Origin: Xestospongia bergquistia
Taxonomy: Eukaryota > Porifera > Demospongiae > Haplosclerida > Petrosiidae
Length of the DNA: 64,000 bases
Reading direction: 5' to 3'
Assembly: GCA_963965975.1 (NCBI GenBank)
Contig: OZ014414.1
Span: forward strand, 9,295,230-9,359,229
Below the pieces are notes generated by a model that saw only the letters and a list, made by a program, of their open reading frames with translations, did no database searches and was not told the origin of the DNA. Each line of letters opens with the position of its first letter. The first letter of the stretch is position 1. Below, in pieces: positions 1-64,000 of this stretch. Both the position numbers and the translations under genes were made by a program.

Positions 1-109
1 AAATTTAACACACACACACAAAAAGCTTATAGCTAGCTAGGTCTAATTAAATTTAAAGACTGTATGCGCATGTATGTTAAAACAATAATGAATATATAAA
101 GAGTCTGTG

Positions 110-640
110 TTTCAACTTGTACTATTGTTGCTCTTAATTATAAGCTTCAAAAAATCAATTATATGTGATATGTGCATTTTTGCATTAGCTGGACCTAATA
201 ATATACTTAGTTGTGTATAGCTATTGAGCAATTTCCAGGAGATCACTAGTATAACTTATAGTTATCTTAAGTGACCACATTTCTTCTGACACTAAAAATG
301 AATTGATTTATCCAATCGATTATCATTAATTTTAGTTATAAACATACCATATTAGGAAAAACAAGAAAAAACAGGTGTATTTTTATTACTATGCAGAACA
401 ATTTCCAGGAGATCATTATCATAGGTACATATGATAATGATCTCCTGGAAATTGTTCTGCCGGTTATAATTATCTTTAGTTACCACACTTCCTCTGATGA
501 TCTCCTGGAAAACATTCTATAACTATACACAACTAAGTATCATTAGGTCCAGCTAATGCAAAAATGCAAGTAGTACATATAATTGATTTGTTGAAGTTTA
601 AGACCAACAATAGTACAATTTGAAACACATCATTAAGTAT
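110..640. mobile_element. Foldback MITE-like element with long inverted repeats
   Basis: The left arm (about 110-270) and right arm (about 480-630) are imperfect reverse complements: both carry the block for the sequence 'gcattagctggacctaa', 'tacttagttgtgtatag' and 'tttccaggagatca'. A second, inner palindrome (about 396-460) repeats the 'acaatttccaggagatcat' block on both strands around a 7-base spacer. Another partial copy of the same material lies at about 1485-1660. No open transposase frame was seen, so this fits a non-autonomous foldback DNA element inserted between AT-hook exon units. Confidence 0.6.
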
Positions 641-1900
641 TATTTCAAGTGGTTGCTATTGACTTTAGTTTCTTTTTTGATCACCAAGTTTTGACTTCAA
701 TTCAGGGAAGTAATTTAATTATTATTACTTTAAGATTATGTAAGACATATATAGTTTACAATAGTATGTATTGTGTTTATATAGTATATTATGTTAAATC
801 TTTGTATTAAGTAAGGGATTGACCATAACTAAGTGCATATAAATGAACTGTCATCCTATTGATATAATAAAAATTTAGTATGAAATTACCTTACTTCCAT
901 AGTCTAGTATAAACAAACTTTTTATGTGATCTCTTTTTGTTAGGAAGAAGAGGAAGGACAGCAAGATGAAGAGCCTCCATCAAAAAAGCCTACAGCAAAA
1001 CCTTCACCTCAAAAACGTAGACGAGGACCTCCTTCTGGAAGCACTTCAAGTACCCAAAAAAAAGGAGCTGCAGAAGCACCACGTTCTAAGAAGGTGAATC
1101 ACTTCATCGGTCCTTAACAAGTCAATTATTAATAAGCAATTGTCTTAAGTACCAGTAACAGAATGCCTTTTTTTAATTTGAAATTATACATTTATATTTA
1201 GTGTATACATGTTGTATGCAAGATTTCAAAATTTTACTGATTCCTAAGCTTAGGATACTGACATAAACAGACTTTTCAATGACTCTGATTTCAGCATATG
1301 GTATAAGATTCCATACATGCATCAAATTCCTCAGGTTTAGTATTGATAAACTTACTATGATAACAATAGATGGGGTTTGTTTTATGATTGTAGTACATGT
1401 ATTATTACTATCTATATACCATATTACGAAAAACAAGAAAACAAGAAAAACCAGAAAAAACAGTTGCATTTTATTACTACACAGAACAATTTCCAGGAGA
1501 TCATTAGCAAGGTTATAGTTATCTTTAGTGACCACACTTCTTCTGATGATCTCCTTCTACAGCTATACACAACTATAAGTATATCATTAGGTCCAGCTAA
1601 CCTAAAAATGAATGTATCATGTATAATTGTTGAAGAGCAGCAATAAGTACAAGTTAAAACACATCGATCATTAATTAAGTATTATTTCAAGTGGTTGCTA
1701 TTGACTTTAGTTTCGTTTTTGATCACCAAGTTTTGGCTTCAATTTAGGGAAGTAATTTAATTATTATTACTTTAAGATTATGTAAGACATATATAGTTTA
1801 CAATAGTATGTATTGTGTTTATATAGTATATTATGTCAAATCTTTGTATTAAGTAAGGGATTGACCATAACTAAGTGCATATAAATGAACTGTCATCCTA
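640..1900. repeat. Direct duplication of an intron block (two copies)
   Basis: The segment about 632-880 recurs at about 1672-1900 in the same orientation with only a few differences (for example both contain 'aagtggttgctattgac' and 'agggattgaccataac'). The spacing is roughly 1,040 bp. The copies flank the first decayed AT-hook exon and show that the exon block grew by tandem duplication. Confidence 0.75.
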
Positions 1901-2854
1901 TAGATTGCCTTTCGTTAATACTTAAAAAACTGAGTTCTACAAATAAATTCATAATATTTAGTGATTTTAAAGTCCAATTTATTTACTTAACTAAAATTTA
2001 AGTACATTAATTTTATTACTAATATATTACTAATTAGTAATATTTTAATAACACACTTGCTATATATAATTATGTATAATCAATAGCTTAGTTGCTCTAT
2101 TTTTTAAGGGCAAACTTTAGTCCAATAGTCTGGACTATTTGATTAGTCAAATTGAGGAATTGAATCATCCAAAAATTCTAAGGGTAGTATACTGTAGTAT
2201 ACTGGTATGAACAAGCTTTTTTCCTGTAATCTCTTTTTATTTATTTATTTATATTTCTAGTTGAAAAAAGAGGATGGGCAACAAGATATTGAAGAGGAAG
2301 ATGATGGACAACAACATCAAGATGAGGAGCCTACACCACAAAATCGTGGACAAGGACATACTCCAGGAAGCACCTCCCAAAAAAGAGGAGCTTCGAAAAC
2401 ACCACCTCCTAAGGTGAATCAATTAATTGGTCCTTAACAAGTCAATCTTATTTAAAAGCAATTGTTGTGAGTACCAGTAACAGAATGCCTTATTTTAATT
2501 TGAAATTAATACATTTAGATTAGAATATGGTGTATGCAAGATTTCAGAAATTTACTGATTTCTAAGCTTAGTATACTGACATAAACAGGCTTTTTTAAAT
2601 AATTTCTGATCCCAACACATAGTATACAAGATTTCATACTTGTGTCAGATTCCTCAGGTTTAGTATTGATTACTTACTATGATAATATATAGCAATAAGC
2701 GAGGTTTGTTTATGATTGTAGTACATGTATTATTACTATCTATATACCATATTAGGAAAAACAAGAAAAACCAGAAAAACCAGAAAACAAGAAATCCAAA
2801 AAAGAAAAAGGTTCTGTTATGCGTCAGGACAGAATCACACACACCAAAAAATAA
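944..2854 (+). CDS. AT-hook/HMGA-like protein, 3' part only (5' end outside window or lost)
   Basis: Three phase-0 open exons with good splice sites are seen: 944-1093 (50 codons), 2261-2413 (51 codons) and a terminal exon 2756-2854 (32 codons plus TAA). The first two are duplicates of exon 2 of the neighbouring HMGA-like gene at 4367-5232: an acidic stretch, a proline-rich linker, then a basic motif. The AT-hook core is decayed: the neighbour's KRGRGRPPGS is here KRRRGPPSGS and NRGQGHTPGS, so minor-groove binding by these hooks is doubtful. The terminal exon starts at the same acceptor context (ATTAG|GAAAAACAAG) as exon 3 of the neighbour and is Lys-rich. The 3' flank (about 2860-2940) also matches that of the neighbour. 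No initiator exon is visible. It may be a pseudogene or the tail of a paralog that starts upstream of the window. Confidence 0.5.
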
Positions 2855-2939
2855 AACATTATTTTCAATTATTAAGATTTTTCCATTTACATGTTGTGAT
2901 AGTACTGGAATACTATAGGACGTACATAATGAATATTAC

Positions 2940-3125
2940 CTTTTTTTTCATGTAATTAATTTGTTTTTTTGAAAATGAGAATTAAAGAAAACTTAAAATG
3001 AATGTGATTGAGGAGAATGACAGAGAGTGGGAGGGGAAAGTGACTAACCCTCTAATTAATAAATTATTTTAATTATCTTTTACTAACCAATCAATTCTTA
3101 TGTATTATGTCTTAATATACAGCTG
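2940..3125. other. Intergenic interval between AT-hook paralog and GET1
   Basis: No gene is seen. The first half continues the duplicated 3' flank shared with the HMGA-like gene (compare about 5330-5370). GET1 ends at 3126 on the other strand, so the two genes converge here. Confidence 0.5.
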
Positions 3126-4272
3126 TTACTTTTCCGTTAATAATATTGTATATGATATTACAATATGACAAGCAATGCTCCATATTGGAACTCCCAGTGT
3201 ATCTATAAATAACACAAAAAAATAATATTAAAAGAAACTGTTTGAATTATTATGATAACCTGTTAAACCTGTTGGAAAAGCCAGTAATTTCTCTAGTGGC
3301 CATAATGAGTTTTGTGGGAAGTAAGCAACAGGTGTACTTCTATTGGCTACCACAACAGCAATACGAAAACCTTCCTATAAATATACATATCATTCCTTTC
3401 TTTTAATATTATTGTTCTTCTATATATTATAGGAGACCATAGCCTCACAAAGGATTAAGAACAAAGTATACGACTACAATATTGTAGTATTTAGCTCCTT
3501 CCTCCTTTGCAAGGCAATTGGGTTCTCTGTGTGTCTATTCTCTTCATATAGAAGATCAGTTTGTTATTAGAACTTACTATCAAAATGGTCAATGCTATAA
3601 TGAAATTTCTTTGAACAGAATGTACTCTTCCATCAAGTTGTTTCTCTTAATATTTAAGTAGAAAGTGAGACAAGGAGCTCATTATACTAACTCACTAAGA
3701 TTATCTAGTTCATCTTTTTTAGATGCTTTGATGTTCCAGAGAGGAACTCTCTCTTCCTATAGAGTAATGATAATAGTGTGTACATGTTTCCATGACAATA
3801 GTACAAGAAAACATTAAAAATGTACAAGCAAACAAGACAATATAAACAAAATCTCTTTGATCTTATAATAAACGCAAATATCACAATATTATTATAAGTG
3901 TCTAAATGACACCAGTTACTTTAACAATCATTTGAGTAATCTGGCTCTACAAGAATGATTTCTAGAGACATACAAAACTAATTTAATACAACATTACATG
4001 TGTACTATACTAACAATCAACATACCATAGCATCTGTAGATTTTATTCTCTCTTCTAAAGCCCTAATCTCAATTTCCAGACTTGTCTGTATAGAACGTTC
4101 CTTAACAATGAGTTCAGTCAACTAATAAACGTTAATACAGTATAATTAATGTGTTTAATTAAAGTCTTACCAATCTTGAAACACTTCTCTTTAGTTTATG
4201 TAATATTTTAGTCAATATACTAACGATTAATATTAAACCTGCAAGCCAAACTTCTACTTCAATGTCAGCCAT
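3126..4272 (-). CDS. GET1: GET1/WRB, receptor subunit for tail-anchored protein insertion
   Basis: Six minus-strand exons join in phase: 4171-4272, 4026-4121, 3696-3756, 3578-3645, 3269-3374 and 3126-3202, giving 169 aa (human WRB/GET1 has 174). Seen: an N-terminal membrane helix (about residues 8-22), a charged coiled coil (about 30-95), a second membrane helix (about 97-115), the loop VAYFPQNSLWPLEKLLAFPT and a third membrane helix near the C-terminus. The loop aligns well with WRB 'PVAVVPSKWITPLDRLVAFPT', the most conserved part of the family. The protein sits in the ER membrane with GET2/CAMLG and receives tail-anchored proteins from the GET3/TRC40 ATPase. The ATG lies 94 bp from the ATG of the divergent HMGA-like gene, suggesting a shared promoter. 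The identification rests on topology, length and this loop. Confidence 0.88.
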
Positions 4273-4366
4273 CTTGATTAATTAATAGGCGTGGCGTCTA
4301 ACCCAATTGAGCGCGCCAAGTCAAGTTGACACTTCTGAAAAAGACAAGTGTAACAATACCCTAAAA
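4273..4366. promoter_or_regulatory. Shared divergent promoter of GET1 and the HMGA-like gene
   Basis: Only 94 bp separate the two start codons on opposite strands. The interval is locally GC-rich for this region (GGCGTGGC, GAGCGCGCC) and lacks an obvious TATA box. Its role is inferred from position. Confidence 0.5.
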
Positions 4367-5232
4367 ATGCCTGCTAAGAAAAAGTCCAAGGTTATTTTAA
4401 TGGAACCTGAAATATATAGAATCAGAGAGAATTATAATATTTTTTGAAAAATATCTAGTCAAACTTCTTTTTTATTTCTAGGTGGAGGAAGAAGAGGTTG
4501 ATGTTCAACAGTCTTATAGCGAAGAGGAAGAAGAAGAAGGACAACAACCTCAAGATGAGGAGCCTCCACCATCAAAGCCTGCAGCACAACCTTCAGCACA
4601 AAAACGTGGACGAGGACGTCCTCCTGGAAGCACTTTGAGTACCCAAAAAAAAGAAGGAGCTTCAAAAGCACCACGTCCTAAGAAGGTGAATTAATTAATT
4701 GGTCCTTAACAAATCAAATGTTAATTGTAAGCAATTGTTTTGAGTACTAGTAACATATATCTTACTTTAATATGAAATTAACTCATTTAGATTTTGGGTG
4801 TGGTGCATGAAAGATTTCAAAAATTTACTGATTTTTAAGCTTAGTATACTGACATGAACAGGCTTTTTAAATAATTTATGACTTCAACACATAGTATACA
4901 AGATTTCATATTTGTATCAGATTCCTTAGGTTTAGTCCTGATTTAAATAGGCAGAGTTTGTTATATAATTGTACGTGTATTATTGCTATCTGCATACCAT
5001 ATTAGGAAAAACAAGAAAAACCAGCTGCATCAACTGAAGATGCACAAGATACTGATGATAAACCAAAACGAGGACGTGGTCGCCCCCGCAAGGTACAACA
5101 CTATTGTCATTATCATTATTACTATATAATGTAATTATTTTGTTATAGAATCCTCCAAAATTACAAGACGACAAACCCAAACGACCAAGGGGTCGTCCTA
5201 AAAAACCTACAGAAGCTCCAGTTGAAAAGTAG
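4367..5232 (+). CDS. HMGA-like chromatin protein with three AT hooks
   Basis: Four phase-0 exons: 4367-4390 (MPAKKKSK), 4482-4685, 5006-5092 and 5149-5232, giving 132 aa. The protein has a short basic start, an acidic Gln-rich stretch (about residues 9-35), a Pro/Ala linker and three AT hooks: KRGRGRPPGS (exon 2), KRGRGRPRK (exon 3) and KRPRGRPKKP (exon 4). AT hooks with an RGRP core bind the minor groove of AT-rich DNA; proteins built this way act as nuclear architectural factors. In contrast to vertebrate HMGA, the acidic part is N-terminal rather than C-terminal. Exon 2 has been copied upstream at 944 and 2261. It is transcribed away from GET1 and is followed 278 bp later by APEX1, whose N-terminus resembles it. 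Confidence 0.85.
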
Positions 5233-5510
5233 ACATTGTACTACTACAAATCAAAGCATGAATTATTTTCAATTATTAAGATTTTTCCATTTACATGTTG
5301 CTATAGTACTGGAATACTGTAGCACATACATAATGAATATTACTTTTAAGTTCTTTTGCGTTAATTAATTTGTGTTTTTTGAAAACTAAGAATAATAGTT
5401 TATTCCCCTTTTAAAAAAAAAATTAATTTGGATGTGGGTGTGGTTTTGGTAAAAGCGCCAAACCTCGTGTACTTTTCCTTGTGCTATAGTACGAGTTCTA
5501 CTTAACAGAA
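5233..5510. promoter_or_regulatory. Intergenic region and APEX1 upstream region
   Basis: 278 bp between the HMGA-like stop and the APEX1 ATG. The first 140 bp match the 3' flank of the upstream AT-hook paralog (about 2860-2960). The last 100 bp, with GTGGGTGTGG and AAAGCGCCAAA, are the likely APEX1 promoter; the GCGCCAAA string resembles an E2F-type site, which is suggestive only. Confidence 0.4.
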
Positions 5511-8500
5511 ATGCCTCCCAAGAAAAAGCCCAAGGTACTACAGTCACATGATATCACGTGATACTTCTTTTGCTAACTATATTAGACATCAGAGTCTGAG
5601 GAAGAGGAAGAAGAATTTCAGCCATCATTTAGTGAAGATGATGAAGATGATGAACCAGAAGTTATGCCGACTAAAGGGACAAGAGGTCGTCCCAGAAAAG
5701 GGGGAAATCGAGGACGTAAAGTATGGGACCCCTACTTGTTGATTATATTATAAGACAATATATATATGTATTAGTAGATATTCTTTTTAATGGCATATCT
5801 ATAGGTCTGGCAAGAAGTTATTCTGTGCTGCATATTGTTAGGGTTACAGGATAGGTATCATTTTAATACACAACAAACAAAGTATGGACTTCCTACAGAC
5901 ACTGTCTTTCAATTAACACAGTGACTGTTTGTCCAGTTGGAAGTCTATTTGTTGTGATATTAAACCCCGCCCCCTAAACCCTAAGCATTAACTATACACA
6001 ACAAAGTATGGACTTCTTGCCAGACAGTCTCTGAGTTTGAGAGACGTAGTAGTTTACAAGATATAGTGTTTAGAAGTACCAGTTGGCCATTAATAAGTAA
6101 AATGTCCTCTTTTGGATCTCTCTACAAATACAGCTAGTTTGATGTTCAAGTTCAATGGTTTTAACATTTTCATAATTTCATTCCTAAACTGTATCATGAA
6201 AATGTGAAAATAAAAGCATCTGTTTTTATGTAAAATATTATGACTCTGTTTCCATAGCGACCAGTCAGTGAAGATGAAGATGAAGAGTACCAACCAAATA
6301 AAAAGCCAAAAGGACGTGCACGAAAGAAAACTGAAGAGGCAAGTGTCTATTTTTATTTTCAATATAACATTACATCATATTTGTTCTAAAAATAGAGCGA
6401 AGATGATGACGATGAAGAATTTAAACCATCCAAAAAGGTACAGACAGCTGCAAGGAAAACAAAAACTGTCAAAAAGAAGCCAAAAGTTATGGCACAGTCT
6501 CTAGAGGACCCTGATACAGAGGGAGGTCCTGAGATAGCATCTCCTCCTCTTCTTTCCTTGAAGACATCACAAAGTCGTACAGACTGGAGCGCGATTGATT
6601 TGTCATCTGATGCTACAACTAAAGATGATAAGTGGGTGTGGTTTTGATAATGAAAGTGAATATCATTTCATTTTTAATAGACCGTGGACGCACAAATTTT
6701 CCTCTTGGAATGTCAATGGCATAAAGGCTTGGCTAAAGGTAAGTCAATTATTTAGTTGTATTTCCTTTTAATAATAGTTTATGTATAGTAGAGTACAGAA
6801 CCTAATAAGACAGTCTGGATCTCATACCACATACTTTAATACTTCATGTTAAGGGTTTATGGAATAGGAATCAGTCTTAAAATATGGTGATCTTAAACTG
6901 TCTTATGGAATTGTGTAATAGAACTTGTTTATTTCCGTCAAAATTAAAATGTATTTGCATTTTATTTTCATAGAAGTAGCAAAATATTGTGTAATATAAC
7001 TTGTTGACATGTCAATTAATAGCTTGTTTATACAGTCTAAATGCCATATCTAAAACGAATTTGATTGGTCAGTTGTTAGGGTGAAGGGGTGTGTGGTTTA
7101 TTATGTAGTATACAACCAATCAAATTCATTTAAAGATACATACATTGTTTGTAGATATAATATCTGATTTTTTTAGAGTGATGGTTTAGAATACATCAAA
7201 CAAGAATGTCCAGACATTTTTTGTCTGCAAGAAACTAAATGCTCAGAAAGTGACTTACCCAAGGTTTGTCATGTGACCTATGCTAATTACTCATGTGACT
7301 ATCATGTGATCATTTCATCTAGTCTGATCTAGAAGTGCCGGGATACCATACTTATTGGTATTCTGCTGAAAAGAAAGGCTATAGTGGAACAGGGTATGAC
7401 ATCATGTCACATGACAATCACATTACTTATTTATAGGATGTATTGTAAAGAGGAACCTTTAAATGTCACTTATGGAATTGGTAAGTCAATACTGGTCAAA
7501 CAAGTTTCGATAACTTGATAAACAGGTATCGAGAAGCATGATAATGAGGGTCGAGTGATAACTGCTGAATTTGAGGACTTTTATTTTATAACAGCATATG
7601 TTCCTAATGCCGGTGATAAATTGAAACGGTATGAAGGAAATTTTTTCTCATACCGTTTAATTAGAACATTATACATGTATTAATCATGTCCATCTATGTA
7701 GGTTGGATTACAGAGTGGGGGAATGGGATCCAGACTTTAGAAATTACCTTCAAACTCTGGACAAGACTAAACCTGTTATATTGTGTGGTGATTTAAATGT
7801 AGCTCATAATGAAATAGGTAGGCAATATTCTACCACTTAAAATATACTTTATAGAGAATAAAATGATTAAACTGGTCGGTCCATTGTTCTTTCCAAGCTA
7901 GTATTAATACGACATGGCCGCCAGCTTAATGCTTCAGTATAGTCCATTGAATTGGAGACTGAATTTATGTATTATAAATTCACTATACTATAGTATAATG
8001 AATACTAAAGTATATATAGACACTATAGTAGATCTTTGCACTAACCATGTCTAGAATTTGTGTCATACGAAATGTTTTATTTAGATCTAGCTAATCCAAA
8101 ATCAAATCAAAAAACATCTGGTTTTACAAAAGAAGAGAGAGCATCTTTTACTACATTACTAGAAGAGAGCAAGTTTGTGGATTCATTCAGACATCTTTAT
8201 CCTGACAAGAAAGATGCCTACTCATATTGGTCATATCGTTCTAATGCCAGAGCTAACAACAAAGGATGGTATGTTACTTATTACATAGCTACCATTAGTA
8301 AGCTCTAGACTAGTGAACATCAGTACTTACCACAGTGACCTAGGATAGCTACTATATTAGTAAACTTGACTAGTAAACATCAGTACTTACCACAGTGACC
8401 TAGGATAGCTACCATTAGTAAGCTCTAGACTAGTAAACATCTGTACTTACCACAATGACTTCATTTATAATTATGTATATTCTCTTTTATTTAGGAGGTT

Positions 8501-8612
8501 AGACTATTTTGTCATATCTGATCGTTTGGTAAACAATTTATGTGACAGTATGATTCGTCCACAAGTTTATGGCAGTGACCATTGTCCTATTGTTCTCTTA
8601 TTAGCTTTGTAA
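5511..8612 (+). CDS. APEX1: AP endonuclease 1 (ExoIII family) with AT-hook N-terminal extension
   Basis: Twelve exons join in phase: 5511-5534, 5586-5720, 6258-6338, 6396-6631, 6681-6738, 7177-7263, 7323-7393, 7437-7480, 7526-7628, 7702-7817, 8085-8268, 8495-8612; 418 aa (human 318). The enzyme cleaves the DNA backbone 5' to abasic sites in base-excision repair. Active-site motifs are present in order: SWNVNG (Asn), LQETKCS (metal Glu), TAYVPNAG (Tyr), CGDLNVAH (Asp/Asn), RLDYFVIS and GSDHCPI (Asp-His). The residue matching the mammalian redox Cys65 is Ser (KFSSWNVNG), so repair but not the mammalian redox role is expected. About 150 N-terminal residues before the fold are acidic and Lys-rich, with an AT hook (RGRPRKGG) and basic clusters; nuclear targeting is likely. 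Intron 3 starts with GCAAGT instead of GT. Confidence 0.95.
5805..6025. mobile_element. Short MITE in APEX1 intron 2
   Basis: The left end GTCTGGCAAGAAGT (5805-5818) is the exact reverse complement of the right end ACTTCTTGCCAGAC (6012-6025), giving 14-bp terminal inverted repeats around about 190 bp. Inside are further inverted pieces (AACAAAGTATGGACTTC and GAAGTCTATTTGTTG). There is no coding capacity; it fits a non-autonomous DNA transposon. Confidence 0.65.
7047..7138. mobile_element. 92-bp foldback element in APEX1 intron 5
   Basis: TATCTAAAACGAATTTGATT at the left and its near reverse complement (AATCAAATTCATTTAAAGATA region) at the right form an arm of about 23 bp with a short loop. 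It is a miniature inverted-repeat element or a stable intronic hairpin; nothing is coded. Confidence 0.5.
8286..8460. repeat. Tandem repeat in APEX1 intron 11
   Basis: About three copies of a unit of roughly 60 bp containing AACATCAGTACTTACCACAG and TAGGATAGCTAC. Each unit carries a decoy donor-like string. The tract lies between the exon 11 donor (8268) and the exon 12 acceptor (8494). Confidence 0.8.
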
Positions 8613-8754
8613 ATAACTCTGCCCCCTTCATTAAAACTTCATATTAACATTAGTTGTTTAATTTTGATTAATCATCAACCAATTCCCCTACTTTTTTAAA
8701 TATTCATTAATCTGGTAAGGCTTATGAATAATTAATTAATCAACTTGGCTCTAT

Positions 8755-8880
8755 CTATCTATATATATATATTATATACATGATATATATATATGAGTTA
8801 TGTCATATTATATATTATATACATGATATATATATATGAGTTATGTCATATTATATATTATATAATATGACATAACTAAC
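8755..8880. repeat. AT-rich tandem and inverted repeat
   Basis: Two tandem copies of a block with TATATACATGATATATATAT and GAGTTATGTCATATTATAT are followed by the reverse complement ATATAATATGACATAAC. The tract can fold back and lies between the APEX1 3' end and the MCMDC2-derived fragment. Confidence 0.75.
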
Positions 8881-8887
8881 TTCTGTT

Positions 8888-10330
8888 ATGTGTACCTTTA
8901 CTCTTCTGAATGATGTGGGTGTGACATCTAGGGGTGGTTTCAATGAATCCTTTGACCTGCTTATGATAACATGTTGTCATCTATCTGTGATGAAGTCATG
9001 TGACCCAGTGGATAAATCACATGAATAATTTCTAACCTCTTTTCCCATATAAATAGCAATATTTTCATCTCTAACATGAGGACAACATTGTACATATAAT
9101 GGAGAATACCCTACAAATGAAATAAGTCATAATTCTGAGATATCCTTAGATAAATACCGTAAGGGTACAAATTTTCGAGGGTTTAAATTTTCGTGTTTTT
9201 TAAATTTTGCTTTATTATTTAAATTTCGTGGGTATTAATTTTCGTGTTTAGTGGGTGTGAAGTATTAACTAATGGGTGTGGTGTCAGACACGTGTTGTGA
9301 TTACAAGCGTGATTTTCCCGAAGTATGGCTACGTATTCCATTGAATCCATGGTGAGAGGGTACCATGTATACAAGAAAATCTGGGAGGCAGTTGACGGAG
9401 AAGTACTTCAGTGTAAAATAGAAAGAAGTAACCCTTTACAGTAGCCGTTATTTACACGCTTTATTGAGATCAAGTGATTATGCGTGGGTGGAATAAAAGT
9501 TAAATTTCGTGTTAAAACAACAATCCACGAATATAGCGAAATTAAATCCCCCACGAAAATTTATACCCTTACGGTAGTTGTCTAACTAATGTCATCATTA
9601 ATAGAGTAACCTTGGCTTCCTGGACTGTGAGATATCTTTACAGTAATACACATACATTAATAGTATACTCATTGACAATTAGATTAGCCCATTTCAAGTT
9701 AAATACAAGAACTCTACTATATTGAATTACTGACAGATTATGTAGACATGTATCATATAATGTAGTGACTGAAAAAACTTGCAAGACTTAACACACTAGT
9801 CATATGATCAATCACATGACACATACCTCTAAGTATCACTGTAAACCTTGATAACGTATATTCTTAGAACATATTTGTCCAGTGTTGATCAGGGCTTCAT
9901 TTGATACAATAGTAATGAACATTTTATCTGTGTAAACTATACAGATTAGAGTAAACTTAGTAAATTTATTAATGTTGTTTTAAACTCTAAACAATATGTA
10001 ATTACATTAATACATTATGTTAATACATTTGTTTAGAAATATTACAATTAGTTATGTGACATTTGTACTATTACATTGAAAAGTAGCTTAGTAACTAAAT
10101 ATACATACTTATAGGGTAAACAGTGTCAACATTAAAAGCTTAAGAATACAACTGATATTGATTATCAATAACTTACCAACAAGACTATAGTGGACTATGT
10201 CTTCAACTAGCTAGTATAGAGCCACAACAATAACAGATGAGGTCACTTTCACACATGTACTGTCATTAGAATTAGCTGTGTGTCATGTGTGTTGACTAGT
10301 ATAGGCACAACAATTGACATTGTCAATTTG
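8888..10330 (-). pseudogene. Partial MCMDC2 copy, internally deleted
   Basis: Matches to the full minus-strand MCMDC2 gene: 8888-9156 matches the last two exons (compare 13850-14125), the part after the MITE to about 9775 matches the following intron, and 9790-9970 then jumps to exon 7 (compare 16340-16500), with exon 6-like sequence at about 10165-10235 (compare 16757-16824). Exons 8 to 18 are absent. The join lies at a 50-bp sequence ('cactagtcatatga' to 'cacatgacacatacctct') that occurs in the intact gene at both about 14335 and 16350, so the deletion probably arose between these direct repeats. The reading frame is not maintained. A MITE (9157-9574) interrupts the copy. Confidence 0.8.
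9157..9574. mobile_element. 418-bp MITE with TA target duplication and HIRAN-like ORF scrap
   Basis: Terminal inverted repeats start CCGTAAGGGTA at the left and read CCGTAAGGGTA from the right end inward, continuing with AAATTTTCG on both sides. TA dinucleotides flank it (9155-9156, 9575-9576). The paralogous MCMDC2 locus at about 14115-14130 is the empty site (GATAAATAGTTGTC), so both ends are exact. This fits a Tc1/mariner-type non-autonomous element. Inside, 9325-9444 codes 39 aa (motifs VRGYHVYKKIWEAV and GEVLQCKIE) resembling, from memory, the start of HIRAN-like domains found in many copies in sponges and cnidarians; that match is unverified. Confidence 0.8.
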
Positions 10331-10339
10331 ATAGTCTCA

Positions 10340-10767
10340 CAAACTGGGTCTAACTTATAAGAAGTTTTATGAATGAGAATATATCATGTAGTAGACTACA
10401 CTAAGGACTGCTATTGATGAATCTTATTGCCTAGACTAATCAAATTGTTTCTATTAAATTAATTTTTGGCTTCATAATTGACCATAATTCCAGGTAATGT
10501 ATACCACATTATAAAGTTGGTTTCCTTTGACTGTACTTCTTCGTAAAAGTCCAAACCTGACTTCATAATTGATTGATTCCAGGTAACACGCTACTCAAGA
10601 TAGTTTTGGCTTCTTAACTTGATACTAAAACAAGTTTGACTTGTCACATATTCCATGTAACCAATCAGATTCATTTTGAAAGCTAGCTAGACTATTTAAC
10701 AGTGAGATTGCTTGTCTTAACCAACGACTGTTTTTTAAAGTTGTTTCATTCTCTAATTGTCTTCAAA
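10340..10767 (+). promoter_or_regulatory. Stefin 1 upstream region with CCAAT box and short repeats
   Basis: Variants of a repeat containing GGCTTCATAATTGA and CCAGGTAA occur two to three times and again upstream of stefin 2 (12290-12480). A CCAAT box (CCAATCAGATTCAT, 10661) lies 107 bp before the ATG, and the same box is at 12495, 109 bp before the stefin 2 ATG. The shared distance suggests a working promoter element; a TATA-like TATTTAA follows at about 10693. Confidence 0.55.
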
Positions 10768-11568
10768 ATGTCAGTAACTGGTGGATTAACAGACACAAGA
10801 CCAGTTGATGATGCATCTAAACTGATTGCATATGAGGTAACTGAATGAAATGATAAAATGTTCTGTATTATAATGATTGTAGGTCCAATCTGCTGTGGAA
10901 AATAAAATGGGAAAATTATTGCCTGAATATTTACCATTGAAATATCGTTCTCAGGTTGTTGCTGGTGTGCTCTACTATATCAAAGTAAATATTAACCTTT
11001 CATGTCAACTTATCACAGTGAATATAGACTGCATACATTGTTAATTTAGAAAGTACATTGCTATATTTAAAGTTTAGGAAGTTTGTGGGTCTAGAGAATA
11101 AAGAACTATTGATGACATGATCCTGTCAGCTGTCACTTACAGGGACAGCTGAAATATAGGTACAGGTTGGTAAAACCAAGAAACATCAGGTTACTAGCTT
11201 GAATCAATAGCTGAACTGCCATGTTATGAAAACATGGAAGTCACAAACAGGTCATAAATGTAGTTAATTCTATGCTTAGTCTAGTAGGACAAAACCAGCA
11301 CCATTCCTTGCTGTAAGTAGACTAACGCTGTCATAGCTTTTAGAGTTTTATAGTATTAATAATATTGGTGATATAAATGCTATCAATTAATTATCAATCA
11401 CATTTTATCTTTTTCTTCCTCATTCCTAATCTCTAGGTTCAAGTAGGGTCTGGTAACTATGATTACCTTGTAATCAGTGTCTTGCAAGACCCTCAAAATA
11501 AGGTCCATTTGAATGGGTATAAAATAGATCAGACACTGGACAGTCCTATTTTGCCCTTTCATAACTGA
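10768..11568 (+). CDS. Stefin (cystatin A/B family) 1
   Basis: Three phase-0 exons: 10768-10836, 10883-10984, 11437-11568; 100 aa with no signal peptide, the usual size of cytosolic stefins. The protein inhibits papain-like cysteine cathepsins by inserting an N-terminal trunk and two loops into the active-site cleft. Seen: N-terminal Gly-Gly (residues 5-6), the first loop QVVAG in exon 2 (SQVVAGVLYYIK), the strand VQVGSGNYDYLVISV and a C-terminal PILPFHN. The exon 2/3 junction falls right after YYIK, as in vertebrate CSTB. Stefin 2 is its tandem duplicate. Confidence 0.92.
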
Positions 11569-12290
11569 ACTGGGAAAGCCATTTTTGCAGAAAACAGACT
11601 CTGCTGTTTCCCTCTAATAATAATATGTTAATTATTAATTAATCAATTATTGAACTAGAAAAGCAATTTTTTGCAGAAAAGAATTTTTGTTGTTCCCTCT
11701 TGCCAAATTATTAACTATTAATTATTGAGTCAAAAAGGGAGGACATAGATGTACATGACTGCTAAAACTTACCATATATGGTATATAGACTATATAAAGT
11801 CTATATATACTTAGTATCATGAAACAAACTAGTCAGTTCTATTTCTATTAGTGATGTGGTCTGACTTTCCAAGACTATTAATAGACTCTATTAATGATCA
11901 TATAATGACAGTGATGTACATTATAACTATAATAGTTAATAAAGTAGTGAAAGCTCTGACTTCAACAATATTGTTGATGCTATTAATACAGTATAGTTTA
12001 TTATAAGATATTCCTTTGTAATTGTCAATAATAACATATTATCATTTCATATTGCCATTAATAAAGGTAGCTATGAACAACTTGTGCAACATTTTAACAG
12101 CAATGACCATTGTCCTGCATGTTAGTAAATAACTCAGTACCTCTAACTTTATAACTAACTATTCTGCTTTCTCTCTTAAATATTCAATAGTTCTGTAGTA
12201 GGTAGGTTATGAATAATTTATTAATGAGATATAATGATCTCTGTTGCTACATATTATGTAGTCAACAATTCAGATTCTTATTTCTACAAT
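11569..12290. other. Intergenic interval between stefin 1 and stefin 2
   Basis: No gene is seen. The interval repeats the 3' flank found after stefin 2 (13171-13560), including a palindromic ACCATATATGGTATATAGACT motif, and contains AT-rich filler. The repetition marks the stefin 1/2 duplication boundary. Confidence 0.5.
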
Positions 12291-12480
12291 AATTTTTGGC
12301 TTCATAATTGACTATAATTCTGAGTAATGTATACCACAATATAAAATTGGCTTCATAACTGATTCTAATTCTTGGTAACACATACTATAATGCTAACTTG
12401 GCTTCATAATTCCAGGTAACATACTACAAACGATAGGTCTTGGCTTCTTAACTTGAAATTAAAACAAGTTTGACTTGTCA
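12290..12480. repeat. Short promoter repeat array upstream of stefin 2
   Basis: Three to four imperfect copies of a unit of about 55 bp beginning TTGGCTTCATAA and running into a GGTAA-type end. The same array, with fewer copies, lies before stefin 1. Confidence 0.6.
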
Positions 12481-12603
12481 CTTATTCCATGCAACCAATC
12501 AGATTCATCTTAGAAAGCTAACTAGACTATTTAAGAGCAGGATTGCTTTTCTTAACCAAAGACTGTTTTTTTAAAGTTGTTTCATTCTCTAATTGTCTTC
12601 AAA

Positions 12604-13170
12604 ATGTCAACAGTAGCTGGTGGATTAACAGACACAAGACCAGTTGATGATGCATCTAAACTGATTGCATATGAGGTAACTGAATGAAATGATAAAAATT
12701 AATATTCTGTATTATAATGATTGTATTAATTAGGTCCAATCTGCTGTGGAAAATAAAATGGGAAAAATATTGCCTGAATATATACCATTGAAATATCGTT
12801 CTCAGGTTGTGGAAGGTGTACAGTATTATTTCAAAGTGAGTATTAACCTTTGACATTGACATCACACATGGTTACTGTTTTTAGAAAGCATGTTACTATA
12901 TTTAGAGTTTATAGGATGCTTTAGTTTAAGGGGTATAAAGATCTATTGATGATGTCATAACCTATGCCTTTTATAGGAGTAGTAATACAAATACTGACAA
13001 TGATAGTTAATGTTTTTTTCTTCTTTCTTAATCTTAAGGTTCAAGTGGGATCTGGTAACTATGACTACCTTGTAGTCAGTGTCATGCGAAGCCTTCAAAA
13101 TAAGGTCTCTTTGGGAGGATATAAAATAGATCAGACACTGGATGGTCCTATTTTGCCTTTTTATGACTGA
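12604..13170 (+). CDS. Stefin (cystatin A/B family) 2
   Basis: Three phase-0 exons: 12604-12675, 12734-12835, 13039-13170; 101 aa. It is a close copy of stefin 1, with the first loop changed to QVVEG (Ala to Glu; the Q-V-G frame of the motif stays). Gly-Gly is kept near the N-terminus and the tail is GPILPFYD. The intron before exon 3 is shorter than in stefin 1. The Glu in the loop could change target choice; this is an inference from its position in the contact loop. Confidence 0.92.
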
Positions 13171-13858
13171 AATGGAAAAGCCATTTTGCAAGAAATAGAC
13201 TCTGTTGTTTCCCTCTAATAATATATTAATTATTAATTAATTAACTATTGTGGGTTTTGTTGTACCCCTCTTCAATTAATTTTTAACTATTAATTATTGA
13301 ATCGAAGAAAGAGTGGATGTAGATGTACATGGCTGTTAAAACTTACCATATATGGTATATAGACTATAATATTATGACATATGTAGTTTATTGAAGTTAG
13401 AGCTTCTACTACTTAACTATTAAAATTATAATATACATCACTTGTCATTATATGATCATTAATAGAGTCTATTAACTATTAATAGTCTTGGATAGCCAGA
13501 CCACATCCCTCACAGAAAGGGGACTAGTTTATCATTTAATGTTACTAATACAGTAGTTTATTATAAGATGTTCCATTGTGTTCTCTGATATATTACTATG
13601 TACATGTAGTTAAAGATTAGCAGCCACTGATGGCTATGTAGCTATATTGAAATGTTTTGGCAAATTTTGTCAGTTTAATTTGATTGTTTGGTAAACAACT
13701 TATACAATATTTTTACAGCAACCATTGTCCTCTTAGTAAAAACTCAACTTTTAGTTTTAACTAACCATTTTGCTTTTTAAAAGTTTATTAATTCTGGTAT
13801 AGGCTTATGAATAATTAATTATTATGATATAACATAACTGAGCTCTATGTACCTTTAA

Positions 13859-16800
13859 TTACTCTTCTGGATAATGTGGGTGTGATATATGGGTGTGGTT
13901 TTTAATGAATCCTTTGACCTGCTTGTGAAACATTTTCATGTTGTCATCCATCTGTAATGAAGTCATGTGACCCGGCAAATAAATGACGTGACTAATTTCT
14001 AACCTCTTTCCCCATATAAGTACCAATATTTTCATCTCTAACATGAGGACAACATTGTACATATAATGGAGAATACCCTACAAAAGAAATAAGTCATAAT
14101 TCTGAGATATCCTTAGATAAATAGTTGTCTAACTAATGTCATCATTAATAGAGTAACCTTGGCTTCCTGGATTGTGAAATATCCTTATAGCAATACATAT
14201 ATACTCGTACAACACTCATTGACAATTAGATTAGGCATTTCAAGTTAAATAGATGTACAAGGACCCTTTACTATATTGAGTTACTGACAGATTATGTAGA
14301 CATGTATCATATAATGTTGTGACTGAATACACTAGTCATATGACCAATCACATGACACATACCTCTAGTATCACTGGAAAAAGTATTAAATATTGTTTTT
14401 AATACACAAGAACCTTTCACTATTGAGTTAGTGACAAAGGCTCTATAGTAGTCATATATATGTATTATATAATGTACTACTTACTTACCATATCTATGAA
14501 CTAGAGTCTCTTCATATAACAATATAGCTAATACAGCATCTTCTTCTATTGCCTTAGTCCTCATGTTGATCTGTGCATGAGCTAATGTCAGTGATATCCT
14601 AAGGGAGATAAGTTAACCTTTACACTACATCGAATATCATAGTGATCTCCTGTCTACTAACTGCTTATCAATTCTTGTCACTTACATTGTATCCAAAGCA
14701 GAAAGAGGTGTGTCACTGCCTCGTACTCTACGACTCGTAAGATAATAACCTCTTAATAATTCATGACCTAATGGTTCTAATGTCACGTTGATTTGAGAAC
14801 ATGCAGTGAAGATCTAGAAAGAGATAACAATCTCCGATAAACTTATAATGTACTTCATTGAAGTCTTGTTTTGATAATAGAGGAATAGGATAATCTTGTG
14901 TTGCTTGTTGTAAGAGATGAGAGCTTAGAATTCCATCAATGAATTCCTCATTTTCTTGAGTGGGTGGATCTGTAACTAGTACTAGTCTGCAGTGACTGTG
15001 AATTATAGATGTGTATGTAATAAAATGGACATATAGATGATGAAATGGATATATAGGTAAATGAAATGGATGTATATTTAAATGAAATGGACACATTGCA
15101 GGTGTAATGGATGCATAAAGAATTGTATGGCCATTTGTTAATGGATGCATTCTCTTACTCCATAAATGCTTTCGATAATCCAGTTCTCTCCTACATAATG
15201 AACAAGGTATTATTTGTACTACTATATATATATGTACATGTAAGTGCTTAGTCTCGTCACTTTGTCCTAATCCAGTCACATGACAGTCACATGTCATCCA
15301 CAGTGTACATTGTAATGGCCATGTCATATGATCTAGACTGTCACTATTGATGGCTTTAGATCTTTTTTGTGTTTTTGCAGTCACATGATCAAATTCGAGA
15401 ACTATAGAGTGAATGGACATACAGAAAGTTGTATAGGTAGATTAATGGATGACTTACTATGTTGTAACTGTTCCCGATCGTCTTTCTTCCATTGACCAAT
15501 ATCTCTTAATAAACATATACCATTTCTAGCTAATAGCAGACTACCAGCTAGAAATGAGATAAGAGTATGAGTGAGAGAGAAAGAGATGTAACACACCATC
15601 AATCCATTGTGTTCCTTCTTCTTTTCTAACAAGACTGCAAAGGCTCATTCCAGTGCCATGCAGAATGGAACGGTCTGAGAATGAACTTGCATAATACAAT
15701 AATTGTTGCACATAAACCATCTCAGAACCAACCACAAGAACATCAATCATCTTGTCCCTCAATAAAAGGAACAGTAATTTATACAGTCTATCTAGTTTAC
15801 TAGTTAATATATACCTGTTGGACATTTTTGATGCTACTATACTTAAAAGAAGAACTAACTTCAGTCTATGAAATACTCCTGGTGGAGCAACTTCAGCTAT
15901 ATATAAATACAACAATAATTAGAGGATTGACCAATGAGATTGTACCTCCAAAACTGTATGCCAAAGTTGCCGAATATGTCCAGTATGAATACTGACAAGC
16001 TAAAATCAAGAAGATATGAATTGTTAATATAATCAATGTACCAGAAAATATGTCTTTAATGTGAGGTGAGAGGTGTGATGGTGACTGATGGGATGATACT
16101 ACCGGATAAATATTATTAGCCTGTGGATCATATTATGTAATTGTAAATATCCAGGAATGTTCTGTACATCCATCCATCCATTTATCCATTCATCCATACT
16201 TCTATTGTAGTATGAACAATGATATGTCCATTAGTAAGTTCTGTTTTGTTAACTGGTACTCCTAATATAGTGTATTCTCCGCCCATTTCTATTTTCCCAC
16301 ACAAATCATCTATAAAATGCAACACAATTATCACATGACTTAACACACTAGTCATATGATCAATCACATGACACATACCTCTAAGTATCACTGTAAACCC
16401 TTGATAACGTATATTCTTAGAACATATTTGTCCAGTGTTGATCAGGGCTTCATTTGATATAATAGTAATGAACATTTTATCTGTGTAATCATCAAAGATT
16501 AGAGTAAACTTAGTGTCAGTGTTGTCTTAAACTCTAAACAATATGTTTACACACTTGTTTAGGGATATTATAAATTAGTCATGTGATAAACTATGTACTT
16601 GTTAACTTAATAGAACAACATCAAACTTCAATATGTCATATATATGTAGACCATTTTTACTCTTTTAAATTAGGATTTTAAGGAGTATTATAACAAGCAA
16701 GGAAGGTTAACATTACTTAACATTTAATACACTATATATGTTAGTATTAAACTTACCAGCTAGACTATGATGAACTACATCTTCAATTAATACAGAACCA

Positions 16801-17683
16801 CAATGAAAACAGATAAGATCATTTCTATAATATTTACAATAATATTGATACTATTATTAAATACTGTGTGTACATAATATACCTCATTGTAGTGGACTCT
16901 GTGGATCCTGTTGTGTGACAACGAATGTACCTGGTATTAGTACATGTTGTGTCAGGACAATGGAAACATGCGCTCTCTCTGTGTTAAATGAATGGACAAA
17001 TAATGGACAGGCAGACAAATAGATAGATATCATATTACATACGTGTATTTCTCTATGTGGCTCATACTACAGATGACTCCAGTACAAGTGAGGAATCTTA
17101 TTTCTTCTTTCAATTTTGGTAGTTCTGTTAAATGATGTACATGATATCTAAAAAATCATAGACAATGCATGACATATATGTTGTCATGGTAACATTACGG
17201 CGGGAAATCAGGAAGTGCTGTAAGACGAAGGACAAGTAACAATTGAGTACTTGAAACTAATGAAAGCCACTTCATCTCATCAACAACAGCAAATATCACA
17301 TCATGGAACAGACCCCAGCCTCGACTGGGATGGTGCAAAAGGAGGTTGCCTAGTAACGCTAAAGGTTATAGCAATGATGTACATCAATGAATCGAGTAAC
17401 TGACCATTGAATTGCAGTAACTCGAATGTGTCAAGAAAAAGAGAGATTTTATAAACAGTTGATGCTTCTGTGTTCTGTATAGGGCAAAGAGAATATGGTC
17501 ACAAAATAACTAGTTAAAAAGTACTTGAATTACAACATCTCTCTCAGCATCTTCAGTTAGTAGTGGTTCCTGTACTTTCTTGTTTGATAAATAAAGACTG
17601 CATTGGCTTTGTATCTTGTCGAAGTGACCATAGTCCACTAGAAACTGCAGTATAGCGACTTTCAATGACTGATCTCTGTCCAT
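13859..17683 (-). CDS. MCMDC2: MCM domain-containing protein 2
   Basis: Twenty minus-strand exons join in phase, from ATG at 17683 through 17525-17683, 17405-17474, 17199-17358, 17043-17147, 16883-16978, 16757-16824, 16379-16480, 16200-16309, 16042-16120, 15946-15999, 15815-15896, 15597-15757, 15458-15547, 15238-15401, 15159-15190, 14854-14986, 14686-14813, 14489-14598, 14004-14077 to 13859-13951: 689 aa (human about 681). Family landmarks in order: N-terminal helices, Cys pairs (CFHCPDTTC, CFHCG), OB part GGEYTILGVPV, VAPPGVFHRLKL, AGSLLLARNGICLLRD and the helical tail LAHAQINMRTKAIEEDAV. The Walker A site is not recognisable and the Walker B Asp-Glu is replaced (LLRDI), as expected for MCMDC2, a meiotic recombination factor related to MCM helicases but not an active ATPase. 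It is divergent from stefin 3, 202 bp away. Confidence 0.92.
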
Positions 17684-17885
17684 TCCTGGTTTTCCACAGC
17701 AGAGAAATGACTCGTGGTGCAGTCGTTGGAGATTTTAAAGCACCCGCCAATTGAGTGTCAATTACAATGACGTCACTACCGCTAATTTTTGTTTATTAGA
17801 AGGTGTGGCTGAAACAAATTGTTCCTTTGTAATTCGCCCTGTTTTACTGAACCATCTTGTTTTACTCAACTCACTGATTTCAAAA
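17684..17885. promoter_or_regulatory. Divergent promoter of MCMDC2 and stefin 3
   Basis: 202 bp between start codons on opposite strands, with ATTGACACTCAATTGGCGGG and a TGACGTCA palindrome (CRE-type, about 17769). The palindrome is seen directly; its use is inferred. Confidence 0.5.
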
Positions 17886-19133
17886 ATGGCTGGTAGACTA
17901 GGAGGTTTAGGAGAAGAGCGAGAAGCTGATGCTGCCATTCAAGAGATTGCAGAGAAGGTAGTTAAGTAAAAATACTAAAAGTTTGATTATATTACTATTG
18001 TTAGGTCAAAAGTACTGTAGAGGAACAAAGTGGACAATCGTTCTCTGAATATATAGCTATAACATATTGTACACAAGTAGTTGCTGGTATTAACTATTTT
18101 ATTAAGGTATGTGTTGACCTTTGACCTTATCATAATTAATTAGAATTAATGACCCTTGCTCTACCTGATACTTGCTCACTAGTATTCAGTGTATGATGAA
18201 AATGAATAAATTTCCTGTAATATAATTGTGTTATTGTTGTTAAAATATAAGAATTAGTACTAATGCTTTCTACTAAACAGACATGAGCCAAGTCTTTGAT
18301 CTTCTATTATCCCAAATACGTAATGTACATATTATATAACCAATACAACCCACTATCCAATACAGTAATGTTCATGACCACTGATGATGACAGTTGATCT
18401 AACTGTTGAAACGTTTGGCAAAGAAAATTGTTTTGTTTGGTGAAAGATCAAAAAATAAGCATATTGTAAACTTACCCAAACATCCAGGCCTCTTTCGTAC
18501 TATCCAATACAATCATATTAAACTATTCTTTTAAAGATATTGTTACTAATATGAATACAATTATTATTATAACAAGTACAAATACCAGTGCTGTAATGTT
18601 ATATTAATATAAGATAATATTTGCTTCTTCATTATCTATCATCAAATAGTTCTTCTTCCCTATATGGTAATTGCTGCTTTTTTTGCTAGCAAATCAGTTG
18701 TGCCGTTTACATTTGCATGCCACACCCATTCTAAGGAAAAAGCATCTGTTATCGTTTCATGTAATAAATTGTATCAAGTAATTATTCACTTTCAAATATA
18801 ATATTATCAATATATTATGTAACAACTACTATAGTACTGCTGAGATGATTATTGTAATAAGATGATATTGTTAAACAGACAATATGGACTTTCTATTAGA
18901 CTTGTTGTAAAATGCTACTCTTTTTAATTTCATATTATAAGTATTATAATAATTATAGTCTTGTCGACCTTAATTAATATTTAATTGCTTCTCCCATTAC
19001 TCCCGCCCCCTAGATTAAAGTGGGTTCTACTGACTATATTGCTGTCCGTGTCTACCAAAACCTTCAACAAGATATCTCCTTGTCTGGATATAAACTGGAT
19101 ATGACAGCAGACAGTCCTATTGATTATTTTTAA
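17886..19133 (+). CDS. Stefin (cystatin A/B family) 3
   Basis: Three phase-0 exons: 17886-17957, 18005-18106, 19014-19133; 97 aa. The canonical loop is kept (TQVVAGINYFIK), followed by IKVGSTDYIAVRV and a C-terminal SPIDYF close to the family's usual ending. The N-terminus has Gly-Gly (GGLGE). Intron 2 is unusually long (907 bp) for this region and holds a possible retroelement scrap (about 18360-18440) and a block (about 18650-18810) that recurs upstream of the A genes. Exon 3 remnants at 32050 and 36200 look like relics of copies of this gene. Confidence 0.9.
18355..18440 (+). ncRNA. Hammerhead-like core in stefin 3 intron 2 (uncertain)
   Basis: The string CTGATGA, a potential 6-bp stem (ACAGTT/AACTGT) with a 5-base loop, then GAAACG follow in hammerhead order. 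The stem is offset by unpaired bases and no convincing stem III or cleavage site can be drawn. Such cores are known in Penelope-like retroelements, so this may be a decayed piece of one. Self-cleavage is not claimed. Confidence 0.25.
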
Positions 19134-19258
19134 AGAAATTGAACAAGAAAATCGTTAATTTTGAATAATGTATTTTAGTTTATTATTTAATAATGAATAA
19201 GGCGTGGCACGCAGCTTAACCTTGTAAGCAGAGATTCTTGTACAAATTACAGCACAGC

Positions 19259-19722
19259 ATGGCTGATGACGAGCGCCATAAACCAGCCAGTACTGGAGCT
19301 AAAGTAGCAGATTCTCTAACTCCAACTCCTCTAGACGACAAAATGAAGGAGATAGCTGGAAAGGTTTGAAGGAACACAACAATGATTATTTTTATTTTTT
19401 TCTATTTTAGCTAAAAACTGAAGCTGAGAAGAAGACAAAACAATCATACAGTTCATTTTCACCACGTTTGTATATTAAAAGTAGCTCAAACTATTGTGTT
19501 AGAGTGAGTCACATATTAATTGTGTGGGAGGATATTGTACTGTTGTAATAGAGTGTTAATATTAAAACTATTGCATTATCTATCAACTTAAAATGGTCTT
19601 TCTTTTATTAGTATGAACACAGTGGTCATCTACTTGATATAGCTGGTAAAGTTGCATTTGGCAAAGTATCAGGTCTGAAAGTGAAAGATAATGTCAGAGA
19701 AATTGACCTCATGTCACTGTAG
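19259..19722 (+). CDS. Stefin-like gene A1 (altered inhibitory loop)
   Basis: Three phase-0 exons: 19259-19363, 19411-19503, 19612-19722; 102 aa. The N-terminal exon carries VADSLTPTPLDDKMKEIAGK, corresponding to the stefin N-terminal arm and the start of the helix; exon 2 ends at SNYCVR where stefin exon 2 ends at NYFIK; exon 3 is a short strand-rich tail ending DLMSL. The QVVAG loop is missing: the place reads LYIKSSSNYCVR. It is the first member of the A-B-C triplet array. Papain-type inhibition is therefore doubtful, and its role is unknown. Confidence 0.8.
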
Positions 19723-20292
19723 CTTATTGTGAACTGTTTTAATTATAAGACATCAACTAAACTCATTCAGACAATAGCTGTTGTAGTATAACTATCATTT
19801 TATCAATGAAATTGTGTCTAGAATATTAATTATCATTGTATTCTTAATAAAAGTGTTGTTTTTAAATTCCCTTAAATTAACAATACAGTAATGTATTGTT
19901 GTTAATGCTGTTTTGTTAGTCAAACTTCAAACTAAAAAACAATTTGTATTGTCAAATAGCAAACATGCATATGTTCAGTCCTTAATGAATGACCATATAT
20001 GGCAATAGTGAGCTGATTTGACACAATAGATAGCATTAGTATTTCTTCCATTACTATAAACAGTTATCATAATCAAAATACCACAGATATTCCTTTAATC
20101 TTAATTGTATATCAATAAACTATTTTAACATTATACTTCATATCAATGACAAGTGAACACAATATAATTATTAGAGTTTTTACAGACAGTAAGATAGGGG
20201 TATCTCCAATACATCCCAATTTATATATATATAGGAATGTTAATTAAAAACGTATATCCTGCATTCATATGGTCACTGCAAAGGAACACTCC

Positions 20293-20300
20293 TACGCGAG
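20293..20300 (+). promoter_or_regulatory. Conserved CGCGAG promoter element of B genes
   Basis: TACGCGAG lies about 115 bp before the B1 ATG. ACGCGAG recurs before B2 (28553) and B3 (33410), and GCGCGAG before B4 (37552), each followed by a GTACTGCAGTAGC-like block and CAGC(A/T)GCT. CpG-containing hexamers are rare in this AT-rich sequence, so the conservation stands out. Confidence 0.5.
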
Positions 20301-20414
20301 TACTACAGTAGTTAGCAGCTGCTATAACTCCATTGACTGGTTGTGCGAAGATCTTCATTGCTCTGTTAGCTACTAAGAACTTCATTGATCTGTTAGCAAG
20401 TAAACTAACTCACA

Positions 20415-20851
20415 ATGGCTGATGACGAACGCCATAAACCAGGAGATATACCACCACCCAGAGCAGATGCTTTAACTCCTGTTAGAGCAACAGCTAAAGA
20501 ACAAGATATAGCAATGAAGGTATATATATATTGTTAGGAATGTTCTATCTGGTATCTTGTATATATCTATATGATGTAGATGAAGTCTGAAGCACAGAGA
20601 GTAGCTGGTCAGGCTTTCAATAATTATGAGGTAGCCTATTATATCAAGAGTGGTAATAAATATTGTTTTAGGGTAAGTAAGTTTGACATTTTTCATTTAT
20701 TTATTGTTTTATCTATCTTTGTCCTGATATGTGTGTATTATAGATTTGTATTGATGTTGGTCTTATTGATGTCTGTGGGAAGTATTCCTTTGGTAAGGTA
20801 TCAGAAGTTACTGTGAGGGGAGTCTCAAGTAATGACACAATGACATTGTAA
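20415..20851 (+). CDS. Stefin-like gene B1
   Basis: Three phase-0 exons: 20415-20519, 20580-20672, 20744-20851; 101 aa. The N-terminus is Pro-rich (DIPPPRADALTPVRATAKEQ); exon 2 has VAYYIKSGNKYCFR and exon 3 ICIDVGLIDVCGKYSFGKV, ending NDTMTL. The exon junction between CFR and ICIDVG matches the stefin junction YFIK|VHVG, and the ending matches stefin HDELTYF in place. The first loop is about three residues shorter than QVVAG. Cys residues at YCFRIC and DVCG are constant among B genes. Confidence 0.8.
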
Positions 20852-21138
20852 ATAGCATATGATAACTCTCTCAATTGTTCTTAATTTTTAATAATTTTTA
20901 TTATTTCTTCCATTGAGTTTATTGTATATTGATGACTTTTAGAATATTATATAATTTGTATTTCACTTGTAATGGAAATTGTTGATCTTTGAACACTTTG
21001 TTGTCAAAATCAAGATAGTTGCTTTAATTGTGTTTACATCATTCAACATAATTTATTTAAAAACAACCAAAACAACATTTCTATTTGTATGATGAGTCAG
21101 CAAATATAATTAAGTCACTAAACAAATTAATAGCAATA

Positions 21139-21559
21139 TTACCAATTTAACTTCATTGGCTCTGTTTTAGGGTCATTGATCTTCTTTGCTTTAACTTCAT
21201 CAACCATACCACCACAATATTCTCCACGGACATTAATTACTCCATCATCAACACCAACCTGTTAACACAACATGTAATGAACTAATTATGACAAGATCTT
21301 ACTCTGAAACAATATATATCACCATTATTAATGAAAAATTCAACATTGTAATCAGTGTATTTCTTCCCACCATTTAATTTCTTCTCTGCATCACTCCTCA
21401 TCTAGACAAAGCAATATTTGTTACATTCAAATGTGATAGTTTATCTCTTACTTTCTCGGCTATTTTTTTCTGCGCCTCATTTGGTTTCTCTGGTTCCAAA
21501 GCAGCCGCTGGAGGAGGTGGTATGTATTCCGGAACAGGACGCTCGCCGTATTTCGACAT
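21139..21559 (-). CDS. Stefin-like gene C1
   Basis: Minus-strand exons 21452-21559, 21303-21401, 21139-21258, phase 0; 108 aa. The start ATG at 21559 (MSKYGERPVPEYIPPPP) is preferred because it matches the other C copies. Exon 2 has YNVEFFINNGDIYCFR and exon 3 VGVDDGVINVRGEYCGGMVD, ending KLNW. The C-terminus carries a Lys-rich insertion (VKAKKINDPKTEP) not found in A or B. The 3' end faces B1, 287 bp away. Confidence 0.8.
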
Positions 21560-23421
21560 GTCGAGATCACTTGAAGACGACTTCACAAGCAAGACGCTTA
21601 AGTAAATATATTACATTGAGCCACGCCCTGTTTATAATGAACTTCCAGTATTTAATTATTTAAATATTTATAATAACAGTTATCCCTCAATCTATATAGT
21701 GTACAGTTTTAGATGTAGTGTGTTTTAAACTTCATTTAAAAAATCAGTGCATGCATCTGATGACATCATGTAATGATCTTTCTACCATTCACTTAAATTC
21801 CTCAGTATCTTCAATAGTCATAATATACAACTAGAACAATGATATTTGACATGAAATATTTATATCAGCAGTCATTATACATAAGAACAAAATAACAAGT
21901 CCATATATCATTTTATAGTAATAATATAATATTGTATGAATTCTGTTTAAAGATAATTAGATTAACTATATACATAACAGATGTTCTACAGATATAGTAG
22001 TTTGACCTTGGGAATACTTTTGTGTACATAGAACTAATTAATTATCAGTGACTAAATCTTATTTTTATATGCAAAGAGGAAATAAGTATGTTAACTTTAT
22101 CAGTACAATAACGACCTCATTGAGACTAATTATAACTTACTACTATAGATAGGGTCAGTACCTCCAGACTAGACACTAGTATATTACTAATAGTTACTAG
22201 TAACTTACAAACAACAACAACAATTATATATTCTCATATTTTCAAGTAGTTATATTATAGGATATATCAACAAATATAAGTCATTATTAACTATTTATTA
22301 TTACAAGATGAACTAAACCAAATTAGATTACTTAACGAAGGGTTGTTACCAGTGATAGTGATATAATACATTTAGGAAATATTGTTATTAATTATTATAA
22401 ATATTCATTATTAAAGATAAGGACATAAGTTTGTGTGTGTATTATATAGTATAATGAAAATAAGTTAATTAAATAATGTCATAGTAGTAGTGTTATACAT
22501 GTGTCCAGTGGAGTGTTCCATAATAGTTTATAAGGACTCTTTGTGGTCATATTTTAATACCAGTGAGTAAATGTCATTATATTACTAGAGGAAATAAGTA
22601 TGTTCATTTCATATATACAATGTGACCACAAATACTAATTATTACATAGTGATAGAATTGATAATAGTTATGAATCATACACTACATCTAATTACATGCT
22701 GACACACATCATGTAAATAGTATTTACTCATTGTTACATCAGACCATTAGTTGAGTCAATATATTGCTTTATTATATAGTTACATGTTATTGAGACATGC
22801 CCTTTCCAAAGTTGCCGTGTTCATCAATTTAGTGATGATTATTTTTAGATACTTAAAATGTCTTTATTTAAAATGTAACAAGACTCCAACAGCTACTCTG
22901 ATATTATAAATGTAATTCATGTTACACTATAATATCATGTGGTCAGTCACATAAGAAATTGTCCAAGCAAACTAGACTATCTTATAATAATATCTAACTA
23001 TAGTTATATATCTTTCAGTAAATTCCAATAAAACAAACTATACTTATATATTGGAGCTTGTATGTATTATGAGTGAACTATTCAATGATCCTATTACCCA
23101 CTATATGTATAAACTTTAATGTACATATTTATCCTTCTATTCTATAGCTATTATATGTTTCTTTATTGCTAGATGGAGTGTAACTAATGTCAATGTCAAA
23201 TGTTTTGTTTATTGAACTAAAAGATTTTCAGTTGACAGCTGGACTTCTTTAATTTCAATAAAACATATTACAACTGACTACTAACTGCTCATTATACTTC
23301 CCTCCTCCACTATATAATACAACCAACAATACTATATATTATCATTGAATTGTAGTACAAACAATACACTAACTAGTTGTCACAATGAGGATAACCCTGT
23401 CAATTGTCACTTTCAACAATC
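21560..23421. other. Unit spacer downstream of C1, no gene seen
   Basis: 1.86 kb of AT-rich sequence repeated, with small differences, after C2 (29806-31720) and in part after C3 (34634-35460). Shared landmarks are AGTTTTAGATGTAGTGTG, GATGACATCAT and GTCAGTACCTCCAGACTAG. No conserved open frame was found, so it is a duplicated spacer that may hold promoters for C genes (at its left edge). Confidence 0.6.
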
Positions 23422-23928
23422 ATGGCTAGTCTTAAGAGTGTTCCTGCTGGTCCTCCTCCAGGATCAACTGGTCCTCCTGATGTTGCTACTCCCACTCCTG
23501 CCACTGGAAATGAACAGACAATAGCAAATAAAGTTAGTTTGTCATTTATGTCATGAAACCACTCTCATTATAATTGGTTCTAGTAAAGATGGCCATATTA
23601 TTATATACTATATGATCAGCACACATTATATAGTATGTAAATGGTATATATTTATGACAGGTCAAGTCTTCCGCTGAAAAACAAACAAAGTTAAAGTTTA
23701 GTCAGTTCAATGCAGTCTCTTACATCAAGCAAGGAAGCACCTATTTGATTAGGGTAATTATCATAACAAGTACATACCTTAACTCGCTGTGCTTACCTTT
23801 TCCTTTCTCCTAAGGTGAATGTTGGTGACCAGTTTATTGATATATTGGCTGATTATAAAATGAACAGGGCCTCACTCAAAGCTCCACCACAATTAGGCAA
23901 GGGAGCTAATGACTCAATGTCATTTTGA
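23422..23928 (+). CDS. Stefin-like gene D (single copy)
   Basis: Three phase-0 exons: 23422-23532, 23661-23753, 23815-23928; 105 aa. This is the most telling link between the array and true stefins: LKFSQFNAVSYIKQGSTYL followed by IRVNVGDQFIDIL aligns with CSTB KKFPVFKAVSFKSQVVAGTN and FIKVHVGDEDFVHL, but three loop residues are missing, leaving only Q-G of QVVAG. The N-terminus is rich in Pro/Gly (VPAGPPPGSTGPP). No second copy of this gene occurs in the window. Confidence 0.82.
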
Positions 23929-24215
23929 TTTAGTCTTAGCTATGACACTATTATATATAGTGTGTGTGTATTAGATTATTAATAATAGCTAGCAATTCAA
24001 ATTTTAAATATTCTTATAGACAAGTACTGGTATATATAATATATTTTATATAGTACACATTTAGTTGATATGAACTATGTATGAATTTATATGGTGTTAC
24101 AGATTACATACAACTCTGGGTCAGTTATTATAAGAACACTACTCCTCATCATAGTAGTAGTAGTAGTAGCCACAATGCTATGATAAAAACAAATGGTTGT
24201 AGTGAGTGATCTTCA

Positions 24216-24419
24216 ATTCATAAATAGTTGATAAAGGTCTCTACATCAAACCATTATGTTATGAGGTGTGTCTCTCTATTACATTACAATAAGTACTCAA
24301 ATTATGACAAGTTCACAACATTACTATTGTGTAACTGGTACTCTGTTCATAATAGATATAACATATCTACATTATCATGTGATCCTTTAAACAAGTATAT
24401 AATGTATAATACATAATAC
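24216..24419 (+). other. Duplicated short open frame, copy 1
   Basis: About 61 codons open from ATG at 24228 to TAA at 24417-24419, ending CDPLNKYIMYNT. A second copy (35816-36000) is open over the same length with substitutions but no indels, and the 3' end of the block also precedes the death-domain gene at 51860. Conservation could reflect recent duplication only. No function is recognised. Confidence 0.25.
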
Positions 24420-24532
24420 ACAATATAGACTGGGAATTTCCACAAAACAATTTGACTATTCACTAGTATCAATGAATCACACATGACTATTGATAACAAA
24501 GTGAAAAATTTAAGTTGAAGATAATTAACACT

Positions 24533-24610
24533 AGGTGTGACTAATGAATGTTATTGTCTTCCTACAAATTAGTCACACCTTAAAAGTAACCAGACAAAAG
24601 TGGGTGTGTC
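24533..24610 (+). promoter_or_regulatory. Orphan death-domain-gene upstream hairpin (copy 0)
   Basis: AGGTGTGACTAAT (24533-24545) pairs with ATTAGTCACACCT (24568-24580). Compared with the copy at 52041, both arms changed (G to A on the left, C to T on the right), so pairing is preserved. The following TTAAAAGTAACCAGACAAAA block matches the death-domain gene upstream region, but no death-domain exon follows here. Confidence 0.6.
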
Positions 24611-25085
24611 TGCTGTTGTTAGGACTGCTCCTAGCCGGAGGAACAAGTACTGCATATTCATAATGGGCGTGGTGCCATTAATTATTATTGACAATTTTAA
24701 TGAATAATAAACACAGTAACAAAACATAGTGCACATGATATTGTCTTCAGTTTGAATTACTAAGAGCTGTGATGGACTCAAGTCTTCCCTCAGAATTAAC
24801 AAATCTACTAAATACTTTCTTTATATATGTAACTCTTCAGATAACCCTTCATATTCATCTCTTACAAGAATATATAAATAACTGACATGAAGAATGTAGT
24901 AAGAATTGTTATTGTCAATATTATAATTCTTTTGTTAGTGAAACAACCGACATGAGAAATCTGAAGTCACAAAGAACAAAACAGATAAGTACTCACAGTA
25001 ACTTTAACAAGTGACCAGGATGCTAAATTAATTAGAGTACATGTAGAACAATGTGATACTGAGTATTACAACATTGGGTACAAGT

Positions 25086-25522
25086 TCTAGAAGTTAGTAT
25101 TGTCTAATGTTACTGATATCACAGATGAAGATATGGCTCACTTATCTACTATGTTATCAAGTAATACAACTTTAAAAGAACTACATCTCTACAGCTGTAA
25201 CATCACTGATAATGGAGTCCGATATATCTGTGAAGGACTTACTAAAAACCATGAAACATTGACTGTGTTGAACATTGGATATAATCGTCAGATCACTTCA
25301 GTTAGTACCAGTACAATAGCAGATCTAATACAAACAACTATATCATTGACAAGACTATATCTCTACAATACTTCACTGAACAATGATGATATCAAGACAA
25401 TATGTACATCACTTACCAAAAATACTACAATAAGGGAACTATTCTTATCAATTCATCATGAAGAGTATTGTAAAAAGTTAGACAGTTATCAAATTATTAA
25501 AGACAGACTTCAGTTTTGGTAA
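25086..25522 (+). pseudogene. LRR-gene 3' fragment (copy 0)
   Basis: An open frame of about 145 codons, matching the last three-quarters of the LRR exon of the two full genes (repeats such as LKELHLYSCNITDNGVRYIC and LTRLYLYNTSLNNDDIKTIC, ending IIKDRLQFW). The death domain, central domain and coiled coil are absent; sequence before 25086 is not similar. The frame is open, so a short LRR protein is conceivable, but lack of a proper first exon favours a relic. Confidence 0.65.
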
Positions 25523-25914
25523 TAGTAAGTAGATTGTTGTTTATTCTTAATATGTCTTTTCGCTTACTTTTATTTTCTCTTTAAAGTTCCCTTGACTTTA
25601 TGTATTTAATATGTATAACAGACACACATGTTATCAGTACTTAAGTAGGAGTGGCTTGGATTGTCAATTGAAATGTATTGACAGAAATAATGAATATCTC
25701 ACTTAAAACTGATCAAAATCTTTCAAGTGTTTGTAATATTTCTTTCCATGATAACCTAGTTATAAGCTAAGACAAGGTTTCAGACACAATTGGTCAAATG
25801 CTGAACTTGTTCATCTTTCTCTCTACCTACTATCTTGTTTGCATTATTTGCATTGACTGATATTACTCATCTATTAAACATTAATATCATTTTTTAGAAA
25901 ATGTTTTTATTTAC

Positions 25915-26000
25915 TTGTATATATATATATACATACATACATATATACATACATACATATATATATGTATACAGTTTCGTTTTAGTACATTATATATATA
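25915..26000. repeat. TATA/CATA microsatellite
   Basis: Runs of TATA, ACATACATAC and ATATATATGTATAC downstream of the LRR fragment. Confidence 0.8.
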
Positions 26001-26501
26001 TAAGATATATTACATCATTTGACTGCCAACAAATATATATCACATGGTTTACACAAGTTATGACTAGTACTAAATATATTGTCCTATATATACTTAGTTA
26101 ATTTTGAAATATAGAACTTATTTTGATAGTCCAATATTGAAATTTATTGAACAAAACTAACTAACTGTATTACTGTAAAAACTAATTAGTTTATTTAATC
26201 AAATATGATTATTACAGATTACAGGTAGCAAACATATTTTGATGCAAAATGTAAGGATAATACTTTGATTGATTATTAATGTACTTCTGTTTATGAAGTT
26301 ATATAAACAGGAGACATTAATAAGCAAAATGGTACTGTGGTTAATTTTTGCATAATAATACAATCTGTATAACTATGTATAAGTTAAATTAACTAAATAT
26401 ATATACAACAATACACTTAACAAAACAATACATGTACACAGATGTAATTAGTATATATTGATAACTGCATATATTTATGTACTCCTTTCTACTGTAGTAT
26501 G

Positions 26502-26962
26502 TTAGTAATAAGATATTATAACTTGTATAATGACTGCTAACATCAACACTGCAAAGAGGGGAGAGCTTAGAAAACCAACAACTCCAGAAGGACAAGGATC
26601 AATATTGGTAACATGACATGTTGACAAATTAAAGTAATATTCATTAAGCAGAGGAGTACCACAACATTCCATGTAATCAATAAACTGTGTCACATTATTT
26701 TGACAAGAACCATCAATACAATAATAAACATAATTGCTATAATCAAGACTGGAAGCACGAGCAATTGTAAGAAGAGGTATTATCACACCTGAAGTAATCC
26801 TACATAAATAATGTAACATAGAATATTGTTGATTGATTCTTCCACATAAACCATCATTATAATAAGAGGCAAAATCAGTATAATTAATACAGCTGTAGTA
26901 TGAGACATACAAATCTTTACATTCACTAGAACAGTACTCATTGACAGCACTGTTTAGTTGAT
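26502..26962 (-). pseudogene. Cys-rich surface protein, 3' fragment (copy 0)
   Basis: On the minus strand, an open frame from about 26962 matches residues from the middle of the intact protein at 50151-50948 (here EYCSSECKDLYVSYYSC, YCIDGSCQNNVTQF, ECCGTPLL) and ends in a different hydrophobic tail (SPLFAVLMLAVIIQVIISYY). The signal peptide and N-terminal third are not found. The Ser/Thr-rich stem is much shorter than in the intact gene. It is either a relic or a diverged member with an unseen 5' exon. Confidence 0.6.
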
Positions 26963-27356
26963 TTTACAAAAAAAGAGTAAATTTGTATATCATTGATATA
27001 ATAGAGATAATATTATGTTAACTTTACACTCTATCTTGATATAAATGAGTTCAGTATATAACAGCAATATATATAATCAAGAACAGATCACTTTGCCCAG
27101 TGAAAAAACTCACCAGTTCTTTGTTGATTGGATTGAGAAATGAATTAATTATAAGAATTCACTGTTACATGTACATATTGTATACTAAACATCTAGAAAT
27201 GTTTTTTTATGGCAATTGTTTCTTTTTACTTACAAACCAATTGCGTTGTTTAGTATTGCATGCCACATGCACTCATTTAAAGGAGAAAGCACCTGTTACC
27301 ATTACATGTAATAAATAGATTTGTATCAAGTAGTTATCACTCACAGATAAGATTGT

Positions 27357-27830
27357 ATGGCTGATGACGAGCGCTTTAAATCGGCCACTAGTACTGGAAT
27401 TAAAGTAGCAGATGCTCTAACTCCAACTCCTCTAGATGACAAAATGAAAGTGATAGCTGAAAAGGTTTGAAGGAACACAAAAATGATTATTATTATTGTT
27501 TATGTTTTAGCTTAAAACTGAAGCTGAAAAGAAGACAAAACAATCTTACAGTTCATTTTCACCACGTTTGTATATTAAAAGTAGCTCAAACTATTGTGTT
27601 AGAGTGAGTCACATATTAATTGTGTGGGTGGATACCGTATGTTGTTATAAGTAATAGAGTGTTAATAATAAAAACTATTGTATTATGTATCAACTTTAAA
27701 ATGGTTTTTCTTTTATTAGTATGAACACAGTGGTCATCTACTTGATATAGCTGGTAAAGTTGCACTTGGCAAAGTATCAGGTCTGAAAGTGAAAGATAAT
27801 GTCAGAGAAAGTGACCTCATGTCACTGTAG
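27357..27830 (+). CDS. Stefin-like gene A2
   Basis: Exons 27357-27464, 27511-27603, 27720-27830, phase 0; 103 aa. The N-terminus is MADDERFKSATSTGIKVADA, one residue longer than A1. Exon 2 is identical in sense to A1 around LYIKSSSNYCVR; exon 3 has GKVALGKVSG and ends RESDLMSL. The 100 bp before the ATG (AGAAAGCACCTGTTACC, TATCAAGTAGTTATCACTCA) match part of the intron of stefin 3, indicating that the promoter derives from there. Confidence 0.8.
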
Positions 27831-28649
27831 CTTATTGTGAACTGTTTTAATTATAAGACATTGACTAAACTCGTTCAGACAATAGCTGTTGTAGTATAAC
27901 TCATTTTATCAATTAAATTGTGTTTAGAGTATTAATTATTATTGTATACTTAATAAAAGTGTTGTTTTTTAAATTCGCTTAATTTAACAATACAGTAATG
28001 TATTGTTGTTAATGTTCTTTTGTTAGTCAAACTTCAAACTAAAAATAATTTGTATTGTCAAATAGTAAATGTGTTCAGTGCTTAATGGATGACCATATAT
28101 GGCAATAGTGAGCTGGTTTTAACACAATAGATAGCATTAATATTTCTTCCATTACTATGATAGCAAGTAGATATCAATCAAAATACCACAGATATTCTTT
28201 TAATTTTAATTTTTCAATGTTTTCTTATTGTGGACCAGTAACTACTTTAATAAGAGACTTCTCATAATCAACAATAAATTCTTTAGAATTAGTTTCTCCT
28301 TAGCAACAAACAAACTATTAAGTTTACATTATTATAACAAATAACTTTGAGACTTCAAAATTTGAATTGATAGTGTATAATATCAATAAACTATTTTAAC
28401 ATTATACTTCATATCATTGTCAAGTGAACACATATTAGAGGTAAACAGTTTTCACAGACAATAAGATAGAAGTGTGAATAACTTCTCCAATACATCCCAA
28501 TTTATATTACATATAGGAATGCTAATTACTGTTTTTGTAACTCGCTACTCTTACGCGAGAAGCACTGCAGTAGCCTGCAGCTGCTAAAACTCCATTGATC
28601 TATTATACGAAGAGCTTCATTGATCTGTTAGCAAGTAAACTAACTCACA

Positions 28650-29086
28650 ATGGCTGATGATCAACGCCATACACCAGAAGATATACCACCACCCAAAGCA
28701 GATGCTTTAACTCCTGTTAGACCAACTGCTAAAGAACAAGAAATAGCAATGAAGGTATATATATATATTGTTAGGAATGATCTATCTGGTATCTGGTATA
28801 TATCTATATGATGTAGATGAAGTCAGAAGTACAGAGAGTAGCTGGTCAGGCTTTCAGTAATTATGAAGTAGCCTATTATATCAAAATTTGTGATAAATAT
28901 TGTTTTAGGGTAAGTAAGTTTGACATTTTTCATTTATTTATTGTTTCATCTATCTTTCCCCTGACATGTGTGTTATAGATTTGTATTGATGTTGGTCTTA
29001 TTGATGTCTGTGGGAAGTATTCCTTTGGTAAGGTATCAGAAGTGACTGTGAGGGGAGTCTCAATTAATGACACAATGACATTTTAA
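28650..29086 (+). CDS. Stefin-like gene B2
   Basis: Exons 28650-28754, 28817-28909, 28979-29086, phase 0; 101 aa. It differs from B1 in the loop region: VAYYIKICDKYCFR, where the SG of the other B genes is IC, adding a Cys. The tail is GVSINDTMTF. A CGCGAG element lies about 95 bp upstream. Confidence 0.8.
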
Positions 29087-29381
29087 ATAGCATATGATAA
29101 CTCTCTCAATTATTGTTTGTTTTTAAAAAATTTTTATTTCTTCCATTAATTGAGTTTATTATATATTAATGACTTTTAGAATTGAATGTTATATAATTTG
29201 TATTTCACTTATAATGGAAATTGTGGATTTGTGAACACTTTGTTGTCAAAATCAAGATAGTAGCTCTAATTGTGTTTACATCATATAGATCATTCAACAT
29301 AATTTATTAAAAAAACAACATTTCTATTTGTATGACGAGTCAGCAAATATAATTAAGTCACTAAACAAATTAATAGCAATG

Positions 29382-29805
29382 TTACCAATTTAGCTTCATG
29401 GACTCTAATTTTTCAGAGTCATTGATCTTCTTTGCTTTAACTTCATCAACCATACCACCACAATATTCTCCATGGACATCAATTGCTCCATCATCAACAC
29501 GAATCTGTTAACACAACATGTAATGAACTAATTACAATAATACCTTACTCTGAAACAGTATACATCACCATTATTAATGTACCACTCAACATTGTAAGCA
29601 GTATATTTTTTCCCACCATTTAATATCTTCTCTACATCACTCCTCATCTAGACAAACGAACGTTTGCTGTATTCAAATGTGATAGTTTATCTCTTACTTT
29701 CTCGGCTATTTTTTTCTGCACCTCATTTGGTTTCTCTGGTTTCAAAGTAGCCAGTGGAGGAGGTAGTATGTGATCCGGAACTTTACGCTCTTCGTATCCC
29801 GACAT
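29382..29805 (-). CDS. Stefin-like gene C2
   Basis: Minus-strand exons 29698-29805, 29549-29647, 29382-29504; 109 aa. Start MSGYEERKVPDHILPPP. Exon 2 has YNVEWYINNGDVYCFR; exon 3 starts IRVDDGAIDVHGEYCGG and has one extra codon (NDSEKLESMKLNW) relative to C1. The gene converges on B2. Confidence 0.8.
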
Positions 29806-31934
29806 ATCGAGATCACTTGAAGACGATCAATTGAAGCATGACGCTTAAGTACATTGAGCCACGCCCAGTTTATAATGCTTCCAGTATTTAATCATTTAAA
29901 TATTTGCAACATTATAATAACAGTTATCACTCAATCTATATAGTGTACAGTTTTAGATGTAGTGTGTTTTTTAAAACTTTATTTGAAAAATCAGTGCACG
30001 TGCCTGCATCTGATGACATCATATGATGATCTTTCTACCATTCATTTAAATTCCTCAGTATTTCCTATAGTCATAATATACAACTAGAACAATAATATTT
30101 GACATGAAATATTTACATCAGTAGTCATTATATATAAGAAAAAATAACAAGTCCATATATTATGTTATAGTAATAATATAATATTGTATGAATTCTGTTT
30201 AAAGATAATTATATTAACTATATACATAACAGATGTTCTACAGATAACATTGTATGGACTTTATTGTGACTCAGGGAATACTTTTGTGTACATAGAACTA
30301 ATTAATTATCAGTGACTAAATCTTATTTTTATATTACAAAGAGGAAATAAGTATGTTCACTTTATCAATACAATATGGCCTCGTTGAGACTAATTATAAC
30401 TTACTACTATAGATAGGGTCAGTACCTCCAGACTAGACATTAGTATATTACTAATAGTTAGCAGTAACTTACAAACAATAATTGTATATTCTTATATTTT
30501 CAAGTAGATACATTATTGTAGTAGTTATTAACAACATAATGATAATTAAATGATGACAATATAAATATACAATGGCTCTAGTGTAGTACTTTATTTACCA
30601 GCTATCTTAATTATATATTCTCATATTTTTTGAGTAGTTATATTATAGGATTTTATATGAATTTAAATTGAATTATCTCATTTGTTCATCTTCGAATACT
30701 TTAGTGTCAAAATCAAGATAGCTACTTTAATAACCTCATTGATAGTGGTTACATCTCTTAACATATTATATTGAAATTAAAAATAACATTTCTAATAATA
30801 AGACAAGTCAACAAATATAAGTCATTATTAACTATTTATTATTACAAAATGAAGAAAACTAAATTAGATTACTTAATGAAGGGTTGTTACCAGTGATAGT
30901 GATATAATACATTTAGTAAATATTGTTATTAACTACATGTTGTCATTATTAAAGATAAGGACATAAGTTTGTGCGTGCATTATATAGTATAATGAAAGTA
31001 AGTTGATTAAATAATGTCATAGTAGTAGTGTTGTACATGTGTCCAGTGGAGTGTTCCATAATAGTTTATAAGGACTCTTTGTGGTCATGTTTGTAATACT
31101 AACTTAATCAGTGAGTAAATATCATTATATTACTAGAGGAAATAAGTATGTTCATTTCATATGTACAATGTGACCACAAAAAATACTAATTATTAACATA
31201 GTGATAGAATTGATAATAGTCATGAATCATACTAATATTCATATTGACACATATCATGTAAATAGTATTTATTACTCATTGTTACATCAGATCATTATTG
31301 TATATAGTTAAGTCAATATATTGTTTTATTATTTAGTTACATGTAATTGGGACATGCCCTTTCCAAAGTTGCCATGTTCATCAATTTAGTAATGATTATT
31401 TTTAGATACTTAAAATGTCTTTATATTCAAAATGTAACCAGACTCCAATAACTATATATACTCTGTTATATGTAAATCATTTTACACTATAATCTTATGT
31501 CGTCAGTACTAGTCATACAAGAAAATGTTCAAGCAAGCTAGACTGTCTTATAATAATATCTGACTATAGTTATATATCTTTCAGTAAATTCCAATAGAAC
31601 AAAGTATACTTATATATTGGAACTTGTACATATTATGAGTGAACTATTTCAATGATCCTATTACCCACTATATGTATATAATTTTAATGTACATAACAAT
31701 GCATTAAATTTAACTAACTTTCTCATCTATAACTAACTAAAGTTATTCCATTGGCAGAGAACTAACTATAACTAACTAAAATTATACAAAGCTAAACTAA
31801 ACAACACTAATATAATTGCAACTATTATATAACAAGTACATGTACTAGTGTATTTGCTTCTTCAGTATCTATCATAAAAAAGTTGTTTCCTATATGTGGC
31901 AATTATTCCTTTGTTACTTACAAACCAGCTGTAC
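29806..31934. other. Unit spacer downstream of C2, no gene seen
   Basis: Copy of the spacer at 21560-23421, with an additional duplicated piece around 30480-30840 (two copies of a TTATATTCTCATATTTT-type block). The last 100 bp resemble the region upstream of A2. Nothing coding was recognised. Confidence 0.55.
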
Positions 31935-32047
31935 TGTCACATACACTCATTTAAAGGAGAAAGCACCTGCTACCATGTAATAATTAAATAGATTTATATC
32001 AAGTAATTATTCACGCACAGATATGATATTATGAATATTCTATGAAT

Positions 32048-32104
32048 ATGTTTACCTGGATATAAACTGGATATGACAGCAGACGGTTCTAATGAATATT
32101 TTTA
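32048..32104 (+). pseudogene. Relic of canonical stefin exon 3
   Basis: ACCTGGATATAAACTGGATA and the following codons give GYKLDMTADGSNEYF then stop, matching the end of stefin 3 (GYKLDMTADSPIDYF). No exons 1-2 precede it. The same relic lies before A4 (about 36200), so the ancestral repeat unit began with a canonical stefin. Confidence 0.7.
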
Positions 32105-32199
32105 ACGAAGAAAATCATCAAGTTTTGAATTTTAGTATATTGATAATAAAAAGGGCGTGGCTCGTAGCTTAGCGTATTTCTTACTAAGTATAGCACAGC

Positions 32200-32672
32200 A
32201 TGGCTGATGACGAGCGCTTTAAACCAGTCAGTAGTGGAGTTAAAGTAGTAGCTGCACTAACTCCAACTCCTGTAGACGACAAAATGAAAGTGATAGCTGA
32301 AAAGGTTTGAAGGAACACAACAATGATTATTATTATTGTTTTCTATTTTAGCTAAAAACTGAAGCTGAAAAGGAGACAAAACAATCTTACAGTTCATTTT
32401 CACCACGTTTGTATATTAAAAGTAGTTCAAACTATTGTGTTAGAGTGAGTCATATATTAATTGTGTGGGAGGATATTGTACTGTTGTTATAAGTAATAGA
32501 GTGTTAATAATAAAAACTATTGCATTATCTATCAACTTAAAAATAATCTTTCTTTTATTAGTATGAACACAGTGGTCATCTACTTGATATAGCTGGTAAA
32601 GTTGTATTTGGCAAAGTATCAGGTCTGAAAGTGAAAGATAATGTCAGAGAAACTGACCTCATGTCACTGTAG
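32200..32672 (+). CDS. Stefin-like gene A3
   Basis: Exons 32200-32304, 32352-32444, 32562-32672, phase 0; 102 aa. N-terminus MADDERFKPVSSGVKVVAAL; PTPVDDK where A1, A2 and A4 have PTPLDDK. Exon 2 has EAEKETKQSYSSFSPRLYIK; exon 3 GKVVFGKVSG, ending RETDLMSL. It sits about 95 bp after the canonical stefin exon 3 relic. Confidence 0.8.
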
Positions 32673-33485
32673 CTTATTGTGAACTGTTTTAATTATAAGA
32701 CATCGACTAAACTCATTCAGACAATAGCTGTTGTAGTATAACTATCATTTTATCAATTAAATTGTGTCTAGAATATTAATTATCATTGTATTCTTAATAA
32801 GTGTTGTTTTTAAATTCCCTTAAATTAACACTACAGTAATGTATTGTTGTTAATGTTGTTTTGTTAGTCAAACTTCAAACTAAAAAACAATTTGTATTGT
32901 CAAATAGCAAACATGTTCAGTGCTTAATGAATGACCATATATGGCAATAGTGAGCTGGTTTTAACACCCAATAGATAGCATTAGTATTTCCTCTATTACT
33001 ATAATAGTAAGATATTTTAATTAATAATAATCAAAATACCACAGATATTCCTTAAATATCAATTGTTCAATGTTTTCTTATTGTGGACCAGTAACTACAT
33101 TAATAAGAGACATCTCATGATTAATAATAAACTCTTTAGATTATAGTTTCTCCTTAGTAACAAACAAACAATATTAAGTTTACATTATTATAACAAATAA
33201 CTTTGAGACTTCAAAATTTGAATTAATAGTGTATATCAATAAACTATTTTAACATTATACTTCATATCATTGACAAGTGAACACATATTAGAGGTAGACA
33301 GTTTTTACAGACTGAGGTGTCTCCAATACATCCCAATTTATGCATATAGGAATGTTAATTACAAAACGTATATCCTGCATTCATATGGTCACTACAAAGG
33401 AACACTCCTACGCGAGCAGTACTGCAGTAGCTAGCAGCTACTAAAACTTCACTGAAGAGCTTGTTAGCAAGTAAACTAACCCACA

Positions 33486-33922
33486 ATGGCTGATGATGAA
33501 CGCCATAAACCAGAAGATATACCACCACCCAGAGCAGATGCTTTAACTCCTGTTAGACCAACAGCTAAAGAACAAGATATAGCAATGAAGGTATATATAT
33601 ATTGTTAGGAATGATCTATCTGGTATCTTGTATATATCTATATGATGTAGATGAAGTCTGAAGCACAGAGAGTAGCTGGTCAAGCTTTCAATAATTATGA
33701 GGTAGCCTATTACATCAAAAGTGGTAATAAATATTGTTTTAGGGTAAGTAAGTTTGACATTTTTCATTTATTTATTGTTTTATCTATCTTTGTCCTGATA
33801 TGTGTGTGTTATAGATTTGTATTGATGTTGGTCTTATTGATGTCTGTGGGAAGTATTCCTTTGGTAAGGTATCAGAAGTGACTTTGAGGGGAGTCTCAAG
33901 TAATGACACAATGACATTTTAA
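33486..33922 (+). CDS. Stefin-like gene B3
   Basis: Exons 33486-33590, 33651-33743, 33815-33922, phase 0; 101 aa. MADDERHKPEDIPPPRADAL, then the same second exon as B1 and B4 and a third exon with VTLRGVSSNDTMTF. B3 and B4 share this third exon, suggesting the last duplication involved these units. Confidence 0.8.
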
Positions 33923-34216
33923 ATAGCATATGATAACTCTCTCAATTGTTGTTTGTTTTTAAATTTTTTTCTTGCATTGATTTTATTGTGTTATTATTTT
34001 TAGAATGTTATATAATTTGTATTTCGCTTATAATGGAAATTGTTGATCTTTGAACACTTTGTTGTCAAAATCAAGACAGTTGTACATGTTTTAATTATAT
34101 ATATAATTGTGTTTATATCAATCATTCAACATAATTTATTAAAATAAAAACATTTCTATTTGTATGACAACTAGTCAGCAAATATAATTAAGTCACTAAA
34201 CAAATTAATAACAATG

Positions 34217-34633
34217 TTACCAATTTAACTTCATTGGCTCTGTTTTAGGGTCATTGATCTTCTTTGCTTTAACTTCATCAACCCTACCACCAGAATATTC
34301 TCCACAGACATCAATTACTCCATCATCAACACCAACCTGTTAACACAATATGTAGTTATGAACTAATTATGATAAGATCTTACTCTGAAACAATATATAT
34401 CGTTATTATAAATGTACCAGCCAACATTGTAAGCAGTATATTTCTTCCCACCATTTAATATCTTCTCTGCATTACTCCTCATCTAGACAAACAGACGTTT
34501 GTTGTATTCAAATGTTATCTCTTACCATCTCCGCTATATCTTTCCGCGTCTGATTTGGTTGCTCTGGTTTCAAAGCAGCCGGTGGAGGAGGTGGTAAGTC
34601 TTTCGGAACAGGACGCTCGCTGTATCCTGACAT
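34217..34633 (-). CDS. Stefin-like gene C3
   Basis: Minus-strand exons 34526-34633, 34384-34482, 34217-34336; 108 aa. Start MSGYSERPVPKDLPPPPPAA; exon 1 ends IAEM instead of IAEK. Exon 2 has YNVGWYIYNNDIYCFR; exon 3 VGVDDGVIDVCGEYSGGRVD, where one Cys has moved relative to C1 (CGEYS versus RGEYC). Confidence 0.8.
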
Positions 34634-35480
34634 GTCGAGATCACTTGAACAACTGACTTCACAAGCAAGAAGTAATAGTTTATTTGAGCCACGCCCTGTT
34701 TATAATAATGAACTTTTACTTCCAGTATTTAATCATTTAAATATTTGTATACATTATAATAACACTTATATATCACTCAATCTATATAGTGTACAGTTTT
34801 AGATGTAGTGTGTTTTTTAAAACTTCATTTTAAAAATCAGTGCCTGCATCTGATGACATCATATGATGATCTTTCTACCATTCACTTAAATTCCTCAGTA
34901 TTTCCTATAGTCATAATGTACAACTAGAACAATAATATTTGACATGAAATATTTACATCAGCAGTCATTATATATGAGAACAAAATAACAAGTACATATA
35001 TCATGTTATAGTAATAATATAATATTGTATGAATTCTGTTTAAAGATAATTAGATTAACTATATACATAGCAGATGTTCTACAGCTGTTTTTGTATCATT
35101 ATAATATGACTTAGGGAATACTTTTGTGTACATAGAACTAATTAATTATCAGTGACTAAATCTTATTTTTATATTACAAAGAGGAAATAAGTATGTTAAC
35201 TTTATCAGTACAATATGACCTCATTGAGACTAATTATAACTTACTACTATAGATAGGGTCAGTACCTCCAGACTAGACATTAGTATATTACTAATAATTA
35301 CTAGTAACTTACAACAATAATTGTATATTCTTATATTTTCAAGTAGATACATTATTGTAGTAGTTATTAACAACATAATGATAATTAAATGCTAACAATA
35401 TATATAGCTCTAATGTAGTACTTTATTTATCAGCTATCTTATTTCACAATGCTCAATCCTTAAAGCATACAATATGTAGG
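34634..35480. other. Unit spacer downstream of C3, no gene seen
   Basis: Shorter copy of the spacer at 21560-23421. It is cut off near 35450, where a B-gene fragment follows. Confidence 0.5.
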
Positions 35481-35489
35481 TGTATTAAT

Positions 35490-35635
35490 AGCGGTTAGAC
35501 CAACAGCTAAAGAGCTGGTATCTTGTATATATCTATATGATGTAGATGAAGTCTGAAGTAAAGAGAGTGGCTGGTCATGTTTTCAGTAATTATGAGGTAA
35601 CCTATTATATCAAAAGCGGTAATACACAGGAAAAA
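35490..35635 (+). pseudogene. Truncated B-type stefin-like fragment
   Basis: The end of a B exon 1 (GTTAGACCAACAGCTAAAGA) is joined to the middle of intron 1 and a B exon 2 (MKSEVKRVAGHVFSNYEV, TYYIKSGN), with exon 3 and the initiator missing. Part of intron 1 is deleted. It is clearly non-coding now. Confidence 0.75.
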
Positions 35636-35815
35636 TATATTGAATACATTCATTGTTTTTATGTTGTAAATATTCAGGTTTTTGTGTAATTACAATTGTA
35701 AATATACCAACAAAAATGTACCATGTATTTTTTTTAGGTGTCGTATATATACATGATATATTACATATTTTGTACAACATTGTTGTAATATATACATTAT
35801 TAATACAATTGTTGA

Positions 35816-36003
35816 TGAAGGTCTCTACATCAAACCATTATGTTATGAGGTGTGCTTCTGTATTACGTTACAATAAGTACTCAAATTATGACAAGTTCAC
35901 AACACTAGTATTATGTAACTGGTACTCTGTTCATAATAGATCTAACATATCTACAGTATCATGTGATCCATTAAACAAGTATATAATGTATAATACATAA
36001 TAC
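35816..36003 (+). other. Duplicated short open frame, copy 2
   Basis: Second copy of the block at 24216-24419, open from ATG 35815 to TAA, ending CDPLNKYIMYNT. It is directly followed by the death-domain-gene upstream region (36004-36180), itself cut off after TTAAAAGTCACCAG. Confidence 0.25.
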
Positions 36004-36106
36004 ACAATATAGACTGGGTATTTCCACGAAACAATTTGACTATTCACTAGTATCAATGAATCACACATGACTATTGATAACAAAGTGAAAAATTTAAGTT
36101 GAAGAT

Positions 36107-36180
36107 AATTAACACTAGGTGTGCTAATGAATGTTATTGTCTTCCTACAAAATTAGCCACACCTTAAAAGTCACCAGCAG
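36107..36180 (+). promoter_or_regulatory. Orphan death-domain-gene upstream region (truncated)
   Basis: AGGTGTGCTAATG, the loop and ATTAGCCACACCT of the hairpin are present, with one G missing from the left arm. Sequence then switches to the canonical stefin exon 3 relic (about 36190-36250), marking a recombination joint. Confidence 0.55.
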
Positions 36181-36189
36181 AAGTATATT

Positions 36190-36255
36190 CTATGAATATG
36201 TTTACCTGGATATAAACTGGATATGACAGCAGACAGTTCTAATGAATATTTTTAA
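36190..36255 (+). pseudogene. Relic of canonical stefin exon 3, second copy
   Basis: GYKLDMTADSSNEYF then stop, the same relic as at 32048. It lies just before A4. Confidence 0.65.
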
Positions 36256-36361
36256 CGAAGAAAATCATCAAGTTTTTAATAAAATTTAAAATTTTATAAT
36301 AAAAAAGGGCGTGGGTCGTAGCTTAGCGTAAAGGAAAATTTCTTACTAAGTATAGTACAAC

Positions 36362-36809
36362 ATGGCTGATGATGAGCGCTTTAAATCAGCTAGTACAGGA
36401 ATTAAAGTAGCAGATGCTCTAACTCCAACTCCTCTAGACGACAAAATGAAAGTGATAGCTGAAAAGGTTTGAAGGAACACAACAATGATTATTTTTATTG
36501 TTTATGTTTTAGCTTAAAACTGAAGCTGAAAAGGAGAAAAAACAATCTTACAGTTCATTTTCACCACGTTTGTATATTAAAAGTAGCTCAAACTATTGTG
36601 TTAGGGTGAGTCATATATTAATTGTGTGGGTGGATATTGTACTGTTGTTGTTAATATTAAAAACTCTATCAACTTTAAAATGGTTTTTCTTTTATTAGTA
36701 TGAACACAGTGGTCATCTACTTGATATAGCTGGTAAAGTTGCATTTGGCAAAGTATCAGGTCTGAAAGTGAAAGATAATGTCGGAGAAAGTGACCTCATG
36801 TCACTGTAG
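36362..36809 (+). CDS. Stefin-like gene A4
   Basis: Exons 36362-36466, 36513-36605, 36699-36809, phase 0; 102 aa. MADDERFKSASTGIKVADAL; exon 2 has AEKEKKQSYSSF; exon 3 ends NVGESDLMSL (Arg to Gly relative to A2). The second intron is the shortest of the four A genes. Confidence 0.8.
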
Positions 36810-37675
36810 CTTATTGTGAACAGTTTTAATTATAAGACATCGACTAAACTCGTTCAGACAATAGCTGTTATAGTATAACTATCATTTTATCAATTAAATT
36901 GTGTTTAGAGTATTAATTATCATTGTATTCTTAATAAAAGTGTTGTTTAAATTCCCTTAAATTAACAATACAGTAATGTATTGTTGTTAATGTTGTTTTG
37001 TTAGTCAAACTTCAAACTAAAAAACAATTCATATTGTCAAATAGTAAACGTGTTCAGTGCTTAATGAATGACCATATATAGCAATAGTGAGCTGGTTTTG
37101 ACACAATAGATAGCAGTAATATTTCCTCATCTACTATAATAGTAAGATAAAATCAGATATCTATCAAAATACCACAACACTCCAGATGTTCCTTTAATCT
37201 TAATTGTTCAATGTTTTCTTATTGTGGACCAGTAACTACTTTAATAAGAGACATCTCGTGATCAACAATAAACTCTTTAGAATTAGTTTCTCCTTAGCAA
37301 CAATTGCAAACAAACTATTAAGTTTACATTATTATAACAAATAACTTTGAGACTTCAAAATTTGAATTGATAGTATATTATATATATATATCAATAAACT
37401 ATTTTAACATTATACTTCATATCATTGTCAAGTGAACACATATTAGAGGTAGACAGTTTTCAAAGACAATAAGATAGAAGTGTGAATAACATCTCCAATA
37501 CATCGCAATTTATATTACATATAGGAATGCTAATTACTGTATTCATATGGTGCGCGAGAAGTACTGCAGTAGCCAGCAGCTGCTAAAACTCCATTTATCT
37601 ATTATACGAAGAGTTCCATTGTTCTGTTAGGTACTAAGAACTTCGTTGATCTGTTAGCAAGTAAACTAACCCACA

Positions 37676-38122
37676 ATGGCTGATAATGAGCGCAATAAAC
37701 CAAAAGATATACCAACACCCAGAGCAGATGCTTTAACTCCTGTTAGACCAACAGCTAAAGAACAAGATATAGCAATGAAGGTATATATATATATATATAT
37801 ATTGTTAGGAATGATCTATCTTGTATCTTGTATATATCTATATGATGTAGATGAAGTCTGAAGCACAGAGAGTAGCTGGTCAGGCTTTCAATAATTATGA
37901 GGTAGCCTATTACATCAAAAGTGGTAATAAATATTGTTTTAGGGTAAGTAAGTATGACATTTTTTATTTATTTATTGTTTTATCTATCTTTGTCCTGATA
38001 TGTGTGTGTTATAGATTTGTATTGATGTTGGTCTTATTGATGTCTGTGGGAAGTATTCCTTTGGTAAGGTATCAGAAGTGACTTTGAGGGGAGTCTCAAG
38101 TAATGACACAATGACATTTTAA
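37676..38122 (+). CDS. Stefin-like gene B4
   Basis: Exons 37676-37780, 37851-37943, 38015-38122, phase 0; 101 aa. The N-terminus differs most among B genes (MADNERNKPKDIPTPRADAL). Exons 2 and 3 encode the same protein as B3. A (TA)n run has expanded in intron 1. The upstream element reads GCGCGAG. Confidence 0.8.
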
Positions 38123-38389
38123 ATAGCATATGATAACTCTCTCAATTGTTCAAATTTTTATTATTTCTTGCATTGAGTTTATTGTATATTGATGACTTTT
38201 AGAATGTTATATAATTTGTATTTCACTTATAATGGAATTGTTGATCTGTGAACACTTTGGTGTCAAAATCAAGATAGTTGCTTTAATTGTGTTTACATCA
38301 TTCAACATAATTTATTGAAATAAAAACATTTCTATTTGCATGACGAGTCAGCAAATATAATTAAGTCACTAAACAAATTAATAACAATG

Positions 38390-38811
38390 TTACCAATTTA
38401 ACTTCATTGGCTCTGTTTTAGGGTCATTGATCTTCTTTGCTTTAACTTCATCAACCATACCACCAGAATATTCTCCATGGACATCAATTATTCCATCATC
38501 AACACGAATCTGTTAACACAATATGTAATGAACTAATTACAATAAGGCCTTACTCTGAAACAATACTTATCTTTATTATAAATGTACCAATCGACATTGT
38601 AATCAGTATATTTTTTATTATTATTTAAAATCTTCTCTGCGCCACTCCTCATCTAAACAAAGCAAAGTTCGTTGTATTCAATGTTATTGTTTATTTCATA
38701 CTTTTTCGGCTATTTTTTCTGTTCATCATCTGGTTTCTTTGGAGTCGAAATAGCAGCTGGAGAAGGTGGTGTATATTCTGGACAAACAGGAAGCTGGACG
38801 TATCCTGACAT
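38390..38811 (-). pseudogene. Stefin-like gene C4, frameshifted
   Basis: Minus-strand exons 38702-38811, 38554-38652, 38390-38509. Exon 1 starts MSGYVQLPVCPEYTPPSP and would end with QKKIAEK, but the A-run that is seven bases in C1 and C2 is six here, so the frame meets TAG after QKK. Exons 2 (YNVDWYIYNKDKYCFR) and 3 (IRVDDGIIDVHGEYSGG, ending KLNW) are otherwise open with intact splice sites. This is a very recent loss, or a sequencing or assembly error in a homopolymer. Confidence 0.75.
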
Positions 38812-39126
38812 GTCGATATCACTTGTAGACGATCAATTGATTTCGCAACCAAGACTGCTTTAAGTAATACTTTATATTGAGCCACGCCCTGTTTTTAATA
38901 AACTTTTATTTCTAGTCTTTAATATCACTTAAACTGTTTGTATTATAGCACTATCTGTAGTATGTACAGTTTTACAAAACAATTCGACCATTCACTGCAA
39001 TAAAGGTATTCCATTCCTATCTAATGACTGTATGAGCTGTACTACAACGAGCAACTGTTAGTATCTATGGAATCATATATGACTATTGATAATAAAGTGA
39101 AATTTAATTTGAAGATAATTAACACT

Positions 39127-39175
39127 AGGTGTGGTTAATGAATGTTATTGTCTTCCTACTAAATTAGCCACACCT
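39127..39175 (+). promoter_or_regulatory. Hairpin upstream of death-domain/LRR gene 1
   Basis: AGGTGTGGTTAAT (39127-39139) faces ATTAGCCACACCT (39163-39175) across a 23-base loop, about 65 bp before the ATG (39239). One pair is T-G here. A CACC-type box (ACACCT) and TTAAAAGTCACCAGACAAAA follow. It could act as a protein-bound palindrome in DNA or a 5'UTR hairpin in RNA. Confidence 0.6.
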
Positions 39176-39238
39176 TAAAAGTCACCAGACAAAAGTGGGT
39201 GTGGCTACTGTGTCAGTTCATAGTTGGTCAAGCAAACA

Positions 39239-42200
39239 ATGGCTGAAGGAAATCTTTCATTTGAGAAGTTATTAGAAGAGAAACCAGCTCTTGATGAATT
39301 ATGTGAACATATTCACATTGGTGGTAAATGGTATCAGTTTGGTATCCTGCTTAAACTTGATTCCAAGAAGTTGGATGATATTCGTAAACAACCTGATGAT
39401 TCTACTTACAAGACATTAAAAATGTTTGAGTTGTGGTTAGATACCAACCCTAATGCTACCAGAAGACAAGTGATAGATACTTTGAAGAAGAAGATTATTG
39501 AAGAAAACACTGTCGCTCATGAGTACGAGCAGATATTGAAAAAGTCTGCTGGTCAGTGATATGTCACACACTTTCATTATTAATTTATGAATTAAAATAT
39601 CATTTATAAATTTCATATTATAGGAATAGAGTTCAAATCCTCAGCTACTGAATCAAGTATTATTCCTCCAAGTCATACTCATACACTACCACAATCACTG
39701 AAAAAATCCTCTAGCACTGCTAGTGAGTAATATTATGTATCTAGTGTTATCAATTGTAATGGTCTGGTATACTGGAGTGTATCAAATAATTGTAATACTG
39801 AGTAATTAACTAATGTCTTTATAATAGGAAGTGACTTTCCAGTAACTGAAGCAAGTACTATATTACACCACCATATTAATGCACTGTCACAATCTTCATT
39901 CAATCCTGTAAAAGTGTCTCAGCTCCTATTTAGTGAGAAATGTATCAGCGAAGCAACACTTGATAGTATGGAGGGATTAAAAGGCTCCACAGATGAGAAG
40001 AAGGCAACTCTATTATCTGCTATACACACAGCAATATCTTCAAATCACAAGACATTGAAAATGTTTGCTACAATACTGTCCAAATTTGAGAAGACAAAAA
40101 ACCTAGCTGAGATACTTATCAGTGAATATGGTATGTAACTAATTAATCAATTTTATAATGAATCTCTTTCTATATTAAATAGCTGAAATGTTTCCTGATG
40201 AACAGATGACACCAGGTATTGTTCAAGAGTTACCACAGACAGATCATAATGATCAAATAAATCATGAAGATCATGCCAGTGACATTTTACGTTGTCATTA
40301 TGGCACTCTCTCTCAGTCTCTCCGATATCCTGTTAGAGTAGCACACTATCTCTATGGAGAGGGAGTTATTACAAAAGCTACATTTTTTATTGTGAAATAT
40401 ACTGCAAAGTCTCACTCTACAGGAAAAGCATTGTTTGTCCTGTTAAGAGCTGTACGTCATGCTGTACATACCAACTATCATCATCTGATGATCTTTGCTA
40501 GTGTACTGTTAAAATTTACTAGCAATGTACCATGTGCTAATGCTATCTTAAAGGATTGTGGTAAGTATATAGGTTATTGTATAGCTGTTAAAATTGTTTG
40601 ATGTAGAGAAAACATTTTTTGAAGTCAAGGATTCAGAAGTACATGTTATTAGTGGAATTAGTAAAGGTAAATTTACTGTGGTATATTAAGATCATGATAT
40701 CATTAAGTTGTGTCAATTAGATAGTTCATTAACTACTACACCAGAAGGAGCTTTAGTAGATAGCAGTTTAACTTCCAGTCAAAGTTAGTGATGAAAACTG
40801 TGATAATAATAATAATGTTTTTTAATTGTAGATGAGATTAAAAAGGAAGTCACAATTCCAATTTCTCAAAAGTTTAGGTCTATTTTTGGATCAATGAAAA
40901 GTAAATATGCTATAATGTTCAGTAATATCAGAGAAGCCATCAACAAAACTCCTCCACCTCTGGATAAATTAAAGGGATATCTTAAAGATGGTTACTCTCA
41001 CCTCAAATCTCAAATAGCTCATGCTAACTCCATTGACGATGTCCTAGATGTTGTCAATGATCACTGTACGGTTATCAATATCAGTTGTTTGGAGGGTATT
41101 GTAACACGATTCAAAATCAAAGAAGCTGAGACACATATACAAACATATAAAGATGTTGTTCAATCATTTTGTAAAGAAACAAAAGCTTCTCTTTGTCTAA
41201 ATGAAACCTTCAAAGTTACAAACACACCTTCTCATCTTCAATGTGAGACAGCTGTCTTTGTTTTGAACTGGGATCCTAAAGATTGTACAATAGAAGATAT
41301 TGAGGATATCCTTTCAGAATCGGTTGAAGGAAATGTACAGATTAGTGTCATTAGAGAGGGCAAGTCCATCATTGTCACCTGCTTTTTTCCGTTCAATCTA
41401 ACAACTCTACTTATTGCTAGAGCTCAGGAGACTCTTGAATCAGTGAAGAGGAGAGGATTAATTCAACTTATAATAGGCCATTGTACCATTTATGACAAAC
41501 ATCAAAGTGACAAAGTAAGAGATGAGTAGTATTAGACAACAGTTACTACATGTGTTGTTTATTGATATATAGGAGGTTAGAACTATTGTAAAAGAGAATA
41601 CAAAGGAGTTGAGAAGTCGTCTGGAACTAGAACAAACCATCCGGAAAAAGATGACTATGCAAATGTCATCTATTATCAGACAAAATGAAGGTATATTGTG
41701 TACAACTATTGTTTTATTTAATAACTGTCTATTATATGATATATCTGATTAATAACTTAATGTTCCTTTATATAGAAACAAGAGAAATGAAAGAAAAGAC
41801 AATTGAAGATTTAACATCACTTGTGAAAACAAAGGAAGGTAAATTAATACAACATCAATGACAAGTCCAATGTTGTCAGTATTTTACATAATATATTAGT
41901 GATCAATTTTCTTCTCATTTTATATAAAGCTATTGAGAAGAATATACTGTCAGTGTCTGTTGAGAGACAGAAAGAGCTAGAGACACTACAAGAAATAATA
42001 ACGTCATTGACTTTACAAGTAAGAGAGAGAGAACAACAGATTGAGGAGTTAAAAAAGAGCTTGAAAGGTAACTGGTATTAGTGACTTCTCATTATATGAC
42101 ATTGTTACTAGATCTAGCATTTATACCAAAGGCTCGTAAACCAGTAACTGACCAAGGACTTGAGGAGACTCAAACACAATCCAGTCAGGAAGAGACATCA

Positions 42201-45200
42201 CTTATCACTAAAACTACAGGTAGTACTATTTTATATAAATAGTTTTATAATACTGCTGTAGAATCTCTACCAATATCAGAGTTAACAGATCAGTTAAAGG
42301 GTTCAGTTGATGATAAAGAAGACATTTCATTACCTCATACAAGTAGGTTGTATCGTAATTCGTATTACCGTATAGCCGGTATTATTGGCAGCTGAAATAT
42401 TTGACTGTTTGCCATCAAAATTAGCAAAATTTAAATTTGCTGATTTATTAAAATAACTGTTGTAATTAAAGGTGGGTGGTATTAATTAACGGTGGGTGGT
42501 AATGTGTGTACTATATAACGTCACGCCATTTGCACTTGCATTGTTCTTATAAGTTTCCTTTAAGCATATATCAACTCTCTTGTTGGGTTCTTTTAGTTCT
42601 TTTCGTGAAATACCTAAGTAATGCCATTTACATAGCAGATGGGGATCACATCCAGGGAGGTGTGAAAAATTATTGACAGTTTTTATTTGACGATTTTGTT
42701 TGCAGACCGTCAATACGCCAAATTAAATTCGCCACCACTAATACCTGCTATATGGTATAACAAAGTGAAATAATGTTTATTAATGTAACATAATTATTAA
42801 TATAATTATTAATATAATCTATTACATTCTTCAATGTAAGTATCATTATAGTAATTTGTATTGTCTACTAGTAGTGGTTGTGATGAATGATGTCATAATT
42901 GAGTCATAAAATTATTACCACAAAGTCATAATGTTGTTAGTAATAATATATTGATAATACTTAAATTACAAATATTAAAATTATTTATAATCTTGTTTTA
43001 TTATAATATAAATGTCTTTATTGATAGAGTCTCCAGATGACATATTAAAGGATTCTGTTGATAGAGAGTCAGAGGATAAAGAGTCAATCAAAGGTATGTA
43101 TCTTTGAATATATGTCATTGTTAGTTATGACAAATGTAAACAAGATCACAATTATTATAAAAATGACATCCTATAATTGTGATGTTAACAGTTATTTCTT
43201 GTTAGCAGTAGACTTCTCTCATAAGACGATAACCTCTATAAATTTTCATAAGATGCTATACAAAGTGGTTGCTTCTTGTAGCTCTGTAGTCAATTGCAGT
43301 CTAAAATAAGTAAACAAAACTTGCTTATATTAAGAGTTATGATCTAGTCATTAGTCTCATACCCTTTAATGAAGGGTCTGGTCAATGATTATTATGTGCA
43401 ATATAGGGTCTGGTAAAGGCAAGACAATTACTAGTCATATTTTGTGGTTAAATCTGAATACACAATGTTATGTAATTATTGGTTTACATAAAAAGTATTC
43501 TGTAGATAAAGACAACAATTATTATGTATATGGACAGTTTATCAGACCTTTACTTTCTCCTTATGTTAGAATAGGAATATATATCACAGGAACTATTAGT
43601 CTCTTCCTCAGGCCTCCCATTCACTTAACACAAGAAAGGACGTCTATGGCTAAAAAAAACCAAAAAGTGGCTTAAAATACAAGAAATTAGACTAAAGTTT
43701 CCAGACACCCTTTCTCGCTTTAAGCATGCAAGTGGGCATCTGGGGAAGAGACTATAAGGAACTGCAAACTTTCCATAGACCTTATAATTGTAGTCTAAGG
43801 AGATATCTCAGACTACATGTAATGGTCAATGAGGAAACCATATAGGACTATGAACAATACTTCAGTAAACCTATGAAGTAGACATGTTTTGTATATAATT
43901 CTACTAAGTCTCAAAACATAACAATTATAATATTTGATGTACAATGTTTCTATAGTGATGTGTCATTTTAAACATGATCACATTATTAGTTGTTTCGTTT
44001 ACTTTTATAACTTCAGTCTACAAATCTAGATAATATATTAATAACCACACCCACTTATTTCACACACTGTAAAACATTATTGTCATTGGTTTATACAAAA
44101 CTTTTTGTTTTTCACTACAAAAAAATGTTGATTTAATTGATAGCCTCTTTTACAAACAGCTGCTGTCTCTTCACTACATTTGTCAATAGAGGACTATAAT
44201 TGACATTATTTTGTATAGTATCACAGGATTAATGTGAACTAGACAAATAGTTAGTGACAAAATGAATTATTTGCCTTCAAAGTTTCCTGTTATAAAGTAC
44301 ATGGAATTATATAACATGTATGGGTGGAGCACTATTATGAAGGATTGTTTGTTATTATAGACAAAGTATTATTTTTTATTTGTTAATTCGCAAATCAATC
44401 TGATTGTACAATTATTATAAAAATGACATCCTATAATTGTGATGTTAACAGTACTTCTTGATAGCAGCAGACTTCTCTCATAAGACAATAACCTTTATAA
44501 GTTTTTCACAAGATGCTATGAAAAATGGTTGCTTCTTGTAGCTCTGCAGTTAGTTGTAATCTAAAAATATAAAAATTTTTAAAATATATAATAATTTCGT
44601 GCTTCAATACAAACTAAAACTTACTTCATAACCTTTTTTCATTTACTAATTCTTAAATCAATCTGTTTGTCTTTCTTCTATTAGTTCCTAAACTAATAAA
44701 CTTCATTAGATCATTTCATTATTTATAGACTCATTATATCTAGTTAGTTAGTAAACTCTACAGTTCACAAGTCTCAAGTTGATATATTAATACCTGATAT
44801 CCAGGGATGTGTTCTGTTAATATAATAACAATGATAGAATTATATTTATTGTTCCTCTATAACCAACACTCATAAAATGATAAGTCCCGCCTCCTATTAG
44901 CTCGTTGCCATAGTAACCATATTAAGTAAACAGTAATGGCTTCCTTTGTCGACTTTTTGATCAAAGCATTTTTCAGTTACACTCTACTATAAAAACAATG
45001 TGGTTTGTCAGTTCAATAAGCTATGATCTCACCATGAATTATAGGATGTACAATGTATTATTATAACTACAATAATTCATAATCAAGATTATTTACCATA
45101 TCAAGAAAAGCATCAAAATAAACTGATAAATAATCTTACCTGTGGTTCCTTCTACTTTTGTTTATATCTATTAGCATGTACTGCTCGGTATAGTTACTGT

Positions 45201-46724
45201 ACTTAACCACACCCACCAAACATTTTTATGACGACAGAGCATTCCTATGTACAACGTAGAGAGATACATAATTTCCTCATTTAACAAACATATCAACTCA
45301 ATTCTGAACTCAATGAAATAGAATGTAATAATGTTTACAATACATATTATAAAAACATTGTAGTCTTGTGTCATCTTATATTACAGTAACATTAGACCAC
45401 ACAAGACAAGACAATTTAGACTGTTTATTTCAGTCTCTATTCTTTACCTATTGACAACTATTATCAAATAAACTTTACACATTTCACAAAAGTATATATG
45501 TTAAGAAGCAACAAACAGGAAATATCTAAAGAATAATTCATTTTCAGATCTTGTATTAGATCAAAACAGTTTATTGTCACACTAAACTATAAAAATGTGT
45601 TTTGTCAGGAAAAGATTGATAAGCTACAATTCCTCTCAAAGCAAAGGGGTTGATCTCACCAGACTAAGTTGATGTATGAATACCAGAAATCCATTATATA
45701 GTAATGTTCTGTTAGTATGAAAGAATTGTTCCTCTGTAACCAATAGAACATACTAGACAGCGAATTTAACAGTAAACCACGCCTCCTGCAATTCGTTGCC
45801 ATAGTAACCATATTCAGTAAACAGTAATGGCTTCCTTTCTTCTTCAGTGTATTGTCTGTGTATTGTAGTGTGTTATAGTATATATTACTATGTGTGTACT
45901 ATACTATATACTAACTCTGTTTTATAACAGGAGACACTGGAAGTGTTGAGTGGAGTAGATATGACAATAGTGTTGACCTCATTAGACCAAGTGTATTAGA
46001 AAGTGAAGATGTTATAAGTAAATTAATAAAAGAACAACAAACAGGAAAAGAATGGAGTATTGATCTCAACTCATCATCTCTTGAAAGTACTGCAGTTATT
46101 ATAAACAATCTTAATAAGTGTACAGTGAGGAGACTTCATATACACAACACTTCATTGGACAGTAAGTGTGTATCGATATTATCAGAGATACTAAAAACTA
46201 ATAAAACAATAAAGATACTAGTGCTGTTCTCCTCTTCACTTACTGGTGGTATCAAACAAGTCAGTGATAGTCTCTTTAATAATAAAACACTTGAACAGTT
46301 AGAGTTGTCTTATGTTACTGGTATCACAGATGAAGATATGCCTCACTTATCTACTATGTTATCAAGTAATACAACTTTAAAAGTACTACATCTCTACAAC
46401 TGTAACATCACTGATAATGGAGTCCGATATATCTGTGAAGGACTTACTAAAAACCAAACATTGACTACGTTGGACATCGGAAGTAATCGTCAGATCACTT
46501 CAGTTAGTACCAGTACAATAGCAGATCTTATACAAACAACTACATCATTGACAATACTATATCTCTACAATACTTCACTAAACAATGATGATATCAAGAC
46601 AATATGTACATCACTTAATAAAAATACTACAATAAGGAAACTATGGTTATCAAGACAACATGAAGAGTATTGTATGAAGTTAGACAGTTATCAAGTTATT
46701 AAAGACAGGCTTGTGTTCGTGTAA
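39239..46724 (+). CDS. Death domain-coiled coil-LRR protein 1 (candidate intracellular sensor, no NACHT seen)
   Basis: Fourteen exons join in phase, nearly all phase 1: 39239-39551, 39624-39722, 39828-40130, 40183-40560, 40607-40666, 40721-40783, 40832-41514, 41573-41690, 41776-41838, 41930-42067, 42112-42219, 42262-42342, 43028-43093, 45931-46724; 1,088 aa. Order: death domain (residues about 5-105; WYQFGILLKLDSKKLDDI, MFELWLDTNPNATRRQVI), Ser-rich linker, two helical CARD-like segments (about 160-235, 265-360), a central domain of about 210 residues (AETHIQTYKDVVQSFCKETK; NWDPKDCTIEDIEDIL), coiled coil (EKNILSV to EELKKSLK), acidic linker, then LRRs (about 830-1,088; LHLYNCNITDNGVRYI). Death-domain plus LRR order recalls NLRs, but no Walker A/B or NACHT exon lies between, so it would be an NLR-like adaptor or sensor without the ATPase. 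The last intron is 2.8 kb. Confidence 0.85.
42368..42755. mobile_element. MITE in intron 12 of death-domain/LRR gene 1
   Basis: Left end CCGTATAGCCGGTATTATTG, right end reading inward CCATATAGCAGGTATTAGTG; TA on both sides (42366-42367, 42756-42757). 388 bp, no transposase. The same insertion is at 55266-55650, so it predates the duplication. The ends resemble the other TA-flanked MITE (CCGTA start) only in the first bases. Confidence 0.7.
43150..44570. repeat. Direct repeats inside intron 13
   Basis: A block of about 155 bp (ATGACATCCTATAATTGTGA to TTGTAGCTCTGTAGTC) at about 43150-43305 recurs at about 44412-44570. Both also exist in copy 2. Between them lies a phase-compatible open stretch (43407-43675), not kept open in copy 2, and AT-rich sequence. 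Confidence 0.7.
44884..44950. promoter_or_regulatory. X-box/RFX-like site with GC box, intron 13
   Basis: CCCGCCTCC, then GTTGCCATAGTAAC (44904-44917), then ATGGCTTCCTTT about 20 bp later. GTTGCC-AT-AGTAAC fits the RFX X-box consensus GTNRCC-N(0-3)-RGYAAC. The short frame after the ATG ends quickly. It looks like a promoter with a start codon embedded in the intron. Confidence 0.45.
45778..45840. promoter_or_regulatory. Second X-box/RFX-like site, just before the LRR exon
   Basis: ACGCCTCC, GTTGCCATAGTAAC (45795-45808) and ATGGCTTCCTTT again, about 120 bp before the LRR exon acceptor at 45930. This repeat of the site at 44884 suggests an alternative promoter for an LRR-only transcript, but no in-frame splice from this ATG to the LRR exon was found (the phase-1 option gives TGA). 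Confidence 0.45.
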
Positions 46725-47844
46725 TAGTAAGTAGTTTGTTGTTTATTCTTAATTTATCTTCTCGCTCACTTTTATTTTCTCTTTAAATTACTCATGACAT
46801 TATCTTCTTTCCTTTTATTAACAATTTCTTTCTCTAACAAAACTAGTAGACAATAAAAATAGAGCAGTTTTGCTTGACACTTACTTCTCTAACGTCGCAC
46901 TTTTTTGCTCTCTGACAGCTGCTCAATTTGGCGCCTGTGAAATTACTTATGGGTGTGGCTTCATTTTAAACCCGTTTGTGGAGATTTGTTACTTTCTGAA
47001 GAGAGATTGAAGAAAAGCATTCTTTCTTAACTACTTAGAGAAGTCAACACTTTGTGCCAAACAATTTAAAGCTTTATCTTCATATCAAAGTATATGTTTC
47101 TAACTTGTAAGTGTTCTTTCAAATTATTATATTATCATAATATTAACAGTTATTGTAGTTATCTGTTAATTAACAATACTTTTCCTTATGTTTGTCACTC
47201 AATGACAGTATTATTAATATTAATATAAAATTACCTTTAAAGTATGAATTTTAAGGTTAATTGAATATCTCACAATCCAGAGCCATTCTTGTACTCTATT
47301 GAAGTTAGCAGCACATTCCTCAGGTACTAGAAAACCACGCCTTATTAAATATTTGTGGTTTCAAGTATTTTTGATAGGGTGGAGCTGCAGATATGGAAAA
47401 CTTACAACAACATTGTGTGTAGGACAGAACATTCCATCGATTTAGTTAATATATTATAAATGATAACCAATTAAATCCTTTCTAAACAGTTTGTTTAATT
47501 TTTTTTTTTAAATCACTTTTCATATTTTCTTAAAAACAAAATTTGGGGATAAAATTGTTAGTATAAACAATAATCAAGAAACTAGCACTGTAGTTACTGG
47601 TCTCCAGGAACGTTTGTCCTTAATTTCTTACACTAGATTGTTTTGCATACAAATTTAAAAAAACATTAGGTTATTATAAACATTTACATGGCTTTTATTA
47701 CTGAGTTAAAAACAGTGACAAGCTTCACATTCTTATGTGCAAATATAAGATCATAATGGCTTGTAATATACAAGGTGACAACATCATTCAATGTGGCTTC
47801 TTAATATACATCATTACAACGGTTCACAAAAAATGGACTCAATA
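46725..47844. other. Region downstream of LRR gene 1, no gene seen
   Basis: The first 560 bp are shared with copy 2 (CAATTTGGCGCCTGTGAA, CTTTCTGAAGAGAGATTGAA and GTGCCAAACAATTTAAAGC). The remainder up to the minisatellite occurs only in copy 1. No exon chain could be built. Confidence 0.5.
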
Positions 47845-48370
47845 GCCAGCAATAAGAGGAAATGTACTAAAATGAACAAATGGCCTCATTGCTGGGTGGT
47901 AAAGACACACCCATATCAAAACAACTGACGATAGTATTTGTACTAACTTGACACACTTGAATATCATACTGTCGTTTAAGTTCAAAGTCTCAATAGCCAG
48001 CAATAAGAGGAAATGTACTAAAAAATAAACAAATGGTCTTATTGCTAGGTGGGAAAGACACTCCCACATCAAAACAACTGACCATAGTATTTGTACTAAC
48101 TTGACACAGTTGAATATCATATCATCGTTCACATTCAAAGTCTAAAAAGCCAGCAATAAGAGGAAATGTACTAAAAAATAAACAAATGGCCTTATTGCTG
48201 GGTGGGAAAGACACACCCATATCAAAACAACTGACGATAGTATTTTTACTAACCTGACACACTCAAATATCATATTGTCATTCACATTCAAAGTCTCAAA
48301 AGCCAGCAATAAGAGGAAATGTACTAAAAAATGAACAAATGGCCTTATTGCTGGGTGGGAAAGACACAGT
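47845..48370. repeat. Minisatellite, about 153-bp unit, 3.4 copies
   Basis: Units begin GCCAGCAATAAGAGGAAATG at 47845, 47996, 48149 and 48302. The minus-strand frames through them are open but repeat-derived. It is absent from copy 2 of the segmental duplication. Confidence 0.9.
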
Positions 48371-48424
48371 GCACCCATAATACATTGTCTGTTAATATCT
48401 AGCTGTTCAGTAGCAGAAGTGCAT

Positions 48425-49153
48425 ATGGAAAATGTTCCACCAGATTACATAGAAACCATCAAAACTTATGTCAACTCAGGTACACAATAAATTACATAAA
48501 TACTGAGTGATTATAATTTCAATCTTTGTTATCTTTAGGCTGTGATGGAGACAATGAAGTTAATTATATAATGGATTGTAAGCATACTGTTCTATAAATT
48601 CTATGTTGTGATTGATATTTAGTAGAAGATTTAGAGGACAATGACATACTACTTCCATCATTCACATCTGAACCAGTAATAGATAAGGATGATATATTTT
48701 GTACTGAACAAAAATGGGGCAAGGAATTTTACCTTAAAAGTTATCCAAACTTTAGACGTGACAAATCATATCAGTATGTTATTCATATATGTGAATACTA
48801 TAGATAATATTCTATCATTGTATCAGTGACTGCATATTTACAAGAGGGTTCATTAGAACAACAATCAAAGCAAATGAAGTATGTTTACAAATATCATATA
48901 AAATTCATGTTTTTATAATACAAAATAGCATACAATCAGACAACTATTAAATGGAGAATGTTATAGTGATTTTGTTAAAGTAAAGTATGTGGATGATGAT
49001 TGGCCAATTGACCTTGATGATATGGTGAGAATATCAGTCTAACAAACAATTACTCCATACAGTTTCATGTAGGTAATGGAAATTAATTACTATTTACTTG
49101 CAATTGCTTTGGCAAGTGATTGTCTAAAAAAAACCTGTTTTCTATTTAAATGA
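48425..49153 (+). CDS. Unknown 157-aa protein, present only in duplication copy 1
   Basis: Six exons join in phase: 48425-48479, 48539-48577, 48623-48773, 48827-48878, 48929-49024, 49073-49153. The protein is acidic, with MENVPPDYIETIKTYVNSG, DLEDNDILLPSFTSE, a region with aromatic and basic residues (WGKEFYLKSYPNFRRDKSY), VKVKYVDDDWPIDLDDM and a short Cys-containing tail. No signal peptide or membrane helix is evident and no family is recognised. All introns are 45-55 bp with GT-AG ends, which supports a real gene. It lies between the minisatellite and the Cys-rich gene and has no counterpart in copy 2. The final exon is the least certain. Confidence 0.55.
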
Positions 49154-50150
49154 TTTTATGAAATCAATCGTCTGGCCAGAGGTAATTCCAGATAATAAGT
49201 CGTAAGCTATAACCTCATTGAATTATACTTATAGATTCTCACTTTGTTAATAATGGAGAAATTTCACTTTTCGTATGAAAAGGCAGTTAAGTGCCTCGTA
49301 CAAAGACAACTTCCCTGTATCCAAATACAAAGTTCTTGATTTTAAGTTATTAACTTGAACTCTATTGTAGTGATAGAAATGACATATTGCTGTATTTTAA
49401 TATGAATCTGATAGTCATATTGATCAAATTTTTACTGAAATGCTTGAAAGAAAGTCAGAATTTGAATATTAATTGAAACCCTGAAGTTATATTGGACTTG
49501 CAAACCAATCTTAAGCCAATAAGAGTCTCATATCCTACAACATAAGCACTTGATGCACAATCAACAATGCTTTGAGCAGAGTATACTACACTAATGTTTG
49601 CTATTGCTGCCTAGACATCAATACAAAAACACTGACCTTCAGAGATCTTTCAGTGCAGTCTCATATCCTAAATAATACAATTTTCTTGTAGCATTGTCAT
49701 GTGGGGATGAGACATTAATTAAGCTTCTGCAGCAGCACATTCAAATAAGGAATGCAAGGAATGCACATTAACTGCAGCAACACATACCGCGGTTTTAAGA
49801 TCCACCTACAGGAATGTGCTGCTGCACGAATGTGCTGCTAACTTCAACAGGAATGTGCTGCTGCACGAATGTGCTGCTAACTTCAACAGTCATTCTTGTA
49901 TGTATATATATATATATATGTGACCTGATTTGCAAAAAGGGACCATTTCTGTCAAAACATTTGTGGCCTGTTTTGTGAAAAAACACTGTTAAAACATATC
50001 AAAAAACAGTTTTGCATTCATATAAATAGTTATGCATATATAGCAACTGTATGTATACAAAACTGAGATGTTTGAGATGTTCAATTACTGTTCAATCAAA
50101 TTCTTGTCTAATAAACATGATACTTCCATTATTAATAATAAAATTTCAAT
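49154..50150. other. Gene-free interval with a 39-bp tandem repeat
   Basis: Two copies of a unit containing AGGAATGTGCTGCTGCACGA lie at about 49810-49890 with degenerate relatives before; a (TA)n run is at 49903-49920. No gene is seen. Only the last 60 bp, the 3' flank of the Cys-rich gene, is shared with copy 2. Confidence 0.6.
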
Positions 50151-50948
50151 TTATATCAAATCTATTACAATAATTTTTATAACTGTTATTAACATCAAGA
50201 TAAAGACAAACCTCTCAAGATCAACCACTTGAGATGAAGAGACTGCAACAGTGGGGCTAGTACTGATAACTACAGTAGAACTTACTGTTATAGTAGGACT
50301 TACAGTTATAATGGAACAAACATTGCTATCAGTAATCCCACATGATGTTAAGTTAAAAGTGAAACCAAGTATAGGAACACCACAACATCCCATATAGTCT
50401 ACAAATGTTGTCACATTATCTCGACAAGGACCATCAATACAATAGACATTAATAGATACATTACTAGTATATGTTGGGCAATAGAAGAGAGTATCAAGGG
50501 GTATTATCACACCTGATGTAATACCACATAAATAACGTACCATACAATATTCTTGATTGATTCTTTCACATACACCATTGTTAATATAAGTGATTCCTTT
50601 AGTGAAGTTGATACATCTGTAGAATGCAGCTGTTAAATTTTTACATTCACTAGCACAGTATTCAGTCAGTGCTCTATCTAGATGACGATATGTGTCCATG
50701 GTGACATTCACAGGCGCTGTATGTACGTATGATGTAATATTATGAAATAAAGTTCCCCTATTGGTACAAGTGGTACTATGGTTGAAAAACAACTGAGTTA
50801 TTTTGGTACAATTTAGCTTTTCTTCATGAACATGAATTCCTCTTGTCATCACATGTGAATCAAGTTTCTGACTAGGAACAAGTACAGCATTAACAATGAC
50901 AGAGCTCTGGTAGTAGATCAGGAACAGTACCAAGAAAAGAGAAATCAT
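50151..50948 (-). CDS. Secreted Cys-rich surface protein with hydrophobic tail (intact copy)
   Basis: Single-exon minus-strand frame of 265 aa. A signal peptide is clear (MISLFLVLFLIYYQSSVIVN). The ectodomain has about 15 Cys, including a CC pair (YMGCCGVPIL), YCIDGPCRDN and EYCASECKN, and several N-glycosylation sequons (NHST, NFTK, NVSIN). Then comes a Ser/Thr/Val-rich stem (ITVSPTITVSSTVVISTS) and a C-terminal hydrophobic segment (FVFILMLITVIKIIVIDLI) with no cytoplasmic tail, which fits a GPI-anchor signal or a tail membrane helix. The family is not recognised. Three further related sequences occur in the window. It converges on the death-domain/LRR gene in the same duplicated block. Confidence 0.75.
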   Translation of the reverse strand: MISLFLVLFLIYYQSSVIVNAVLVPSQKLDSHVMTRGIHVHEEKLNCTKITQLFFNHSTTCTNRGTLFHNITSYVHTAPVNVTMDTYRHLDRALTEYCASECKNLTAAFYRCINFTKGITYINNGVCERINQEYCMVRYLCGITSGVIIPLDTLFYCPTYTSNVSINVYCIDGPCRDNVTTFVDYMGCCGVPILGFTFNLTSCGITDSNVCSIITVSPTITVSSTVVISTSPTVAVSSSQVVDLERFVFILMLITVIKIIVIDLI

Positions 50949-52033
50949 TTTGAATAGGACAAAACAATAGTAGCAGTAACAATGTAAACTATAATATAGC
51001 TATATAGGTGTGGCAGCTGATATGACTAAACATGTCAAATAAATAGACCAAATATTTACTGAATAAACCCACTTTATGGTTCCTGTATGCAATAAATACA
51101 ATATTACTTTCTGTTGAGGTGCTTACAACCAAATGATATACATGAATGTGTCAAACCAACCTATATACTGTTAAAATAAGAGAGATTATTTAAATCAATT
51201 CATAATCACTTAGCTATAGGTTAAATAAATGTCTACAAAATACATTTAAAAGTAATGACAACATACCTGTTTTAAATTGATTAGTAATTAGAATATAAAA
51301 TTGACAGTTCATGATCATTTACTTCAAAAACTACCTTCTCATAAAAGACAAATATGTAGTAAGAGGATTGTACTATTATAAATTCCACAGTACAGTCCTA
51401 GACCAAATATAGCCATGAAAATTATTGTGTCTAACTAATTAGACATTAAACATAATCTTCATACCTCCTACATGTCTAGATCTATTAATTAAATCAACCA
51501 ATTAGTTGCCCAATCAATGGACAAGTATCAGTATCAATATATTACATAATGTCAAATTGAACTCGTGTCCTATTAAGGAAGCTCTGGAGCATTCCATGTA
51601 ATCTATAAACAATGCTTCATGCTGTTTTACAAGAGCCTTCAACACAGTAGAAATATGTTCTAAAGATATCATGGCTAAGATAAGTAACATATAATGTACT
51701 AGTAGATATTATAACAACTGAAGTTTTTCCATATACATAACACATCAAACAATATTTCTGATTGAATTATCAATATACACTATCATTAATGTAAAAAGTT
51801 GACTTTTTATTATTTACACAGTTGTAGTATGCAACATTCAAATCTTTATCTGTGTATAATGTATAATACATAATACACAATATAGACTGGGAATTTCCAC
51901 AAAACAATACAACCATTCATTACACTAAAAGACATTTCTATATAATGAGTGCTGTACTACAAGGAGCAACTCTAGTATCTATGGAATCATACATGACTAT
52001 TGATAATAATGTGAAATTTGATTTGCAGATAAT
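50949..52033. other. Upstream region of Cys-rich gene 1 with a Cys-rich relic
   Basis: Shared with copy 2 for about 900 bp. At about 51590-51850 the minus strand holds decayed sequence of the Cys-rich family (YFYCVEGSCK matches YCIDGPCRDN), then the boundary to the next death-domain gene. No intact frame. Confidence 0.55.
51590..51850 (-). pseudogene. Cys-rich surface protein relic
   Basis: Several short blocks match the Cys-rich protein at 50151-50948 in order on the minus strand (INDSV..., YFYCVEGSCK, YRLHGMLQSF-type), with frame breaks between them. A matching relic is at about 62320-62480. Confidence 0.6.
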
Positions 52034-52040
52034 TAACACT

Positions 52041-52089
52041 AGGTGTGGCTAATGAATGTTATTGTCTTCCTACAAAATTAGCCACACCT
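52041..52089 (+). promoter_or_regulatory. Hairpin upstream of death-domain/LRR gene 2
   Basis: AGGTGTGGCTAAT (52041-52053) and ATTAGCCACACCT (52077-52089) are perfect complements, the only copy here with all 13 pairs as in the presumed ancestor. ATG follows at 52134. Confidence 0.65.
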
Positions 52090-52133
52090 TAAAAGTCACC
52101 AGACAGAAGTGGGTGTGTCTGTTGCGTCAAACA

Positions 52134-55100
52134 ATGGCTGAAGGAAATCTTTCATTTGAGAAAATATTAGAAGAGAAACCAGCTCTTGATGAATTATGTG
52201 AACATATTCACATTGGTGGTAAATGGTATCAGTTTGGTATCCTGCTTAAACTTGATTCCAAGAAGTTGGATGATATTCGTAGACAACCTGATGATTCTAC
52301 TTACAAGACATTAAAAATGTTTGAGTTGTGGTTAGATACCAACCCTAATGCTACCAGAAGACAAGTTATAGATACTTTGAGGAAGGAAGTCATTGAAGAA
52401 ATCACTGTTGCGCACAAGTATGAGCAAATATTTAAAAAATTTGCTGGTCAGTGATATGTCACACACTTTCATTATTAATTTATGAATTAAAATATCATTT
52501 ATAAATTTCATATTATAGGAATAGAGTTCAAATCCTCAACTACTGAATCAAGTAGTATTCCTCCAAGTCATACTCATACACTACCACAATCACTGAAAAA
52601 ATCCTCTAGCACTGCTAGTGAGTAATATTATGTATCTATTGTTATCAATTGATATGTCTGGTATACTGGAGTGTATCAAATAATTGTAATACTGAGTAAT
52701 GAACTAATGTCTTTATAATAGGAAGTGACTTTCTAGTAACTGAAGCAAGTACTATATTACACCACCATATTAATGCACTGTCACAATCTTCTTTCAATCC
52801 TGTAAAAGTGTCTCAGCTCCTATTTAGTGAGAAATGCATTAGCGAAGCAACACTTGATAGTATGGAGGGATTAAAAGGTTCCACAGATGAGAAGAAGGCA
52901 ACTCTATTATCTGCTATACACACAGCAATATCTTCAAATCACAAGACATTGAAAGTGTTTGCTACAATACTGTCCAAATTTGAGAAGACAAAAAACCTAG
53001 CTGAGATACTTATCAGTGAATATGGTATGTAACTAATTAATCAATTTTATAATGAAAACTGATATCTCTTTCTATATTAAATAGCTAAAATGTTTCCTGA
53101 TGACCAGATGACATCAGGTATTGTTCAAGAGTTACCACAGATAGATCATAGTGATCAAATAAATCATGAAGATCATGCCAGTGACATTTTACGTTGTCAT
53201 TATGGCACTCTCTCTCAGTCTCTCCGATATCCTGTTAGAGTAGCACACTATCTCTATGGAGAGGGAGTTATTACAAAAGCTACATTTTTTATTGTGAAAT
53301 ATACTGCCGAGTCTCACTCTACAGGAAAAGCATTGTTTGTCCTGTTAAGAGCTGTACGTCATGCAGTACATACCAACTATCATGATCTGATGATCTTTGC
53401 TAGTATACTGTTAAAATTTACTAGCAATGTACCATGTGCTAATGCTATCTTAAAGGATTGTGGTGAGTATACAGGTTATTGTATAGCTGTTAATAACATT
53501 GATGTAGAGAAAACATTTTTTGAAGTCAAGGATTCAGAAGTACATGTTATTAGTGGAGTTAGTAAAGGTAAATTTACTGTGGTATATTAAGATCATGATA
53601 TCATTAAGTTGTATCAATTAGATAGTTCATTGACCACTACACCAGAAGGAGCTTTAGTAGATAGCAGTTTAACTTCCAGTCAAAGTTAGTGATGAAAACT
53701 GTGATAATAATAATAATGTTTTTTAATTGTAGATGAGATTAAAAAGGAAGTCACAATTCCAATTTCTCAAAAGTTTAGGTCTATTTTTGGATCAATGAAA
53801 AGTAAATATGCTATAATGTTCAGTAATATCAGAGAAGCCATCAACAAAACTCCTCCACCTCTGGATAAATTAAAGGGATATCTTAAAGATGGTTACTCTC
53901 ACCTCAAATCTCAAATAGCTCATGCTAACTCCATTGACGATGTCCTAGATGTTGTCAATGATCACTGTACGGTTATCAATATCAGTTGTTTGGAGGGTAT
54001 TGTAACACGATTCAAAATCAAAGAAGCTGAGACACATATACAAACATATAAAGATGTTGTTCAATCATTTTGTAAAGAAACAAAAGCTTCTCTTTGTCTA
54101 AATGAAACCTTCAAAGTTACAAACACACCTTCTCATCTTCAATGTGAGACAGCTGTCTTTGTTTTGAACTGGGATCCTAAAGATTGTACAATAGAAGATA
54201 TTGAGGATATCCTTTCAGAATCGGTTGAAGGAAATGTACAGATTAGTGTCATTAGAGAGGGCAAGTCCATCATTGTCACCTGCTTTTTTCCGTTCAATCT
54301 AACAACTCTACTTATTTCTAGAGCTCAGGAGACTCTTGAATCAGTGAAGAGGAGAGGATTACTCCAACTTATAATAGGCCATTGTACCATTTATGATCAT
54401 AGAAGAGACAAGGTAAGAGATGAGTAGTATTAGACAACAGTTACTACATGTGTTGTTTATTGATATATAGGAGATTAGACCTATTGTAGAAGAGAATACA
54501 AAGGAGTTGAAAAGTCGTCTGGAACTAGAACAAATCATCCGGAAAAAGATGACTATGCAAATGTCATCTATTATCAGACAAAATGAAGGTATATTGTGTA
54601 CAACTATTGTTTTATTTAATAACTGTCTATTATATGATATATCTGATTAATAACTTAATGTTCCTTTATATAGAAACAAAAGAAATGAAAGAAAAGACAA
54701 TTGAAGATTTAACATCACTTGTAAAAACAAAGGAAGGTAAATTAATACAACATCAATGACAAGTCCAATGTTGTCAGTATTTTACATAATATATTAGTGA
54801 TCAATTTTCTTCTCATTTTATATAAAGCTATTGAGAAGAATATACTGTCAGTGTCTGCTGAGAGACAGAAAGAGCTAGAGACACTACAAGATATAATAAT
54901 GTCATTGACTTTACAAGTAAGAGAGAGAGACCAACAGATTGAGGAGTTAAAACAGAGCTTGAAAGGTAACTGGTATTAGTGACTTCTCATTATATTACAT
55001 TGTTACTAGATCTAGCATTTATACCAAAGGTTCGTAAACCAGTAACTGATCAAGGACTTGAGGAGATTCAAACACAATCCACTCAGGAAGAGACATCACT

Positions 55101-58100
55101 TATCACTGAAACTACAGGTAGTACTATTTTATATAAATAGTTTTATAATACTGCTGTAGAATCTCTACCAATATCAGAGTTAACAGATCAGTTAAAGGGT
55201 TCAGTTGATGATAAAGAAGACAGTTCATTACCTCATACAAGTAGGTTGTATTGTAATTTGTATTACTGTATAGCAGGTATTATTGGCAGCTGAAATATTT
55301 GACTGTTTGCCATCAAAATTAGAAAAATTAAAATTTGGCAAAATTTTAATTTGCTGATTTATTAAAATAATAGTTGTAATTAAAGGTGGGTAGTACTGTG
55401 TGTACTATATAACGTCACGCTATTTGCACTTGCATTGTCCTCATAAGTTTCCTTTAAGCATATATCAACTCTCTTGTTGGGTTCTTTTAGTTCTTTTCGT
55501 GAAATACCTAAGTAATGCCATTTACATAGCAGATGGGGATCACATCCAGGAAGGTGTGAAAAATTATTGACAGTTTTTTATTTGACGATTTTGTTTGCAG
55601 ACCGTCAATACGCCAAATTAAATTCGCCACCAATAATACCTGCTATATGGTATAACAAAGTGAAATAATGTTTATTAATATAATATACTCTATTACATTC
55701 TTCTATGTAAGTATCATTATAGTAATTTGTATTGTCTACTAGTAGTCGTTGTAATGAATGATGTCATAATTGAGTCATAAAATTATTACCACAAAGTCAT
55801 AATGTTGTCAGTAATAATGTATTAATAATACTTAAATTACAAATATTAAAATTATTTATAATCTTGTTTTATTTTAATATAAATGTCTTTATTAATAGAG
55901 TCTCCAGATGACATATTAAAGGATTCTGATGATGAAGAGACAGAGGATGAAGAGTCAATCAAAGGTATATATCTTTGAATATATGTCATTGTTAGTTATG
56001 ATAAATGTAAACAAGATCACAATTATTATAAAAATGACATCCTATAATTGTGATGTTAACAGTTATTTCTTGTTAGCAGTAGACGTCTCTCATAAGACGA
56101 TAACCTATATAAATTTTCATAAGATGCTATACAAAATGGTTGCTTCTTGTAGTCAATTGCAGTCTAAAATAAGTAAACAAAACTTGATTATATTAAGAGT
56201 TATGATCTAGTCATTAGTCTCATACCCTTTAATGAAGGGTCTGGTCAATAATAATTATATGCAATATAGGGTCTGGTAAAGGCAAGACAATTACTTGTCA
56301 TATCTTGTGGTTAAATCTGAATACACAATGTGTTATGTAATTTGTGGTTTACATAAAAAGTATTCTGTAGATAAAGACAACAATTATTATATATATGGAC
56401 AGTTTATCAGACCTTTACTTTCTCCTTATGTTAGAATAGGAATATGTATCACAGGAACTATTAGTCTCTTCCTCAGGTCTCCCATTCACTTAACACGAGA
56501 AAGGACGTCTATGGCTAAAAAAAAACAAAAAAGTGGCTTAAGATACAAGAAATTAGACTAAGGTTACCAGACACCCTTTCTCGCTTTAAGCATGCAAGTG
56601 GGCATCTGGGGAAGAGACTATAAGGAAGTGCAAACTTTCCTTAGACCTTATAATTGTAGTCTAAGGAGATATCTCAGACTACATGTAATGGTCAATGAGG
56701 AAACCATATAGGACTATGAACAATACTTTAGTAAACCTATGAAGTAGACATGTTTTGTATATAATTCTATTAAGTCTCAAAACATAACAATTATAATATT
56801 TGATGTACAATGTTTCTATAGTGATGTGTCATTATAAACATGATCACATTATTAGTTGTTTCGTTTACTTTTATAACTTCAGTCTACAAATCTAGATAAT
56901 ATATTAATAACCACACCCACTTATTTCACACATTGTAAAACATTATTGTCATTGGTTTATACAAAACTTTTTGTTTTTCACTACAAAAAAAATGTTTATT
57001 TAATTGATAGCCTCTTTTACAAACAACTGCTGTCTCTTCACTATATTTGTCAATAGAGGACTATAATTGACATTATTTTGTATAGTATCACAGTATTAAT
57101 GTAAACTAGACAAATAGTTAGTGACAAAATGAATTATTTGCCTTGAAAGTTTCCTGTTATAAAGTACATGGAATTATATAACATGTATGGGCGGAGCACT
57201 ATTATAAAGGATTGTTTGTTATTATAGACAAAGTATTATTTTTTATTTGTTAATTCGCAAATCAATCTGATTGTACAATTATTATAAAATGACATCCTAT
57301 AATTGTGATGTTAACAGTACTTCATGATAGCAGTAGACTTCTCTTATAAGACAATAACCTTTATAAGGTTTTCATAAGATGATGAAAAATGGTTGCTTCT
57401 TGTAGCTCTGTAGTTAGTTGTAATCTAAAAATATAAAAATTTATAAAATATATAATAATTTCATGCTTCAATACAAACTAAAACTTACTTCATAACCTTT
57501 TTTCATTTACTAATTCTTAAAGCAATCTGTTTGTCTTTCTTCTATCAGTTCCTAAACTAATAAACTTCATTAGATCATTTCATTATTTATAGACTCATTA
57601 TATCTAGTTAGTTAGTAAACTCTACAGTTCACAAGTCTCAAGTTGATATATTAATACCTGATATCCAGTGATGTGTTCTGTTAATATAATAACAATGATA
57701 GACTAAGAATTATATGTATTGGTCCTCTATAGCTATATATATCAACACTCATAAAATGATAAGCCCCGCCTCCTATTAGCTCGTTGCCATAGTAACCATA
57801 TTAAGTAAACAGTAATGGCTTCCTTTGTCAAACTCTGGACTTTTTGATCAAAGCATTTTTCAGTTACACTCTACTATAAAAACAATGTGGTTTGTTAGTT
57901 CAATAAGCTATGATCTCACCATGAATTATAGGATGTACAATGTATTATTATAACTACAATAATTCATAATCAAGATTATTTACCATATCAAGAAAAGCAT
58001 CAAAATAAACTGATAAATAATCTTACCTGTGGTTCCTTCTACTTTTGTTTATATCTATTAGCATGTACTGCTCGGTATAGTTACTGTACTTAACCACACC

Positions 58101-59600
58101 CACCAAACATTTTATGACGACAGAGCATTCCTATGTACAACGTAGAGAGATACATAATTTCCTCATGTATCAACTCAATTCTGTACTCAATGAAATAGAA
58201 TGTCATAATGTTTACAATACATATTATAAAGACATTGTAGTCTTGTGTCACCTTATATTACAGTAACATTAGACCACACAAGACAAGACAATTTAGACTG
58301 TTTATTTCAGTCTCTATTCTTTACCTATTGACAACTATTATCAAATAAACTTTACACATTTCACTTAATATTAACAACAAACAGGAAATGTCTAAAGAAT
58401 AATTCATTTTCAGATCTTGTATTAGATCAAAACAGTTTATTGTCACACTAAACTATAAAAATGTGTTTTGTCAGGAAAAGATTGATAAGCTACAATTCCT
58501 CTCAAAGCAAAGGGGTTGATCTCACCAGACTAAGTTGATGTATGAATACCAGAAATCCATTATATATATAGTAGTGTTCTGTTAGTACTATGATAGGATT
58601 GTTCCTCTGTAACCAATAGAACATACTAGACAGCGAATTTAACAGTAAACCACGCCTCCTGCAATTCGTTGCCATAGTAACCACATTCAGTAAACAGTAA
58701 TGGCTTCCTTTCTTCTTCAGTGTATTGTCTGTGTATTGTAGTGTGTTATAGTATATATTACTATGTGTGTACTATACTATATACTAACTCTGTTTTATAA
58801 CAGGAGACACTGGAAGTGTTCAGTGGAGAGATGATTACAATGATGTTAGTCTCACTAGACCAAGTGTATTACAAAGTGAAGATGTTATAAGTAAATTAAT
58901 AAAAGAACAACAAACAGGAAAAGAATGGAATATTCGTCTCTACTCATCATCTCCTGAAAGTACTGCAGTTATTATAAACAATCTTAATAAGTGTACAGTG
59001 TGGAGTCTGGATATATGGAACACTTCATTGGACAGTAAGTGTGTATCGATATTATCAGAGATACTAAAAACTAATAAAACAATAAAGATACTAGACCTGT
59101 CATTCTCTTCACTTACTGGTGGTATCAAACAAGTCAGTGATAGTCTCTTTAATAATAAAACACTTGAACAGTTAGTGTTGTCTAATGTTACTGATATGAC
59201 AGATGAAGATATAACTCACTTATCTACTATGTTATCAAGTAATACAACTTTAAAAGTACTACGTCTCTACAACTGTAACATCACTGATAATGGAGTCCGA
59301 TATATCTGTGAAGGACTTACTAAAAACCAAACATTGACTTTGTTGAACATCAGTCGTAATCCTCAGATCACTTCAGTTAGTACCAGTACAATAGCAGATC
59401 TAATACAAACAACTACATCATTGACAGAACTACGTCTCTACTATACTTCACTAAACAATGATGATATCAAGACAATATGTACATCACTTAATAAAAATAC
59501 TACAATAAGGAAACTATACTTATCACCACAACATGAAGAGTATTGTATGAAGTTAGACAGTTATCAAGTTATTAAAGACAGGCTTGTGTTCTTGTATTAG
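52134..59600 (+). CDS. Death domain-coiled coil-LRR protein 2
   Basis: Fourteen exons: 52134-52446, 52519-52617, 52722-53024, 53085-53462, 53508-53567, 53622-53684, 53733-54412, 54471-54588, 54674-54736, 54828-54965, 55010-55117, 55160-55240, 55899-55964, 58804-59600; 1,088 aa, the same length as gene 1. The death, CARD-like and central parts differ at few positions, and the acidic exon 13 has become more acidic (DSDDEETEDEESIK). Differences concentrate in the LRR exon: solvent-type positions change between copies (for example LEQLVLSNVTDMTDED against LEQLELSYVTGITDED; LTELRLYYTS against LTILYLYNTS), while framework Leu/Asn/Cys stay. This is the pattern expected if the LRR face meets variable partners, though counts of silent changes were not made. 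All splice sites are intact, so both genes look functional. Confidence 0.85.
55266..55650. mobile_element. MITE in intron 12 of death-domain/LRR gene 2
   Basis: Orthologous to the element at 42368-42755, 385 bp, with TA flanks; a short piece around CGGTGGGTGGTATTAATTAA of copy 1 is missing and AAAATTTGGC-type sequence is added. Confidence 0.7.
57783..57796. promoter_or_regulatory. X-box/RFX-like site, gene 2 intron 13 (first)
   Basis: GTTGCCATAGTAAC, unchanged from the copy at 44904. Confidence 0.45.
58668..58681. promoter_or_regulatory. X-box/RFX-like site, gene 2 intron 13 (second)
   Basis: GTTGCCATAGTAAC, unchanged from the copy at 45795, again about 120 bp before the LRR exon. Confidence 0.45.
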
Positions 59601-60900
59601 TAAGTAGTTTGTTGTTTATTCTTAATTTGTCTTCTCGCTCACTTTTATTTTCTCTTTAAATTTCTTTTGACTTCTTTTCCTCATCTTTTATTAACAATTT
59701 CTTTCTCTAACAAAACTAGTAGACAATAAAAATAGAGCAGTTTTGCTTGACACTTACTTCTCTTACGTCGCACTTTTTTGCTCTCTGACAGCTGCTCAAT
59801 TTGGCGCCTGTGAATTACTTATGGGTGTGGCCTCATTTTTAACCCGTTTATGGTACTTTCTGAAGAGAGATTGAAGAAAAGCATTCTTTCTTAACTACTT
59901 AGAGTAGTCTTATTTTCAGATGAGATAGAAGACTTCACATTATTAATATAACTAGACTATTGAGGTCAGTTCAGTTGATCAAGTTATAATTAAACACTTT
60001 TAATAAACTATGATAGATAGATATAGAGGTTATTTAGTGAGCATACATGTTTTTTAAAAGTGTTCTTGAGTATCAAAAAGTAAACATATAATGAAGAAAT
60101 GTCATAGATTTGAGAGAATGGCAATTTTGTGCCAAACAATTTAAAGCTTTATCTTCATATCAAAGTATATGTTTCTAACTTGTAAGTGTTCTTTCAAATT
60201 ATTATATTATCATAATATTAACAGTTATTGTAGTTATCTGTTAATTAACAATACTTTTCCTTATGTTTGTCACTCAATGACAGTATTATTAATATTAATA
60301 TAAAATTACCTTTAAAGTATGAAATTTTAAGGTTAATTGAATATCTCACAATCCAGAACCATTCTTGTATATATATATAGTGTACAATTTCAGTACTATT
60401 TTGCTCTTGCTTAAGAACATGAAGATCTTGCTTTGTTAAAGATGACTCATGCATGTCTCAGACCAGGAGAAGTAACCAGTGCAAAAGTTCAGATAGCAGG
60501 TTAGAAGGAGAGAAGATGGTATTGTCAGAATATTAATAATGATATTGTTAACTAATAAGATACTCTCCTAACTTTAATGTACTTGATAAGTCAAATGTCC
60601 TTTAATTATGTATTGTTCTATTATTACTTTTGTTATTAGTAATAGAACTTGAAGTGAGAAGAAGGAAAATTGAAGATTTATAACTAGTGTACTAATTATG
60701 TGATGAGTCTTTTAAGACAATAAAGTATTGGACTATCAGTGTTATACTGTCTACATAATATATTTCAATTAACTCTGTACAAAATGGCAGGATGGACTAT
60801 ATACATGCATTTTAGCTAACAACAAAAATGACTGTTCAATCAATTTCTTATCTAATAAATATGATACTGCCATTATTAATATGAAATACAATAAAATTTC
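59601..60900. other. Region downstream of LRR gene 2, no gene seen
   Basis: Contains the shared 3' flank, an insertion (about 59910-60120) not in copy 1 and, from about 60365, sequence that differs from copy 1. No convincing exon chain; a (TA)n run is at about 60369. Confidence 0.5.
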
Positions 60901-60903
60901 TAT

Positions 60904-61694
60904 TTATATCAAATCTATTACAATAATTTTTACAACTGTCATTAACATTAAGGTAAAGACAAGCCTCTCAAGATCAACCACTTGAGATGAAGAGACTACA
61001 ACAGTGGGGCTAGTACTGATAGCTACATTAGAACTTACTGTTATAGTAGGACTTACAGTTATAATGGAACAAACATTGCTATTGGTAATGCCACATGATG
61101 TTAAGTTAAAAGTGAAACCAAGTATAGGAACACCACAACATCCCATATAGTCTACAAATGTTGTCACATTATCTTGACAAGGACCATCAATACAATAGAC
61201 ATTAATAGATACATTACTAGTATATGTTGGACAATAGAAGAGAGTATCAAGGGGTATTATCACATCTGATGTAATACCACGTAAATAATGTACCATACAA
61301 TATTCTTGATTGATTCTTTCACATACACCATTGTTAATATAAGTGATTCCTTTAGTGAAGTTGATACATCTGTAGAATGCAGCTGTTAAATTTTTACATT
61401 CACTAGCACAGTATTCAGTCAGTGCTCTATCTAGATGACGATATGTATCCATGATGACATTTACAGGCGCTGTATGCAAGTATGATGTAATAATATGAAA
61501 TAAAGTTCCCCTACTGGTACAAGTGGTACTATGGTTGAAAAACAACTTTGGTACAATTTAGCTTTTTTTCATAAACATGAATTCCTCTTGTCATCACATG
61601 TGAATCAAGTTTCTGACTAGGAACAAGTACAGCATTAACAATGACAGAGCTCTGGTAGCAGATCAGGAAGAGTACCAAGAAAAGAGAAATCATT
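60904..61694 (-). pseudogene. Secreted Cys-rich surface protein, frameshifted copy
   Basis: Counterpart of 50151-50948. The ATG and signal peptide are kept (61694, MISLFLVLFLICYQSS), but relative to copy 1 eight bases are missing near 61548 (between LNCTK and the FFNHSTTC segment), shifting the frame to an early TAG. Downstream the 213-codon frame is otherwise open, including CC, the Ser/Thr stem and the hydrophobic tail. The loss is recent, because the rest has not decayed. Rescue by internal initiation would lack the signal peptide. Confidence 0.75.
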
Positions 61695-63330
61695 TTGAAT
61701 AGGACAAAAACAATAATAGCAATAACAATGCAAACTATATAGCTATATAGGTGTGGCAGCTGGTATGACTAAACATGTCAAATAAATAGACCAAATATTT
61801 ACTGAATAAACCCACTCCATGGTTACTGCATGCAATAAATACAATATTACTTTCTGTTGGGGTGCTTACAACCAAATGATATACATGAATGTGTCAAACC
61901 AACCTATATACTGTTAAAATAAGAGAGATTATTTTAATCCATTCATGATCACTTAGCAATAGGTTGAATACATGTCTACAAAATACATTTAAAAGTAATG
62001 ACAACATATCCTGTTTTAAATTGATTAGTAATTAGAATATAGAATTGACAGTTCATGATCATTTACTTCAAAAACTACCTTCTCATAAAAGACACATATG
62101 TAGTAAGAGGAGTGTACTATTATAAATTCCACAGTACAGTCCTAGACCAAATATAGCCATGAAAATTATTGTGTCTAACTAATTAGACATTAAACATAAT
62201 CTTCATACCTCCTACATGTCTAGATCTATTAATTAAATCAACCAATTAGTTGCCCAATCAATGGACAAGTATCAGTATCAATATATTACATAATGTCAAA
62301 TTGAACTCATGTCCTATTAAGGAAGCTCTGGAGCATTCAATGTAATCTATAAACAATACATCATGCTGTTTTACAAGAGCCTTCAACACAGTAGAAATAT
62401 GTTCTAAAGATATCATGGCTAAGATAAGTAACATATAATGTACTAGTAGATATTATAACAACTGAAGTTTTTCCATATACATGATACATGAATCTTATTA
62501 ACGATACTTATGAATATGATTACCAGCAACAATGGACCGTTTAGTTCCATTTAAACAAACTAAAACAACACTATTAAATATATTACATGCATGGTTACAG
62601 CATGTATTACCTAAAAATGATATCATCTCCACATGTTCACAATATTTACTTACCTAATAATAATGTCAACACAAGTTGTATTTATTATAAAAAACAGATA
62701 AAACTAGTAAAATGGATTGGTTTCAACATAGCTAATGATCAATGACATAACCAATTAAACTGTACCATGGCAACCAATGAGGTAATATATGATACAACAT
62801 AATATTATATAGTGGTGCTAATGTTGCCATGACAACTTGTAAACATATTCAATTACTATTATATTCATCTACATGTCTGTAGCTAACACATCCTATAATT
62901 TAATTTAGTCATCTCATTACTTGTTAGCTATGCTATAAATATTCTGTGTTGCAATTGATAATTTCATCCAGCATTTATTATATAGAAAGATATCTTTGAG
63001 AACATTTGTTTCCATTAGTTACAAATACAAAATAAATTGTCCCATAGATTCTTATTGAAATATTGACTTTATTTGAACAATTAAAAATTTATCAATCAAA
63101 CTAACTACAACAATACACTTAACAAAACAATACACATTATATTTAATTAATATAAGTAACTATATATTGTAATACACACCTATCTTCTGTAGTATGTTAG
63201 TAATAAATATTATAACTTGTATAATGGCTGTTAATACCAACACTGCAAAGAGAAGAGAGCTTTGAAAACCAACAACACCAGAAGGACAAGGATCAGTATT
63301 GGTAATGTGACATGAAATTTAATTTGAAGA
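61695..63330. other. Upstream region of Cys-rich copy 2 with relic fragments
   Basis: Follows copy 1 (50949-51760) up to about 62485, including the relic at about 62320-62480. From there to about 63110 the sequence is not repeated in the window and no gene is seen. A short minus-strand relic (about 63180-63312) matches the tail region of the copy 0 fragment (26500-26620). Confidence 0.5.
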
Positions 63331-63344
63331 TAATTAACACTAGG

Positions 63345-63389
63345 TGCGATTAATGAATGTTATTGTCTTCCTACAAATTAGCCACACCT
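63345..63389 (+). promoter_or_regulatory. Hairpin upstream of death-domain relic 3 (decayed left arm)
   Basis: The right arm ATTAGCCACACCT (63377-63389) is intact while the left arm reads AGGTGCGATTAAT with mismatches. Decay of pairing goes with loss of the gene behind it. Confidence 0.5.
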
Positions 63390-63473
63390 TAAAAGTCACC
63401 AGACAGAAGTGGGTGTGTTTATTGCGTCAGTTCATAGTTGGGGAAACAAACAATCGTCAGTTCATAACAAACA

Positions 63474-64000
63474 ATGGCTGAAGGAAATCTTTCATTTGAG
63501 AAGTTATTAGAAGAGAAACCAGCTCTTGATGAATTATGTGAACATATTCAAAAATCCTCTAGCACTGCTGGTGAGTAAAATTATGTATCTAGTGTAATCA
63601 ATTGTAATGGTACGTCAGCTGCTCTCTTCACTATATTTGTTAATAGAGGATAATAGTTATTTATTTATTTTACTTATTTTTATTATAGACATTAATTTAG
63701 ATAAGTCTCACAGTGTTAATGTAAACTAAGTAGATAAATAGTTAGTGACAAAACAAATTATTTGCCTTCAAAGTTTTCTGGTATACAATATATAGAATTA
63801 TATAACATATATGGGTGGAGCACTATTAGGAAGGATTATTCATTTATTTTTCATTTATAAATTCTCAAATCAATCTGCTTGTCTTTCTTTTATCAGTTCC
63901 TAAACTAATAAACTTCATTAGATCATTTCGTTATTTATAGACTCATTATATCTAGTTAGTTAGTAAACTCTACAGTTCACAAGTCTCAAGTTAATATATT
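63474..64000 (+). pseudogene. Death-domain/LRR gene, third copy, heavily deleted
   Basis: Starts like the other two (ATG 63474, MAEGNLSFEKLLEEKPALDE) but after 25 codons the death-domain exon is joined to the end of exon 2 (KSSSTAG), so most of the domain is gone. About 60 bp later the sequence jumps again to intron 13 material (compare about 44159), removing exons 3-13. It runs to the window edge, so an LRR exon may follow outside. Confidence 0.8.

Follow-up and report, generated by a model that had tools for sequence, protein, structure and literature searches.

Stefins are the type 1 cystatins (MEROPS I25A), human stefin A and stefin B among them. Several vertebrate cystatin families, including CRES, Spp24 and cathelicidin, lack inhibitory activity. 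In the analysis by Kordis and Turk 2009 (PMC2784779), stefins are said to occur singly or in small gene families that have diversified little in function, a stefin A expansion is tabulated for rodents, and the loss of ancestral inhibition appears as a trend among cystatin-derived paralogues. An early-animal survey states that the G and QxVxG motifs are conserved in all sequences, the myxozoan ones included (PMC7913475). The fluke stefin FhCyLS-2 is described as secreted, disulfide-bridged and inhibitory (PMC9986714). The locus studied here belongs to the sponge Xestospongia bergquistia and lies in a stretch of 64,000 nucleotides, hereafter the window.

A gene array beside three stefins

Three genes of the window (S1-S3) are stefins, as the first-pass annotation had recognized; two of them score above the gathering cut-off of the Pfam Cystatin profile (PF00031, 22.2 bits) and S2 lies just under it. 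The neighbouring array is made up of A1-A4, B1-B4, C1-C4 and D, each modelled with three exons and GT-AG introns; the A and B genes occupy the forward strand and C1-C4 the reverse strand.

10768..11568, + strand: S1, canonical stefin with QVVAG, three exons (Pfam Cystatin, 26.5 bits)
12604..13170, + strand: S2, a QVVEG stefin copied in tandem from S1 (21.9 bits)
17886..19133, + strand: S3, canonical stefin with QVVAG; the duplicated unit begins in its exon 3 (45.1 bits)
19259..19722, + strand: A1, stefin-derived with shortened loop 1; exons 19259-19363, 19411-19503 and 19612-19722 (gene model, AlphaFold2, Foldseek)
20415..20851, + strand: B1; exons 20415-20519, 20580-20672 and 20744-20851 (gene model)
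21139..21559, - strand: C1; exons 21452-21559, 21303-21401 and 21139-21258 (gene model, AlphaFold2, Foldseek)
23422..23928, + strand: D, the earliest-branching member; exons 23422-23532, 23661-23753 and 23815-23928 (gene model, tree)
27357..27830, + strand: A2 (gene model)
28650..29086, + strand: B2, loop IKIC (gene model)
29382..29805, - strand: C2 (gene model)
32056..32105, + strand: remnant of exon 3 of S3, located upstream of A3 (sequence match)
32200..32672, + strand: A3 (gene model)
33486..33922, + strand: B3 (gene model)
34217..34633, - strand: C3 (gene model)
35515..35624, + strand: relic of a fifth B gene, limited to the region of exon 2 (92% over 110 nt)
36206..36255, + strand: remnant of exon 3 of S3, located upstream of A4 (sequence match)
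36362..36809, + strand: A4 (gene model)
37676..38122, + strand: B4 (gene model)
38390..38811, - strand: C4, exon 1 frameshifted with an in-frame TAG (gene model)

Thirteen genes had been announced, and twelve of them are in frame throughout with phase 0 introns. The exception is C4, whose first exon has a length of 2 mod 3 and carries its TAG ahead of the donor. An A-run in this exon lacks one base relative to C1 and C2; C4 is therefore either a pseudogene or the product of a homopolymer assembly error. Self-comparison of the window matched 19084-20108 with 32056-33066 and 36206-37207, and the S3 exon 3 remnants just upstream of A3 and A4 indicate that the duplicated unit starts within S3.

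The array is real, but the family extends beyond it and is young and still expanding. In the same genome, which was the scope of the eukaryotic search, three further intact members (C5, C8 and E) were located outside the window, together with at least eight relics. The intact total is at least 15, 12 of them in the window, and ten copies are broken or partial (C4, the B relic and eight outside the window). The copies outside the window retain introns and flanks, which rules out dispersal by retroposition. No relatives were confirmed in scans of IMG/VR viral contigs and GTDB prokaryote contigs. A PF00031 search of the genome gave no match and is uninformative, since 14 control genomes gave none either. 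A silicatein-like gene points to a demosponge host. Against this stands the LD pair given in PMC7913475 for all its sponge stefins (LS in one of them), which S1-S3 do not show.

Stefin ancestry and predicted fold

The A-E proteins form one lineage-specific family derived from stefins. In an alignment of 18 proteins (the 15 intact members and S1-S3) built without intron information, both introns fall in identical columns (53 and 89) and in phase 0 in all 18, the comparison being made against S1-S3 rather than genes of other animals. A profile built from the 12 window members that are intact, searched against 177,635 PDB sequences, had stefin B as its top matches (E 0.0021-0.003), and one built from 13 of the 15 intact proteins again put stefin B first (E 4.7e-4 to 5e-4). 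Alignment of the family with the window stefins by hhalign gave E-values of 1.7e-6 and 9.2e-7, with 38% identity over 52 columns and a three-residue gap at QVVAG. The tree separates A-E from the stefins (support 0.988) and D branches first, nearest to the stefins (support 0.900). By simple hydropathy none of the 18 proteins has a signal peptide, the maximum over ten residues within the first 35 ranging from -0.71 to 1.54.

The models of A1 and C1 suggest that the cystatin fold assumed in the first-pass annotation is kept, clearly in A1 and more weakly in C1. Both consist of a helix and four strands. The AlphaFold2 model of A1 (pLDDT 79.2) has its helix at residues 27-44 and strands at 52-59, 62-69, 72-81 and 84-94; in that of C1 (pLDDT 79.6), strands 54-62 and 65-72 flank loop 1. 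The five best Foldseek matches of A1 in the PDB (E 0.0029-0.028) are stefin A, stefin B or an engineered scaffold based on stefin A, headed by 6qb2; the fifth, a chain of a stefin B tetramer, superposes poorly (TM 0.32). The best two for C1 are Dictyostelium cystatin A2 (E 0.063) and human stefin A (E 0.14); de novo and NTF2-like folds score almost as well as the former. No match of A1 or C1 reached an E-value of 0.001 or better.

The profile search proposed beforehand came out in two parts: the family profile puts stefin B first, but Cystatin is reached by none of the proteins scanned singly. Among these seven A-D proteins (A1, A4, B1, B2, C1, C3 and D), none matched PF00031 at E<=1 and none attained the cut-off of any other Pfam family, the hits being sub-threshold noise. 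These missing matches and the modest Foldseek E-values leave some room for proteins of another fold, whose resemblance to stefins would be due to convergence or misread exons. Yet the shared intron positions, the profile and hhalign results, the tree and the adjacency to S3 make such an origin extremely improbable, and neither of the refuting outcomes named beforehand, predicted folds unlike cystatin or profile placement in another family, occurred.

Inhibitory contacts and selection

The N-terminal Gly-Gly of S1-S3 has no counterpart in the family, as none of the 15 intact members has a Gly there. The facing residues are AD in A1, A2, A4 and B1-B4, VA in A3, AA in C1, LA in C2, PA in C3, AT in C5 and C8, PD in D and ST in E. 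In the A copies and D, where a Gly lies between two and five columns further upstream, the loss at the N-terminus is less sharply defined. QxVxG is likewise absent from all 15, with a three-residue gap in its place; loop 1 is three residues shorter than in stefins and becomes a two-residue beta-turn in the A1 and C1 models. The loops had been read correctly as IKSS in A, IKSG or IKIC in B, INNG or IYN in C and IKQG in D. Mis-splicing is ruled out as the source of the gap, which lies within exon 2 and is contiguous in the DNA. Hypervariable loops of the Affimer type are also ruled out: all four A copies share the same loop, and there is little variation in B and C. The LP pair of the second hairpin is missing from A-E and also from S1-S3, which do carry the other motifs. 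Compared with D-x-L-x-Y-F, the C-termini have no Tyr: D-S-M-S-F in D, D-T-M-T-F/L in B, D-L-M-S-L in A, D-S-L-E-F plus further residues in E and E-[PS]-M-K-L-N-W in C. Judged by these residues, A-E do not qualify as inhibitory stefins although they derive from them. Since Gly-Gly, QxVxG and LP are gone or remodelled, papain-type cathepsins are very probably not inhibited. QVVAG is described as the domain-swap hinge in PMC6349918; lacking it, the proteins are probably monomers that do not swap domains.

It may be argued that the family still inhibits proteases, its reshaped wedge, short hairpins and new N-terminal tail fitting a different protease such as a sponge cathepsin that has diverged, an enzyme of the legumain type or one from a microbe. 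The fold kept in the A1 and C1 models would allow this, and the C copies diversify in the N-terminal tail, a region that takes part in protease contact in stefins according to PMC2784779. Fetuin-B, which has a cystatin fold, is reported to inhibit another protease class, astacin (PMC6400186). Nevertheless, the absence of Gly-Gly, QxVxG and LP from all 15 intact members makes this reading unlikely.

Selection was estimated with purpose-written codon-model scripts, which are unbenchmarked and have no gene conversion term. The A and B genes are under purifying selection, with omega at 0.43 in A (p 0.029 against 1), 0.41 in B (p 0.043) and 0.39 in A+B (2dl 18.8); in each of the two, exon 3 is less variable than the introns and 3' flank taken together (p about 0.01). 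In C, exon 1 is about twofold more variable than introns plus 3' flank (36/108 against 51/311 variable columns, p 0.0003), and its diversification has codon-model support. Model M2a is favoured over M1a with four sequences (2dl 20.72, reached in 0/60 null simulations; 20.7-29.9 across three topologies), and support from exons 2+3 alone is weak (LR 6.1 on the best topology). Over all sites, omega in C is not significantly above 1 (p 0.16 with four sequences, 0.88 with five). As many C copies are broken, part of the change in C may be relaxed.

The ten broken or partial copies and an omega near 1 in C with five sequences are what a decaying, functionless array would offer in its favour. Such decay is distinctly unlikely given the omega of about 0.4 in A and B, their exon 3 divergence below that of introns, the divergence of C exon 1 above rather than equal to it, and the open frames and splice sites retained in 15 copies.

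The best explanation overall, to which we give a probability of about 0.6, is that A-E are non-inhibitory stefin-fold binding proteins with C in conflict. The family arose from a stefin gene through DNA duplication, at first in tandem and later dispersed. It keeps the three-exon gene and the predicted stefin fold, while the protease-plugging contacts (Gly-Gly, the QxVxG loop and the LP second hairpin) are lost or remodelled. Its members would be small proteins that bind partners inside the cell. A and B would perform a conserved job, and C, which diversifies chiefly in the N-terminal tail, would fit an interface under evolutionary conflict. The specific assignment of a conserved binding role to A and B and a conflict role to C is more tentative, at slightly less than even odds.

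Comparison with known systems

The family shares with stefins a length of about 100 residues, the lack of a signal peptide by hydropathy, the positions of the two phase 0 introns of S1-S3, and the predicted cystatin fold; its C-terminus, D-x-[LM]-x-F/L, is loosely similar to theirs. It differs in having no Gly-Gly, QxVxG or LP, a loop 1 three residues shorter, a longer N-terminal tail, and many copies subject to birth and death. CRES, Spp24 and cathelicidin are also cystatin-derived paralogues that lost inhibition, but they are vertebrate proteins of the cystatin class, whereas the present family belongs to the intracellular stefin lineage of a sponge. Lineage-specific remodelling of stefins is likewise seen in the atypical myxozoan stefins (PMC7913475) and the cystatin-like fluke stefins (PMC9986714). 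No description of a loop-1-deleted sponge stefin family was found among titles and abstract openings in literature searches that lacked most subscription journals.

PMC2784779 portrays stefins as the stable half of the cystatin superfamily, in which diversification has been slight, and this branch departs from that picture. A multigene stefin branch without G and QxVxG also contrasts with what PMC7913475 reports. The branch escapes notice when sequences are scanned singly with the standard Cystatin profile, and comparable branches in other genomes may therefore go unseen. The family also offers a natural test of the role of loop 1: neither inhibition nor domain swapping is expected, with S3 as control.

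A more far-reaching picture, unlikely when taken as a whole, is that of a stefin fold turned into an intracellular recognition family, in which a single deletion removed the loop that plugs proteases and swaps domains, the locked monomer multiplied to at least 15 genes, E, whose N-terminus is myristoylation-like, perhaps became membrane-anchored and C entered into conflict with microbes or selfish partners. The family would then be the natural counterpart of engineered stefin-based binders. The SQT/Affimer-type stefin A scaffolds (6qb2; PMC6588553) likewise use the stefin fold with changed surface loops as a binder; they are man-made and carry inserted target-binding peptides, whereas in the sponge family loop 1 is shortened and not hypervariable.

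Gene models and stefin ancestry

The assembly amounts to 146.5 Mb in 21 contigs, and the window occupies C4:9295230-9359229 (contig C4, distinct from gene C4). Models built from splice-site patterns place four A and four B genes on the forward strand, four C genes on the reverse strand and one D in the array. The thirteen three-exon genes of the first-pass annotation stand as to exon structure (each has three exons and two GT-AG introns, with exon lengths divisible by three), with the sole exception that exon 1 of gene C4 is out of frame (length 2 mod 3, in-frame TAG); its A-run falls one base short of that in C1 and C2. Gene C4 is either a pseudogene or an assembly error. Other features of the window are:

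S1, upstream of the array: stefin (Pfam Cystatin, 26.5 bits)
S2, 12604-13170, upstream of the array: stefin (Pfam Cystatin, 21.9 bits)
S3, upstream of the array: stefin (Pfam Cystatin, 45.1 bits)
35515-35624: relic of a B exon 2
25091-25519: LRR_6 (leucine-rich-repeat) frame beside D
45915-46721 and 58788-59597: LRR_6 frames in the downstream duplication

In S2, an otherwise stefin-like protein, the first hairpin loop (loop 1) has gained an acidic residue and reads QVVEG rather than QVVAG. A large tandem duplication with LRR genes lies at 38974-59909: identity is 94.7% between 38974-47045 and 51899-59909, and 95.2% between 50083-51748 and 60827-62492. Over about 510 nt, the LRR_6 frame beside D shares some 90% identity with each of the other two.

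Profile search and structure prediction had been proposed as checks of the cystatin affiliation. Singly, none of seven A-D proteins matched Pfam above the cut-off, but a profile of the 12 intact window members ranked stefin B first to third among 177,635 PDB sequences (E 0.0021-0.003), followed by a serine protease (0.057) and cystatin A (0.074). A profile of 13 intact members out of the 15 known genome-wide (A2 and B3 excluded) again put stefin B at ranks 1-3 (E 4.7e-4 to 5e-4), ahead of cystatin A in fourth place (0.094). Family and window stefins align in hhalign with E 1.7e-6 and 9.2e-7, leaving a three-residue gap at QVVAG, and both introns fall at alignment columns 53 and 89 in all 18 intact proteins (S1-S3 included). 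In a FastTree phylogeny of these 18 and two human stefin fragments, A-E split off from the stefins (support 0.988); D adjoins the stefins (0.900), then come A and B, and E groups with the C copies. Given this order, loop 1 was most likely lost once.

AlphaFold2 alignments were restricted to window paralogs, excluding stefins. The A1 model (mean pLDDT 79.2, pTM 0.65) consists of a single helix and four strands, and the strands that flank loop 1 are separated by two residues (60-61); in C1 (79.6, 0.66) the loop is residues 63-64. The five best of 550 Foldseek matches to A1 are the SQT-1C scaffold, stefin B, cystatin A, stefin B and a stefin B tetramer chain (E 0.0029-0.028, none <=0.001; TM just 0.32 for the last), followed by ranaspumin-2, cystatin A2, de novo and monellin structures. 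C1 best matches Dictyostelium cystatin A2 (E 0.063, probability 1.00), then stefin A (E 0.14, 0.98) and de novo and NTF2-like folds. The models thus bear out the expected affiliation, less strongly for C1: a stefin-type fold has good support in A and moderate support in C.

Inhibitory contacts

Stefins plug papain-type proteases through an N-terminal Gly, QxVxG and the LP pair of the second hairpin, according to PMC7913475 and PMC2784779. All three (Gly-Gly at the N-terminus) are missing at the aligned places in 15/15 intact members. Since LP is also missing in S1-S3, its absence counts weakly by itself. A Gly does occur in the A copies and in D, two to five columns before the aligned place, so B, C and E show the loss of the N-terminal Gly most clearly. 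Judging from the missing motifs, the family has probably lost papain-type inhibition. According to PMC6349918, QVVAG doubles as the strained hinge of domain swapping and loop length matters; as loop 1 is modelled as a two-residue turn, family members should be monomeric.

The pattern CG-x-[Ser/Cys]-YAF was found at two places in the genome. One reads CGCSYAF (C9:3186 kb; L051, G000:C9:3184895-3187915, near 1501-1521) and adjoins papain-family-like frames; its Ser stands at the catalytic Cys position of cathepsins. The next frame downstream best matches silicatein alpha in PDB (6zq3, E 1.3e-9), then cathepsins and related proteases, which suggests a silicatein-like gene and, with it, a probable demosponge host.

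Spread and selection

Unit copies are spaced by 8.1-8.2, 4.8 and 4.1-4.2 kb and are 84-90% identical. Copies of 19084-20108 at 32056 and 36206 start within S3 exon 3; the unit's breakpoint therefore lies in the neighbouring stefin. The genome holds three further intact members and at least eight broken or partial copies outside the window, counts that are lower bounds since only the best candidates were scored:

C4:9473 kb: C5, intact, with an adjoining frameshifted B
C4:5291 kb: C8, intact
C4:9151 kb: E, intact
C4:7215 kb: B exon 3, plus a stop-containing C copy
6219 kb: frameshifted C
C13:2905-2908 kb: two copies, one frameshifted, the other exon 3 only
7169 kb: C lacking the start codon and an acceptor AG
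6473 kb: one broken or partial copy, known from sequence matches only

Introns and flanking DNA of the window copies recur in the dispersed ones, which thus spread as DNA. S3 as a genome query returned nothing beyond S1-S3 at E<=10. E begins with MGNRKSK (L045, G000:C4:9147000-9155500, exon 1 from about 3975), which resembles an N-myristoylation signal.

Pooled Nei-Gojobori ratios are 0.49 for A, 0.52 for B, 0.60 for S1/S2 and 1.37 for C (C1, C2, C3, C5). In codon models run with custom scripts, which leave gene conversion aside and were not benchmarked against a standard package, ML omega is 0.43 for A, 0.41 for B and 0.39 for A+B (2dl 18.8 against 1); for C the estimate is 1.56 (p 0.16) from four sequences and 1.03 (p 0.88) from five. 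M2a improves on M1a for C (2dl 20.72 and 24.91, respectively), with omega 6-9 at about 20% of sites; A, B and A+B show no gain (0.19, 0, 0). None of 60 null simulations matched the four-sequence value (largest 4.79), and three topologies gave 20.7, 27.0 and 29.9. The signal comes mainly from exon 1 (LR 16.8, against 6.1 for exons 2+3 on the best topology). Nine sites exceed 0.9 in the five-sequence fit, six of them within residues 5-29, the others being 57 and 58 in strand 2 before loop 1 and 84 beside the second hairpin. Independently of codon models, and with the partly unalignable 5' flanks excluded throughout, variable columns number 36/108 in C exon 1 vs 51/311 in introns and 3' flank (p 0.0003), 4/111 vs 45/381 for A exon 3 and 4/108 vs 42/341 for B exon 3 (both p about 0.01); the remaining six of nine comparisons are not significant.

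Within-group synonymous divergence (pS) in exon 3 of A, B and C is 0.021, far below exon 1 (0.104) and exon 2 (0.152), as expected from either gene conversion or selective constraint at the DNA level.

Comparison with known stefins

The expansion was initially presented as not known to be described, and searches of an open-licence library indeed yielded no account of a QxVxG-less stefin expansion. According to Kordis and Turk (PMC2784779), stefins remain single or few with slight functional diversification, a rodent stefin A expansion is tabulated, and loss of inhibition is a named trend of vertebrate families. PMC7913475, which surveys 58 basal metazoan species, finds G and QxVxG conserved in every sequence and reports an LD pair in sponge stefins; S1-S3 lack that pair, a point against the demosponge host. 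Against this background, the family is, on sequence grounds, stefin-derived but without the hallmarks of a stefin inhibitor.
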